A stretch of DNA of 64,000 bases from Bryoerythrophyllum caledonicum (Eukaryota; Streptophyta; Bryopsida; Pottiales; Pottiaceae), in contig OZ020520.1 in NCBI GenBank assembly GCA_963971425.1, forward strand, positions 25,996,754-26,060,753, written 5' to 3'. The notes below the pieces were generated by a model, which was given only the letters and a program-made list of their open reading frames with translations, was not told the DNA's origin and did no database searches. This document shows positions 1-64,000 of this stretch, in pieces; the stretch's first letter is position 1; every line of letters begins with the position of its first letter. The translations under genes were made by a program, and so were the position numbers.

Positions 1-1800
1 CAATTGCCCTCTTCTCCCATTGCACAAGTGTCCCAAAATCTGGTGGCGTTAAGTCCTTCACACGTTGGAGCTGTACATGCAAAGGCTGCAACTGTTTCTG
101 CTCCACTCAACAGAGAAACATTTTTATGTCAACGGCAGAACGTAGGAGAAACAATCCAATTCTCAACAGACTGGGTAATTTTTACAAATGAGCACAAGTT
201 GAGTCACAGTAGTGAGTCCGGATTTCATGGGCCCAATCCCTAAATAAAAAATGCATCGAAGCCGCAAGTCTCTTCAGCAGATTGACAAAAACAAAAGGTG
301 ATCACAACAGGTCCGCTGCCTGAGAACATCATCTATATGATAATCAAGCATGTGTAGAACTGCGAGTATATTGACAACCGACAATCGCAAACGAAGCATC
401 AAACGACCAGAGTGTGTAATCTCACATCCAACTTCTCCAGAAGATCTTTTAGTTTCTCCCGTCGTCGCCGACGAGCATTGTCCTCGCCATCCGCAGCGTC
501 TACAGGAGCGGCGACTGCAAACTTGTCACTCTCCTCGACGAGCTCAGTTTGGCAGTTTTCACAATGAAAAAGTTCAGTGAAAACGTTAATAAGTCGGGTA
601 GCATCAAGTGCTGAGTACCTGAAACATCCCCGCACACTCACAGAATTAACAGACAATACGTTTCAAGTCCCTTCTGTACAACACAAGCCTTGTCCATTTA
701 AAACTGAGTAGTAAAACCCAGGAAACTATTGCAAGTCGGGACAAAGTGAGCTTTGACTTGTTCCCAAATACTGCTATATTTATTTTGTCAATTGACAGTA
801 AGACAAGTATCTCCACAAGCTTCGCATCGGGTTTTTAAAAAAAAAGGGATAATCAGACGCCTGGAAAATGGTGAGAGTCAGTTTAACAAGACCTGCGTCC
901 ACAAGAAGGGTTCGTGCAGATGTATTCCTGAATGGCATTGCGATCCTCCAGCTCATCCTTTATTTTCTTCCTTGCTCGATGAATCCGGTATCGGACAATA
1001 TCATAGACCTGAATCACAACAACCACCTCACACTCAATAATTCATTACTACACAATGCCCACATAGCAAACAAACGAAAATAAAGATCGAAATTTGGACA
1101 CAGAAAGCTGACAGTTCTCCATCTAAAGACTGTCAATGGCAAACATGGCAGAAACTTCTTCGAAAAGTAAACGTTATCATACAAAAACAAGATCGAGAGG
1201 GATACCTGAGCATAATCCAAGCAGCAATACGAATGCGTATGTACTTTCAATTTCTCTTCGCCCTCTTTCTCAGCAGGATTACCATCACTAACTGCCGCAA
1301 TCGCCGCATTGTATACCTTGGCAGCCTTCACTGTCTGAAGATGAAAATACACATAGACCACAACATCAAGACCACCGAAATGATCGAGGGAGAACTGGGC
1401 ACAGTTGCGAATTGGCATAAGAATTATGTTAGGAAAGTGAAGCCACACCTCGCGTCGGTGCTCTCTAATGACCAGCATCTCCTCCTCTAGAACTCGCAGC
1501 GTGCGCCTGAGCTGCTTGGGGTGCAGCCGCAAGACTTTCGCCAAATCCTCTTCCTTCACCCATTGTCGCCTGACCGAGATAAATCCAGAAGTAAGCAAAT
1601 CACAACGAAGAAACGAATGCAAGCTACAAAAATTTACGGTGTAAGGTCGACCTGGTGAGAGCGTCCAGAACGACAACAGCAATTCCCTTGTTATCCGACT
1701 TGTCAGACTTGCTCCGGTTCGGTCCTTTGGCAGGAATCTCCTCATCGTAGAAGGCCCTCGCCACTAACTTCACTAACCTCCGAAAAGGCTCGATGCTCAT
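1..1800 (-). CDS. TFIIE-alpha: TFIIE alpha subunit, 5' part (partial, six exons seen)
   Basis: General transcription factor IIE large subunit; with TFIIE beta it recruits and regulates TFIIH at RNA polymerase II promoters in the nucleus. Exons read on the minus strand: 1800-1652, 1569-1449, 1334-1206, 1008-893, 618-426 and 97-1 (continues off the window). All introns are GT-AG and every junction keeps frame, giving 268 residues. The start MSIEPFRRLVKLVARAFYDE is the family N-terminus. Next come the winged-helix core (RRQWVKEEDLAKVLRLH, then LRRTLRVLEEE), the block HTHSYCCLDYAQ, and a zinc ribbon with CTNPSC in exon 4 and HCENC in exon 5. A basic stretch NARRRRREKLKDLLEKLD follows. For exon 6 I chose the acceptor at 98-100 because it restores KQLQPLHVQLQRVKDL. 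The acidic C-terminal half lies outside. Identification is firm; exon edges are inferred by eye. Confidence 0.93.
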
Positions 1801-2760
1801 CTCTCACATTAACTTCCAAGTTAAGCAACTACCTACTCCGAGGAAGAAATTCAAGCAGCACACCTGCAATACCACAAATTACAATAAGCTCAGACTTTCC
1901 GAAAGCCGTTCTCAAACCGGAGATTCACATTCGCATGACATCTGCTCCTTCTCAGACAGTTTCTCCGCTTCAACCACTCCACTCTCAACTCTCTCGTTTA
2001 CAAAAACCTAGCTAAACCCGCACTATCACACACTAAAATAACTCCAAATCCATTTTCAGAAACCTCAGCTCAAGAGAGAGAAAAACTCTATCCTCCATCC
2101 CGAATTTCCTCCAAACTCCGACTCGCAGTTTCACACCAAAACCCTCGAACTCACACCAAACCCTAAAATTGTGAAAATTCCCGTCGCGGCTTTCCAGAGG
2201 TAATTCGAATCACGGCGACGATCATGACTACTCACTGAGCTCCAGAGTGGCTCACAGTCACCACTCCGAAGCGACAAAGCTCGACACAGAAGCGACCAAA
2301 TTTCCGCGCGCCTCCTGCCAAGCTTTTCTACGGAAAACTTTTCTCGTGTTTCATCACATGCTCACCTGCTTACTTGCGAGGCTTCCACACCGAGATCGGC
2401 TCAGCTTGCGGCGCACTTTCGAGGGAATTTATGCTTCTATGGCGAGGAGCGTGTCGCGGCCTCTGCGTCAGAGCGGGCTCTGAGAGTGCTTTGGCAGAAC
2501 ACTGAAATCCGAAGCCTCGCGAGAGAGATTTATAGAGGTCGGAGACGAATGCCCAAAGGCGTTACTGTACCCGAAACCGCTCATGTCTGTAGTATTTCTC
2601 GTTTTTCTGTAGATTTTGTAACTCAACAAATTTCGTTTGCTTTTAATTTTACAAACTTTTACTGTTAAGTCTACAAACCGTCTAGATTTTACTTTCGAAA
2701 TTTCTGTAGGTTTTCTAGAATCTGTGACGTGGCGTCGGGGTTTAACCCATATATACAAGC
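1801..2760 (-). promoter_or_regulatory. Upstream region of TFIIE alpha (leader and promoter)
   Basis: This stretch lies immediately 5' of the TFIIE alpha start codon on the minus strand. It is richer in C and G between about 2170 and 2560 than further out, as expected for a plant leader and core promoter. I see no convincing TATA box or conserved coding. The open frames here are short and unlike known proteins. Confidence 0.35.
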
Positions 2761-5130
2761 AAGTATTTCACTCTGTAGAATACAAAAAATGTATTAAAGT
2801 TTAGCAAGCACCTTACACCTTTGGATTGTAGACTCTTCAACTAACATCTTTCATTTAGAGGTCATTTCAATATCTGAACCTTATCATGCTCAAATACGAT
2901 ACCATACATGTAGAATATTGTGGGCACTAGCTAGCAGTGGTATCTTGGAAGTTTAAGGGTCAAGTCGTATTTCCGTTCCAATATCCATAGATGTGTGAAA
3001 CTTACATGTACACAAGTGTTGGAAATTGGTGGTGTTGGGTTTGAGTGCCTTGAGTATGGTGATGGTTTTGGATATCGGGTCTGGGGAAGTTGGAGGAGCA
3101 CGGTCATGGGCCATGACTTGTATGCCACGTGAAGGGTGTGCAATGCCGAGTTGCCAAATAGCAGGTCTCTGCTTTTTGTCTGCAGAAGCTCAGTTTAAAA
3201 AACTTTCAAGCTTGTCATTCAAGCATTTGCAGACATTGGATTTATTTGTGATGATTCTATAATTTGCTAAGACACCAAACTTTTGAATTAATATTTCTAT
3301 GTAATAAGCGCTCTCCTTTACCAACATGCTCGGATTACTTGATAAGCAATTTTGGATACGTGCAGGTCTCGGAAGGGGAAATAAGTAAGGTTTAGGGTTC
3401 CAGGTTTAGGGTTTAAGGTTTAGACAGGCACATGGTGTCTATGTTTATATTGTGTTATATTGTGTTTGATGTGTGATTATGTAGTCGTATAGTTCCACTT
3501 GTGTGAGTGATTAAATCTAGAAGATCTTCTGAGAGAAAATAAATTAAACAAAAAGGAACTTTAAAAAAATGAATCATGTCTTGGTTAGAAATTTATTTGC
3601 ATAGAAATTAGCATGTATCGAAAATATAAATAAATTGTTGTTTGTATGGATGAATTAAATAAATGACAAAAGAATGCAGATACGATGAATATAAGGATAT
3701 ACATATGGTAATTTTTATTCATAGGACACTAACTTCAAGAACTAGAGTAAAAACTATTATTTTATAAGAACTGTAGTATTCTATTATTTTTCTTATGGAA
3801 TAAAATGATGTCACGGGACTTGGCGTCGAGGGCCTCTCCGCATCGTAGTGTTTTAGCGTAAATTAGTTTGTTACTAATCTACAGGTTTAAGGACATACGG
3901 CTGAGCACTGCATTCATCCGTGGATGGTTTCATCCACTTAGGATTATGTGTGTGCTCGTATAGTGCCGCATACGTCCTCAACTTGACGTCTTTGTCAAGT
4001 CAAGCTTTGTGAGTGAGTTAGAGATTGTTTGGTGATTACCTTTGCTTGTAAGTGTTTGTTTATCATTAGTAAGGACTCTGCATTCTCTTCTACTACTTGC
4101 ACTCGTAGATTCCTCCTTCGTGGAGTGCGAGACATTTGACTACTCTTGTGATTTACTAGTTATTCACTTGACAAAGACCCTCCTACATTCCCCTCTTTAG
4201 TTATAGAATTTGAGCTTGGTGAGTTTAAAAAAAATTGAGTGCTTAGATTGATGTTGAAGAGGGCCTCAAGGTGGAGACAACGCAATAAACGACGCCCAAA
4301 TCGGACAATTTTTGAGCAAGATGTGAGCAGCGCAAGAATTGGAAGAAGAAGAATAGCTGTTCGACCTGATTTTGTGATTTTCATCCATTGCGCAATTATC
4401 ATCGACGGCAAAATTTTGTTTATGATTAGTTTTCATCCTTTCTGGCAACTTCATCCGCTACATGAAATTTTCATCCATTGTGGATGAAATTATAATTTGG
4501 GTAGAATTCATTGACTGTGAGTTAATATCTCTCAAAATATTTTATTTTTAAAATTTTGACTCTGGATTTGAGCTCTCCATTTGAATTTCTATCTAGGGGG
4601 GAAGAAAAATTTTGAGTAGAATATTTTTCCCAAACTACATTTTTGTGGGTAACTTGCTAAAAAAACAAAGATTAGGGTCTAAACTTTGGAGGTACGTAAC
4701 AAGGCAATTTAACTTGGTTTTGAGTGAAATTTGCGCCTATATTTAGGTCATTTCACCATTAGTTCAATTTTTGTATTGGATCGATGTTGGGCGCATTTGT
4801 TACCGAATGTGTGATTTTCATTAGAAGGACTTGTATTTGTAAACACCGCAATAACATTAGCTTGCTACCTTCTTAGATTTAGACTTCGGGAAGGACACCT
4901 TTGGTTGTTTCCCTAATGTTGTTGTAGGTTTTGCAACTAGTGACCATCCACTACATGCATGTGCCACTGGCTCTGGCCATTTTCAATTAATTCTTTTATG
5001 TTGTTGAGAGAGAAGACCAAGTTTTGATTTCTGGATTGTTGTGCGGTACATCCCCCGTGTTGCGGGCTTTTACGGGTGTTTTCTGGTGGCCCAATTTCCT
5101 GTTGCTTCTAGATTGTGATAGGATATCGTA
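2761..5130. other. AT-rich intergenic stretch, no gene seen
   Basis: No coding region is recognisable. A short imperfect run of the plant telomere-type motif TTTAGGG lies at 3388-3422. A TGTCACGGG sequence at about 3811 could be the start of an LTR belonging to the gypsy fossil to the right, but I found no second copy, so this is not claimed. Confidence 0.3.
3388..3422. repeat. Short telomere-like tract
   Basis: Imperfect run of GGTTTAGGG-type motifs, with two exact TTTAGGG units among variants, matching the Arabidopsis-type plant telomere repeat. Too short and degenerate to be an active telomere. Confidence 0.5.
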
Positions 5131-8100
5131 GGAGTGAAGTCGGGTTCATGGCTAGCAAGACCTTTTTATGTAGGGGGTTGTCGTTGGATCTATGCTAGCC
5201 CGGAGGTGATGACCGATGAACCACAAAGTTTGGTGGTTTTGCAGATGCAAGTTGCGCGTTCATACCCTTACCCTTTAGATAGATCTCAAGGTGGTTTTGT
5301 TTATGGTGAGTACCCGGAGTTTATATTACAGCTCCCTCTCACTAGACCACTTGGAAGTACTACCACCGCACACTTTAAGCCAGGGTTGGTTATGGACGAG
5401 GCTTGTAAGTCTGTTTCAGTGTTGGATATCGACCGTAGATTTTGGGTCAAGGGCGTGGACATGTGTAACGACATGGAGGACGATCTCTGTCATGTCGTGG
5501 GAGACAGGTTGTCAGGACGGGCTCAGGGCATCTCCCCGAATAGCGGCTCCAATTCCAGACCTTGATGAAGGAGAAGTACCAGCGGACGCCGTTGCTTAAG
5601 AACTAATATACGTTTGAGCTCTTGTCCTTGCATTTGAAGTTGGAGGCCTTTAGACATACGAGAGATGGACTATGCAAGACGAGGCATGACGTCTGGTTGA
5701 GGAGTAGTGGTGCCAACGTGTGGAGTTGGTGACTGCGCTCAAAGAGAGTGCGGTTGCCAATTCCCGACTTCCACGGAGGAGGCCAAGGTGGAGGAGAGTT
5801 TCGTTGATGAGGACTCTAGGGGCAAGGATATTGCCATTGTGGGCAAACGGGCTGACATGGGGGCCATGTTCCGTTTGGCTCTAGCCACAAGTACGCATTG
5901 TTGGCGGTTGGCAATCTGCCGGCCTTTGATTCACTAGCGCAACTCATGGCACATCTAGAGGTGGAATACGGGGGTTTAAGGCATGATCAGATGCAACGCA
6001 TCCAAGATTTGCGCCGGGAGAAGGAGGATATCCCGCGCACTGTATATACTCGGATAGCACGATTGTCAACAGAGTCTGGTAATGTGTTCACGGAGCGCCA
6101 ACTAGTGAAGATCTTCATTTTGAAGCTGGATAATCGGATGGTAGAGTTGATTAGTCCGCATAATTTTTTTTGGTATCATGAGAATGCGACTTTGGCGCAA
6201 GCGTTTGCCAAGGTGGAGGCGCTTGATAGAATGTTGGGCGTGAGCAAGGCAACGGATTTGGTCAGGGCGTTGATGGATGCTCCTAAGCCCAAGAAGTTTG
6301 CTACCGCGAGCTGTAGCTTGGTAGAGGCACAACCTGAAAGGTTGCGCTTGTGAGGAGGCGGGTCACACCAAAGGGGACCGCAATTGCTTAAGACAAAAGA
6401 GGCAAGTGCGGTAAAAGCCAAGCCTAATACCGAGGCGGCCAAGCCTGCAGAAATGGCACATTCAAGGGGAAGAAGGGTGTGACATGCTCTCACTATGGCA
6501 AGTCTAGCCACAGAGATGTAAACTATTTTTCTTTTAACTCGGAGAAGCATCCATGTTCTTCAGTTGCTGGATCGAATGTGTTGAAGACAGTTCAGGCGGA
6601 CCTGTCAAAGCTCAAGAAGGAGATGAATGCAATAACCTCTTTGAGGCAAGTGACAGACACACAACCTTCGGTGAGGGGTCAACGCTCATCTTCAGCTCTA
6701 GATCACTACTTGTATGGTGTTTCAAGGGAGGTGGTGGCAGTAGTTGTCACTCGTGCTCAGAATACTGTACAGGCAGTCGTCCCTTCACCCTCAGTGCCGG
6801 TTGATTGTGGCCGTCTACACCACACAGGTTTGCCGGACGTCATTGGTCTGTCCAGGTTACCTCTTTCATTCAACAGTGCGAATGCGGCTACCTCTGCTGC
6901 CCTTCCTACTCCAACCCCGATTCCACCAATTTCTTTTACTCGTAGATATGTCGCATTCACCTTGGCGTATTAGGTATTGCAGTTGCCGTTGTTTGCCAAT
7001 GTGGACTTTCTGACACTAGATTTTCAACCATCCGGTGTATTCCACTTGGCGGATAGTATGTTGGAGGGCATGCCATCGTTGGAGGTATCGCAGGCAATGA
7101 CGGCTCCACCCAATGAAGAAGATTTTGGTGGCAATGTGAGCCAAGTTGGCGGCGAAGGTTTTTTTTTGCGTTTGAGGTTGATGCCGCTTCCACACCTATG
7201 GAACAGTCCTCAAGAGATCAGCCCTTAATCTCTGGAGTGGCCTATTTGTCTGGCGTTGTGGCCTGGTCAACATGGGAGCAACATAGTGTGCGTCCAAGGG
7301 TGGTACGTTTGGTGATCGATGAGATAGTGATGGTGGTTGATCGTACAGATAGTAATCCCACCCGAGCTACCCTCCACCGTATCATATTAGACTCTCGAGC
7401 TCAGCTAGTGATGAGTGGCAAGACGCTAGCCCAGGATTTAGGTCTAGGTGCTTCGGGCCTCAAGCCTTGGCCATTTATGATTGTTACATTGGTAGAGGAT
7501 ACAAAGAAGGCCATGGGCTATACCCCACATCTGTTGTAGTTGATGTTCAACGTGGGATCTGGTCCATTATTCTCCCACGTATCTCTTGAGTGCGTTGTGA
7601 CTAGCGCCACCAGCTATAAAATTTTGGTGGATCAGCAGCGCTATATCCACTTGGTTTTAGGATGGATAACTGGACAGAGGAGGCCTAGATTAGGCTTGGG
7701 TGGTCTACCGATGATGGCAAAAAGAAGCTCATTCCAGTTGTCTTCGCAGCTAGCACGGTAACGTCCATGGTGGGTGCTATGTTTTGGTGCAATGCCTTGG
7801 CATCTGATTTGCCATGTGCACTATAAGAAACCCGTGTTTTTTGTGACAGGGCAACTAACGTGCAATTATGTTTTGTGCAGCATCCGGCACGTCAACGTTG
7901 ACGTCCAAAAAAATCCGTTATAATTGACATGCGAAAAACATGCCAAAATCTCAAAAAATAGGCCCACGTTTTTTAAAACGTCACAAAAACTTGGGGGTTG
8001 AAGGTATTAAAAATCTGCCATGTGGCTGCCACGTCGCGTCCACGTCATTGCCACATGGACGGGCGGTGCCACATCCCCAACTTTTTCATCCGAGCCCTTG

Positions 8101-11100
8101 GTAATGTGGCCCATGATGTGGCGCATGATGTGGCATTAGATTGTGACTAGGCTTGCATACGTGGACCCGCCATTTTATGACGTGGCACCTTTAAAATATG
8201 ACGTGTCACTTTTTAAAATATGACGTGGCATGTCCAATCAGCATAGTTTAATGCAATAATTAATTGTGGACAGTGTAAATTGGGACGTCATTTCTAGCAC
8301 GGTATGTTTTCTGTGACGTTTTCTGTGACGTTCGTTGAGATGGAGGTTACCAAAAAAAAGCACCAAGTCAGCAAAAGCAAGTGCCATGTCACCAAAAAAA
8401 AGCGTCATGTCATCAAAAAGTACCCTATCACTTTAAGTTTCAAGGGTAATTCAAATTCATCCAAATAGATGGATGAAAGTGAATCACTCTTGATTCAAGT
8501 GTGATGAGATAGGAGAGAAGGCCTTACCTATATATTCAATGGATGCACAAGTGGTGACAATCCATATGGGATTATTGGATTTGTCATGGTGTTAGCCTCG
8601 TGTTAGCATAAACATTAAAATGTCACAGTAGACGTCCATCCAGACGTCTGTTCCAACATCCTCTTTGCCTACGTGGCAGCTGATTTCAACCTTGCCTACG
8701 TGGCACAAACATTTTAAAAAGAATCCAATTTCTACCTTGCCTACGTGGCTCAAACATGTTTTTTGTGATGTCAGTAACGACATCCACGTTTTTTGTGACG
8801 TCAGTAACGACATCCAGGTTTTTATTTTTGTAGGGGTCAGCCCATCTCTACTGTATTTTAACCACTGGGCAGTGTTTTACGAGAGGTTGCAGTAACAATC
8901 TCGAAGTTACTCACAGTGAAACTAAAAACCCCTTGCCGACGTGGCACTGTCACCTTTCTGAGGACGTTGTCTAAAACATGACTATGTTCACTAGGATGTC
9001 CCGCAAAACAAATACGTTTATGCTAACATCTCTGCGTTTTTCCTACGTTTTTTCCATGTTTGGTGCAACATCCACCAGAATCCGAGAGCCCAAGGCTCGG
9101 CCCGTTCGCAAAAACATGTTTTGAAAAACACACTTGATCATAGCTAACGTCACAAAAATCACGGGTTTCTTATAGTGGTGATTCTATGCTTTTGGAGGAG
9201 ACATATGCTATTGTGCCGACAAAAGCGGAATCACGTGAGCATAGACTAGTGGAGATCCATGTACGTCATTGCAAGGATCTACTTCCTCCATGGGGGACTC
9301 AGTTGGAGCTCACTCGCAGCAGCCGAGAGATCATGGATGCTTTGAATGCTCCTCATTTCTCACTAGATTCTTCCACTCCGTTGTTGGCTCGCACTATTTA
9401 GTGGCAACCATTGATTGAGGATATTACTCTCACGGAGCTGTTTGCCAATATGAGTACGGGGCTCACGGTTGTGTTAAAGGCCAGGCTCAAGGTTACCCGG
9501 TACATCCACATGGATAGTGGCTTTGCTACCAACCGTGCCGCTTACCATCACATTCAGCATCTTCTGGCATTGTATCCAGAGCAATTACCACCTTCTGCCA
9601 TTCGGGGGTATTTTGACAAACTCCTACGTGATGTGACATAGATCAGTGAGGATGAAATGCGTTGCTTAGTCACATGGACTTGGTGATTGCCAGATGGCCT
9701 TGCCATCGCCATTCACGGGCGGGCACTGGACATGGCTTAGATGATCCACGGTTGGGGGTATTTGCAAATTTTCTCACGCTCATCCAATGGTGGCTTACTC
9801 ACCAATCGACGCCAGCGGGGTACATTTTTGAGAATGTACCACCATTGAGGAATACACGGACAATGGTGCGTGAGGATATAGCATACATCCATTACCTTCT
9901 TGGTCCCCCGATGTTAGTTGATGTCGCCGCGTTGGTCTCTTACGTCCACTGGCCACGTTGAATTTGGACCAACATGGCATCATAGGCAACGCTCACCTCT
10001 ACACTTGCTCAAATGCAACGACTCGTGCATCGTAAGGTCGATGACATCTTGGTTGACCATCCTATTTCCACAAGGGTTACCAAAAATGATGAGCTACCAT
10101 TGGCGGTGGTGAACCGCGTTGGTTTCACTCAGGGAGCATTTTCCATGTTGATTTGCTACATGGAATCCTTTGCCTTTAAGACATGCGGTTTGGGCATGGT
10201 TTGAGATTCTACTTCCCAAACTTACGAGGTACCTTCTACCGATGAGAAAAAGCGGGCGATGGGCTTTTTGATAGGCACCACCGCCGCACCAAATTTCTTT
10301 GAGGGCTAGCGTCGTTATTTGTTGGGTCAAGCCATTGACTCAACACTCTTGTTTGGGTTTGTGGCCTTTGTTTTGCCGTTTAGCATCGTTCGCGTGACTA
10401 TACACACGTGCCAGGGATAGACTCTGATGGTCAAGAGGCAGCGGTGCTACATCTCAGAGAGATCGAGGAAGCATATCTATTTTTTTGTTTGAAGAGACAT
10501 GGACCTGAGGAACTTTGTGCTCAACCTGTCTTTGCAACCTTGGCCAAAGACTTTGGTCGAGAGGATGCCCGGAATATCTTTTCCCGGTCTTATCATCACA
10601 ACACAAGATTCTCTATGGATCGTACGAGTGAGGAGTCTGGGGGCATGAATGCCCTCTCTACTACTAAGTAGAAATCACCGACTGTGCTGGTATGCGGTGA
10701 GTCTTCTACAGTGGAGAAGGAGGCCACGGAGTTTGATGATTGGCCTTTGGATGTGGGACCACATCTTACCGGTGCGGAGGCATGGAGGATACGAGCGTTT
10801 ATACGTTTGTATCGTAATTGTTTTGCCTATAGTTTCTAAGATTTGGAGAGGTATAGAGGCAAGCCCATTCACATTTAGTTGGAGGACGACCACTCGATCT
10901 TTTGACTACCGTAGAAGCTCAGTCTTTCAGAGGAAGTTGGTATTCAGACTCGTTGTCAGGAGTTGTTGGCTACATGCTAGATTGAGCTCTCCAACGGCGC
11001 GTATGTTTGTGCCACAGTTACGCCATCGAAGAAGGATCTCTTTGGCAACTAGATGGAGAAGCGGATGTGTGGGGATTATAGGCTGATCAATCGCAAAACT

Positions 11101-13950
11101 TAGTCAAACCGGTATTCCATGCCCACGCCGGAGGAGTTGTTTAATGCGGTAGGCCACCCTAGAGTATTTAGTACTTTAGATTTGCGGTCTTGTTACCACC
11201 GATTACCATTGATGGTGGATGACCGGGTGAAGACTGCATTCTAGGAAGTTGATGAAGATGGGAGAGATCAACTCTATCATTCGAAGTTTCTTCCATTTGG
11301 CCTAAAAACGCACCTGTCGAGTTTCAGAAGGTGATCGACCGTGTTTTGACAAGTTTACTATTTGCCCAATGCTACACCGATGATGTTATCATTTTTAGTA
11401 GCAGCCTATAGGAGCATGTGAAGCATGTTCAGGTGGTGTTTAAAAGGTTACGACAGTGGCGATTGGGCTAGTGCAAGTTCTTCCTTGACCGGTTGCCATA
11501 TTTGGAACATATGATTGTTCTAGGGAATTTTGGCATACAGTAGGCCAAGGTGGATGCGTTGCAAGAGATTCCTGACCCAAACAACATCTCACGGCTTTGA
11601 GCTTTTCTTGGCTTGGCAAATTAGTATCGCTAGTTTGTCAAGAACTTTAGCTTGATTTTCAAGTCGTTGACTATTTCCGTGGGAAAGGATCAACCATAAA
11701 TTTGGGGACGGGAGCACCGGTCGAAGTTTGCTACTTTGAAGCTAAAGCTCGGTTCAGCGCATGTACTGCGGCGTCCAAATATTACACGATCTTTTGAGAT
11801 GCACAGAGACTGGAGTGCTCTAGGATTGGACGCATTATTGACTCAAAATGATGATGAGGGACGGGAATACGTTGTGGCGTTTGCTTCTAGGAGCAACAAC
11901 GCGGAGTTCGATTATTTGTCTTATAAGGAGGCTTTGGCTGTGGTTTGGGCCATAGCCCATTTAAGGCCCTATTTGTATGGACAACGTTTTACGCTGGTGA
12001 CCAACCATCAGCCTTTGAAGTGGCTCGTGGAGTTTGACAAGCTTTCTAGGAAGCTCGCCACGTGGACTTTGTTGCTTCAAGATTATGACTTTGAGGTTGT
12101 ACATCGAGTCGACATCACGAACTTGGATGCAGATGGTCTATCTCGCAATCCAAGTCCTTCAGAGGAGGATCTGATTGGTGCTAGGTGGCATGGTGATTGT
12201 CATAGGAAGTTAGTCCTGTGCTGGCATGCAGCGGCTTATCTCCTGTCGATGTCTGCCTCTACAGTGATGTTGTCTGATTTGGTAACACATGAGGGACCGG
12301 ATAGGTCTCAAGTTGTTAGCGATGTGTAAGAAGACGGTCCACTCTTGTACAAGCAACAACATGGAACACTTCCCCCAACTCTTTCTACTATGGAGCGTGA
12401 TCGAGTTGAGCAACGAATAGCAAGGTTCCATTGGAAGAACGACCTTGTCTTTCAGGTGTGGCCGGATGGGACTAGGCGTATAGTTCTCACGCCAGATCAG
12501 AGGGCTTTGTTGATATGGCAAGTACACAAAAACCTAGGACATTTTGGTGTGCGACAAACTCATTTGATGTTGTGCAACCAACACTGGTGGACCGGCATGT
12601 ATCAATAGGTCGCCACGTATGTTTCTCGGTGTGAAGTATGTGATCGGGTTAGATCCAGCTTCAACATCTTATCACCCCAGTTGCAACCTTTGCCCACTAT
12701 GGGGCTAGGATACTGGTGGTCTTTGGACTTTGTTGGTCCACTTGTCCTGACTCCACACGGACCAAATATGTCTTGGTGATGGTGGAGCATTTCAGCAAGT
12801 GGATTGAGCTCGTGGCTCTTTCGTAGATCTCTTCAAAGTTGGCGGTCATGGCATTTCTCGACCCGGTGCTTGCTTGTTTTGGAGCCCCGACTGAGGTTTT
12901 GACTCGTCAGGGGCATGAGTTCCTTAGGGCTTTCGAAGCTTTGTGTACCAGGGCGTTAGTTGACCATTATATCACTTCTCGGAATCACCCGGAAGCGGCC
13001 AGTCTGGCGGAGCGTGTGGTTCACACTATGAAGCAAGGCCTAAGGAAGTATGGATTACTTCAGGGTGGCCACCGAGATTAGAATGTGATGATACCATGGA
13101 TTGCCATGGAATATTGGTTTAGCCGGCAGGCTTCGCTAGCTACTTTCAGTCCGTATCAGTTGTTGTACGGACGAGAGCCAATTTTACCGAATTTTGTTGA
13201 AAAAATGTTGGCTCCGGTTGTGGATTTGGACAATCCAAAGGTGTGGGCCTAGTGTCTACGAGATCGAGTGGAGTTCTTCAAGCAGGCCATGTCCATGGCC
13301 ATGAAGAACTTATCCATCACTTAGCACCGTGGCACTTTACAGTACGCTCGTATACATAGCGGTGCCTACCAACCTCAGCTACGACGTTTTTTCAGGGGAT
13401 ATTACGATTATCCGCAACATGAGGTACCTACGACGTTGGACTTTAAGGCATGGCGCACTATTTTCCGCATGAAGGATGTGTTGCCGAGTGGCATGTTGTT
13501 GCTGGAAGGCCAAGATGGCCGGAAGTGTCGGGAACACTCTAAGAATTGTGTTCCATGCCATTTATCCATTGATGACTCCGTTCATCTAGAATTGGCCGTT
13601 GTGCCATACGGTCTTCCATGTTTTGTGTGGAGAGAAGAAGGGTCCGGCTACCATGTTTTGTGTGGAGAGAAGAAGGGTCCGGCTACCATGTTTTTTGTGG
13701 CATATGGCTTGCTTGACGCCTCTTTCTACTCTACCGTTCGGGGATTAGACTTGTCGTGGTTGTCGGAGGTCTTCGAGCCACGTTTACCCAATGAGACGGC
13801 TTGAATTCCTCATAGACTTGTCACTGTGTGGTGCATTGCCATTCAGTTGGAGTTCCTGGTTTTGATTCAAGGATAGGCAACGTGAGGATTGACCAAGGGA
13901 TTGGCAACAAAGTTGCATGGGGCAATTAAAGATGGGCTCACATTGCACCT
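5130..13950 (+). mobile_element. Ty3/gypsy LTR retrotransposon, decayed fossil
   Basis: Old Ty3/gypsy copy in plus orientation. Recognisable parts in order: a gag capsid-like stretch at about 5.9-6.35 kb, an aspartic-protease-like patch at about 7.35-7.5 kb, reverse transcriptase traces at about 11.1-11.6 kb, a well-preserved RNase H at 11.74-12.3 kb (AFASRSNNAEFDY, LVTNHQPLKWL), and integrase from about 12.5 to 13.3 kb. The order protease, RT, RNase H, integrase is that of Ty3/gypsy. It is broken in many places (a dozen or more), so it is old. A CACTA element is inserted between the protease and RT parts. A 41-bp tandem duplication lies at about 13.6-13.7 kb. I could not identify paired LTRs, so the outer limits are approximate. 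Confidence 0.85.
7819..9177. mobile_element. Non-autonomous CACTA (En/Spm, CMC) element, complete, TSD GTG
   Basis: The left end reads CACTATAAGAAACCCGTG and the right end is its near-perfect inverse, ending TTCTTATAGTG. Both are flanked by the 3-bp duplication GTG (7816-7818 and 9178-9180), which is the rule for this superfamily. Inside there is no transposase. The subterminal zones carry many copies of ACGTGGC-type motifs in both orientations, for example around 8020-8235, 8650-8760 and 8935-8945, as expected for TnpA-like binding sites. A short tandem duplication with TGACGTCAGTAACGACATCC lies at about 8758-8820. The element is inserted in the gypsy fossil, so it is younger than that copy. 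Length is 1359 bp. Confidence 0.93.
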
Positions 13951-15259
13951 AGCCTACCCTCTCTTTGTTACTTCTTCATTTGCTTATTGATTCAACGATG
14001 GGCGGCATCTTTGACTGGATGCGTACAGTTGTTGCTACAACATCACCGTACATTTAGTCTTATTAGTGTTGTTTGGTCCTAGTTGGACAGAAGGTCTCTT
14101 TATCCGCCAGAGGAGGAACTTGAGAGTGTACTACGTATACTTGTTTTAGTGTATGTCTTTCATTTATTTGATGTTGGTTAGGACTCTCAATCTGTTGTGA
14201 TTATCGATCTTTCTTTACATGACAAAGCAACCACACATGACAGCATCTCCACCGATTCTCAACACTGGTGGAAGAGCGGATTTTAGGGCGGTGGAGAGCC
14301 TCACCACTCATTGAAGTTAGGCGGGGTTCCCTCCAGGCGGGCCTCTAGCCACACTTCAATACCGGCCTCTTGGAGGTCCTCCCCACAAGCATTGCATTGG
14401 TGCATGTGCAACTTGTTGCACTTCCTGCCACCCACTTGATACTAGAAGTTTGACCACTGTGGAAAGTTCAGCAAGTCAAGATTGAGGTGTAGTGGAAGTT
14501 GGAGAACCGATTTAGGGCTAGTTGCAGCCAACCTCCCACTGGCCTCCAAATTGATTTTCCAAAAAACTTCATTGGTGTTGAGAACCCATGCAGATGCTCT
14601 GAATCAAGTATGTTGGCACATGTTGGCTCACTGGGATGATGGCCAATATGTCAAACAACACTCTAATAACATTCCAAAGTGCACTAAGCCGATCCGAGCC
14701 GTCTTGTAAGCCAAATTAAAAGAGGTAGCCATGAGGCAAGCCAATATCAACCAAGGTTATAGAAAGAATGAAGAAAGAAGGATGCATGTAGGTTGTGGCA
14801 AAGACCAATACTAATGTGCCATTTGTACTTCGTTGGCTTCATTAGCAAAAGGGGTGAGCCTAGTTTGTTCATATGTGCTGGCCTTTTGAGAGGCCATACA
14901 TTCATGCATGAAAATTAAAGGTACCCGTACTGGTTTACAAGGTTTTTCCACACAACAACCTCTCTGCGCAGTTCTTGTTTTAGCCAATGGTATATGTAAA
15001 CAAATCATCGTTATTTCCTTACTCATGCATGCTGTAACTTATGTGTGAACCTCTTGAGAGAAGAACAAGAAGAAGAAATTTGGTACCTTTGGAGGGCCGG
15101 TGTGAATAAAGTGTCTGTTCGTTCCACCACTAAGTTCATGTCCATCGGATATCTCTCTAGTTATCAAAGTTGAATCTCTCTAGTTTGGGGCTATGAGCAT
15201 TTGGAGGAGGGGGTGGGGTAAAATGTGGCCCCTGGCTTATTTTTGGATGGAGGACCTAT
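13951..15259. other. Intergenic stretch, no gene seen
   Basis: Moderately AT-rich sequence between the gypsy fossil and the first TTAA-bounded element. It may include the terminal repeat of the gypsy copy: a purine-rich run GAGGAGGAACTTGAGAG occurs at about 14111. I found no matching copy upstream. Open frames are short and unlike known proteins. Confidence 0.3.
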
Positions 15260-16169
15260 TTAACCCCTAACGGACTAAGTGTCCCTTAGGGGGACGATTT
15301 TGATTTTGGGCAGGTTCCTAAAATTTAAAAAAACCTTTTTTTAGACTTTTTCTAGATTGTCCCTCATAAGAGCTTTGTGGATGTATTTTTATTTTTATCT
15401 TTGGACTCATGATTTGAAAGTTAGTACCATTCAAAGTTAGATATGGAGGTTCTGGGCAACTCTAAAATTTTGCTAGAAGTTTCTATTGACATTGAAATTT
15501 TTCATGCATATGGAGAATATTACTTTCCTAGAAGATGTCAAAAAAAATCTTGTCTTTAGTGTAAAAAAACATTTTGACTTAAGTCAAACATTCTTACACA
15601 TTTCGGGCAAGCGGGGAAAAAAATTCATCTTTTCTACATAAAACCTAGAGATCTTCATATTTTTCACTTTCTGTTTTTTCAGCAACAATATGTGGTGAGA
15701 ACCTTCATATTGACCGTTTGGATTGTCATTCTAAGACATTTTAAGTTCACAAAAAAATGAAATGTGGATTGACAATTTTTGAACCTCCACTCTTTGCACA
15801 CTTGCTTTGAATATGCTACACCCCTTGTCTACCGGTGTATAGGGAACTAATATCATGCTTAACACAATGGTAAGATATTTGAACCTTGTGTAGTGCAAAA
15901 TTTGATACCAAGAGAAGTCAAAGTTTGCTGATCCACTCAATGCAGGGAAGAAAATGAACCGTTTTCTTGACTTCAAACACTATAATCTTTCAATTTGTGA
16001 TGTCAAAGTTTATGAAATTTGGTGAGTATCTTTCTGAGTAAGTCTTAATTGAGATCCTACGGTCAAAACCATAAATATGAGGTTTTGTTTCCTTCCTTAC
16101 TCATTGCACTAGAATCATCAATTTTGAAGTGTTTTTGCTGTGAAATTGTCACAGTCCAATAGGGATTAA
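15260..16169 (-). mobile_element. TTAA-bounded repeat family A, copy 1
   Basis: A 910-bp element with TTAA at both ends; the left end reads TTAACCCCTAACGG. Its body matches, in reverse orientation, the copies at 22357-23311 and 32114-33062, for example the shared stretch around TTGACTTCACTTGGTGTCAA. No transposase frame is present. The TTAA target and CCC-start ends are piggyBac-superfamily hallmarks; that assignment is inference. Confidence 0.7.
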
Positions 16170-16400
16170 TGCAAAAGAGGGCCTTTCGCAATTGTATGCA
16201 GCCTTAGGCCTCAGTTTAGCCAAAAACAAATCTTAAAAGAAACCTTTGGACCCCTTAATATTTGAGGGCCAAAAAGATGAAAGAGTGCCATTTAGACGAG
16301 GGTCCACCTCCTCGAAGACGCTCGTAGCCCAAAAATATAGAGATCCACAACTCACTAGCACTGCCCATTTGGTATGACAAGTCTCCATAAATTCTAACTC

Positions 16401-17006
16401 AAGTACTCTAAACATCGCACTTAGTGTAGTCACCCAAATAGTGTAATTACCCTACTACACTATTTGCGAACAAGTTCACAATTAGTGTTAGCCGCCAACA
16501 TCATTAATGATGCCTCAATCAACCGCCTACTATAGTAGCCGTCATGTCTTTATTCGCTAAGTTGACTTTTCCTATTTCCCACCTCTCCCTACCCCCGCGC
16601 AATTGCCTGCCGGCCGTCAAGCCTTTATTCTCTCTTCCTTAACATCATCAGAATCTTTGAATGCCCATAACTTACTCATATTTTCTTCAAATTAAACATA
16701 TGAGATGTTTTTTGACATCTACAGAAAATTTAGATGTCAAAAAACATCTCATAAGTATAATTCCAATTCTTTTTGAGTGACTTATGCTCCTCTGAACAAT
16801 GATGTTTTTCATTCACGGCGGCAAGCTTTTCATACACTAATGTGCACAAGTGAAAAAAAAAATCCAATTTTTACTGCCATTCACATATAGTATAATGTTT
16901 CACATTTAGTGTATTGTTACGTCATTACACTAATTGTGATTCTTACATTTAATGTAAGGGTTTGTATTTAGTGTAGACTACACTAAATGCAATGTTCAGT
17001 GTAGTG
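16401..17006. mobile_element. MITE family B (CACTACAC ends), 0.6-kb copy
   Basis: The right end, read inward, is CACTACACTGAACATTGCAT; the left end is a diverged version (CTCTAAACATCGCACTTAG). Subterminal pieces of the type CACTAATTGC and TAGTGT recur on both sides, as in related copies at 38.5 kb and 46.2 kb. There is no coding capacity. A perfect 21-bp hairpin sits inside (16700-16752). Confidence 0.6.
16700..16752. repeat. Perfect 21-bp inverted repeat with 11-nt loop
   Basis: The arms are 16700-16720 (ATGAGATGTTTTTTGACATCT) and 16732-16752, which is its exact reverse complement. It lies within a MITE, so it may be part of that element's fold. A small-RNA precursor role is possible but unsupported. 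Confidence 0.7.
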
Positions 17007-17542
17007 ATGTTGCACCCTGCTGCATTTCAACAGAAATCAGTGTGTTCAAAAAAATTCAACAATTTAATTACTTAGTACAAGTATAGGGAAGGCCCTGAAA
17101 AAGAGAGTACATGATTCTTCTGCATGATTTGCTATGAAATTCTTCCTTTCTCCCCCTATGAAAATCCGTACTGTACATTGTTAACATATGACAGACTTCT
17201 AATAGTACTGTACATTGTTAACTTATGACGGACATCTAAAAGTGAGCGCCACAGTTCTTGATTGATGGGACTCCTGATGGAGAAGGAATCTCAAAAAGTA
17301 CTTGGAGGGTGAGAAATTCTAGGATGTTATCACATGCGGATCTCCTTATTTAGCGTGGTCGAGCGTTGGTCCGGCTCAAGGCTTGGTGTGTCGGTTGGTT
17401 AGTCCCCCAACCGTGGCCCCCTGTCCAACCACTCGTTCCCGGCCCGCCACAACACCCCCACCACGTCGCTTGCCCCCCACGGTGGCCAAGCCCGCCACGT
17501 AACCTCCTTGCCATAAATCTTTGACTTCTGGCAGGGAGGTTA

Positions 17543-17870
17543 CTTGCCATTGCTTTATTTTGGAATTCACAGCAAGAATTACACGAACATTCTAACTTCT
17601 TATGAACTTGTCTTTGTGATAAGTGGTGATTCCATAGTGAAGAGTACAAATATATTTTGATCTTCCAAGGAGTATTAGTATATTACATGTGTTAATATTA
17701 AAGTAAAAGTATTAAAGTAAAATATTGAAAAACATCCAAAATTGGATGAACAATACACAACAAACAACCTATTTCAAAGTAAAAGGTGTCAAAAATAGGA
17801 GGGAGTTGCAATTTCACAACCAATTTGATGTGATGTAAGGGGTGTCAAAAAGGAAAGGAGAAGCTCTCAT
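17543..17870 (-). repeat. Duplicate of the GH17 upstream region and start codon
   Basis: About 330 bp that closely match 19864-20226, the sequence directly upstream of the GH17 gene, in the same orientation. The match includes the start ATGGCAAG (ATG at 17550-17548). Beyond the start the sequence diverges completely and enters a GC-rich stretch with no GH17 similarity. I read it as the leftover 5' end of a tandem duplicate whose body was lost or replaced. The open frame running down to about 17350 is proline- and glycine-rich and not recognised. Confidence 0.75.
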
Positions 17871-18281
17871 CAGAGACAATCATCTAGTATAATAATTTCA
17901 ATAAAACTATATATTTTTTCGAATTTTAGAAACCCGTCCAAATCAGAATCATCCCCTCAAGGTTAAATGGTCCTGTAGGGGTTAAGGACAAGACTTGCGA
18001 CTAGAACTCGGGGATGCCACGAGTGGGTACATTTTCACCACGACTGGTCATTCCAAACATCACTGTAGTTTGCCGGTCAGACTCCGGCGCACATTCTCAC
18101 TGCATTTGCTCGAAGCGCAGGGATGCAAGGAACTTAAACTAGGCCGCGAAACAAACAAAGATGAAGTATCGGTCCACCAACTCGCAAATTACTCCAGAGG
18201 TAACCACCTATGGGCTTCTTGTCCTTAAAAGGTTAATGGCAGAAATTATTGTTCAAATAACTTGTGTGGAACTTCACAAAG

Positions 18282-19871
18282 TCATGAGCAGAAGAAGCAC
18301 GAAGCAAACGGGAGAAATACCAATACAAGCATTGTGAGGCTGAGTGGCAACGACGCGGTGGACGACTTGCGGAGCGAAAGCGTGAAGCGGCACGCACCTT
18401 GCGACGGGTCCGTTGTCACCACCTTGGCGTACCCTTGGAAGTTGCATGCATGCACGTTCTGGCTTTGGGCCTGGTAGTAGTTGTTGAATGCGTACGACGC
18501 GGGCTCGCGGAGTAGCGAGCACGTTGAGCTGGGGTTGAGCGCAGTGCAGTCCGCGCGCAGGCATGCGTACTGCACATTGCTGCTCAGGTTGGTCTTGTGG
18601 AGAACCGTCTTGTCGAGCACGCAATATTGTTGCTTCATGTAGGGCGGCTTGGCCAGGGCCTTGAGCGTCGTCGCGTTGAGGTTGGTTCCGCCTGAAAGGC
18701 ATGACAATGGAAAGTTGAGAACACAGGATTGGTTTAAGCGAGAGTGTTCAAGACTTACCGTTGAAGTTGAGCGGGTACTTGGGGATGCCATCGTAGCGGA
18801 AGACGCCCCAAGAGCGCTCGAATGGACCGGGGAGGATGCTCTTCCAGTTTTCGTCGAGGAGACCAAAGAGGTAGAATTCGGTAGAGGAGTTGGGGCGTAG
18901 GGGCGTGCCAACGCCGCTTTGGAGGTGCGTGATCAGCTCCTGCATGTAGCGCCCTGCGAGCGCCCTGGTGGCGAACGGCGCGCCGTCCGTGGGCCACCCG
19001 ATCTCCCCGAGCATGACTTCCATGGCGGGAAATCCAACGGCACCCAACGCGGTGATCAGCCCGTCCATGCTCGCGTCCAATGCGTTCCTGAACGTGATGT
19101 TGCCGTCCACGTTCGCACTTGTAGTCTCGTCGAAGAAGGCGTAGTCCAAAGGGAAGTCTGGGTCCTGGTACTTGGAGATGTAAGGATAGAGGTTCACGCT
19201 GAACGGCGCGCCCGTGCGGTTGAAGAGCTCCAGCATGGGCCTCAGCTGCGTGAGATACTCGATTTTGAAGCGAGACTCGGACGGCTTCATCGCGTCCGTG
19301 AGCACGTCGGCGTTGAAGGGCACGATCGCGCACACATTTGTGTGTCCAGCCCGCTCCAACACATCCTGGACGTTTCGCAGTGTAGGGTACGTTGTGTTGA
19401 GATAGGAATTGTTGTACGCCGTTAGAAACGGCTCATTTCCCACCGCCACCCATCTGTGAGCCGCAGCAACAACTGCAAATTAATGAACCAGCTACAACGA
19501 CAACAAATGACAAATAACAAATGGAGTAAGTGAGTGACTTACTTGATGTTGACACCGCCCTTGAAGAGGAACTGCGTGACGTTTTGCTTCACCCAGGCAA
19601 TAGCGGCGTGCGAATCTTCCGCGAGGTCTGCAAGCATGTCGTTGGGCGCAGCAATCATGACTTCGATTTCGGTCGCAGCCATAGAGCGGATGACATTGTG
19701 GTCTGCATCGAAGACCTTGGCCTTTCTGATGCCATTCGACTGCATCAGCTGCACGACGTCCTCGGGCGGCAGCTGATTGAATGCCTTGGTGCCCCAGTTC
19801 ACTCCCATGGCTTCTACACTTGGGACCATGAAGAGCAAAATGAAAATTACCAATCCTATGGCTCTTGCCAT
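18282..19871 (-). CDS. Glucan endo-1,3-beta-glucosidase, GH17 with X8 (CBM43), GPI-anchored type
   Basis: Hydrolyses 1,3-beta-glucan (callose) at the cell surface; relatives act at plasmodesmata and growing walls. Exons on the minus strand: 19871-19543, 19453-18759 and 18691-18282. Introns are GT-AG and phases fit, giving 477 residues. Residues 1-20 form a hydrophobic signal peptide; the mature protein begins near MGVNWGT. The GH17 barrel spans about 22-343, with the acid/base Glu117 in VAVGNEPF and the nucleophile Glu260 in GEIGWPTDG. The X8 carbohydrate-binding domain spans about 364-443 with six cysteines (365, 385, 390, 399, 424, 442). A hydrophobic C-terminus (about 455-474) after a Ser-rich stretch fits a GPI-anchor signal. 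For exon 2 I chose the acceptor giving IKWVAVGNEP. The gene looks intact, and part of its upstream region is duplicated at 17.5 kb. Confidence 0.95.
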
Positions 19872-20226
19872 TGCTTTTTTTGGAATTCATAGTGAGAATT
19901 ATATGAACATTCTAACTTCTTAAGAACTTGTGTTTGTGATAAGTGGTGCTTTCATAGTGAAGAGTACAAATATATTTTGATCTTCCAAGGAGTATTAATA
20001 TATTACATGTGTTAATATTAAAGTAAAAGTTTAAAATAAAAGTATTAAAGTAAAATATTTAAAAACATTCAAAATTGGATGGACAATACACAACAATCTC
20101 CCAAATGGAAACGATGGTTGTAGACTAGAACAAGTTGTTTCAAAGTAAAAGGTGTAAAAAATAGGAGGGAGTCGCAATTTCACAACCAATTTGATGTGAT
20201 GTAAGGGGTGTCAAAAAGGAAAGGAG
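19872..20226 (-). promoter_or_regulatory. Upstream region of the GH17 gene (duplicated at 17.5 kb)
   Basis: AT-rich sequence directly 5' of the GH17 start, nearly the same as 17551-17870. Because it lies in front of the start codon it probably holds the core promoter and leader. I mark no specific sites. Confidence 0.5.
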
Positions 20227-20529
20227 ATACAGCAGCAAGCTTAGAACTTGTTTAATGTAAAAGGTGTTGGTATAAAGAAGAGAAGATAGCAAGGTCACGA
20301 CTAATTTATAATACAAGAGCTACAAAACATAGACATAGCTGGTTCAGACTATTAACCCTTTACTGCCTATGTGGACCATGAGAGCCTAGGAAACTCTATC
20401 AGTGTAATAGATAAGGTAAAACATAATCTATCCAGTCAGTAAAGAAGTAGAAGAACTCCGGTTTCCGAAGGAGAGCAACCTGAATCTAGTGTTATTCATT
20501 CTCTTCACTAAGCATATGGCCACCGGACA

Positions 20530-20790
20530 TAGGCTAGTATTATAGAACTACTCCCCCCTCTCAAGGGTAAAGACTTTTCTACACTAAGTGCTTCCCTACA
20601 CTAATTGCCTTAGAGATAACGAACATGTCATCTCTCCCAAGGGCTTTGTGGGTCCCCATACAATAAGGCCGTGGGACCCCCCACCATAATTGGGTAGACT
20701 ATGGTGGTAGGTACCACGCCGGCAATAGGACTTGAACTCACAACTACCTCACCAGTGTGCCATGGCCCAAACCACTACACCAAGGCCGTG
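20530..20790 (-). mobile_element. tRNA-derived SINE
   Basis: Read on the minus strand, the head contains an A-box-like TGGTGTAGTGGTT (20782-20770) and a B-box-like GAGTTCAAGTCC (20739-20728) at tRNA spacing. A non-tRNA body follows. The arrangement and the GGTGAGGTAG motif between the boxes resemble the plant Au-SINE type; that family name is from memory and not checked. The distal boundary is uncertain. Confidence 0.6.
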
Positions 20791-21064
20791 GTGCCTTCTA
20801 TCTTGCAAGTACATGTCACCTTGACGACGCTTCATGGAAATCATTGTAGTTTGCAAATGTATGCATGGATTGGAGATTGGAGAGATCCGTTGGAAAGTTA
20901 ACGAGGAGCTCGATATGAGTTCAGAGAACGTGGAAGACAATGGCAAATTAGTAGAGTTAGAAGAGAAAAAGCACCAAAATCGACCATGCCAAGGCTTGTA
21001 GGCATTAAAGGGATAAATGTACAACTTGCCGAAGAGGTGGTACTATTGTTTACCTTCATGTAGC

Positions 21065-21948
21065 TTAACGCCTACAAGCCCAAGTGTACATGGGGCGTAC
21101 GTTTTGGATATTGGACAGGTTCTTAAAATTCAAAAAAAACTTTTAAAAAAAAAACTCTTGTACTAGATTTTCTCTGATAAAAGCTCCATGGAAATATTAT
21201 TAATACTTTTTTTGGATTCATGGTTTGAAAGTTAGTACCACTCAAAGTTTGAAATGGGGACTCTGAGCACCTCCAAAAGTTTGCTAGAAGTCTTTATTGA
21301 CATTGAGATTTTTCATACATGTAGAGAATATTACGTTTCTTCAAGATGTCTAAAAAATTTCTTGTCTTTAGTGTAAAGAAATATTTAAACACATTTTTAC
21401 ACATTTCGGGCAAGCGGGGAAAAAACTTCATATTTTTTTTCATAAAACCTAGAGATCTTCATATTTTTCACTTTTTATTTTTTCTACCACAATGTGTGGT
21501 GTAAACCTTCTTATTGACTATTTAGACCATCATTCTAAAACATATTAAATTCTCAAAAAATAAATTCGTGAATTTACAATTTTTGAACCTCCACTCCTTG
21601 CACACTTGTTTTTAATATGCTACACCCCTTCACTACCTCTAGAAATTGTTGTATACGGAACTAACATCATGCTCGACACAATGGTAAAAGACTTGGACCT
21701 TGGGTAGTGCAAAACTTTAATACCAAGTGAAGTCAAAGTCTGCTGATCCACTCAACGCGGGGAAGAAAATTAATAATTTTCTTGACTTCAAACACGATAA
21801 TCTGTCAATCTGTGCGCTCAAAGTGTATGAAATTTTGTGAGTATGTTACTTAGTAAGTCTTTATTGAGATCTTATGGTCAAGAGGATAAATATAAGGTTT
21901 TGTTTCCTTCCTCACTTGTTGCATTAGAAATCAACAATCTGGGGTTAA
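21065..21948 (-). mobile_element. TTAA-bounded repeat family A, copy 2
   Basis: An 884-bp copy in reverse orientation with TTAA at both edges (TTAACGCC on the left, GGGGTTAA on the right). Its body aligns with copy 1 through most of its length. There is no coding capacity. Confidence 0.65.
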
Positions 21949-22356
21949 AAAACTTCTGCTTCTAGCTAACCTGTGATCAACCAACAAAAGCAATATAGGT
22001 GAGGACGTTGGAGATGTGATGAGCTTGATGGAGCATCAAGGTGTTTATTAACGATATACCGCCCAGGAAGCCCAAAATGGGACTCTGGAGGTGCTAAAAC
22101 TCAATTTGCATGAAATCCATGAGGAATTAGGCTTCCAAAAACAAGGTTTAGATTTGCGCACACATTACATGAACACTATCCAACAATCAGATCATGATTT
22201 GGATTTATAGAACTCTTGGAAAAGCTAGAAATACAACACAAAATACATCAAATACACTAAAATACACTGAATAGATTGAATACCATGCCACATACTATGT
22301 TGTATTTCACACACATGCACATTGATTTTGGTCTCAAATTTGATTGAACTTTGTCT

Positions 22357-23311
22357 TTAATTCCTAAATTTCTTTGACAATTTCACACCAAAAACACTTC
22401 AAAGTTGCTCGTTTTAGTGCAATGAGTAAGGACAAAACAAAAAACCTTTACATCTAGTTTAAACCGTAGGATCTCAATTAAGACTTATTGAGTAACTTAC
22501 ACAAAAAAAAATCATAAAGTTTGACGGCACGGATTGTAATACTATAGTATTTGAAGTAGAGAAAAGGGTCCATTTTCTTCCCTGTGTTTAGTAGATCAGC
22601 AGACTTTGACTTCACTTGGTGTCAAGTTTTTGCACTACACAAGGACTAAATCCATTTCCATCATGTTGAACATGATATTAGTTCCTTGTACTCCAATTTT
22701 TAGAGGTAGAGAAATGGTGTAGCATATTCAAAAAAATTGTGCAAGGAGTAGAGATTCAAAACTTGTCAATTTGCGTTTTATTTTTTTGTGAACTTAGAAT
22801 GTTTTAGAATGAGAATCCAAGTGGTCAATAAGAAGGTTCACACAACATAATGCTGCAGAAAAAATAAAAAGTAAAAAATATGATGATCTTGAAGTTTTAT
22901 GTGAAAAAGAAGAAGTTGTTTTGGTACCTTGCCCGACAATGTGCAATAATGTGTGAAAATGTTTGACTTGGATTTATATGCTTTTTCCCACTAAAGACAA
23001 GAGTTTTTTTTGACAATATGAAAGGAAATAATATGATTAGCTAGTACTGAAAATCTCACATTCAATAAAGTGTCCTAGCAAAAGGTTTTGGAGTTGCCCG
23101 ACTTGCCCGCTCTCCCCATTTGAACTTCAAAACCCTATAGCTTTTTCATTAAATGTCGGATTTAGGAAAAAATTGGACTCACACAAAGCTTTTAGGAATG
23201 TCCATCTACATAAAAAAAAAATTTAAGAAAAATATTATTGAATGACACCATAGGAACGTGCCCGAACCTTCTATAGTCCCCCGAGGGGGCTTTTGGAAAT
23301 TTAGGGGTTAA
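22357..23311 (+). mobile_element. TTAA-bounded repeat family A, copy 3
   Basis: A 955-bp copy in forward orientation. The ends TTAATTCCTAAATTTC and GGAAATTTAGGGGTTAA are inverses of one another. Together with copy 6 it defines the family's terminal sequence as about TTAACCCCTAAATTTC. No transposase is encoded. Confidence 0.7.
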
Positions 23312-23587
23312 GACATTCTTCATTGTTTTGTGATTGTTGATCTCTTTCCTCACTTACGAAACTTATGTTTTGATTCAAATAAGGTTGGAACATTTTTGTA
23401 TACAATCAAGTAGAAAAAGCCAAAAAATCACTAATAATTGTGTATAAATATTTTCTTCACATATGAGATGTCAATGCAAAGCTATCAACCTAGTGCACAT
23501 GTGAACAACTCTTATTCAAAGTAATAAATTCTTGCAAGAATCTATTGATGGTTTAAGTGGTACACCCTCCAAATTCCACAGTTTTCA

Positions 23588-24540
23588 CTACCAATATACA
23601 GTAATTATAACCCCTAAGGTAACGTGATAGTTTTACGCCAAAAACACTCCAAAATTGTTGGATTCTAGTGCAATGGACAAAGAAGGAAACAAAAACTTCA
23701 ATTTCTTGTTCTGACCGTAGGATCTCAATTAAAATTTATTAAGTAATATGAAAACGATATTTCATACACTTTGACCGCACGGATTCAAAGATTACAATGT
23801 TTGAAGTCAAGCACATGGTTCATTTTTTTACTGCATTCAGTGGATCATCACACTTTGACTTCACTTGGTGTCAAATTTTTGCACTACACAAGGTTTAAAT
23901 CTATTACCATCTTGTTAAGCATGATGTTAGTTCCTTACACACCAATTTATAGAGGTAGAGGAAGGGTGTAGCATATTCAAAACAACTGTGCAAGGAGTGG
24001 AGGTTTGAAATTTGTTAATTGACACTTTAATTATTTGTGAACTATTATGTTTCAGATTGATAATCTGAATGGTCATAAAGAAGGTTCACACCACATATTG
24101 TTGTGGAAAAATAAAAAGTGAAAAATATAAAGATACTTAGGTTTTATGTGGAAAAGAAGAAAGTTTTTTGGTACCTTGTCCGACATTGAGTGACAATGTG
24201 TGAAAATGTTTGGCTTGGGTTGGTATGCTACTTTTCACTAAAGACAAGAACTTTTTTTTGACAATATGAAGGGAAATAATGTTACTTGCAAATATTGAAA
24301 ATCTCACATTGAATGGAGTGTCCTAGCCAAAGTCTTTGGAGGTGCCTGAGGTGTTCGCTCTCCCCATTTGAAATTCAATACCCCATAACTTTTTCATCAA
24401 ATGTCCAATTTCGGAAAAAAATTTGTTTTCCCACTAAGGTCTTGCTAATACCTTTTTATAGTAAAAATTCCAAAGAGGAATGTTGGAAATTGTCAGTATA
24501 GGAATCTGACCAAACTTTCAAAAAGCCCATTTTTGACACT
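23588..24540 (+). mobile_element. TTAA family A, copy 4 (diverged right end)
   Basis: Forward copy that starts with the terminal-type sequence AACCCCTAAGG and then follows the family body closely up to about 24.5 kb. The usual right end is missing or replaced, and the sequence continues into the edge at 24716. Confidence 0.55.
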
Positions 24541-24716
24541 TGGTCAAACACTGTAATCTATTCCATCGACCGTTGGATGTTGTGCAAAATTTCCCCAAAG
24601 TTGAGGTCATGGATTAAGTTCAATTTTGTAAGGTTAGATATTAATATTAGACATCAAATCCGGTTCAAAGAAAAATGTGGGTTTTCCATAAACATACCTG
24701 GGCGGTAAAGGGTTAA

Positions 24717-25343
24717 GAAGTTGAAGGGATGTGATAGGAAGGGCAAGGGAGAATTGACCCCCTCGCTCGTCCTTACCCGAGGTGGGCCCCCATCTTAATT
24801 GCATGGGGTCAATTTTCTGGCCTTCTTACTTTGGGGGTCCAGAGGCTTTTTTTGGATTTTTTTTGGACAAATTCAGGGCCTACGGCCATTGTTTACCTTA
24901 CAGGCCAGTGAAATCACAAAATTTTCATGGTATTGATGGTTACTCTACATTTGTGGGGTTCCATGTTCACCGCTGTATCTTCAGTATGCATTGGCAGACA
25001 CAACTGCAATCATTTTCAGAGGGGTAATAATGATCTTTCGACTTTGAATGTTCCCTGTCTATTTACGTTTGTCATCTTGTTGTTTAACTATTAACATATG
25101 TTTTGTTTATTATTTTACCTTAAGTTTTGTTTTCAAAGCATATATTTACAATTTAAGTTGGGTTAAATTGCAATTTTTGTTTAAGTTAAGTTACTGCATA
25201 AGGTAAATCATATTAACCGTTACACAACCCTTGCAATATATTTGGGTTACAATTTGGGCTAATTTGGGTTGTTTAAGGGTTACATTTTGGGTTTATTTTG
25301 AGCTACAGTTAAATCACGTTCTACTTTTAGTACCATAGCTTAG
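24717..25343. other. AT-rich intergenic stretch, no gene seen
   Basis: Includes a TTGGGTT-rich run between about 25240 and 25310. No coding region or RNA gene is recognisable. Confidence 0.3.
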
Positions 25344-25547
25344 TACTACACCAAACACTGCATATAGTGTGAACCATAGTAGTTCGAGTTTCTACACTAA
25401 TTGAAAATATACATCCAATCGGTGACTGATATACACTTGCTTGAAAACAAATAGCCAATCAAATTTTGACATGCATGTGCTTGATAATAATTAGTGCGGG
25501 TGATCCACATCTATGATTCCACACTATATTTAGTATTTGGTGTAGGT
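25344..25547. mobile_element. MITE family B, 0.2-kb copy
   Basis: Terminal TACACCAAACACTGCATATA on the left faces TAGTATTTGGTGTA on the right. The copy at 36619-36827 is the same short type in the opposite orientation, sharing motifs such as GCATGTGCTTGA. There is no coding capacity. Confidence 0.55.
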
Positions 25548-25724
25548 TATTTCATTCTAATCATGAATGCTTGATTCGAAGGTCTAATTGTAGCCCAAAC
25601 TAGGTGGGGTTTCATATTTGGCGCAAATGCTCTTAGGGTGGAAACCAGAGGACATGTAGTGAAATTTTACCAAATGACCAATACTCTCAAATCCAGCTAA
25701 AATTTGACTTAAATTTTTAAACTA

Positions 25725-26330
25725 ACCCATCAATTTTGTTGACAATTTCACACCAATGACACTTCAAACCTGTAAATTCTAGTGCAATGAGTAAGGGAAC
25801 AAAAATTTGTATTTCTAATTTCAATCACAGGATATCATTTAACACTTGAAAAAAAACATACTCACAAAATTTCATCAAGGTTGATTGCACAGATTGAAAG
25901 ATTATTGTGTTTGAAGTAGGAAAAATGGTTCTTTTTCATATGTGCATTGAGTTATCAGCAGACTTTGACTTCACTTGGTGTCAAAATTCTCCCCTACACA
26001 AGGTCTACATTTTATATCATCATGTTTATCATGACATTAACTCCTTGTTCACCAATCTTTAGAGGTTTAGAAGAGGTGTAGCATATTCAAAAATATTGTT
26101 CAAGGACTGGGGGTTCAAAAAGGGACAATTCATGTTTTAAGTTTTCAGGAACAAAATATGTTTTAGAATGATAATCCGAGCGGTCAACAAGAAGGTTTAC
26201 ACCACATCTTTTAATTAGGAAAAAAAAGTAAAAAATATGAAGATTTTAAAGTTTTATGTGGAAAAGAAGTTTTCTTGTTCCTTGCCTGACAATGTGTGGC
26301 AATGTGAGAAATCTTTGACTTCGCCCGCCC
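25725..26330 (+). mobile_element. TTAA family A, copy 5 (truncated)
   Basis: Forward copy that begins in the family's left part (GACAATTTCACACC) and stops in the middle of the body near 26330, where it meets a more GC-rich stretch. The right end is missing. Confidence 0.55.
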
Positions 26331-27085
26331 GACATTCCTTGCCCGGCTTCATCCTCTTCTAGTTCTCATCCGCCTCCCTAACTGTCGGCATGCCACTTCT
26401 TGAGGTTAAGTTACCTAACCAATGTCCATAGAGGTCTTCTTCACTTAAATGCCTTGTTGTCTTGATTGTGCCTTTGACATTCAATGCAGTTGTCAATTAG
26501 GCAGCTTGTCATGACCGACGCCTGCAAGACAAGTTTTTCCCAGTCCAAGTAGCGTTTTGTATCTTTGTTGATGCATTGAAAGGCATTGGTTGAACGGGGG
26601 ATTCACGAATACCGCGGGATTATGGGTGTACGGTGGATCTCGGAGAATGGGAGGAATTTGGGGAGGCCGGGATCGTGAGAGAGGGAATAGGGTTATGGAA
26701 GGCTGCGATCCAAATTTGGGGTTAGTGGAATTGCGCGTTTAGTATGTGAGAGGATGGAAGACGTGATCTGGTTGTGACGTTCTCCGGCAGGTGCTGACTG
26801 AGCCCGGCTTTGTCGTTATCGTGGAGTAATCCGGTAGCACTTGATTGGAGCATCATCGTGTGTGGCCGGATCAAGTGTTGTGCACGCCATTGGGGAGTGT
26901 GGGGAGGCGCTGGTTGCCGTAGTGGAGTGGGACATGGAAAACGATAGCAAAAGAGTGGGAAATAGATGGCGCGGCAAATGAAAGGCGACTTGGAAGGAGC
27001 GGGAAGTGGAAGGCGACCGAGGTGAAACGAATCATGCACTGGAAGCGGCAATATATGCGGATGCGCGCGTCGTCATTTACGTCGT
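26331..27085. other. Moderately GC-rich stretch, no gene recognised
   Basis: Composition rises here. Open frames on the minus strand (for example 26722-27051) are rich in Pro, Ser and Arg, start on non-ATG codons or lack any recognisable domain, and look accidental. Confidence 0.3.
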
Positions 27086-27262
27086 GAGGCGCTCGCTTAG
27101 CCAACAGTTGCGGCAGGCCGCGTTGTAAGGCGCGTGGTGCGATGTGTGGTAGGGCGCTCGCTTGGGCACAGACTGCGGGTTGGCGCTTTGCGAGGTGCGT
27201 GGTGAAGCGCTCGCTCCCGCACTAGCTGCGACTTGACGCAGCACAAGGCGCGTGTTGAGGAG
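27086..27262. repeat. GC-rich minisatellite, about three diverged units
   Basis: Three imperfect units of roughly 60 bp, each beginning with a GGCGCTCGCT-like or AGCGCTCGCT-like motif (about 27089, 27151, 27207), followed by a TGCG-rich part and GGCGCGTG- or GTGCGTGGTG-like tails. High GC amid AT-rich surroundings. Confidence 0.5.
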
Positions 27263-27794
27263 GTCGTTGTGGCACCACCTATGGTGGGCGTGTGGGGAAG
27301 TACTGCTTGCTGCAGCATCAAAGAGGGAGTGTGCGTTCCGAACGTTGCGGACACGGCTTGTGCGGCCGGCGAGGGCACCTTCAACCCGACCCACAATGAA
27401 GGCAACCATAGAGTAGCGGCCCCACCAAGGAGTTACGCGTTTCCTCGTTCCACAAGTTGTCCAAAATTAGACCTTGGAACTTTTCTGAGGGTGAAGGATT
27501 TAGGGCCGTTTTGCATGTCTTGCCTTTTGCAATGAACCTATACGTTTGTAGTCATTGTTGTCTGTTTTGAGCGTACCAACCTGTGGTTATGGGATGTCTT
27601 CAAGGGTTTTCAGCGTGTCCATCTACATGCCACTACTCTCACATACCTCCTTAGTATCTTGTAAAGAATTTGAGATGAAAGAGTACAACACCATCTGCAT
27701 CATTAGGTTTTAGAGTAAGTCTAGCAATTAGAGTGAGGCGCTTTATAGTGGTTGGTATTTATTTATTTTGTTTTCAATTGCTTATGGAGTAAAT
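27263..27794. other. Intergenic stretch, no gene recognised
   Basis: GC-rich at first, then AT-rich. There is an open frame (about 27233-27535, plus) without recognisable domains. Confidence 0.25.
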
Positions 27795-28960
27795 CTGTCA
27801 TTACAATATTTGAATTTGGTAAACTAAATAGTAAAGTTTGTGTTTATGTTGGTCTTTATATGGTGTCCTTGACGCATAGTATGTCTCGATTAAATATGGC
27901 ATTACAATGACATCTAGGTTCCACATGTGCATAGAAGTAGCCATGGAGGGACCGTGTTTTCTTGTGGATTGTATTTGAAGGTTCTCGCATTCATAAGTAT
28001 AAAGCATTAGGATTTGTTTGAGGATACAACTAGTTTTTGGATTTCCAATACCGCTTTGTTGTATCTTTTGATGATTAGGAAATGTATGTGATGGTTTTGG
28101 CATTTGAGGAGTACGTGTAGCCATGTGTCCGGGTTCGTGAAGGTACATATTAGGCATGTTATGGATAGAAATTGTTCTATTCCAAAGAAGAGTTGTTTGC
28201 GGGCATTTCCCATGTATTGTCCAGTATGAAATTTGATAAGGCATGCTTATTGTAAGTATGTAATTGTGGATTTCTCCAAAAGTTTGTAGAGAGTTCGTTA
28301 TCAATGTTGTTACCAGTCCACTTGCCTATGTTAAAGAAACTTTCCGAGATGAAATCAAGGCTGTTAGTTAGATCTTGTTTTTTGAGATATATGTCCAGAA
28401 ATCTGATGGTGCCTTTGTCCGGGTGTCTTCTATAGAAGAACAACTATCTCTTTTGAAGTAGTACAGGATAGCCTGGGCATGTTCATACGCTTGTTTGGCA
28501 TTTTTATGGAATTTACCTAGTCCTTCTTTAGCTATTTTATCCACTTGTTCGTTTTCCTCTATATTGACATGTGCTCTAACTTTGTGGAGGGTTGTTATTT
28601 GTCGGCAATTCTATAGCATTTGTACCATAGATGTTAGTATGGCTAGGTTAGGGTGATTTTTGTAGAGGATTAGGTGTGTTATTTGTGTGTTTAATAGAAT
28701 TAAGACCTTTATACAATCAATAAAGATGTGTGCGGGTTCATTAATTTAGCGTATTGTGTAGTCATAATTTGGAGGGTTTTGTGGAGGGCCATCATTTATG
28801 CTTTGAGGATATTTTGAAGTCCATGCAGTCTTTTGGATCTTTTTATTTCTTTGGTGGAGTTATATATGCCATACTTGGCTTTTCTCTATGCCATTGTCCC
28901 GAGGCTTGCTTTTGTGGGTTCTTCAAAGGAACCATTTGTATAGTAATTGTATGAAATTTC
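27795..28960 (-). mobile_element. LINE remnant: RNase H and C-terminal zinc-knuckle region
   Basis: Minus-strand coding traces of a non-LTR retrotransposon. First comes an RNase H-like part at about 28740-28440 (NEPAHIFIDCIKVL, then HKVRAHVNIEENEQVDKIAKEG). A long open segment 28443-28177 follows, and then the tail 28213-28007 with CLICTFTNPDTWLHVLLKC and KRYNKAVLEIQKL, matching the Cys/His motif and conserved RxNKA block of LINE C-termini. The first part contains a stop (an in-frame TAG in the RNase H stretch) and the frame changes near 28.44 kb, so it is not functional. The reverse transcriptase lies, if present, to the right and is not recognisable. Confidence 0.65.
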
Positions 28961-29235
28961 AAATTTTAAAGGAATATGGTCACAATATGTGGAGAAGGGG
29001 GGTGGTGTAGCGACGTGGGTTTGTGTTGTGTTAGTTTGGAGGCACTATATAAAAGTGTAAACGTTGGTAGTGCAATTTTTATTTTAAATACTAGCTTAGT
29101 TACGATTTATAAAACAATCATCAAGGGCACCATAGCGTCACCACCTCTTGTGCATGTAAGAAAATAAGTCACTTACCCATTGTAAAAAAATGCAATTAGG
29201 TCTAATATTGCATCACAATCATAGAGTCAAAGACA
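28961..29235. other. Junction between LINE and copia remnants
   Basis: Short AT-rich stretch with no recognisable feature. The copia fossil ends here without its RT part. Confidence 0.25.
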
Positions 29236-31360
29236 CTATACTATGTGGAGAAATTCACAAAAATTCTTGAAGGTATCACTCTTGATAGCTAAAAAATATA
29301 CCCAAGACCACCATGAGAAATGATCAATAAATGTCAAGATATAGGGTGATCCTTGGAGAGAAGGATGTGGGAATGGTCGAAAGAAGTCTGAGTGTACAAG
29401 CTCAAGAGGGCGGGTAGTGATAGTCAAGCTATGTCTTGGAATTGGGTGGCATCGATGCTTTCCTAAAATACAAGCTTCACAAGTGGTATGGACTTGTTTT
29501 TATGCGGGGAGTCCATGGACAAGACCTTGTCGAGAAATATTTGTGACGGATTGATAATTCAAGTGAGCCATGCGTTGATGCCAAAGGTTTGAGAGAGGTT
29601 TGGAGGTTGTAGCTACATTGGCTGAGGGTTTCATGTATGATATAGGTGTTCTTGGAGTCCCATGTGGAGATGAATTTAGGCAAAATAAGCTATTTGCATG
29701 TGTACATGAACCTGTAAGAATCACTTGATTTAGGTTTCGACATGCAAAAATCCAACAATCCTTTGGTCCAAAAAATGTGTGATGTCCTGCATCTGCTAAT
29801 TTTCCAATGGAAAGTAAATTCTTGCATAAGCCAGGGACATAGAGAACATCATGGATGGATTTATTGCTTGGTGAGTTAACAACGCCTTGTGTTGCCACCG
29901 GTAAGGCACGACCACTTGTACTAGTGATCTGGGAATTTGTTCTACTCTTAATTTGATAACAATCTCTTGTTGCCTGTAACATGCGTACTTACTCCACTAT
30001 CTAAGAACCACTTGTCTAAAGAAGGATAGTTCATTACCTCTGCTGCATAGATCTCATGAACTTCAAGGTCCTCATACTCTTCTGAGGTGTCTGGGGTTTT
30101 TGCAACATTAGCTTGTCCACCTCTTGTCCAAGTTGAAACCTGTAAGCCTTGATTGAGTTCCAAATCACGGATCTTGTTCTTCAAGCGTCGGATCTCACAT
30201 TTGTCCGCCCAGTCGTCAAGTGAGCCGCATTCATGGTATACACGGTTGCGAGAGTAGGAATCGAAGCTGGAGTTTGAATTGCGAAATGATTTACATGTGT
30301 AATGTCGGGGCGGTGCATCCATGCCGGTTGACGTCGTCGGCTGCCTGACTATCGGCTTTGGGGGAGTTCTGTGGGCTCCACATCTGTCTGCACGACCTCC
30401 TCGTCCATTCCCACGTCCACCTCGGAATTCTTGTGAGATTGCCATTGCCTCCTCAATTTCCTCTCGCGCCTTGATTCTAGTCTTCATGGCGTCTTCTTGT
30501 AGCAGCAGGACCTCTAAACCTGAGTATGTTATTGGATTTTCTCTAGCGTTGACAAGCTGTTGCATAAATGTCCAATTGTTGGGAAGACTCATTAGAACCC
30601 TATCTACCAGATCTTCATTAGGTAGGAGCACACCAATGTTGGTAAGTTGATTCATAATAGAATTGAAGCTTCGAAGGTGCTCCTCCATACTTTGTTTTTC
30701 TGTCATGCTCAAACCATAGGATTAATTTTTTAGGGTAAGCCTCCTATTCATGGTTTGAGACTTGAAGAGATTTTGCAGTTTGATTGACATCTGCCTAGGA
30801 TCAAAGAGATGCATGATATGTGGAAGGAGGGAGTCCTTACCTGACAATGTGATGATGCGGATAGCCTTGTGTCGCAGATCATCAAGTTCTTCTAGATCTA
30901 CTTCAACTTGAGTCGCCTTGCCTCTTGCAGCTACAACTGCTACTATTGGTGTAGTAATCTCTGACGAATCACCTATGTCAGATGCACATGTAGTACGAGA
31001 TGGAGATAAGGTAGGAACTACCATCTTCCAAAGTTTCTAACTGCGCAAATTGTTAGTGGTCTTGAAGGCCCAGTTAGTATAGTTTGAGACGTCTTGAAGC
31101 TTAGAGCTCTCAGGGACTTCTCTTCCGCTGAGTACAGACTCCATCTTGGAGTGAGGTCTAAATGATGCTAGACTATCAAAGAAAAACGGCCAAAAAACAA
31201 ACCTGCTCTATTACCATGTTCAAAGTAACCAAAGAAGTGGTTTGACTTTAGACTTTGACAGAGATACAACAGTTGCAATGCAACGGTTTTATACTAATTG
31301 CTAAGCCTAATGCTAAACCTAATTACTGTAATTCTGTGAAGCTAATGAGATCTGTCAACA
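29236..31360 (-). mobile_element. Ty1/copia LTR retrotransposon, 5' half only (fossil)
   Basis: Minus-strand Ty1/copia fossil. A 5' LTR (31217-31360) is followed directly by a primer-binding site, then gag (about 31.02 to 30.2 kb) with a zinc-knuckle-like part, an aspartic protease (WFLDSGVSTHVTG), the GAG-pre-integrase block (NLWHQRMAHLNYQS) and the beginning of the integrase core. Protease and integrase come in the Ty1/copia order. Reverse transcriptase, RNase H and the 3' LTR are absent. It is broken, with a few breaks in the remaining part plus the large missing half. Age cannot be estimated from one LTR. It is inserted in a TTAA-type MITE. Confidence 0.85.
31217..31360 (-). repeat. 5' LTR of the copia fossil, 144 bp
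   Basis: On the minus strand it runs from TGTTGACAGATC to CTTTGAACA, so it has TG...CA ends. It carries a TATAAAACC promoter-like motif. It is followed at once by TGGTAATAGAGCAGG (31216-31202), close to the usual initiator-Met primer-binding site TGGTATCAGAGC. Confidence 0.75.
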
Positions 31361-31440
31361 CATAGTAGATTCTGCAAAAATCATCTACCACACTCCTAGA
31401 TTTTCCATCAGCCCTAGCCTGCCCGGCCTTAAAGGGTTAA
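31361..31440. mobile_element. Half of a TTAACCC MITE interrupted by the copia LTR
   Basis: Read inward from 31440 it is TTAACCCTTTAAGGCCGGGC..., matching the complete MITE at 61440-61569. It stops exactly where the copia LTR begins. The other half is not found beyond the truncated copia. Confidence 0.65.
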
Positions 31441-32113
31441 AATGACTCTGATTGAACTATTGAACTAACCTTGATTGGTTAGCTCTATGCACGCTTACTT
31501 CATGTATGCACATTGCATACTTCTTGAATTCCTTGTGTCGTGAGGGGAACTATCAAACAATTTGTAATCCTTTACTAGGATGAACAAGCCAGGCAACGCT
31601 TTGTAAGCTTCTTGCTCCACTTTACCGAACGACCTAACCGTTGGGCCTTGCAACAAGTTCCTGTAATTGCATCGGTGATCAAAGGCAAAGCAACATATGG
31701 CACTTGCCAACTCTCGGCGCCTACAAGACAAGCATTTTCAGAGCACTGAATCTGTGGGCAATAAAGTGCCAACCTCGTCCGTGCAACTAGATGGTGAGAA
31801 TTTTGACAACGGTGAGAACTTTGCCTTGTTGTATACACGAAGTAGGCTTGGAAAGTAGAAACATGTTCTCACACAGACGGTTGCAAAATGAGATCCAGAA
31901 AAGTCTGAATAGATGCAATGGCTTAACCTAAGATGATTCAAAGCATTTGCGAGATTTACGGAGACAAGGGAAATTCTCATCAAAGCTCTTCGCTGAACTT
32001 GTAAGCTCAAAGTATTGATTTATTTCGAAAATCTATTGTTTTTTTGTTTTGCTACAATTGCTTGGGAGTTTCGTGATTAGTAGCAAGGTAGAACAATCCA
32101 AAATCGCAAGTTT
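31441..32113. other. Intergenic stretch, no gene recognised
   Basis: Several minus-strand open frames of 78-90 codons overlap here, none with a recognisable domain or consistent splice structure. Confidence 0.25.
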
Positions 32114-33062
32114 TTAAACCCTAAGTTTCTGTGACAATTTCACACCAAAAACACTTCAAAACTGTTGGTTTTAGTGCGATGAGTAAGGAAGAAAAGTAAA
32201 TTTTTATTTCTATTCTGAACCATAGGATCTCAATTAAAATTTATTAAATAACATACTCACAAAATTTCATAACTTTGACTGCACGGATTGTAAGATTATA
32301 GTGTTTGAAGTAGAGAAAAGGGCTCATTTTCTTTCCTGCGTTTAGTGGATTAGCAGACTTTGACTTCACTTGGTGTCAAATGTTTGTACTACACAAGGTC
32401 TAAATTAATTTCCATCATGTTAAGGATGATACTAGTTCCTTGTACAACAATTTTTAGAGGTAGAGGAAGGGTGTAGCATATTCAAAAAAATTGTGTAAGT
32501 TGTGTAGGTTTGAATATTGTCAATTCACGTTATATTTTTTTGTGAACTTAATATGTTTTAGATTGATAATCCGAATGATCAATGCGAAGGTTCACACAAC
32601 ATAATGTTGTGGAAAAAATAAAAAGTGAAAAATAAGTAGATCTCTAAGTTTAATGTTAGAAAGAAGAAGTTTTTTGGTACCGTGCCCAACAATGTGTGAC
32701 AATGTGTGAAAATGTTTGACTTGGGTTAATATGCTATTTTTCACTAAAGACAAGAATTTTTTATGACAATATGAAAGGAAATAATAATATTCCCGAGTAT
32801 TGAAAATCTCACATTCAATAAAGTGTCCTAGCAAAAGTTTTTGGAGGTGCTTGATGTGCCCGCTCTCTCCATTTGAACTTCAAAACCCTATAACTTTTTC
32901 ATTAAATTTTGGATTTTAAGAAAAATTAAACCCACACAAAGCTTTTAGTATTTTCCATCTTCAATGAAAATTTCAAAGAAAAATGTTGTAAATTGCCACC
33001 ACAGGAACCTACCCGAACCTTCTAGAGTCCCCTGAGGGGACTCTTGGAAATTTAGGGGTTAA
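32114..33062 (+). mobile_element. TTAA-bounded repeat family A, copy 6
   Basis: A 949-bp forward copy with TTAA at both ends: left TTAAACCCTAAGTTTC, right GGAAATTTAGGGGTTAA. It is the best full-length match to copy 3 and fixes the family boundaries. It has no coding capacity. Confidence 0.72.
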
Positions 33063-34450
33063 AACTGACTGGGAGTCTGAAATGGGGCCAATGCTAAGAA
33101 CATGCAGTCATGAGTAAAAGAGAGAAGGACCACCACATGCATGACCCAAAACCACACCGGCCTACATTGTAATTTTAGAGCAAGGCCACGAATGACGAGC
33201 TCGAGTGAGGTGGAGCAACCCAAACCTACACACCTCCCAAGAACCCATTTTCTAACCTATGCACGGAATGGTGAAATCTGACACGAATCAACCGACACAA
33301 ATTCTGGATAAGTGCAACTAGAAATATTTAGTATTGTTCTACCTTAGAACTGGACAAGCTGAAAAGGCTTGCGCAGGGTGGAAAAGCTTGCACAAGGTGA
33401 AAAAGCTGGCCAGCATGAGAAGACTTGTCGCGAGTCCATGCAAAAAAATCCACATGAACGTGGATGACGTCGCGGTGGAGTGACGGACAGTTCCCCGCAG
33501 GCAGTCATGTCCCCCTCCTCGAGTTGTTTCGCTGTCGTAAGCCGCACTTCCGCCAACTCTTCACAACCTGTCAAGCTGCACCACAAGTCTCCCACTCCCT
33601 CAACCATCCTTGTCCTCCACAGTCCACGCTCGTGATGATACTGACAAGGCATGCAGTGGATAAACCACTGGAAAAGCTCGAAATGTAGAGATGATCTGCT
33701 AGACTACCGTACCTCTTTGTCGAAAGAATTATTCTTCTTTGACTCAGTGATGCAGACAAAATGGGTATCACCTACGTATAACATGGCTAGAACATTATAC
33801 GGGTAGCACCTTGATATCACAATATGTCTAATCACCTAGACAAAAAAATTATATTTTCCAAAATTTTGGATAACTCTCTTAATTATGTACGAAAGCAACC
33901 ACGGCGTAGGGTACAATAGTTTTTGTCGTTGTGATCCTTGAGGTTTTCATTTTATTGGCGTGTTTTAGGACCCAGGAGAGCAGGTGTAACTTGCGCATGG
34001 ACAATGCTACTGCATGGGAGGCGCCTGTGGCGTGGTATACGAGGCAATGATTTGCGACTTGATGAAAGCTTTCGTGAAGCTTGTCCGTTGTGCATTTGAG
34101 GATTCTTGAGTTTCTCGTTGAGGTGAAGCTAGCTAGCTGTGGAGCCTTGACGGAGTTGCAGCGCACTTCGGAGCTGCCTTCTAAGTTCACGTGCAAGTAA
34201 GAGGGGATTCTTTTTCGTTTCGATCAGGCATTACGATGTTTCAAGCATGTATTTGGCGCTTCTGAACTTACTCAGCTTGAGCTTCTCTTGTAACTGCCGT
34301 TTTGTATGTTTGCCTACCTGTGAATACTAGTGTACCCTGGAATTTGATAACTTCAAGTTCGTAGCGAGCAGCAGATTAAGAATTTGATTCCGCTTCTGTA
34401 GAAGTAACTAGAGGCGATTAATAATGTTCGAGCTTGGAGTGACGTGATTG
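33063..34450. other. Region upstream of DUF2235 gene 1
   Basis: No coding region is recognised. The last few hundred bases before 34451 should hold the promoter and leader of DUF2235 gene 1. I see no clear TATA box close to the start. Confidence 0.3.
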
Positions 34451-35563
34451 ATGGCGCTCTGTGTGGAAAATGTTGCCAGGATGAGTAGCTCTCACCGGCG
34501 AGTAGTGGTGCTGCTGGACGGGACCTGGCAGGAGCTGACGAACCGCACCAACGTCGCGCTCCTGAACGAGAACATCGACGCCGGCAAGACAGGGGATGGC
34601 ATCGAGCAGGTCGTGACGTACTTCCCCGGGGTCGGCACGTCCATGTACGAGCGCCTCCGCGGCGGCTTATTCGGCTACGGCTTGTCGGAGTCCATCAAGG
34701 ACGCCTTCTTGTGGCTGTCGCAGACCTTCCGGCCCGGCGACGAGGTTTTCGTGTTCGGTTTCAGCCGCGGGGCGTACTCAGCGCGGAGCCTGGTGGGTCT
34801 GATGCACAAGTGCGACGGCGTGGTGAAGCAGCCGACGCAGGCGCTCATCGACGAGGCGTACGACCTCTACCGCGACGCCAACAGCGACGCCACGCGGTTC
34901 CGCGCGGACCACTGCGTGAAGGCGCGCGTGCGCGTGATCGGCGTGTGGGATACGGTCGGGAGTCTCGGCATTCCGGTCTCGGGCCTCCCGCTCGTGCTCC
35001 CCGGCACGCGCGACTACTACCGCTTCCACGACACCAACCTGTCATGCATCGTCGACGAGGCGTACCACGCGCTCGCGATCGACGAGAACCGCCACGACTT
35101 CCAGCCCACGCTCTGGGACGCCACCACGGAGCAGAACAAGGTCGTGGAGCAGTGCTGGTTCATCGGCGACCACGGCGACGTCGGGGGCGGCAACCCAACG
35201 CCCACGCTCTGGAAGCTCGCCTACGTCTGGATGCAGGATAAGGCCATCGCCGCGGGGTTGCGCATGAAGACAACGCTGACCGCGGATGAGGAGTGGCGCC
35301 AGGCGCCCTCCGACTCCTTCAGCAGCTTCCTGTACGGGATCTACAAGATCTACAGGCTGAATCAGCGTTACTTCCGGGAGCTCGGCGTGCATGTGGAGGA
35401 GGTGCTGCACCCGAGCGTGTTGAAGCGCGTGCAGAACGTCCCGGCGTATCGGCCGAAGCCGCTCACGAACGCTGGCATTCCAGAGAAGACAAACGAGATT
35501 CCGAGACGACGAGTGGTGAAGCCTTGCAGCTGCTCGAAAACGGACGGCGCGCCCACTTCGTAA
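34451..35563 (+). CDS. DUF2235 alpha/beta-hydrolase (Tle1-like lipase fold), gene 1
   Basis: Single-exon gene of 370 codons, strongly GC-rich compared with its surroundings. It matches the DUF2235 family (Pfam PF09994), alpha/beta-hydrolases related to the bacterial Tle1 phospholipases and common in fungi. Visible motifs: VVVLLDGTW near the N-terminus (18-26), the nucleophile elbow GFSRGAYSAR with Ser105, GVWDTVGSLGIP with Asp167, and FIGDHGDVGGG with His241, which together give a plausible Ser-Asp-His triad. DENRHDFQPTLW is another family block. The C-terminus ends with a short Cys motif CSCSK shared with gene 2. I took ATG 34451; a second ATG (34484) in front of SSSHRR is equally possible. 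No signal peptide or membrane segment is evident. The substrate in plants is unknown; lipid ester hydrolysis is inference. Confidence 0.9.
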   Translation: MALCVENVARMSSSHRRVVVLLDGTWQELTNRTNVALLNENIDAGKTGDGIEQVVTYFPGVGTSMYERLRGGLFGYGLSESIKDAFLWLSQTFRPGDEVFVFGFSRGAYSARSLVGLMHKCDGVVKQPTQALIDEAYDLYRDANSDATRFRADHCVKARVRVIGVWDTVGSLGIPVSGLPLVLPGTRDYYRFHDTNLSCIVDEAYHALAIDENRHDFQPTLWDATTEQNKVVEQCWFIGDHGDVGGGNPTPTLWKLAYVWMQDKAIAAGLRMKTTLTADEEWRQAPSDSFSSFLYGIYKIYRLNQRYFRELGVHVEEVLHPSVLKRVQNVPAYRPKPLTNAGIPEKTNEIPRRRVVKPCSCSKTDGAPTS

Positions 35564-36618
35564 ATGCCCCGCACTCGCATCTTCAAGGTGAGGATCAACA
35601 TCCAAACCTACCTGCTCATCCCGCAGCAGAAGTTGATATGCGTTAGGTTCACCTTCTAGATTTCTGATTAGGCATTCATACTGGCAGTCAAATCTGTACT
35701 TTCCTTAGACCCTACGCTCCAGCGCAGTTTGTGTAGTGAGTCCTATTGATAATTATTGTACAGTTTCGTTTTGTGTTCGCATATCGTAAGCAGTCTTGGT
35801 AAAGTCTTCACAATTTGCCACCTTGAGAAGAAAGAAAGAGAGGATTTGTTCTACCATGAATCCTACCCTCCTATTTCCTTGTTTGCGCTGAGCTTCTTAA
35901 GGCTGATCATGTTAATTATATCGATAATGAATAATAAGAAATGACGGCAAATCTCTTAGTATATTTGCTTCACTACAAGTAACTCTATCATACTGAGAGT
36001 ATCCGACAAAGAAGCTGTAGATTGTGTTGTACAACAGACGTTACTCCTCTTGAAGCAAATTACACCTAATGCAACTTCCGTCATCTCGAAAGTCCTACCT
36101 TAATGCGTTTCCACAAAGAGCAAGGTTGACATATGAAAAGAAAGAATAATCTCCCTTCTCCAAGTATCGAATTAGATATTATTTTTTACCGTCGACCTCC
36201 AGCTTCTGAGCGCGAAACCACGCGCCGGTACTGTGCTAAATACACCAATAATGATATTGAGTGTTTGAAACATAAATTATGAACCCTAACAGTGAATGTG
36301 AATTACGCTTTCATTGTTGTGACTCAAGGAGCGCACTCCTACAGTATTTGTGAACTCCAGGAAATTATGGAATACCAATTTTTTTCAGGAAGCGCTAGGG
36401 GAGATCAGCTTCTCGAATTGCTTGTCACTCTGCAGTCGACGTTTGGCGGGTGCGTGCATGGCTATGGCGGACTGTATCCGTGGTTCATCGAGTCACAAAT
36501 TCAGATGATTCAGATAACGTCGTGAAATTCGCCCCGCCAACTTCGTGAATTGTGAACCTAACACTAACCTCTTCACAAACAGAGTTACAGTTGGGTAAAA
36601 TGACTAAATTATTAATTG
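35564..36618. other. Region downstream of DUF2235 gene 1, no gene seen
   Basis: AT-rich. The first 200-300 bases presumably hold the 3' untranslated region. I see nothing else I can support. Confidence 0.3.
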
Positions 36619-36827
36619 TACTACACTGAACACTGAATATAGTGTAGAGGGATTATTGATGTAGATTACCCACACTAATTTCCATCAAAGCATGTGCATG
36701 CCAAGTTCTGATTGGGTATTTGTTCTCAAGCAAGTGTGTGTCAGTCAACAATTGCATGTAAATTTTCAAATAGTCTAGGAAATTTCAAATAGTCTAGTCT
36801 ACACTATATTCACGGAACGGTGTAGTG
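36619..36827. mobile_element. MITE family B, 0.2-kb copy (opposite orientation)
   Basis: Ends CTACACTGAACACTGAATATAGTGTAG and CTACACTATATTCACGGAACGGTGTAG face each other. Its core (CAAGCATGTGC-like and GCAAGTGTGTGTCAG motifs) matches the reverse complement of 25344-25547. A further partial copy seems to follow up to about 36900. Confidence 0.55.
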
Positions 36828-36923
36828 AACACCGCTCACCTTTTATAGTGTGGACATGTAATATTGATGTAATCATCTTTACCAATTTACATCAAGCACA
36901 TGCACATTGTCAAGTTTTAATTA

Positions 36924-38115
36924 CAGTCTAAACTCTATATATGTTATAGGTGAGGAGCAAAAAATTTATAACATATATAACGTTATAACATATAACACTT
37001 ATAGAATTTAATATTGATAATTAATATCATTTATAGAATAATACTTATAAGACTTCAACTTGAGATATGTATCGTTTATAAAATAAATGATGATTCAAGT
37101 ACAAAAGATTTAAAACATAATTCAACTAAGCTAAGTCAAGGAAATAATGTACTATATAGTAATTTGACTAGATTCTTTCATCAAAGTCAATTTAAAGAAA
37201 GAATCCGTAGTAGTTTGACGTGAATCTTCCGAATGCAAAATAAAACTATCTTTTGAAGTGTTTGAATGTTCCTGATGTGTAGTAGAACATCATTTGGTCT
37301 TTGATCCAAGAACTTCTTCAGAGCTTCAAGTGTACTTTCAGCAATTCCGAATTCTACAACCTCTTCTACCACATCAACCGTAACCTCATCTGCATCAATT
37401 TCTTGATATTTAGTGGGAAGCATGTCCAAAATCTTGAGCCAAAATAACTTCAAGTGTCTATAAGTGCACAAAGAACCATGAATGGCTAGTGTTGTGGCTG
37501 ATGTCTGATGTATGATGTCTGGTGCTTGGTGCCGTGAAGTAAAAGTGTGACCAAAAGTCGTGGGCTGTAGTCGTGGACTCCTTGCTGAGAACCCAAAATC
37601 CGAATTGAGGTCTCGCTCTAGCTGGACTTCTTATCCAAAACTCAAAATCCAAATTGCATGCCCGGTGCTCAACTTTTCTCTGCAATCCTCCTACTTGATC
37701 TCAAATCCTGGTGCTTGACCCAAATCGTAATTCATGTCCCGATGCTTGGCCTCAAACAATGTAGTTATCAATCCCATCTCGGTGCATGTCCCCTTGAATT
37801 GCTTCCAGTCCGCTCATGCACTCCTCTATCCCAAATTTCTTTGGCCACCTCTCAAATAAGTTAGATCCCTCGCCTTGATCCTCTCTCGCCTCCTACCCCA
37901 AAGTGCATAGACTACTTGTTCCAAAGTGCACAATAAGAAGATTCTGCTAATAAAGAAGAATCTATCAGTTATGTCGAAAAGATATGAGTTGATAAATTAA
38001 GAGGTATAATAATTATAGCTCTCATGTATTAATAATGTTTTCTTCACACATTAACACTTACAGAAGTGAATTTAACAAAGGAGGGAGCTAAGCATGTCAT
38101 AGCACTTAATATATA
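36924..38115 (-). mobile_element. Pogo/Tigger-like DNA transposon, deletion derivative (copy 1)
   Basis: The left end TACAGTCTAAACTCTATATATGTTA is a diverged form of the terminal repeat at 48009. The body shares the repeated TAACACTTATAGAA-like stretches and the terminal part (TTTAACAAAGGAGGGAGC) with the element at 48011-49290. On the minus strand at about 37420-37200 it keeps a piece of the transposase C-terminus, EALKKFLDQRPNDVLLHI, matching VKKFLQQRPRDVSSRI of the second copy. The catalytic core has been deleted and the right terminal repeat is not recognisable. Confidence 0.6.
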
Positions 38116-38609
38116 AGAGCATCCCTTGCAGAACCCTCGATAGCTTCCGGTGTAGGAGGTTTTCATTTCGAGTTCAGTTTGTGGCTCCCCACCAACACCC
38201 TCACACTTCAATGATTTCTAGTGCGCCTTCTAAATCTTGCGTCCATAGGCAAAAAATGGCCATATTTCTAGTGTGCTCCTTCTTACCCAAAATTATTCAT
38301 CATGCCACTGATAACTCATCATGGCACCCCGACAGTGGTCCAAATCATCATTTGATGTACACGTCGAAGGATTTGGCCAAAGATAAAGATGAAAAAGTCG
38401 AGTTGGATTTTGAGGGAAGGGCATGGTCGTGAACTGTTGGGGCGCCGTCCCTCAATACATTTCAATTTACTATTTTTATGCCCCGGTTCAGCAGCGAGGG
38501 CAACCAAAATGTTGGGGTTGCTCTAACACTCACTACACTAAATATTGCATTTAGTGTACTAACACGGATAGTGTACTTACCCTAGCACACTAATTGCAAA
38601 AAAGTTGAC

Positions 38610-39480
38610 AAATAGTGTTAGCCATCCATGGCATTCATCATACTTCCAATCAACTTTCTTGTGCCAATAAAAATAAAATGAACTAAAAAGATATCCCCAA
38701 TCAAACACCTACTGGCTGCCATGCCTTAGATGAATATATATTATTTTTAAAGTACCCCTAATTAACCGCCTACTAGCTGTCATGCCTTAATTAAGTGAAA
38801 TTAAAAAACAAATAGAAACCTCCAATCAATCGCCTACTGGCTGAATGAAGATGTCTTCCCCACTCTATAATATCCATGTCCAATCGTGATTCTTCACTTC
38901 ATTTTTAGCTTCACAACATCTTCAATTCATCTTCAACTTCTCTTGCCTAGGAGTGGCCATTCCAGAGGTTGTTGTGCGAGCTTGTCTGTAAGGGGTCATC
39001 TCTTCTCCCTCTCCAACATTTTTTTCGGTTGCCAGCATCAAGTTTCAACAATTTTTCCTAGGCTTCTCTGCACGATGGAGAGGGTTACAGTTCCTGATTT
39101 CCAAGTGGGAAGCGAGTTGAGGCCAAACATATGGGATAATCTCCAACAACCACAAGTAGGCATGCGGACATGTTTATAGAATCCCGGAATTGCACCCAAG
39201 CAACGTCATCTTGCAATAGTCAGCCACGCAAAATCCGTCTGATTCATATGGTCTTGTCAATCTCATACAATCCCACGACTCGCAGAGTTGCAGCCACTAT
39301 ATTTGCTGTCAAAATAAGTCTCCTTAGGGTCCATAGCCACACGAAATCTATCAGACTCATACACGTGTTCCAGTCCGATGAGCGCTGTTGCAGTTTGTAG
39401 AGACAATATTCCTCCGGAATGCATCCAATCGTCACTAAATGCTTCCAAAGTAACCGCTCCGGTTTCGTTCCCACAGAGAC
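38610..39480. other. AT-rich stretch, no gene recognised
   Basis: Contains a repeated CGCCTACTGGCTG/CGCCTACTAGCTG motif (38705-38840), as in the family B copy at 16.5 kb. The open frame 38886-39179 has no recognisable domain. Confidence 0.25.
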
Positions 39481-41430
39481 CTAATGTTCTTTTCCAAATA
39501 CTCCCAATTACTAATCTATCACAACAATCGTTCAATGGTTAGCTATACTCTTTACTTATATATTAGGGATCCGGATCCTTCCGGAATCCAGATTTTGTAC
39601 AACGGCTTTCGGAAAGCAATTTCCGGAAGTCCGGAGGGTAGTTTGATTTGTCTCTGTTGCTCCTCAGAGAGTCTCCTAGAGTTTTTAAACGAGTGGCCGA
39701 AGTCCACTGATCATGTTTTGTGTAAGTGGCTGGATTTTCCACTGCCCTGTGACTTAAAGTGGCTAGGCACCCACTGCCCGGAACTTACAGTGACCGAACA
39801 CCACTCTCTCTACTCTGCTAACCGGTAATTGGATTGTTGCTTCTAGATTTAAGCTCTCATGACATCCGAATGGCCTTCCAGACGCGGTCACACAGAGTCA
39901 AATCAAGACTACAACGACATTCCGGTAAGTACAATTGTAATTTTCCGGAGCAGTTGTTACCAAGCACTAGAGGCACTCCATCTAGACCTATGCGTCACGC
40001 TTTTTCCTATCTTGGGGGAGAACTCCGGCCTTGACCAGAATCCAAGTTAATATGGATACTTCCGTTCCCTAGAGATTACCAGGAACACCTCTGCAGTTCA
40101 TCTCTTCCCCTTCTGGCTACTTCCAACCCTGGAGTCTACCAGGCACACCTTTGCAATAGCCCTCCAGCTCTCCCAGGCGATCTCCCGACACGGATCCAGA
40201 CGGTTTTTCCCTCTAGCAGTTAAGGTTACCACTCCACTTCCGCAAAAAATCCTTAAACAATCATATACAAGAATGGATCTGTTTCCCACACCGTCTACAT
40301 TCCACACCAAGGTTACAAGGAAGCAAATCTGGCAAGAAGGTATGAAATGTATTCGGAGTGAGAAAAACAAGATGAGAGGTTTCTCCCAAAACCTCACTAC
40401 TAAGTACTAACTAAGTTCCTTCTAAACTTAGCTTTCCTCCTGACTACCTCTACAAGAAATCCGCTAGATCTTATCTAAAAGATCCGGGAAATCCGGAAAA
40501 GTTCCAGATCGGATCTCAGATCCTAAAATCTCGGAAAAGTTTCCGGACTCCGGATGTTCCGATCTAACTACGAAAACTGGCCGCCGACTCCGTCAACAGC
40601 CGGGTGCACTTGGAGCCCCATCGTTAATCGCTGCTGATTCGGAATCTGGACCCAAAAAGAAGACTACACCTATACTAACCTAAGTTGGTGCACCTGGTCC
40701 CCGATTTCTCCCACTCCTGCGAGAGGGAGAGATCTCTACCAGAGCTTGTTGCTTGCCCTTTGCTTTCTTCGATGTTGCTGGCGAAAGATTGGTCTTCCGG
40801 GTTGACGGTCCGGCCGTTGGAGAAACCTTGGCCACCGGAGTTCTGGAGTCCGGCGGTGGAGGTGGCTGTTTTGGTGAACCCTCCGGAATAGGAGGTGCGG
40901 GTGGTTCTGTCTCGGAAGCTGACATGGTCTCCTGGACCAAGTCCCTGTAGCTTCCGGAGGACTCCTTGGTGCGGGTGCCAATCTCCGGGACACGGACTTT
41001 AGTGGTGCCAGAAGGTCGTCTTCTGCCGGAGGATTTGGCAGGTGCATGTTTGGTGGCGACAGCAGATCCGGCAGCTTCTTCAGTATCTCACCCGTACTAG
41101 GGTTGGAAGATACGATACCCTCCGCTGGTATCCATGGTGAGGGAGTGTCGAGGGACTCCGGATTCACTGAGGTACCCGGAGCTGGAGTTGACTTTGGTTG
41201 TGGGAGATCTGAGGGGCCGTGGTCCGCTCTGGGGTTGTAACGTCCACCGTTACTGGTGCCCCTGGGTCTTCCGGAAGCACCTGGGTGATGTTGTCGACCA
41301 ACAGCTTCATCTGCTCCTAGGTCCGACCCATCTTCTCCGCTTGATCCAGGAGAAACCGGATGATGTTGGCCCTGGCAAGCTTGACATGCCACCTGGGTCG
41401 TCTCACGATTTGCACAAGTCCGATACGGTG
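39481..41430 (-). other. TCCGGA-rich block with decayed proline-rich coding trace
   Basis: This block is unusually rich in TCCGGA-type palindromes. On the minus strand there are overlapping proline-rich open frames (40940-40680 and 41524-40736). The smaller has a Lys/Arg-rich end with RRSGRNRG. The composition suggests a decayed structural protein of a mobile element, possibly gag-like, but no diagnostic motif (zinc knuckle, protease, RT) is visible. It appears broken. Low confidence. Confidence 0.25.
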
Positions 41431-42300
41431 AACTATTCAATTCCCCGTGATGGTAAAAGGGTGACTCGGGCCTGCATTGAAGAGGCCCTAAGCGGGCACG
41501 ACTCTGGTGTCCAACATACAACATCCGTTCTCGAATCGGACTGTGATCCGTCTAAGTGGCACATTGCTCGGCTCTCCAAAAAATCAGCTCGAAAATGCCA
41601 AGCATTGGAGGCTGACACTAGTGAACCTTGCAACACCAAAATTGCACGTGGAAGTCATGGAACCCCCGCCCCCACCTCTTCGGGTATGAAGAAGGATTAT
41701 AGGTCGCCACGCAATGTTACTGCGGAGTTTTGGTTCTGTCCAGACGATGTTGGCCGCTGTGTAAAGGGGTCGAAGAAGGCATTTGTGATGGATTGGCCGG
41801 CAGTTCCAATATTGTGGCCTGTGAAACTTGGCACAAATTTAACTGTGTAGGAGGTTTTAGCATTAGAGGGAGCAGATTTCCAATTGCAACAACGTGGAGC
41901 TCTTTCACCACGAAGACAATTCCAAGTGTCTATGGACATGCCTCTGCCGCGTTTTCATTTCCCCATTCCAGCAAATCCCAATGCTCACCACAACTTTCGG
42001 AATGGCTACGTGATTTGTAGAATAGCAGATGCTCCCACAATTGACCAACGCAACAAGTGGTCAAGCGCAACTCTTATGAATAACTACCGTACGTCTCGAA
42101 TCTGTTTGTCATACCGTATCCGGGATGGGGATGCGTTATCACTCTTGACACGGGGAAGGACAAGTTCATGCATGCTCCAAGCTACAGCTTTAACGAAGTT
42201 ATGCGCATTCTCGAGCTTGCTAACATCACCAAAGGAGCGTGAGGAAGGTGTTCAAGTCGTCGCGACCAGAAATATTAATATTTCTTGGCTGCTCAAGTGA
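41134..42300 (+). pseudogene. Unrecognised decayed coding region
   Basis: Two consecutive plus-strand open segments (41134-41850 and 41884-42300) have composition and codon pattern that look like former coding sequence. Short pieces look protein-like, such as AEFWFCPDDVGRC, MDWPAVPILWPVKLGTNL and MPLPRFHFPIPANPNAHH. I do not recognise the family. It could be a host gene fragment or cargo of the surrounding mobile DNA. It is broken in a few places. Function is unknown. Confidence 0.35.
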
Positions 42301-43470
42301 AGCATCTTCTATACATACTCAATCTGTACCTGATTTCATGACTGTAGTTGATGGTCATGAATTCAATTAAAATATTATTATATTTCGTTATATTATTCTG
42401 AGCTGTAGAATACCTAGGCTAGCGTGTTCTACAGTTTGAAGGTGACGATTTTATACATAAGTCATTAGAAATGGAGACTGCCAATATTGTGGGAAAAGTC
42501 TTCGCGATTTGTACAAATGATATGCATGGAACGCAAAGGTGATTTTCGTGCATTCCGTAGTTAACAGTTAATACCCATGTATTTTGAATGTGGTACTGAT
42601 TTAATACCAGTGAAATATCCACTGAATACCTAGATGATACCCGTTGTATCTCAAGATCAATATTATCATAAATTAGCAAGTACTCTCCAAAATTGTCCAC
42701 GACGCCTAATCCCTATGCCTAAGTAAATATGTGCTTTACATTCTAATATGGCACTTTACAAATGTAGGACCTAAAGAAAAAAAAAGGTGACACACCTTTA
42801 AACTAAAACAGGGAACTCTAAAAGACCGAAATAAAGAAAAAACACGCAATTTTGCAGTATACCACGGCTGTAGGGTATTATCTAAAATTAGAAATTTTTG
42901 AAAAGTATGTCACCAAAATTTGATGATCTGCTGAAAAAACCACGAATTTCACTTTTTTCGCAAAAAACTAACAAAAAAATTCCAGATTTCAGGATTTTTT
43001 ATGCTCACGGCTCGCCGCTCGCTGCTCACCGCTCACAAGATAGCGTCGTTGTATTGACCATTAATTATCTACAAATTTGACCAAAGATTAGGTCCAACAT
43101 TTCAAATTATCCTAATAAAAAGTTGGCAACCTTAAGTGTCCGTTTTGATTTTTTAAAGAATTGTTGATCCTAAATTATTAATAATTTAGACTTCAATATG
43201 TTCAAGTATCATTTTATTGAAGGTTTTCCATGTTTTTTTTTTCACATGTCAAGATAGATTAAATATAGCCCACAGCCATAGGCATTGCTTTCAAAAAAAC
43301 ATTTAATGTGAAAAAAAAAACTGAAAACATTTGGTGCTCAACGCTCGCCGCTCTCAAGATAGCATTCCTTCCAGGAGGAGGCAATGACGATGGTTGTTAG
43401 AATTTTGAAGGGGTGTAGAGCCATGATGGAACCTCCAATGCTATTAATTAGTAATACAAATAGAAACTAC
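42301..43470. other. AT-rich stretch, no gene seen
   Basis: Contains two short GC-rich patches with the motif GCTCGCCGCTC followed by CAAGATAGC (about 43010-43045 and 43335-43365), some 325 bp apart in the same orientation. No coding region is recognisable. Confidence 0.3.
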
Positions 43471-43486
43471 GGAATCCATGGCTTAG

Positions 43487-44110
43487 ATGATTCAATTCCC
43501 GGGGCATGTTACCATACGGGCCCAAAAAGATAAAAACCAATTCATCTTTCTTCAATATTTTGAGGAACCACGGGCATATCAACCAGATGTTTATAATTGC
43601 ACCAAATACATTTGGGTTGATAATTGTACGGGGCACAATGTGACTCCAAGATTTGGGGCCGCATTAGCTCAAAAAATGACGATTTACCCCCATGTGCCAC
43701 TCATCTTTGACAATTGGCGGATACTTTTATTATCGTGATGATTAAGGATGCCTTAACGAGGCGATGGGAGGTGAAGAAAACGAAACTCATTCAATGCATC
43801 GTGTGGCAAAACAATCCTTGCGGCGATGGTCAATGGTCCGATAAACTTACAAACCCCCGTAAATGGTTCTTTCTTCAATTAACAGCGGATGCAGTTGAAG
43901 ATATTAATTGTGAAGTTGATTGCAATGACATGTCCTATGCTCGCAAATCCATAATTAGATGTGGTTTAGCATTAAGATTAGATGGCATGTGGAATATCAG
44001 GATTAGATGGCACCTGGAATATTGATCAATTGTTTCCACACCTTCAAGATATCACAACAAAACACCATCAATATTTTGAAGGTTTAAAAGTGCCAAATTT
44101 GCCTACGGCA
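43487..44110 (+). pseudogene. Pogo/Jerky-type (DDE_1) transposase fragment
   Basis: Two overlapping plus-strand frames carry the C-terminal half of a DDE_1 superfamily transposase: YIWVDNCTGHNVTPRF (second catalytic Asp in DNxxGH), then IKDALTRRWEVKKTKLIQ, then WFFLQLTADAVEDIN and MSYARKSIIRCGLALRLDG. This order is typical of pogo/Jerky-like transposases. The frame changes near 43.73 kb, the DNA-binding N-terminal half is missing, and a short duplication follows at about 43975-44020. It is a dead fragment. Confidence 0.65.
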
Positions 44111-44542
44111 AATTATTATATATGGATACTAGGGTTGGTACCCGTCGTCCCGACGGGGAGAGTGGAGGGTGGTGTGTTAAATTTACGTTTGTATGTTTTG
44201 TATTTTAAAACCTATAAGCTCAAATCGAATCTAAATCGAATCAAGTACATTCCCCGTTGTCATCAACTGACTGGGGCAATCCCAAGTTAAATAAACATAT
44301 GTAAATGAAAAAATAAAATTTACCCATTATATATGCATTATGTACTATATATACCTACTATTCACTTTAAATACCTATTATTTATTTCATATACGTGTTA
44401 TTGTATTTAGATAACTATCATTTATTTTATGTACCCAAGGTAGTATATTGTGTAGTTTCAATATGTTGGAAATTATGGTTTTGTTTTTCTATTTTTGATA
44501 CATAATACAATTTTAAAACTCAATAAGCCAAATTTGAATAAT

Positions 44543-44742
44543 GGGCACTATAAAGGATTCCTCCAAAGGGCACTGTAAAGGATTCCTCCAAAGGGCACTA
44601 TAAAGGATTCCTCCAAAGGGCACTATAAAGGATTCCTCCAAAGGGCACCATAAAGGATTCCTCCAAAGGGCACTGGAAAGGATTCCTCCAAAGGGCACTA
44701 TAAAGGATTCCTCCAAAGGGCACTATAAAGGATTCCTCCAAA
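44543..44742. repeat. Tandem array, eight 25-bp units
   Basis: Eight uninterrupted units of GGGCACTATAAAGGATTCCTCCAAA with only single-base variants, in exact 25-bp register (44543 to 44742), followed by a partial ninth. There are no spacers, so it is not a CRISPR-type array. The translated peptides seen here are only this repeat. Confidence 0.95.
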
Positions 44743-44899
44743 GGGCACATATGGAGGATTCTTTTGAAGTTCTCATTCAATTCAAAAGGCACATTTGATT
44801 CAAATGGCAATTCCAAAGGTCACGTGACCGGGAGCGGCGGCCGGGAGCGGCGGACAGACGGACTGTCGCCTGTTATATATGTAGATTTCTATTCAATAA

Positions 44900-46090
44900 T
44901 AAACTTATAATGATGTTTTCATTCCATGTTTTAATTCTTAGTTTTCCAATTTTTGGTTTTTCAAATGTGTTTTTACTTTTGAAGTTGCAAATTCATATTC
45001 CTTGTAAATTGAAATTCTTTCTTTTCCAATCTCTTTCTTGGAAATGTTTTGTACTTTTAAAGTTTCAAATTCACATTCCTTGCAAATTCAAGTTTACTTT
45101 TCCAAATGCTTCTTTTCATTTTCAAATGTTTCCTTATTTTTAAAGTGTGTCTATCTTCAAATGTTTCCTTTTTCAATTGTTTCTTTCTACTTCATGTGTT
45201 TCGTTTTATATATGTTTCCTTATATTTAAAATTACTTTTTCAAATGTTTACTTCTTCAAATGTTTCTTTTTTGAAAAGCTTCCTTTGAAATGTTTCTTTT
45301 TTGAAAAGGTTACTTACTCAAAAGTTTAGTTTTTCAAAACACTTCTTTTTTCAAATGGTTACGTTTTCAAAATGTTTCTTTTTTGAAAGATGACTTATTC
45401 AAATGTATACTTTCCAACACGATACGTAATGAAAAGGTTACTTTTTCAAAAGGTTATTATTTCAAAAGTTTACTTTTACAAAATGTTATTTTTTCAAAAA
45501 TGCTACTTTATCAAACTGTTATTTTTTCAAAATGTTTACTTTTTCAAATGTTAACTGTTTAAAAAGCTTACTTTTTCAACATGTTATTTTTTTGAAAAGT
45601 TAATTTTCCAAAGGTTAAGTTTTTTAAATTTTATTTTTCCAAATGTTTTCTTTTTCAAACACTTCCTTCTTCAAAAGATTACTTTTCCAAAGTTTCCTTT
45701 TTCAAATGTTTCCTTCTCAAAGTTTTCCGTTTGTATAGTTTTCATTTTACAAATCTTTCCTTTTTCAGATGATCCCTTTTTCAAATTCTCATTCTGTTTT
45801 AACCTCGGTTTTTATTTTCCAATCTCTTTCTTGCAATTTTTTTTTTTTTTTGGATTGCAAATTCACTTTCCTTCTATGTTCTCTTTTCCCAATTTTCTCT
45901 CTCCAAATTGTTGTTTTCTCTCAATTGTTGGTGTTTCTAAATTGTTCTTTTTTCAAAGTTGTTGATTTTTCTATGTTGTTCTTTCCTCCAAATTGTTGTT
46001 TTTTCCAATTTTTTCTCTATTAATTTTTATTTTTTCTCTTCTTCACTTTTGATACTCCAAATGTACAAATGATTCTCTTCTACTTTTAAT
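44900..46090. repeat. T-rich low-complexity tract
   Basis: About 1.2 kb dominated by T on the plus strand, with a quasi-periodic TTTTTCAAAATGTTTAC/TTTCAAATGTTTCC motif. Open frames are runs of Phe, Leu and Ser and are not genes. Confidence 0.8.
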
Positions 46091-46613
46091 ACACTGAATG
46101 ATCATGAGTAGAATTTTTTTTATTCCAATCTTTATTGGAATTTCCAAATAGTGTAGTAGTTGGCATTTAATGTATTATTCTGCCACTACACTAATTGCGT
46201 AGTTTGCAATTAGTGTACATGTTTGTAGGTAGTGTATAATACACTAAATGCAATATTTAGTGTAGTGTTAATTTGGTCAAGAGTGAAATTTTCATAACAT
46301 ACAGTGGCGACCAAATGTCTTTGGATAGTGAACCACCCCTCTAACAGGTGTTGACTGTAGCTTAAATGGTGGATAAGTAAGAGATTTTTTGGGCCAATTT
46401 TAATTAGTACACCACATGGCATCTAATTAACATTAACTCCCTCAAAATTTGCCACTTGTAGAGATTATACATGCAAAAATCATGAAGGGGTGTGTACAAC
46501 TTAATATGCACATAAGTTGTATACACCACTATCTTTTCATTACAAGTGCACTTGTGAGGCTTTTTGTTTTGGATTTTTCTTGTAAGATTTGGAGAGACCT
46601 TAGGTGAATTGCT

Positions 46614-47656
46614 ATGGCTCCTAGAAGGCCTAAGAATCAACGTAGAGCAGTTCTTAAGATGTTTGAGCGAGGCAACTCATATGGTAAGATTTCAGTAGTT
46701 TTGGGCATTCCTCAAAGCACTTCTTTTTACGTAGTGCAAAGGTTTTGTGAGAGAGAGAGAGACTAACAGTTAAAACTTCACCTGGTAGACCTAGAATTCT
46801 TGATGAACGAGGTGACTTGACATTGTGAGGAGATTAAATGATCCAAATACTAGTACAGTGGTAACTATAGGAAAAGTGTTACGATCTGAGGGCTTGCGAT
46901 TGAGTGATAATACAATTAAAATGAGTCTTCAGAGGCAAGGATTTAGAGCATGTGTGAAGACCAAGAAGCCACTTTTGACAAAGAAACATCGAGCACGTCG
47001 TTTGCAGTGGGCAAAGAAGTGCAAGCATGCAGATTAGAAGTTTCGGCTCATGTCATTTTTTTAACTAGTCTAAATTCAATCTTTTTGGCTCAAATGGACG
47101 TCACTATTGTTGGAGAAAGAGTGGAGAACGTCTTTTAGATCAGCATGTGCAATTTACAATCAAACATGGAGGAGGAAACATTATGGTTTGGGGTTGTATG
47201 AGTTGGAAAGGAGTTGGCAAGCTTCATTTGATTGAAGGGAAGATGGATAAATATGTATATCGCGATATTTTAGAGATGGAACTCATGGGCACTATACAGA
47301 TGCAGGGTTTAGAAGAGGATGAGGTTATTTTCCAACATGACAATGATCCAAAGCATATTGCACATTATGTTGTAGATTGGTTGCGTGCTCAAAAATTTCA
47401 GCTTATTGGACATCCTCCACAATCACCCGACCTCAATCCAATAAAACATCTTTGGAATGAAGTAGATCGTCGTCTGAGAAGGTTTAAGAAGAAACCCACT
47501 AGTAAAAGTGACTTGTTGGAGGAGATCCAAGAAATTTGGTATAATACAGAGCCTGATGTTGTTAGGAAGTTGATACGTTCTATGCCTCAAAGTGCTCTTG
47601 ATGTCTATCAAGCAAAAGGTGGCTACACAGATGGTAGGGTTTGTGAGTGCTTATGA
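46614..47656 (+). pseudogene. Tc1-type transposase, inactive
   Basis: Starts at ATG 46614 (MAPRRPKNQRRAVLKMFERG) with a helix-turn-helix region that recognises the element ends. The frame is broken after about 46760, has a stop at 46827-46829 (TGA), resumes 46825-47037, breaks again, and is open from 47147 to the end. That last part has VKHGGG-type IKHGGGNIMVWGCMSW, the second catalytic Asp in FQHDNDPKH (codon 47339-47341), and PPQSPDLNPIKHLWNEV. The position 34 residues after that Asp, which should be the catalytic Glu of DD34E (NPIE), is Lys (codon 47444-47446). The enzyme could not work even if the frame were whole. Confidence 0.88.
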
Positions 47657-48010
47657 GTTGAATCACTGAGTTGAAAAGGTGTTTAGTAATCTTTAGTCTT
47701 GTTTTCTACAATTGATATGCAATAAAAACCAGTTTGACCTTACAGAATCGTACACGCTTGATGAACATTTGAATTATTGTGTGTTTTTCTAATTCATATT
47801 TTCATTGAAAACTTTGTGCTTTATGCTTGTTGCAACTAAGGTTGGATGACCTATAACCGCCAACTTAAGCTTGCTGACCTATTTATAGCCTTTGTATACG
47901 TGGTAAGACATTTTTCGGGAATTCAAAATAGGATTTCATGAATATTGCAATTGTCGTGACCATTTATTTCTTCATATTGAAATTGCTACAAATTTTCATA
48001 GTGGATAGTA

Positions 48011-49290
48011 CAGTCCGCTCTCTATAAATGTTACTCCTTGGGAGCAGGATTTTTGGTAATACTTATGAAGTTATAACATATAACGTTTATAGAACTAGAT
48101 ACCAACGATTAGTAACACTCACAAAAATAACACTTATGAAATACAATACTGATGGTTAATAACATTTAAAGGAATATCACTCATGAAACTTGATAGTGAT
48201 GATTAATAACATTTAATGAAATAACACTTGTAAGACTTCAAAGAAAAATCCAAAACATATAGAGAATATGAAAGCTGAAAATACAAAAAATATAAACATA
48301 ATGCAACTAAATTCAACTCATCTAAACTCAACTAAACTCAACTCATCTAAAGTCAACTAAAGTCAACTAAATTCAGCCAAACTAAGTTTTATCGAAGAAA
48401 GAATCCATAGTGGATTGATGGATATCATCCATACGGGCAATTGCCACATCTTGCAGAAGAGTTTGAACCAAGTTGATGCGTGATGAAACATCACGTGGTC
48501 TTTGTTGAAGGAATTTCTTCACAATATGAAGTGCACCTTTAATAGTGTCAAATCCAACCACCTCGTCTACCGCATCATTTATAACCTCATCTTGCAACAA
48601 TCTCCAAGTTTGTCTAGGATATCCTCCTTAGTAGGTTCATAGGGATTATTTAAATCAAAGTCTACCTCATAGTTTATGAACTCATGAGCGTCCATAACAT
48701 TGCTATCTTTTAGGTCTAAAGATAAAAGTGAAAGCCAATGAGGCATGCACCTATTTGGAAAAAAAAAAATTTAAGAAAAAAAAAGAAAAAAAGCAATCAC
48801 CGCCAACAATCAAATCTTAGCCTAACAGGCTATGCATCCATGATGGGGTCGACGGCATGCCTCTTGCATGCGGCAAACAACCACACAAAAAGTTTAAAAA
48901 ACAAATAAATAAATAAATAAAAATAAAAACTCACTACATGGCTTGCAATACCCTTCTCCAATATGGCCTGCGATGCCCCTCCAAATACTGCTGGAAGAAT
49001 CCTGATAGATTCTTTTTTAAAAGGACAAATCTTCTCAAGTTCCACAAAAGATATGGTATATATTCATGTGAAGTAATTAAATTTTTTAAAAACAAGTTCT
49101 ATTATGATGTTTTTGCTAAATGTAACACTTATAGAATCATTTTAACAAAGGGGGGAGCGGAACATGTTATAACACTTAACATATAACACTTACTAGTGTT
49201 AATTTTGAGGTTTTTTTCTGGAGCGAGATTTTTAGTAACACTTATGCGATTCTAACACTTATAGAGGTAACATTTATAGAGAGCCGACTG
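48011..49290 (-). mobile_element. Pogo/Tigger-like DNA transposon, deletion derivative (copy 2)
   Basis: Terminal repeats TA-CAGTCCGCTCTCTATAAATG (left) and, read inward from the right, TA-CAGTCGGCTCTCTATAAATG, flanked by TA. The ends are typical of pogo/Tigger-like elements. Minus-strand frame 48600-48382 encodes only the transposase C-terminus: VKKFLQQRPRDVSSRI and then the tail HQSTMDSFFDKT, which resembles the TxxxFF tail of this family. The catalytic domain is deleted. Subterminal TAACACTTATAGAA-like repeats flank both ends. It is nested in the Tc1-like element. Confidence 0.8.
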
Positions 49291-49661
49291 TAAGTCGTGA
49301 CCCATTCTCGACATACAAAACTCTCTATTTCCACAATAGGTTGTAGTAATGACCACTTCTGCAAGAAACTAAAAACCGAGAGCTTTGAACCAATCATAAA
49401 CTGACAACCAATCATAACTGACTTCCTAAAATTTTGGAAATGGGGTGGGTGGGTGGTGGTTTTGGTCCACATTAGATAGTTGGTTCTGGGGTTCGTGGTG
49501 GTGATAGGTCATCCAACCTTGTATGTGCTTGTGGTTGTGTTCTTGCTATTTTATGAGAGTTCATGTAAATTTGATAGTTGATTTTGTAAAAGAGCTCCAC
49601 TAGTACAACTATTTCTGGTCGGCACTGTATATGAAACTATAACACTTATGGTGGTGACATA

Positions 49662-52600
49662 CAGTGACAAACAAAACCGAGTACAGTTTTTACTCACTTC
49701 CATTCAAAAAATGATACCATGAGTATCGGTGGGCAAAACCGAAATGTGTACAAATCAAAGTTGTAGTACATGATGTATTACACAATGCTTAAAAGTTTGA
49801 GGTGGAGTTGAATTGTGGTTTGGAAGATATCAAATGCCAAAATAGAGTGCCTTCATACTCACTTTTGTTCAAGATTGGTATGAGAGCTTTCAAAATATAC
49901 ACAATTTGGAATGAAGCCAATTTTCTTTAGTGTTGTCTTCATGGTATTGTAAACCATCATCTTGAACATGTGTATGCCTTTCATCAATGGAAATCAACCT
50001 TTGTGTGCATGAGATAAATCTCAAATTGTGGAAAAATAGATTTTTTCTTGTGAGAATGGCATTTGATAATCCTTTGTAGAATCGATAACATGGAATATTA
50101 GTGGACATCATAAGTGACAAACGTGAATCAATATTGGCCATTATTGCATGTATTTCATTTTGTATTTGAATTTTTTTAGTATTCAATAAACTCCTTTATA
50201 AACTTGATTATTTATATTGGAATGATGTGATGGTTTTCTTCTTCGACCTTATTGATGTGACAATGCTCATCAATGGAAGCTTTCCATCCACCACTTTGAT
50301 TTCACTTACTTGCATTTTGATGACTTCGTATCATAAAATACTCGACGCTCCATTTTGCCCCTTCTTTGATTTTCATACCAAAAATAGTTTTGATTGCATA
50401 CTTGGTTTGGGTGAAGAGGTTCTTACTTGCTCCCCAAGGCACCCAAAGTTAGTAAAGTCACAAATCGAGTATACAAGTCCCAATCCCCATTTTCACCTCT
50501 CACATTTATTTATCCTCAATCGTTTTGCTCTCCGCTCCTCCGACCATCTCCCACCTCGCTGGCTTGACTTATGTTGAATTATTCTCCACCATCCCTACTT
50601 GACTATCTGCCATGACTTCCATCACAGGGGAGCCTCCTGACTCAAGTCGTGCGCCCAGAGTCGGAGGAGATGCGCGCAGAGTTTATTCAAGAGGCGGAGC
50701 TGGAGCAGGCGCCCGAGTATTTTTCTCCCGTTCAGAGCATTATGAACCTTGACATCATTATGGATGACACCACCACCGCCAACCCCACAATTGGGCTCCC
50801 TTGCCCAGAGTGAGACCAAATGTACACGTACACTTGGCCGGTCGAGATGTCATACACAATGAATACACTCGTGTAGCGTCAAGAGCTTATCTACCTGCAT
50901 CCATAAGTATGTCAATAAATATGTCTTTCATCAATAAATTGAACTCACGCCTTCCTGTACAGCGGTCATGCAAGTGCCCAGTGCATGCCTTGTAATTTTG
51001 TAATCCTGTATTGTGGTTGAAAAGCCCATATATAACGAGCAAAGTTGCAAACCTGGATTGACCTACTCGGAGTTGCTAAATTGAATCATGCCTTCAAATG
51101 TCGGAGCATTCATCCACTTGAAGCATTCACCCCAAGTGAGTTCGAGCACGGAATTATTGGCATGCTCCTGTGCTTTCACACCATGCTCCTTCCTACGAAG
51201 GAGAATTTTTCCAATGTAAGCATATGCAAATCAAAGCTCATATGAGAAAGCAGGATCTGTTGAAATTCTGATTCAAGACATGAAAAGAAACTCAGAAGCA
51301 GGCTACCTTCATCATGATACAGAGCACACGCTGGCAGAATACTTACCAATTACTTCATCATCCGTAAACAACACCCTTTTGCCACTAAATTACACACAAT
51401 TCTGCTTATCTCAAATACTAGCACAGCGTGCACCTCTGCCGGTATTTGCCCCTAGATAAACCTGCGGAGTAAGTTATGCCCCAATTTTCAAAAGGCACTT
51501 TCACCGAGTGGCCGATGAACATAAACAAGACTGTGCAGGACCATGCAGGATATGGATCTAGGTAAAGCAATGTTCAGATTCATACCAACAGTTTTATTCA
51601 TTAGTCACACAACAATTTGGAAGTTTGTTACGTGCACCCAACTTCCTTCGCCACAAAACAGCCTACAAGCTTCAGAATGGTTAGAATCCTCCACCAGAGA
51701 TCTGCTGGAGCAGTTGAACCTCAACCGGTATGGCAGCAGCAGGAGCTTCCTTCTTCAAAGAGCCGGAGGTTGTGGATTGTCGATAGACTCGATCTCAATT
51801 TCTCTTTAGAGTTAGCACATTATTCATTGGAAGTCTGCAATTCCACCATCTATTGCAATGCCACCATCTAATCCACCTGCAGACTTCCGAGTATGTGTGG
51901 TCGAGGGGAGACTCCTTGCAACTGCACCGTTCACGAATCACATGCAGACGCAAGATCATCCTTCAAATCTGCTTACAAGCAAATGGCTGTCTGGTACCTC
52001 CTCTTCATGTGCTTCAACCTCAGACGTTCGCTCCTTATCTGAATCTCCATCAACCATATCCTTGTGTCTCTCCAGTGTCAGCAATGTCAATGGGAGCCAG
52101 GTGACCAGTTCCCTCCATCTCCGACTCGATGTTCTCATACTTCGAAACCTCTTCACCCATAGCGATTAAAACTATTTTTGGTATGAAAATCAAAGAAGGG
52201 GCAAAATGGAGCGTCGAGTATTTTATGATACGAAGTCATCAAAATGCAAGTAAGTGAAATCAAAGTGGTGGATGGAAAGCTTCCATTGATGAGCATTGTC
52301 ACATCAATAAGGTCGAAGAAGAAAACCATCACATCATTCCAATATAAATAATCAAGTTTATAAAGGAGTTTATTGAATACTAAAAAAATTCAAATACAAA
52401 ATGAAATACATGCAATAATGGCCAATATTGATTCACGTTTGTCACTTATGATGTCCACTAATATTCCATGTTATCGATTCTACAAAGGATTATCAAATGC
52501 CATTCTCACAAGAAAAAATCTATTTTTCCACAATTTGAGATTTATCTCATGCACACAAAGGTTGATTTCCATTGATGAAAGGCATACACATGTTCAAGAT

Positions 52601-52897
52601 GATGGTTTACAATACCATGAAGACAACACTAAAGAAAATTGGCTTCATTCCAAATTGTGTATATTTTGAAAGCTCTCATACCAATCTTGAACAAAAGTGA
52701 GTATGAAGGCACTCTATTTTGGCATTTGATATCTTCCAAACCACAATTCAACTCCACCTCAAACTTTTAAGCATTGTGTAATACATCATGTACTACAACT
52801 TTGATTTGTACACATTTCGGTTTTGCCCACCGATACTCATGGTATCATTTTTTGAATGGAAGTGAGTAAAAACTGTACTCGGTTTTGTTTGTCACTG
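49662..52897. mobile_element. Long-arm inverted-repeat element with captured cargo (TA-flanked)
   Basis: Two arms of 736 bp (49662-50397 and 52162-52897) are reverse complements. Every stretch I compared was identical, with no net length difference; mismatches appear only at the innermost bases. The ends read TA-CAGTGACAAACAAAACCGAG on both sides. The TA target and CAGTG ends point to Tc1/mariner, non-autonomous. The spacer of about 1.76 kb has no transposase but contains exon-like pieces. Each arm holds the same accidental 98-codon open frame. Mutator-type membership is less likely because I see no 9-bp target duplication. Confidence 0.85.
50398..52161. other. Cargo of the long-arm element: exon-like fragments
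   Basis: Less AT-rich than the arms. At 50629, after an acceptor-like TTCCATCACAG, a plus-strand frame runs to TGA at 50811-50813 (VRPESEEMRAEFIQEAELEQ, then a Met/Asp-rich part and a C-terminus TIGLPCPE). It resembles a last coding exon. On the minus strand, 52156-51956 is a second charged open stretch (Glu/Lys-rich, ending VSRFEG). Neither is recognised. They could be pieces of host genes picked up by the element. Confidence 0.4.
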
Positions 52898-53395
52898 TAT
52901 ATAGAGTCACAAAATCATTGCATGTTAATTCTTAATTAGGCTTTGTAGAAACTCGAACTACACGTTATATGAAGTCAACGGTGTATTGGTACACTCGGAA
53001 ATTCTCACAGAAACACACGTGGTTGTAAAATATGTATATCGTGCTGGACCACCAGCATCTCTGCAGGCAATCCGTATTTTAAAATAGGCATAATGACGAG
53101 TACTACTGTCACAACACGTGATGCATTCTTGCCGACATATGTGCCTGAATCCAGTCGGTATGCCAACCGCATCTTCCTCGACATGCACAAAGGTAAAGGT
53201 TTCTCCAGGTACTGAATGTCTGGTCGCGTTTGCGTATTGTGGCTGACACTTTGAAGGTCTCCTTCAAATCCAGCTCCCTCAAGCTGGCCTTTAGTTTCAC
53301 TACATAACTAATCAATATTTTAATCCAAGAAATGCTAATACATGACAGGGATTTTTTGTTGGAGATTGCGGGAATGGGCCTGTGCATTCAGGGCA
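52898..53395. other. Intergenic stretch, no gene recognised
   Basis: Short minus-strand frames overlap here without recognisable domains. Confidence 0.25.
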
Positions 53396-53539
53396 CCAGT
53401 ACAAGTGGGGTTGTTTTTGACACTGTAGAGTCTAAAGAATATTTTATTGTGCACACGTTTTCGACACTATTTTGGACACTTCACTTTTTAAAAAAAATGT
53501 CGTATATAGAGTGTCGAAAATAGCCCCATTTGTACTTGG
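53396..53539. mobile_element. MITE family C, complete, 144 bp
   Basis: The left end CCAGTACAAGTGGGGTTGTT pairs with the right end, read inward, CCAAGTACAAATGGGGCTAT; the inverted repeat is about 29 bp and includes TTTTTGACACT/TTTTCGACACT. No coding capacity. It lies about 240 bp beyond the stop codon of DUF2235 gene 2. Confidence 0.75.
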
Positions 53540-53781
53540 CGTTGTGCATAATAGAAGCATGCGAACCCATTCCAGGTTTACTTTAAAACAAGTTCAGCAT
53601 CAGAAATAACAGAATATATATTATGCGGTATTTCAAAGTAGATATTTCATTAGAAATGGAATTTGAGGTAGAAGTAACTGGAGAAACAAATTCCACGAAC
53701 AAACAGTAGGATTGCAAACCATGTTGTACGAATTCGAAGCTGATATGTACAAACTGGGAAGCAAACGCACGCGGCGTGAGC

Positions 53782-55137
53782 TCACGTTTTCTTCTTGGTG
53801 GCCGGGTGAGTACCATTACTAGAACCCGAGGCTGGCGCCTTGGTCTGGAGGTGAAGCTTCTTGCAGCTGCACTCCTCTTCCGGCAGATCCTTCTTTTCGA
53901 TCTCGGTGCGCCACTCGCCCGTGACGCGATCCAGCAGGCTCGGGGGGCGGTAATGACTGTCCTGCTGGAAGCGCTCCTTGACAGACCAGTGCAGCGCCGC
54001 GCCCACGGAGCCCAAGACGTTGCGGTAGTATCGACTCTTGAACGACGCGTAGAATCCGTGCAGCATCTGGCCGAACGAGTCCTGCGTCTTCGTCTTGGAC
54101 ACCCGGCGCCGTTCGCTGACGGTTCCGGAGGGGTACGAGTTCAACGGCGTCCCCTTGTCAGCGGAGGTGGTGGCGGTGTCTGTCTCGCCAAGCTCGACGG
54201 CCTTGCCAGCGCCGTAGATCCAGTAGAAGCGCAGCCCGAGGTTCTGCGCCTTGTGCTGCATCCAGATGTAGGAGTACTGCCACAGGTCGTCGGGGTCCTC
54301 GTCCTCGTCGCCCGTGGCGCCGCCGCCCACGTTGCAGTGCGACCCGATAAACCACACCTGGCGCACGTCCTTATTCTCCGGCTTGCGCTTGTCCCACAGC
54401 GTCGGTTGGAAGTCCTCGCGGTTCTCGTCGATCGCGAGCGCGTGGTACGCGTTCTCAACAATGCAGGGTAGGTCCTGCCCGTGGAACCCGTAGTGCTTGC
54501 GCGACCAGGGGACGATGTAGTCTAGGAAAACGCCCAACGGCTGCAGGACCGTCCAGTTGAGCTTGAATGCGGAGTCCGGGATGCCCAGCGCGCCCACCGT
54601 GTCCCACACGCCCACCATCTTTATCGTCACGTGCTGGCAGTACTTGGCGCTGAACTCCCGCAGCTGCTTCTCGTCCACATGCTCCCGGCGGTAGAGATTG
54701 TACGCCTGGTTGAGCACGGCGTTCGAGATCTCGGGTTTCCCGTCCTTGCGGGTCAGGACGCCGCCGCTGCGGTGTACCAGGGAAACCAGGCTCCGCGCGG
54801 AGTACGCGCCGCGGCTGAACCCGAACACGAAGATCTCATCGCCCTGGCGGTAGTTGTTGGACAGCCAGCGGTAGCCCTCCTTGATGATGTCCGAGAGGCC
54901 GTAACCGAACGCGCCGCCCAGGAACGTGCCCACCCTGTTGGTGCCCACGCCCTTCAGGTATTTCACCAGCTGCACCGGCTCGGATTCCGGGTCCACCTCC
55001 TCGCCCTTGTCCGGCTTGTAGTCGTCTATGGCCTCAAACATCCGCGCCACATTCGTCAAGTTGTGCCGCTCGTTCCAGGTTCCGTCAAACATCAACACCA
55101 GGCGCCGAATATTCTTCTTACCAGTCGTCTCTGCCAT
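53782..55137 (-). CDS. DUF2235 alpha/beta-hydrolase (Tle1-like lipase fold), gene 2
   Basis: Single-exon, GC-rich gene of 451 residues, a diverged paralogue of the gene at 34.5 kb in opposite orientation. Motifs: LVLMFDGTW (13-21), the nucleophile elbow GFSRGAYSAR with Ser108, GVWDTVGALGIP with Asp179, and FIGSHCNVGGG with His267. In gene 1 the last motif is HGDVGGG, as is usual in the family, so Asp is replaced by Asn (269) here. DENREDFQPTLW is conserved. A Ser/Thr/Lys-rich insertion at about 315-352 is absent from gene 1. The C-terminus has CSCKK, as in gene 1, followed by a Lys-rich tail. I chose ATG 55137 because DGTW follows at the same distance as in relatives; the upstream extension has no ATG. 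The end of a MITE lies 8 bp before this ATG. Substrate unknown. Confidence 0.9.
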   Translation of the reverse strand: MAETTGKKNIRRLVLMFDGTWNERHNLTNVARMFEAIDDYKPDKGEEVDPESEPVQLVKYLKGVGTNRVGTFLGGAFGYGLSDIIKEGYRWLSNNYRQGDEIFVFGFSRGAYSARSLVSLVHRSGGVLTRKDGKPEISNAVLNQAYNLYRREHVDEKQLREFSAKYCQHVTIKMVGVWDTVGALGIPDSAFKLNWTVLQPLGVFLDYIVPWSRKHYGFHGQDLPCIVENAYHALAIDENREDFQPTLWDKRKPENKDVRQVWFIGSHCNVGGGATGDEDEDPDDLWQYSYIWMQHKAQNLGLRFYWIYGAGKAVELGETDTATTSADKGTPLNSYPSGTVSERRRVSKTKTQDSFGQMLHGFYASFKSRYYRNVLGSVGAALHWSVKERFQQDSHYRPPSLLDRVTGEWRTEIEKKDLPEEECSCKKLHLQTKAPASGSSNGTHPATKKKT

Positions 55138-55145
55138 CCTGTCAA

Positions 55146-55285
55146 CCAGTACAAAATGGGGTTCAAGTTTTTGACACTCTGAATTCAATACTTTTCGGTG
55201 TTCAAAGTGTCGAAAAAACTGTCGGGAAAAATGTTAACAAACTTGTGCATAGTGTAAAAAACTGTGGAATTTAGAGTGTCTGGTT
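55146..55285. mobile_element. MITE family C copy or fragment at the 5' side of DUF2235 gene 2
   Basis: Begins CCAGTACAAAATGGGGTTCA, followed by TTTTTGACACT, matching the left end of the MITE at 53396. The far end is not clear; an AGTGTC-containing sequence at about 55278-55285 may be a remnant. It forms the sequence directly before the start codon of gene 2. Confidence 0.55.
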
Positions 55286-56646
55286 GTTAGGTGAGCTACT
55301 AGAAACCATCACAAGGTGCCAACAGCTCTTTGGTGGGAGCCGGCCACTGTCCAAGATTCTCACAAAATAATCTCACGATTCAATCTCGAATTAAGCACGA
55401 CGCTTAAGCTCCTACCGACAAACTCAGGCAAACGACTCAAGAGTGAGTTAAGCTCGGTGCCGACTCTGGTCGCATCAATGTCACACTTTGGACCGAGACC
55501 AGTACAACACCAATGTGAACTCTGGAATACCTGAAAACCACGAATGATGAATCTGCTCCGCTTTGAAAGTAGCAACCAGCAGAACGTATACCAAATCTTC
55601 AGTTTCATCCGCGTTCACAGCAACGAAAACTAGAAGCTCCCTCAATGATGAGTCTTACTAAAACGAAACACCACAACAACCTTTATAATGAAGTAGACAT
55701 AGGCCCACAACTTGGAATCTCCTCTGGATCAATTTCTGAACAGAGGATCACACTAAAATCCGCCACTAGTGTCCCACCTAGCGTAGCCTCCGGAGCAGCG
55801 ATTCCTCAACTGCCTAAAATTAGTTGAGAAGCTACAGGAAAAACTTGGCTGCCACATCGTCCATTATATATATAGAGTGCGGATTCCTGATGCTTTCCTT
55901 CTCTCCGTGGATAAATCGCACGTTGCCTTTCTCCTGGCGGGGAAACTCTACTGTCTCACGTGTTCTTTGACTGTGTGACACGCTGGACCACTTCGACATA
56001 TACCCTGCTATCTGTTCTATTTCCTCGTCGGACAAGACTTTCAGGAAAAAGTCTACCATCTCACGTGTTCTTCAGTGTGTGACAGGCTGGTATACTTCGA
56101 ACGTGGATCGTGATTCGAGGAAGTGCTTCTCCACTCCGTAGTTTACTCCTTGAATTCACGTCCGGAGCACCAACTTGGCTCTTGACATGAGAGTTACATG
56201 TCGCAACGTCCACAGCGCCATGAAATTATGGATGTTCTCTGAGGTACCATCATGGCTCCTGAGACGACTTCACATGTCTCAAGGTCCACAGCGCTATGCA
56301 TGACTCTGAGACGACTAAAAAAAACAGACAGCCAAAAAATTTGACCTCTTTCATCTAACAGTCCACATCTTGTCAACTTTTGATTATTTTATTGAAAAAA
56401 TCGACAGACACTTAAGGAAGTTTGGGTCAACTAAAAACAACGACCCAAGTTTTGCTCGAGAGTCCATCGCCTTGGCACCAAAACTCTCCAAAAGTACTGC
56501 CAGGTAGGCACAATGGAAGACGACGGCCTTTGGACTTTGGCCTTTGGTGTGAAGGCCGAGAGGCCGGACTTTGGCCATTCAAGCAATCTCATTGGTGGAA
56601 ACTGACGGACTCTCGACTCGGGTGTTAGGTGTAAAGCGGCCCTAAG
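55286..56646. other. Region upstream of DUF2235 gene 2, no gene seen
   Basis: Contains imperfect duplicates, for example TCTCACGTGTTCTT at about 55955 and 56062, and GTCCACAGCGC at about 56209 and 56284. No coding region is recognisable. Confidence 0.3.
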
Positions 56647-57057
56647 GGTAGGACAACCCAAAACCGACCGGCGACCCAATACCGCTCCCTTCTATACCTT
56701 TCCTGGATTTCAAAGAGGAAATGTAGCTTGTCTTTACATGACTTTTGCATCAATTGGTTTATTTTTCAGTGATAAGTGGACCACTTGTTGTTTCCAACGG
56801 ATCAATGATAATACTCAATAAAGTAAACATATGTCCATTATTTAAATACCTGGATTTTCCACTTAATAAAGTAAAAGTGACCTGGATACTGCCACGTGGC
56901 ACACTTTGGGATGCCTAGGTATCGGTCCGGTTATTGGCCTTGCTCTTTCATAGTATAGAGCAAATGTGATGGCTGGCTAAATTTCCTCCCTGAAGTCCAA
57001 GAGGGGTATAGAAGGGAGTGGTATTGGGTCACTGGTCGGTTTTGGGTTGTCCTACCT
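56647..57057. mobile_element. MITE family D, about 0.4 kb, 60-bp inverted ends
   Basis: The left end GGTAGGACAACCCAAAACCG and the right end, read inward, are the same. The similarity continues for about 60 bp (GACCCAATACC, CTCCCTTCTATACC). No coding capacity. Superfamily not assigned because the target duplication is unclear. Confidence 0.7.
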
Positions 57058-57139
57058 TACAATTGATACGACTTATGAATATTGAAAGACCTCCTTGACC
57101 ATCACCAACATGCGGTCTGTAACTTTTTATAATGAATAC

Positions 57140-57560
57140 ATTCAAAGGGACTATGACTATGTTTCACCAAAACCATCCCTAAACTGCTCATTTTAGTGGA
57201 AAGAGTGGAAGTGAAAAATACAATTTCTATTTCCATCTCCAATCGTAAGATCTTCATCTATACTAATACAACCACATGCTCACAAATTTCCATAGTCTTT
57301 GTCTATATGGACTTAAAGATCAATATTGAGTTTGAATTGAGAAAAAATAATTCTTCTTTTGGATTATTAGACTATGCTTCACTTGGTGTTAAATTTTTGT
57401 ACTACATAGTTCTATTTAATTTTATGTTGTATTATGTGTGTGATGATAGTTCCTCATATACCAATTTTTAGAGGTATTGGAGAAGTGAAGCATTTTCAAA
57501 AAGATTGAGCAATAAAGAGATTCAAAGTTCAAAAATCACCAAACCACATTTTGATTTATA
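57140..57560 (+). mobile_element. TTAA family A, degraded copy 7
   Basis: Weak match to the left half of the family body (CACTTGGTGTTAAATTTTTG, then CCAATTTTTAGAGGTA). Both ends are lost. Confidence 0.4.
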
Positions 57561-60500
57561 ATCAATTCAATTTTGTGTTGTTTTTGAAAATCCTAACCGT
57601 CAAAATTCTATTTCATGCTTTTTCTTCAAGGAAACAAAATTGAAATACGAATGGATGAAAATATTTTATTATTATGAGGAAATGAAATTTGTTTTGTGCA
57701 CATTGCCCAAAAAAGGTGAGAAACTTAGGCTCGTCTTGGAGTGAAAGCATCACAGTATAGAAGGTTTTTTCTTACAATCTTAAATAAAGTAGTAGTACTG
57801 TAGTCTGAAAAAGATTTAATGGGAACAAACCCAAGAAACTTGTAGCAGAAGGTTTGTAAGAGGAGAGTCTATGTCTATCTGTTAACTAGATCAAAGTTGA
57901 AGAGAAAGTAATTCCATACTACTAATCCTTTACCTAGTGAGCATCACTTTAGTGGTGGAACTAACAGACACTTTATTCATGTCAGTCTCCTCCGGAGACT
58001 CGTGTTCTTCTTAGATCAAAGTTGTAAGAATGTTCGTTATTGCTCAATTAGTCTGTAAACAACTCCTACATATATCAATTTATATCCTAGACTTCTAACG
58101 CTTCAAGTGTAAAATCCTGCAACCTATAAAGTAAAGAGAACCTTATGAGTTTGCACATATCTTTCATCTTCAATCTTTAAAAGATGTGGGATACAGTGGA
58201 TGAAGACATTTTGTTTGCACAAGCTAAAAAACCTCTCTATTGTGTCTTATTCCATATTCTAGTGTCTCCCTGGCTTGCTACAGTTGTTCTTTTGCTCCAT
58301 AGCAATGCTTTCATGATTTCGCTCCTTACAAAGCAAGTACAATAAATTGTGCCAATTGCAATTTTGTGGACTTAGTACTATAAAAATTAATCTTGAAAGC
58401 CAACAACCTATGTTAAATGGAGATTACTCCTTTATTCTTTTACTCAATCAAAACCTAGTGATATTCAAACAAAATCTTGATCTCCTCAAATACACCCCAG
58501 AGGCCTCAAATCATGCCAAATTTTATTGGCTAGTTCATAGTTGATACAATGTCAATCCTCCAATACTCAACTAGATCCTCTTCTATCTTCTTAAAATCTC
58601 ATCCTAATCCTCTCAAAAACTCACTCCTCAACCTCCCACACACATCTACTAGGGAGAGAGGGAGAGAGCTCTTTGAAGCTCTCCCTATAAGTCCCATTGA
58701 AACCTAGATTCATCCATCCAATGGATGAGAATTGACCAGGGTGGACATTCATCTACCTGATTAGGTCCATCCACTTGTATTCAACCAATGATCAAAAACA
58801 AAAACTACTACCTTGTCCCATAAATTCTAGTTCTCCACTTCACAATCAATAAGCAATTCGAGTAACTTGGCACAACTTAAGGTCATCACTCCGTTTTCAA
58901 AATCCTATAACTTCCTCAGCTTTTCATGTGCCCCTACTAGGACTCCTACATCAAGCTTCAAGAACTGCATATGTCTCCCTAAGTTCTCAAGCTTCTCACC
59001 TAGGTATCCTAATACCAATTCCACCCTTCCTTCTGCTCTTGCTGTCGTCATTGCCATCCTCATAGCCTCCCTTTTTCATATTCATCAACAATCTTCCTTT
59101 GAGGATTCACATCATCAAAATTTCTATTTGAACTACTTGCCTCGCTTGATGCAAGTGATGAAACCAGAGGCTGCATTCTCATGATCAATTCCAACACAAC
59201 AAAAAAATTACATCATCAAATATACTTGAACACCTTCTTTTGCTTTATGCAAGTCATGAAACCAGAGGCTGCACTTTGATGACTACTTCTAACACAACAA
59301 ACACAGTGGTCTTACTATTATAAACGTTACAACTTTTATATTCTCGTTCTCTCGCTTGCACTTGCTAGAAACATGAAATACAATCAAGATGACATGATTA
59401 AACTCATATTTGCAACCATGTAATTCTTTAAATGTATATCTCACTATTCTACCCATATGAGCATTGCACCATGACGCAAGCTCGCTGGGAAATTGCTTTG
59501 GCAACCGACCATGACCGGGTTGCCCACCTACCCCCTTACTTGCGCCACACTTGTGTGCACCCCTGCTCACTGGCTCCCCCTACCACCATGGCGCTTGACC
59601 GCCAACGTGTCGATCGCCCGCACGCTTGACCGCATGTGTGCCCTTCACTCATACGCCCACTCAGCCTTCACCCTAGCACTGTCATCCATGTCCCACATCT
59701 CATCTACCAGCCTCGTCAATGTTGCCCTTGATTTTGCTAGATCTAGCAGGTTGAGCAACCACATGCTTCATGGCAAAATATTGCGCTACAATTCTTGATG
59801 TCGCACCAAGATCACAATGCCGCATACTGTGACCAAAGTTTTGTGACGGTTTTGTAAAGATCTCATGTGTTGTGAGGATTTCCTTGATGTGCTTTACTTT
59901 TCTTGATTTGATTACGTGTGGAGAGGGCACTTAGATTCTAAACACGCTTCCGAGTGTAGGTGATGATCTAATTGTATTGAGGTTGTTTTACTAGATCTGC
60001 ATGCTCATCAGGAAAGCTTTGCATGCAAGGAAACACTCATCAGGCCCTTCGACAAGAAATTATAATCTAGAGTACATAGGATAGAACACTGAAATGGAAT
60101 TAAATCAAGATCATGCCGATGTAGAAGAGTTGCATATGGCACAAAAGCGTTTTATGGATATAACCTTCCACATCCAAGGAATGGAGAGGAACTACATACC
60201 TGGTCATTTGACGCTGGAAACCTCTATGAAGACGGACACTACACTCCTTACGAGCCTCTATACTAATATCCCTGACCTAGTCATGTTCTCTACCTTGGCA
60301 ATGTTCCTTATCCTAGATAATCTAGCAATGCACCCTCTGCCCAACTCTCCAAGTGGCCTTCATAAAGGAATGTCCTCCACAAACTTTGTACATTTGTTGA
60401 GATGTCGTCACCTGGTCCTTCAGACAAGACATTTCCCACTTAGAAGGTAGTGGTTAAACAAGGAGGAGGGAAAATGAAAAACATAAACAAGACCACAATA

Positions 60501-61439
60501 CTATGGGATTGCCTTGACGACTTCTTTCAAGGAGAAATGTCTGTGAAACAATTTCCCTACATATTTGTTGTAAAAAGCATCCTACATTTCTGTAGTAAAG
60601 ATAATAGAGGCATATATTTGGGCTAAATCAGCCATGCAAGAAATCAAGTAAGTAACTCTAAGTAAGCGTTCTATTATTTGCTATTATATTATAAAATTCT
60701 TCACCAATATTCAATCATTTTCCTATTGAAGCTTTCTTTGTAATATGGCTCAAGGAACTTGACAAACACTACTAAAAAGTGGGGTATAAATTATTGGAGC
60801 ATGAACTACTAGCCTTGAATAAATTAAACAACAATTACTTAGGACCCGTTGAGGCTGCCATTTTGTAGCTAAAAATTGCCCTAGTAATTTGGCATTGGTT
60901 GAATTTTTGTGACTAGAGGAGTGATGAAATCCACGTGACTGCTAACATTCTTTGCATTTTCAACCCTATGTTTTGCATCCAAGATTTGTACAATTTTGCT
61001 CATGTGGCTAGCAGGTGGGTGACTTGGATTGTGTCCTAGTAATTCACTAGTAATACGCAAGGTGTTTTGCTAAGTTGTGTCATTGGATAGAAACTAATTG
61101 CACCAACATATTTTACACCCAAAGAATAACTCATGGATATTTTTAAAATTTTGCTAATGTGGCAAGTAGGTGGATGACATGGATCTTGTGTCCTACTACA
61201 CTAAACATTGCATTTAGTGTAGCGCCCAGTAAATGACTTGTAAATGCTAGAAACACATGACATTCTTCTCTAGGCCTAGAAAATCATTGAGGGGGCAAAG
61301 ACACTAAAGCGCAAGACATGAGATGACAAGAATTAAGTTGGAATGTCAACTAATCGAGGTTGTCTATGTTCTTTTGTTATTAAACAACTTCTAATTGACA
61401 AATCACTTTGCACAATACACTTCCACTCTATGGAGCATG
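57561..61439. other. AT-rich stretch, no gene recognised
   Basis: No gene is supported. The open frame 58867-59184 starts at TTG and has no domain; the 118-codon frame 60094-60450 is not recognised. Two near-copies of a sequence around ATGAAACCAGAGGCTGCA lie at 59157 and 59257. Another duplicated block (about 60990-61050 and 61147-61207, with GTGGATGACATGGAT-like cores) is followed by a family B type end CTACACTAAACATTGCATTTAGTGTAG (61197-61223). Confidence 0.3.
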
Positions 61440-61569
61440 TTAACCCTTCTAGGTCGGGTTGGCTATGAGTGATGGAAAATCTATGAGCGCAATAGATGAA
61501 ATTTTGCATAATCTATTACAGTCGTAGATTCGACCATCAGCCATAGCCAACCCGACCTTAAAGGGTTAA
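61440..61569. mobile_element. TTAACCC MITE, complete, 130 bp
   Basis: TTAA at both ends. The left end TTAACCCTTCTAGGTCGGGT and the right end, read inward, TTAACCCTTTAAGGTCGGGT pair for about 36 bp. A half copy is at 31361-31440. The TTAA target with CCC start is piggyBac-like. Confidence 0.8.
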
Positions 61570-63258
61570 TAGTGGAGGGAAACTCCTCCATGGTTTAGAC
61601 TTTGGTGGTGAGTAGACATGTATGTTCGGACGACTATCGCATGCAAGCAAGGATTGGATTTAGGCCTCTTCGAGAAATGGCAAGTTCCCAGTGCAAGTTA
61701 TTGTTGACCACAAGGCCAAAGTACTTTGATGTGTCCACCCGAACTTGGTGGTAACAAGGGATACATTTGTGCCCCCTATGAATGTGCACAACATTACTAA
61801 GAAGTTGATAAAAGAGTTAGTAGAGAAGCATCCGCATGATGTATCCCTTGGAGTACTATGTGTTTTGATTGTTATTAATGGAGTATTTGTTATGGTTGTT
61901 ATTGTTGAAGAATGTCGGACCAACCTTGTATATTGTGCAATGTGTTGAATATTTGCTGAGCTCAAACAAGGACATTTAATTCCCTAAAAGACAGAGCATA
62001 TGACCATGGCATCAATCCCAATTTCCATCCCACTTTGTCCTCTAATTCTTCATGAAATATAGGTGGAATTTTTTTAGTTTTATTTTTCACAAATGAGATC
62101 ACATATCTTGCTTATGTCACAAAATTTGCAGATTTTTTTAGTGAAAATTCATAATTATTGTGATTTTCCAAAGTAAAAGCAAAGAAAATTCATATAAAAT
62201 ATGATGTATGCTTTAAAATTCTCAAAATTTCACTAGAGGTGTACAGTGCACTGCCAAAACTTGGGGTCTAGATGAAACTCCCGTGTTAAGCTATAATTAA
62301 TAAATAGGTCAACCATGGTTACAGGCCCAAAGTTCAAACTGCAATAACTTATTCAATTTTACGTATTTCTCAAAACTTTAAATTGAAATGGAAACTAGAC
62401 TTCACAAGCGTCGTTTCATTAGTTGGACTCAAATTCAAAAAGTATCATTTGAATCACTCGAATTCAGATTTAGAGCAAACTGTCGAAGTTTCTAAAATAC
62501 TCCACATTGAGGTCCACATTGAGGTCACAAAGATTTTCTTCTCTAGATAGAAACATGACTACCTCAACAAGGCAAGTTTCATCATCATCTACTACTTACA
62601 CATTCAATAAACTCGCCAATAAAGAAATGGATGAAAAAGATTATCATCCTAGAAGCCAATTTCTGGCTCCTCTGAAGCTCCAAGGTTAACCGTATCTGGC
62701 TGAAGTCGCAGAAGTTGATCGAAAGAGGAGTCCACCTTTCTCCTTGACAGACACTATGTCGATCATCCCCAAAGCCTACGGAGCAGAAAGAATCCGCACA
62801 CGAACCAAACTAGCACAACATCACTGCCAAGAGCCGGAATCAACCAAATTCGTCGAAGTAAGCGGTGGTTTCTGTTTCCTGTCGAAGAACTACACACAAG
62901 AGCATTGCTGACAAATGTGGATAAGGTAATAAGTTGGAGGAAAGTTGCCTTGGGAATCTGGCGATCAAAATAGAAGCACTGGAAGTAAGGCTTCAGAGCA
63001 AGCCACACCCTAAACTTTATAAAAAAATCTCCTGGTAAGATCCAGAGTCGACAAGATTAGTTTCAGGACAGCACCGCTGAAAAACGGAAACCCTAGAACG
63101 CAACTTCACGAACACATGTACAACATCCCTATCTCGGCCACGTGAAATCAATGCAATCGTGACATTCGGAATGAATTCAGCTCTGCTCATCATCCAACAA
63201 TCTATTGGCAGTCTGCTCACTCAGGGAGTGAGTGAACCTTTGGTGTGGTGCGATCACC
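61570..63258. other. Region upstream of the alpha/beta-hydrolase gene
   Basis: AT-rich on the left, then less so from about 62.6 kb. Open frames (for example 61745-61948 plus, 62763-63008 minus) have no recognisable domains. The last few hundred bases probably hold the promoter of the gene starting at 63259. Confidence 0.3.
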
Positions 63259-63718
63259 ATGGCCACTCTCCCATCCTTGATCACGCGCTCACCCAGCTCA
63301 CTGGCGTGTCGTGCTGTTGCCGAACATGAGCCGTCTGAGGCGACTCGTTTCGTCTCCTTCAAGCGAGCTCCCGGGAGAGCATGGGGTTGTGGCGGAACAG
63401 GTAAGACGTCGACGACGGTGGGAGCAGACACCCCTTTGAAATTTTGAGACGAGGTCTGCAGCGGACTGGACTGACGTGGCGTGCTTCGCGCAGAGCATGG
63501 GGAGGCTCTGGGTGGCCGCTTTGCAGCATCTCGGACCCGGAGTTGGAGATGTGAGGCTCGCTTGGAGAGTGCGGAGGCAGAAGTTTTGGAGGAAAGGTTG
63601 CTTCAGAGCGGCGAAACGCGGCTCAGCAGTGTCCGCGGGCCGGACTTCGATGGCGCCTCCATGTCCAGCCAGTTCTGGGAATGGCGCCATCGCTGGAACA
63701 TCCATTACGAGAGTGCAG
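63259..63718 (+). CDS. Probable plastid-targeted alpha/beta-hydrolase, first two exons (partial)
   Basis: Exon 1 is 63259-63400 and exon 2 is 63494-63718; the gene continues beyond the window. Exon 1 begins MATLPSLITRSPSSLACRAV, rich in Ser, Thr, Ala and Arg without acidic residues, a typical chloroplast transit peptide, and ends at a GTAAG donor. Exon 2 starts after CGCAG in the matching phase and ends with QFWEWRHRWNIHYESAG before a GT donor. The pattern W-x-W-(x)n-I-x-Y-x-x-x-G directly precedes the HGFG oxyanion segment in plant and cyanobacterial alpha/beta-hydrolases of the epoxide-hydrolase-like group, so the catalytic part should follow in exon 3, outside the window. Assignment rests on this short motif plus the transit peptide and consistent splice phases. 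Substrate unknown. Confidence 0.55.
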
Positions 63719-64000
63719 GTGCGACCAGGCCGTCTTCACATGTTTTGGTCTGGTCTTGGGTTTAAGAGACGTCGCCTTCACGGTTGCACTGAAACGTGTT
63801 TCAATGGACTAGCGCTGCCGTTTCATTTGGCCTCTCTGCATTCAAATTCTTGACTGTCGTTTCCAGCATGCGAGCTATCATTCCAGCACATCTTCAATTG
63901 AGAGAATTCGAATGAAACGAGAACCCTACTTTCATGAAACACATTTTCATAGCCACTATGATCGTCTTCTTCATTCATACGGTTCTCCTGACATTTCATA
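63719..64000 (+). other. First part of intron 2 of the hydrolase gene
   Basis: The sequence after the GT donor at 63719 holds no further recognisable hydrolase exon up to the window end. Confidence 0.4.

Follow-up and report, generated by a model that had tools for sequence, protein, structure and literature searches.

Long palindromes are unstable; in mammalian cells, Cunningham et al. reportedly found in 2003 that a palindrome rearranged after breaking in the middle and that the sequence around this point was lost asymmetrically. Among transposons, Tc4 of Caenorhabditis elegans is nearly palindromic, with a length of ~1.6 kb, arms of ~0.77 kb and a loop of tens of nucleotides; it has a TNA target and a transposase of a different group, and a variant with a replaced interior exists. 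Long arms are also known from Galileo of Drosophila mojavensis, which its transposase places in the P-element superfamily; its arms are 98 to 100% alike within a copy, and 64 of the 170 copies in the table cited here are solo arms (PMC3573991). Tc1 elements typically have ends of 12 to 28 nt, and PpTc1 of the moss Physcomitrella patens, a 1,584-bp element, has 33-bp ends; no hairpin partner is described for it in the cited sections (PMC4054914). Finally, in yeast, sequence from distant loci has been found to fill breaks, and inverted duplications of 5 to 34 bp also occur there (cited part of PMC11724301).

The element described here lies in a 64,000-nt stretch of Bryoerythrophyllum caledonicum contig OZ020520.1, the whole of which is referred to as the window. 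It measures 3240 nt, 46% of which is taken up by its inverted arms, and it consists of the following parts (window coordinates; C15, contig 15; L numbers, loci in this genome):

49659-50406, + strand: left arm; 49659-50391 matches the right arm exactly, and family tip sequence follows at 50392-50406
49660-49661, no strand: left TA target dinucleotide, from the TA-flank comparison of two-ended copies
49660-49685, + strand: left terminal 26 nt (TACAGTGACAAACAAAACCGAGTACA), common to ~1.58-kb Tc1 elements
50408-50421, + strand: 14-nt TGGGTGAAGAGGTT at the left cargo junction, inverted at 52146-52159
50417-50642, + strand: cargo piece 1, from the 5' region into the first codons of a Dof-like gene (90.7% to C15, L050 596-810)
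50643-50653, no strand: internal deletion junction A, ~0.7 kb including the Dof zinc finger gone relative to L050
50650-51833, + strand: cargo piece 2, C-terminal part of the Dof-like gene plus its 3' region (97% to C15, L050 1501-2671)
51829-51854, no strand: internal deletion junction B, ~0.36 to 0.54 kb gone relative to L052/L051
51833-52160, - strand: cargo piece 3, 93% to C15 (L051 960-643)
52146-52159, - strand: inverted partner of the 14-nt TGGGTGAAGAGGTT, identical in host locus L059
52162-52900, - strand: right arm, inverted partner of the left arm
52898-52899, no strand: right TA target dinucleotide, from the same comparison

The arms (49659-50397 and 52162-52900) are 739 nt each and differ by 2 mismatches and no indel, which bears out the original prediction of near-identical arms without a net indel; the 736-nt arms given there are the same arms minus TA. 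Both mismatches sit at the inner edge, at arm positions 734 and 737 (50392 and 50395 in the window), and the left arm extends to ~50406 with the family tip sequence CTTGGT. An inverted pair of this length is far beyond chance; the next-best pair measures 44 nt at 70% identity within 48500-54500, and 431 nt at 77% in the whole window with arms up to 12 kb apart. Also as predicted, TA is present at both ends, the arms are unusually long for a Tc1-type element (compared with the typical lengths in the cited part of PMC4054914), and the two arms have the same 98-codon open frame, a trivial consequence of their identity. A repeat search listed no family with several copies inside the arm; internally repetitive arms are a feature of Drosophila FB and Galileo. 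The suggestion that a transcript might fold into dsRNA and give rise to siRNAs is so far unsupported: no known RNA was found in 49000-53600 (0 Rfam matches at E ≤ 0.1), and a hairpin RNA would require read-through transcription over both arms, which in the window are now separated by the 1.76-kb cargo.

Both ends of the window copy carry TACAGTGACAAAC, i.e., CAGT...ACTG ends. The outer 26 to 27 nt of the hairpin family also end a ~1.58-kb Tc1 transposon (DD34E, Sleeping Beauty-like), and the hairpin family is therefore a non-autonomous Tc1 element. Of 21 ends read, 11 have no more than 27 nt in common with the hairpin and can be aligned among themselves; four of these 11 aligned elements were translated, together with L070, and yielded Tc1 coding stretches. 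PF01498 scored above its cut-off in L073 and L070 and PF13358 in L088 and L092, the two domains being found on separate coding stretches. The translation of L092 matched Sleeping Beauty 5cr4 (E 3e-38) and has 34 residues, counted by eye, between the second D and the E. The shared end of the ~1.58-kb elements comprises 30 to 35 nt, and this transposon is the likely source of transposase for the hairpin family. An autonomous element with long arms was also considered and rejected, the transposase-bearing elements sharing 27 nt with the hairpin and not its arms. By description, PpTc1 and the ~1.58-kb elements have CAGT ends, a TA target and a DD34E transposase in common (cited sections of PMC4054914); unlike PpTc1, the window element lacks a transposase gene.

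When the genome was searched for the arm sequence, as the original prediction had proposed, a dispersed family emerged, with at least 59 arm matches among the best 40 of 196 candidates scored. Its usual copy is a 1.53-kb near-palindrome with arms of ~748 nt and a 37-nt loop, the arms thus forming nearly the whole element, as in foldback or long-arm hairpin elements. This plan was found in 14 of the 38 other family places sorted from arm matches (of 39 sorted places, C14:18105014, C2:14543910, C14:5717299 and C12:4431140 were left out). Genome-wide, there are 253 ends at ≤3 mismatches (reversed-pattern control, 0), 62 short-loop motifs (control, 2) and 144 inner-end motifs, i.e., well over 100 arms. 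Of the first 100 inner ends listed, 48 have a facing partner no more than 250 bp away; the remaining 52 are an upper bound that includes the window's own 2 and any end whose partner has more mismatches. TA was present on both sides of all 14 two-ended copies printed, window included, with a search pattern that itself contained TA and allowed ≤4 mismatches; copy L007 has CA at its one end. No empty site was found, in that no match crossed the joined flanks among the 41 matches listed (best 40 of 288 candidates). The left-flank matches of the window copy represent another abundant repeat. The near-palindrome plan and the variant with a replaced interior are shared with Tc4; unlike Tc4 with its TNA target, this family has a TA target, and its ends match those of a Tc1 DD34E element.

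Within a copy, the arms differ by a median of 1.07% (16 pairs, including L046, L030 and L039 with partial second arms) and by up to 2.6%, compared to 4.3% between copies (1259 comparisons). Private variants summed by hand were found 71 times in both arms of a copy and 54 times in one arm, and the window copy has 5 in both. One insertion is present in three copies, among which 6 of the 26 variable columns were copy-specific in both arms, and L082 carries a foreign insert of ~57 nt at mirror positions of both arms. These shared private variants and the mirrored insert show that the arms of a copy copy each other, and arm identity is therefore not simply youth. Nor is conversion fast, since in the trio L036, L048 and L039 the within-copy differences (9/740, 9/740 and 7/669) nearly equal the between-copy differences listed (9 to 13/740 or 10 to 12/669). 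A three-site stretch resembling a conversion tract in L048 (alignment columns 165-201) was left out of the count, because three changes on the shared branch of L036 and L039 fit it as well. The original prediction had named recent origin or gene conversion as the alternatives; this was the right pair, with the family data favouring arm-to-arm copying and the near-zero differences of the window copy also compatible with youth, as L038, L046 and L045 have arm pairs just as alike. That recent transposition without any conversion explains the arm identity (a question that concerns the arms alone and is compatible with the other readings below) strikes us as rather unlikely: the 2/739 differences, the other similarly alike pairs and the trio would fit, but private variants in both window arms would hardly be expected without homogenization somewhere in the lineage, and the two-arm changes after duplication and the mirrored insert in L082 argue against it.

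Breakpoints are concentrated at the hairpin tip in the copies sampled. In 19 copies, the stretch read contains no full second arm; 18 of these stop or jump between positions 735 and 791 of 1536, a zone drawn after the data were seen; the loop ±15 nt (734 to 802) also holds 18 of 19. L030, a palindrome with an insert, had been removed from the 20 copies lacking a full facing arm, and L039, without its outer 72 nt beside an N run, was not counted as a break (counting it gives 18/20); two of the 23 zero-mismatch unpaired ends, on the small contigs C201 and C442, were unread. In 16 of the 18 tip cases, neither the second arm nor its end has left a trace in the stretch read, although most were read only 1.5 kb past the tip, so that they may have a distant second arm; four one-armed copies read ~8.7 kb beyond the tip had none. 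In a less biased sample, 3 of 6 independent stops fall in the tip zone (p = 0.001) and the other 3 inside an arm; in L078 and L086, homology is lost once more within the second arm, and this further loss was not counted. Of 9 internal deletions, 8 reach the tip or extend across it (p = 0.004 for random placement), the one away from it being in L071. Short overlaps mark the deletion joints of L078, L071, L093 and L094; the unmatched bases at the L082 joint are a mirror copy of the first-arm insert and not ectopic filler, and those at L086 and L069 resemble, by eye, short copies of nearby element sequence and not host cargo. The stops and deletions at the tip lead us to infer that the hairpin tip is the breaking point of family copies and that in the window copy such a break was repaired with copied host DNA. 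Galileo, too, has long arms alike within a copy and many one-armed copies, whereas breakage centred on the tip is not described in the cited part of its report (PMC3573991).

That one-armed copies are halves separated by translocation is unsupported by the sequences. The nearest pairs are ~2.3% apart for full arms (L007/L010 and L032/L071) and 1.7 to 2.0% for partial arms (L072/L083, L072/L023, L019/L083 and L008/L082), values that lie inside the wide within-copy range and are thus compatible with the idea. L079 and L080, identical over 375 nt with the same end point and 34 kb apart, look like a local duplication. The centre break and asymmetric loss recall the palindrome reportedly studied by Cunningham et al.; here, we infer them from fossil copies.

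In place of the loop, the window copy has 1.76 kb of host DNA that derives from a Dof-like gene locus on C15, with two internal deletions. Both cargo junctions fall at arm tips, and TGGGTGAAGAGGTT, present in two places only within the window, continues the inverted symmetry inside the cargo; it is comparable to the inverted duplications in yeast by pattern only, the yeast system being experimental (PMC11724301, cited part). A 745-codon open frame in locus L064, on C9, is a relative of the right part of piece 3. The whole cargo interior occurs once in the genome, in the window copy (31 matches; all 22 candidates scored), and none of the 19 other cargo-matching loci read (L050 to L068, of 30 matches outside the window) has an arm match. 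Some pieces of the C15 loci are missing from the cargo, so the transfer ran from C15 to the window; the C15 loci compared are apparently not the exact donor, because pieces 1 and 3 are less similar to C15 than piece 2. The cargo breaks resembled exon ends, and capture of a spliced transcript was considered; it was ruled out, as the junctions, read by eye, lack GT-AG (junction A has a TGCGC overlap).

Taken together, we consider it probable, at roughly 0.6, that the element is a non-autonomous hairpin transposon of the Tc1 type, in which host DNA took the place of the 37-nt tip through a centre break and its repair. Tc1 transposase would move the family, and gene conversion would keep the arms alike; in the window copy, the palindrome centre would have broken, and ectopic DNA from a C15-type locus, either copied or inserted, would have sealed it with some template switching or trimming; with its wider spacer, this copy may be less liable to further breaks. 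The break-and-fill step is represented by one cargo copy; among the copies read, there was neither an intermediate nor a second copy with ectopic tip DNA.

Abortive gap repair occurs in other cut-and-paste elements, and here re-copying from the sister chromatid after excision could have proceeded from both sides and stalled at the tip, C15 filler closing the gap. This would also place the junctions at the tip and keep both ends, and the short overlaps at deletion joints (including TGCGC in the cargo) agree with it, but it fits poorly with the 16 of 18 tip cases without a second-arm trace (most of them read only for the short distance past the tip noted above), and we regard it as unlikely. Less likely still is capture of the Pack-TYPE kind, in which two neighbouring (or one-armed) copies flanking a host gene piece were mobilized as one element. 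Pack-Mariner in rice is among the elements reported to gain DNA so, through neighbouring insertions, and like those elements the window copy is non-autonomous and holds host gene fragments between terminal repeats (PMC8903248, in the part cited); this genome does have copies that are one-armed as far as they were read. Here, by contrast, the piece sits at a hairpin tip with both junctions at arm tips, the whole cargo occurs once instead of in several cargo-bearing copies, the cargo-matching loci read lack an arm (although a donor may lie in unassembled sequence), and independent arms would be expected to be as far apart as arms of different copies, not 2/739 with 5 shared private variants, unless converted later.

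An assembly artefact, with arms or one-armed copies arising from misjoined palindromic reads, is very improbable, since the two-arm plan recurs at other family places; N runs do adjoin two copies (L046 and L039), but no N occurs in 23 places checked with 0.2 to 8.8 kb read beyond the arm, arm pairs carry distinct differences, and TA stands on both sides. There is next to no chance that the short-loop palindromes arose by deletion from an ancestral window copy: apart from the existence of both forms, nothing favours this, and it is already contradicted by the single occurrence of the interior against 62 short loops and by the direction of transfer.

To our knowledge, natural series with intact, one-armed, centre-deleted and centre-filled versions of one palindrome seem uncommon. 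With well over 100 arms in one genome, the rate and position of centre breaks and the outcome of their repair can therefore be read from sequence. More tentatively, and with the odds rather against it, we suggest that long hairpin transposons might have break-prone tips that trap host DNA, the centre breaking repeatedly, repair deleting one arm or filling the gap with copied gene fragments, and arm conversion restoring the hairpin for a further break. If true, this would be a gene capture route for DNA transposons distinct from Pack-TYPE fusion, in which gene fragments would be gained by repair and not by the transposase, and arm conversion would explain the persistence of unstable hairpins.

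The predicted TA-flanked element at 49662-52897, with two near-identical inverted arms of 736 bp, was correctly recognized, its arms spanning 49659-50397 and 52162-52900. Each arm measures 739 nt; from 49659 to 50391 the arm-to-arm identity is perfect, the two mismatches both fall among the six innermost bases, and TA is present on both sides of the element. The right end of another Tc1-ended repeat lies some 30 bp to the left (49540-49632, with TACAGTGCCGACC on the minus strand at 49617-49629), and the first 90 to 97 or so bases of the left flank match at least 38 other places (40 of 288 candidates scored). Elsewhere in the window, a 26-nt inverted pair (48009-48034 and 49267-49292; 96%; TACAGTC...GTTAC) resembles the termini of another small element bounded by TA, and 15600-32700 holds several older, mutually overlapping inverted repeats (e.g., 21406-21836 and 22506-22936; 77%), which look like clustered copies that have diverged. 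The window proteins tested included a GH17 protein, a copia gag and two PF09994 proteins, the latter from open frames at 34448-35563 and 53782-55188 with a T6SS Tle1-like catalytic domain (E values of 3e-65 and 2e-68).

When the genome (437 Mb in 894 contigs) was searched with the arm sequence, as the original prediction had proposed, at least 59 matches were found (40 of 196 candidates scored), which we sorted by hand into 39 places; in 15 of these, the window included, two arms face each other. Typically, a copy spans about 1,535 nt, with two arms of about 748 nt enclosing a 37-nt loop that can point either way. With up to three mismatches allowed, the 26-nt end motif was found 253 times (reversed control, 0); the outer, middle and inner arm motifs occur 173, 117 and 144 times (control, 0), and the loop motif occurs 62 times versus 2 in the control. 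All 14 two-ended copies printed carry TA on both sides, the search pattern itself containing TA; another copy, L007, has CA at its one end. The hairpin ends at C6:3555504 and C6:3564413 face each other across 8.9 kb and have an uncommon variant of the middle motif in common; they may belong to a single element that carries a large insert.

Twenty-one of the 23 zero-mismatch ends that lacked a mate among the matches listed and were absent from the arm-search matches were read inward: 10 were of the hairpin type, and 11 match the hairpin over the first 27 nt only. Those 11, together with a further element (L070), can be aligned with each other and have 30 to 35 nt of the end in common. Translation of 5 of these 12 elements (L070, L073, L085, L088 and L092) yielded stretches of Tc1 transposase, and among the four stretches tested, PF01498 was found in two and PF13358 in two, above the cut-off. 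L092 matches Sleeping Beauty 5cr4 (E value of 3e-38), with 34 residues, counted by eye, between the second D and the E. Among the matches listed, sorted by length only, at least 11 pairs of facing ends lie 1577 to 1596 nt apart, a spacing that fits the length of a Tc1 element reported from a moss, PpTc1 of Physcomitrella (1,584 bp; PMC4054914). Because the ends are shared, this Tc1 transposase is the likely source of movement for the hairpin family.

We mapped onto a 1,536-nt reference copy (L035) twenty copies in which one arm is complete and the stretch read contains no full facing arm; one of them, L030, turned out to be a palindrome with an insert and was rejected. Eighteen of the remaining 19 stop or jump at positions 735 to 791, i.e., in the tip and loop, and the other does so at 986. 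This interval was chosen after the data had been seen (734 to 802 likewise contains 18 of 19), and with an expected share of 57/802 the binomial p value is 4e-20. No N bases were found beyond the break in the stretches read. Part of the second arm is kept in 2 of the 18 tip cases (L008 and L028); in the other 16, none was found within 1.5 kb (12 copies, for which a farther one is possible) or within about 8.7 kb (L031 to L034). This sample requires one complete arm. A less biased sample is provided by the 10 hairpin-type ends. Three of them break off at the tip (743, 784 and 787) and four within the arm (358, 561 and twice 375, the second 375 being a local duplicate); the other three carry deletions that extend to the centre, and in two of these (L078 and L086) homology is lost once more within the second arm. 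If the duplicated stop is counted a single time, three of six stops fall in the tip interval (p = 0.001). Nine internal deletions were measured in these samples and in extra copies (L069, L071, L093 and L094) picked for unusual end-to-end lengths; all except that of L071, which lies off the tip, touch or span it (8/9; p = 0.004 for random placement), and 4 of the 18 deletion endpoints fall within it (p = 0.004).

In the window copy, the 37-nt loop is gone, the family tip being kept to CTTGGT in the left arm and to AAT in the right arm, and three pieces of host DNA lie between:

Cargo pieces of the window copy
50417-50642, piece 1, 90.7% identical to locus L050, start of a Dof-like gene
50650-51833, piece 2, 97% identical to L050, C-terminal part of the Dof-like gene
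51833-52160, other strand, piece 3, 93% identical to locus L051, related to an open frame on contig C9

Used as a query, 50425-52140 had 31 matches, of which only the window's own covers the entire interior. The pieces are collinear with a C15-type locus; L051 and L052 carry them in order within 2.4 to 2.8 kb, with a partial match to piece 1. The Dof family is characteristic of green plants, and Tc1 elements of this size have been reported from a moss (PMC4054914), so the genome is likely that of a moss. L050 contains a 391-codon open frame with PF02701 (E value of 7e-15), the only Pfam-confirmed Dof-like gene of the C15 cluster. This cluster of cargo-matching loci (C15:2.75-3.38 Mb; L050, L051, L052, L058 and L060) includes some interrupted copies. 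The C9 relative of piece 3 (L064) has a 745-codon open frame without a Pfam match above the cut-off. The stretch absent between pieces 1 and 2 (junction A) contains the Dof zinc finger of L050; judged from its sequence, the cargo in its present form cannot encode the Dof protein, since it lacks the finger and is frameshifted. Junction A and junction B (between pieces 2 and 3) were ruled out as splice sites; by eye, there is a TGCGC overlap at A and next to none at B.

Just inside both cargo junctions lies an inverted pair of the 14-nt TGGGTGAAGAGGTT, which occurs nowhere else in the window. The right-hand member matches host DNA (L059); for the left-hand member, three bases are missing from the version in L050 and L058, and the exact 14 nt were found in none of L050, L051, L052, L058 and L060. 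A short template switch would explain the pair, which resembles the short inverted templated insertions described at yeast breaks (PMC11724301); it may also be due to chance.

The near-identity of the arms had been attributed to either recent origin or continued gene conversion. The alignment comprised 51 arms from 35 of the 39 places. Within copies they differ by 0.14 to 2.6% (median, 1.07%; 16 two-armed copies, three of them partial), and between copies by 1.2 to 6.3% (median over 1259 comparisons, 4.3%). At 0.27%, the window copy is at the low end, with L038, L046 and L045 similar. By hand count, 71 variants private to single copies are present in both arms versus 54 in one arm only (window copy, 5 and 1). 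Since the same private change is unlikely to arise independently in two arms, this points to homogenization within lineages. One hairpin insertion is present in three places (L036 on C570, L039 on C1 and L048 on C11), which makes it useful for timing arm conversion: L036 and L048 match in both flanks and L039 in its one readable flank. In 6 of 26 variable columns, one copy has a state in both arms that is absent from the others, which means that the arms changed together after duplication. However, the within-copy differences (9/740, 9/740 and 7/669) are similar to the nearest between-copy difference (9/740), which counts against fast conversion. Finally, both arms of L082 (C7:20863207-20864156) are interrupted at mirrored points by a foreign insert of about 57 nt, which is joined on one side to a deletion starting at the tip; such mirroring calls for arm-to-arm copying. 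On this evidence, gene conversion is favored over youth alone.

A hairpin of such size should extrude, or fold while the DNA is being replicated, and be cut near its tip, for which centre-break rearrangement of palindromes is reportedly a precedent. Hairpin cleavage has been described for SbcCD (PMC3315005). Repair trimming one side would then leave one-armed or centre-deleted copies, and repair copying ectopic DNA would yield the window copy, a break-and-fill reading built on one cargo copy. The nearest rival, gap repair after excision, could also have made the window copy, but it does not easily explain copies without a second end. A Pack-TYPE fusion, in turn, would be expected to leave arms at the source, and none were seen in the flanks of the 19 other cargo-matching loci fetched (L050 to L068; 11 short matches have no locus); it also predicts arms about 4% apart, which was not observed, although later conversion could hide such a difference.

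In a partial literature search, mainly of titles and abstract openings, we found no description of tip breakage in a moss family of Tc1 hairpins. From the fossil copies in this one assembly, we infer that transposition, conversion and breakage have all acted on the hairpin family.
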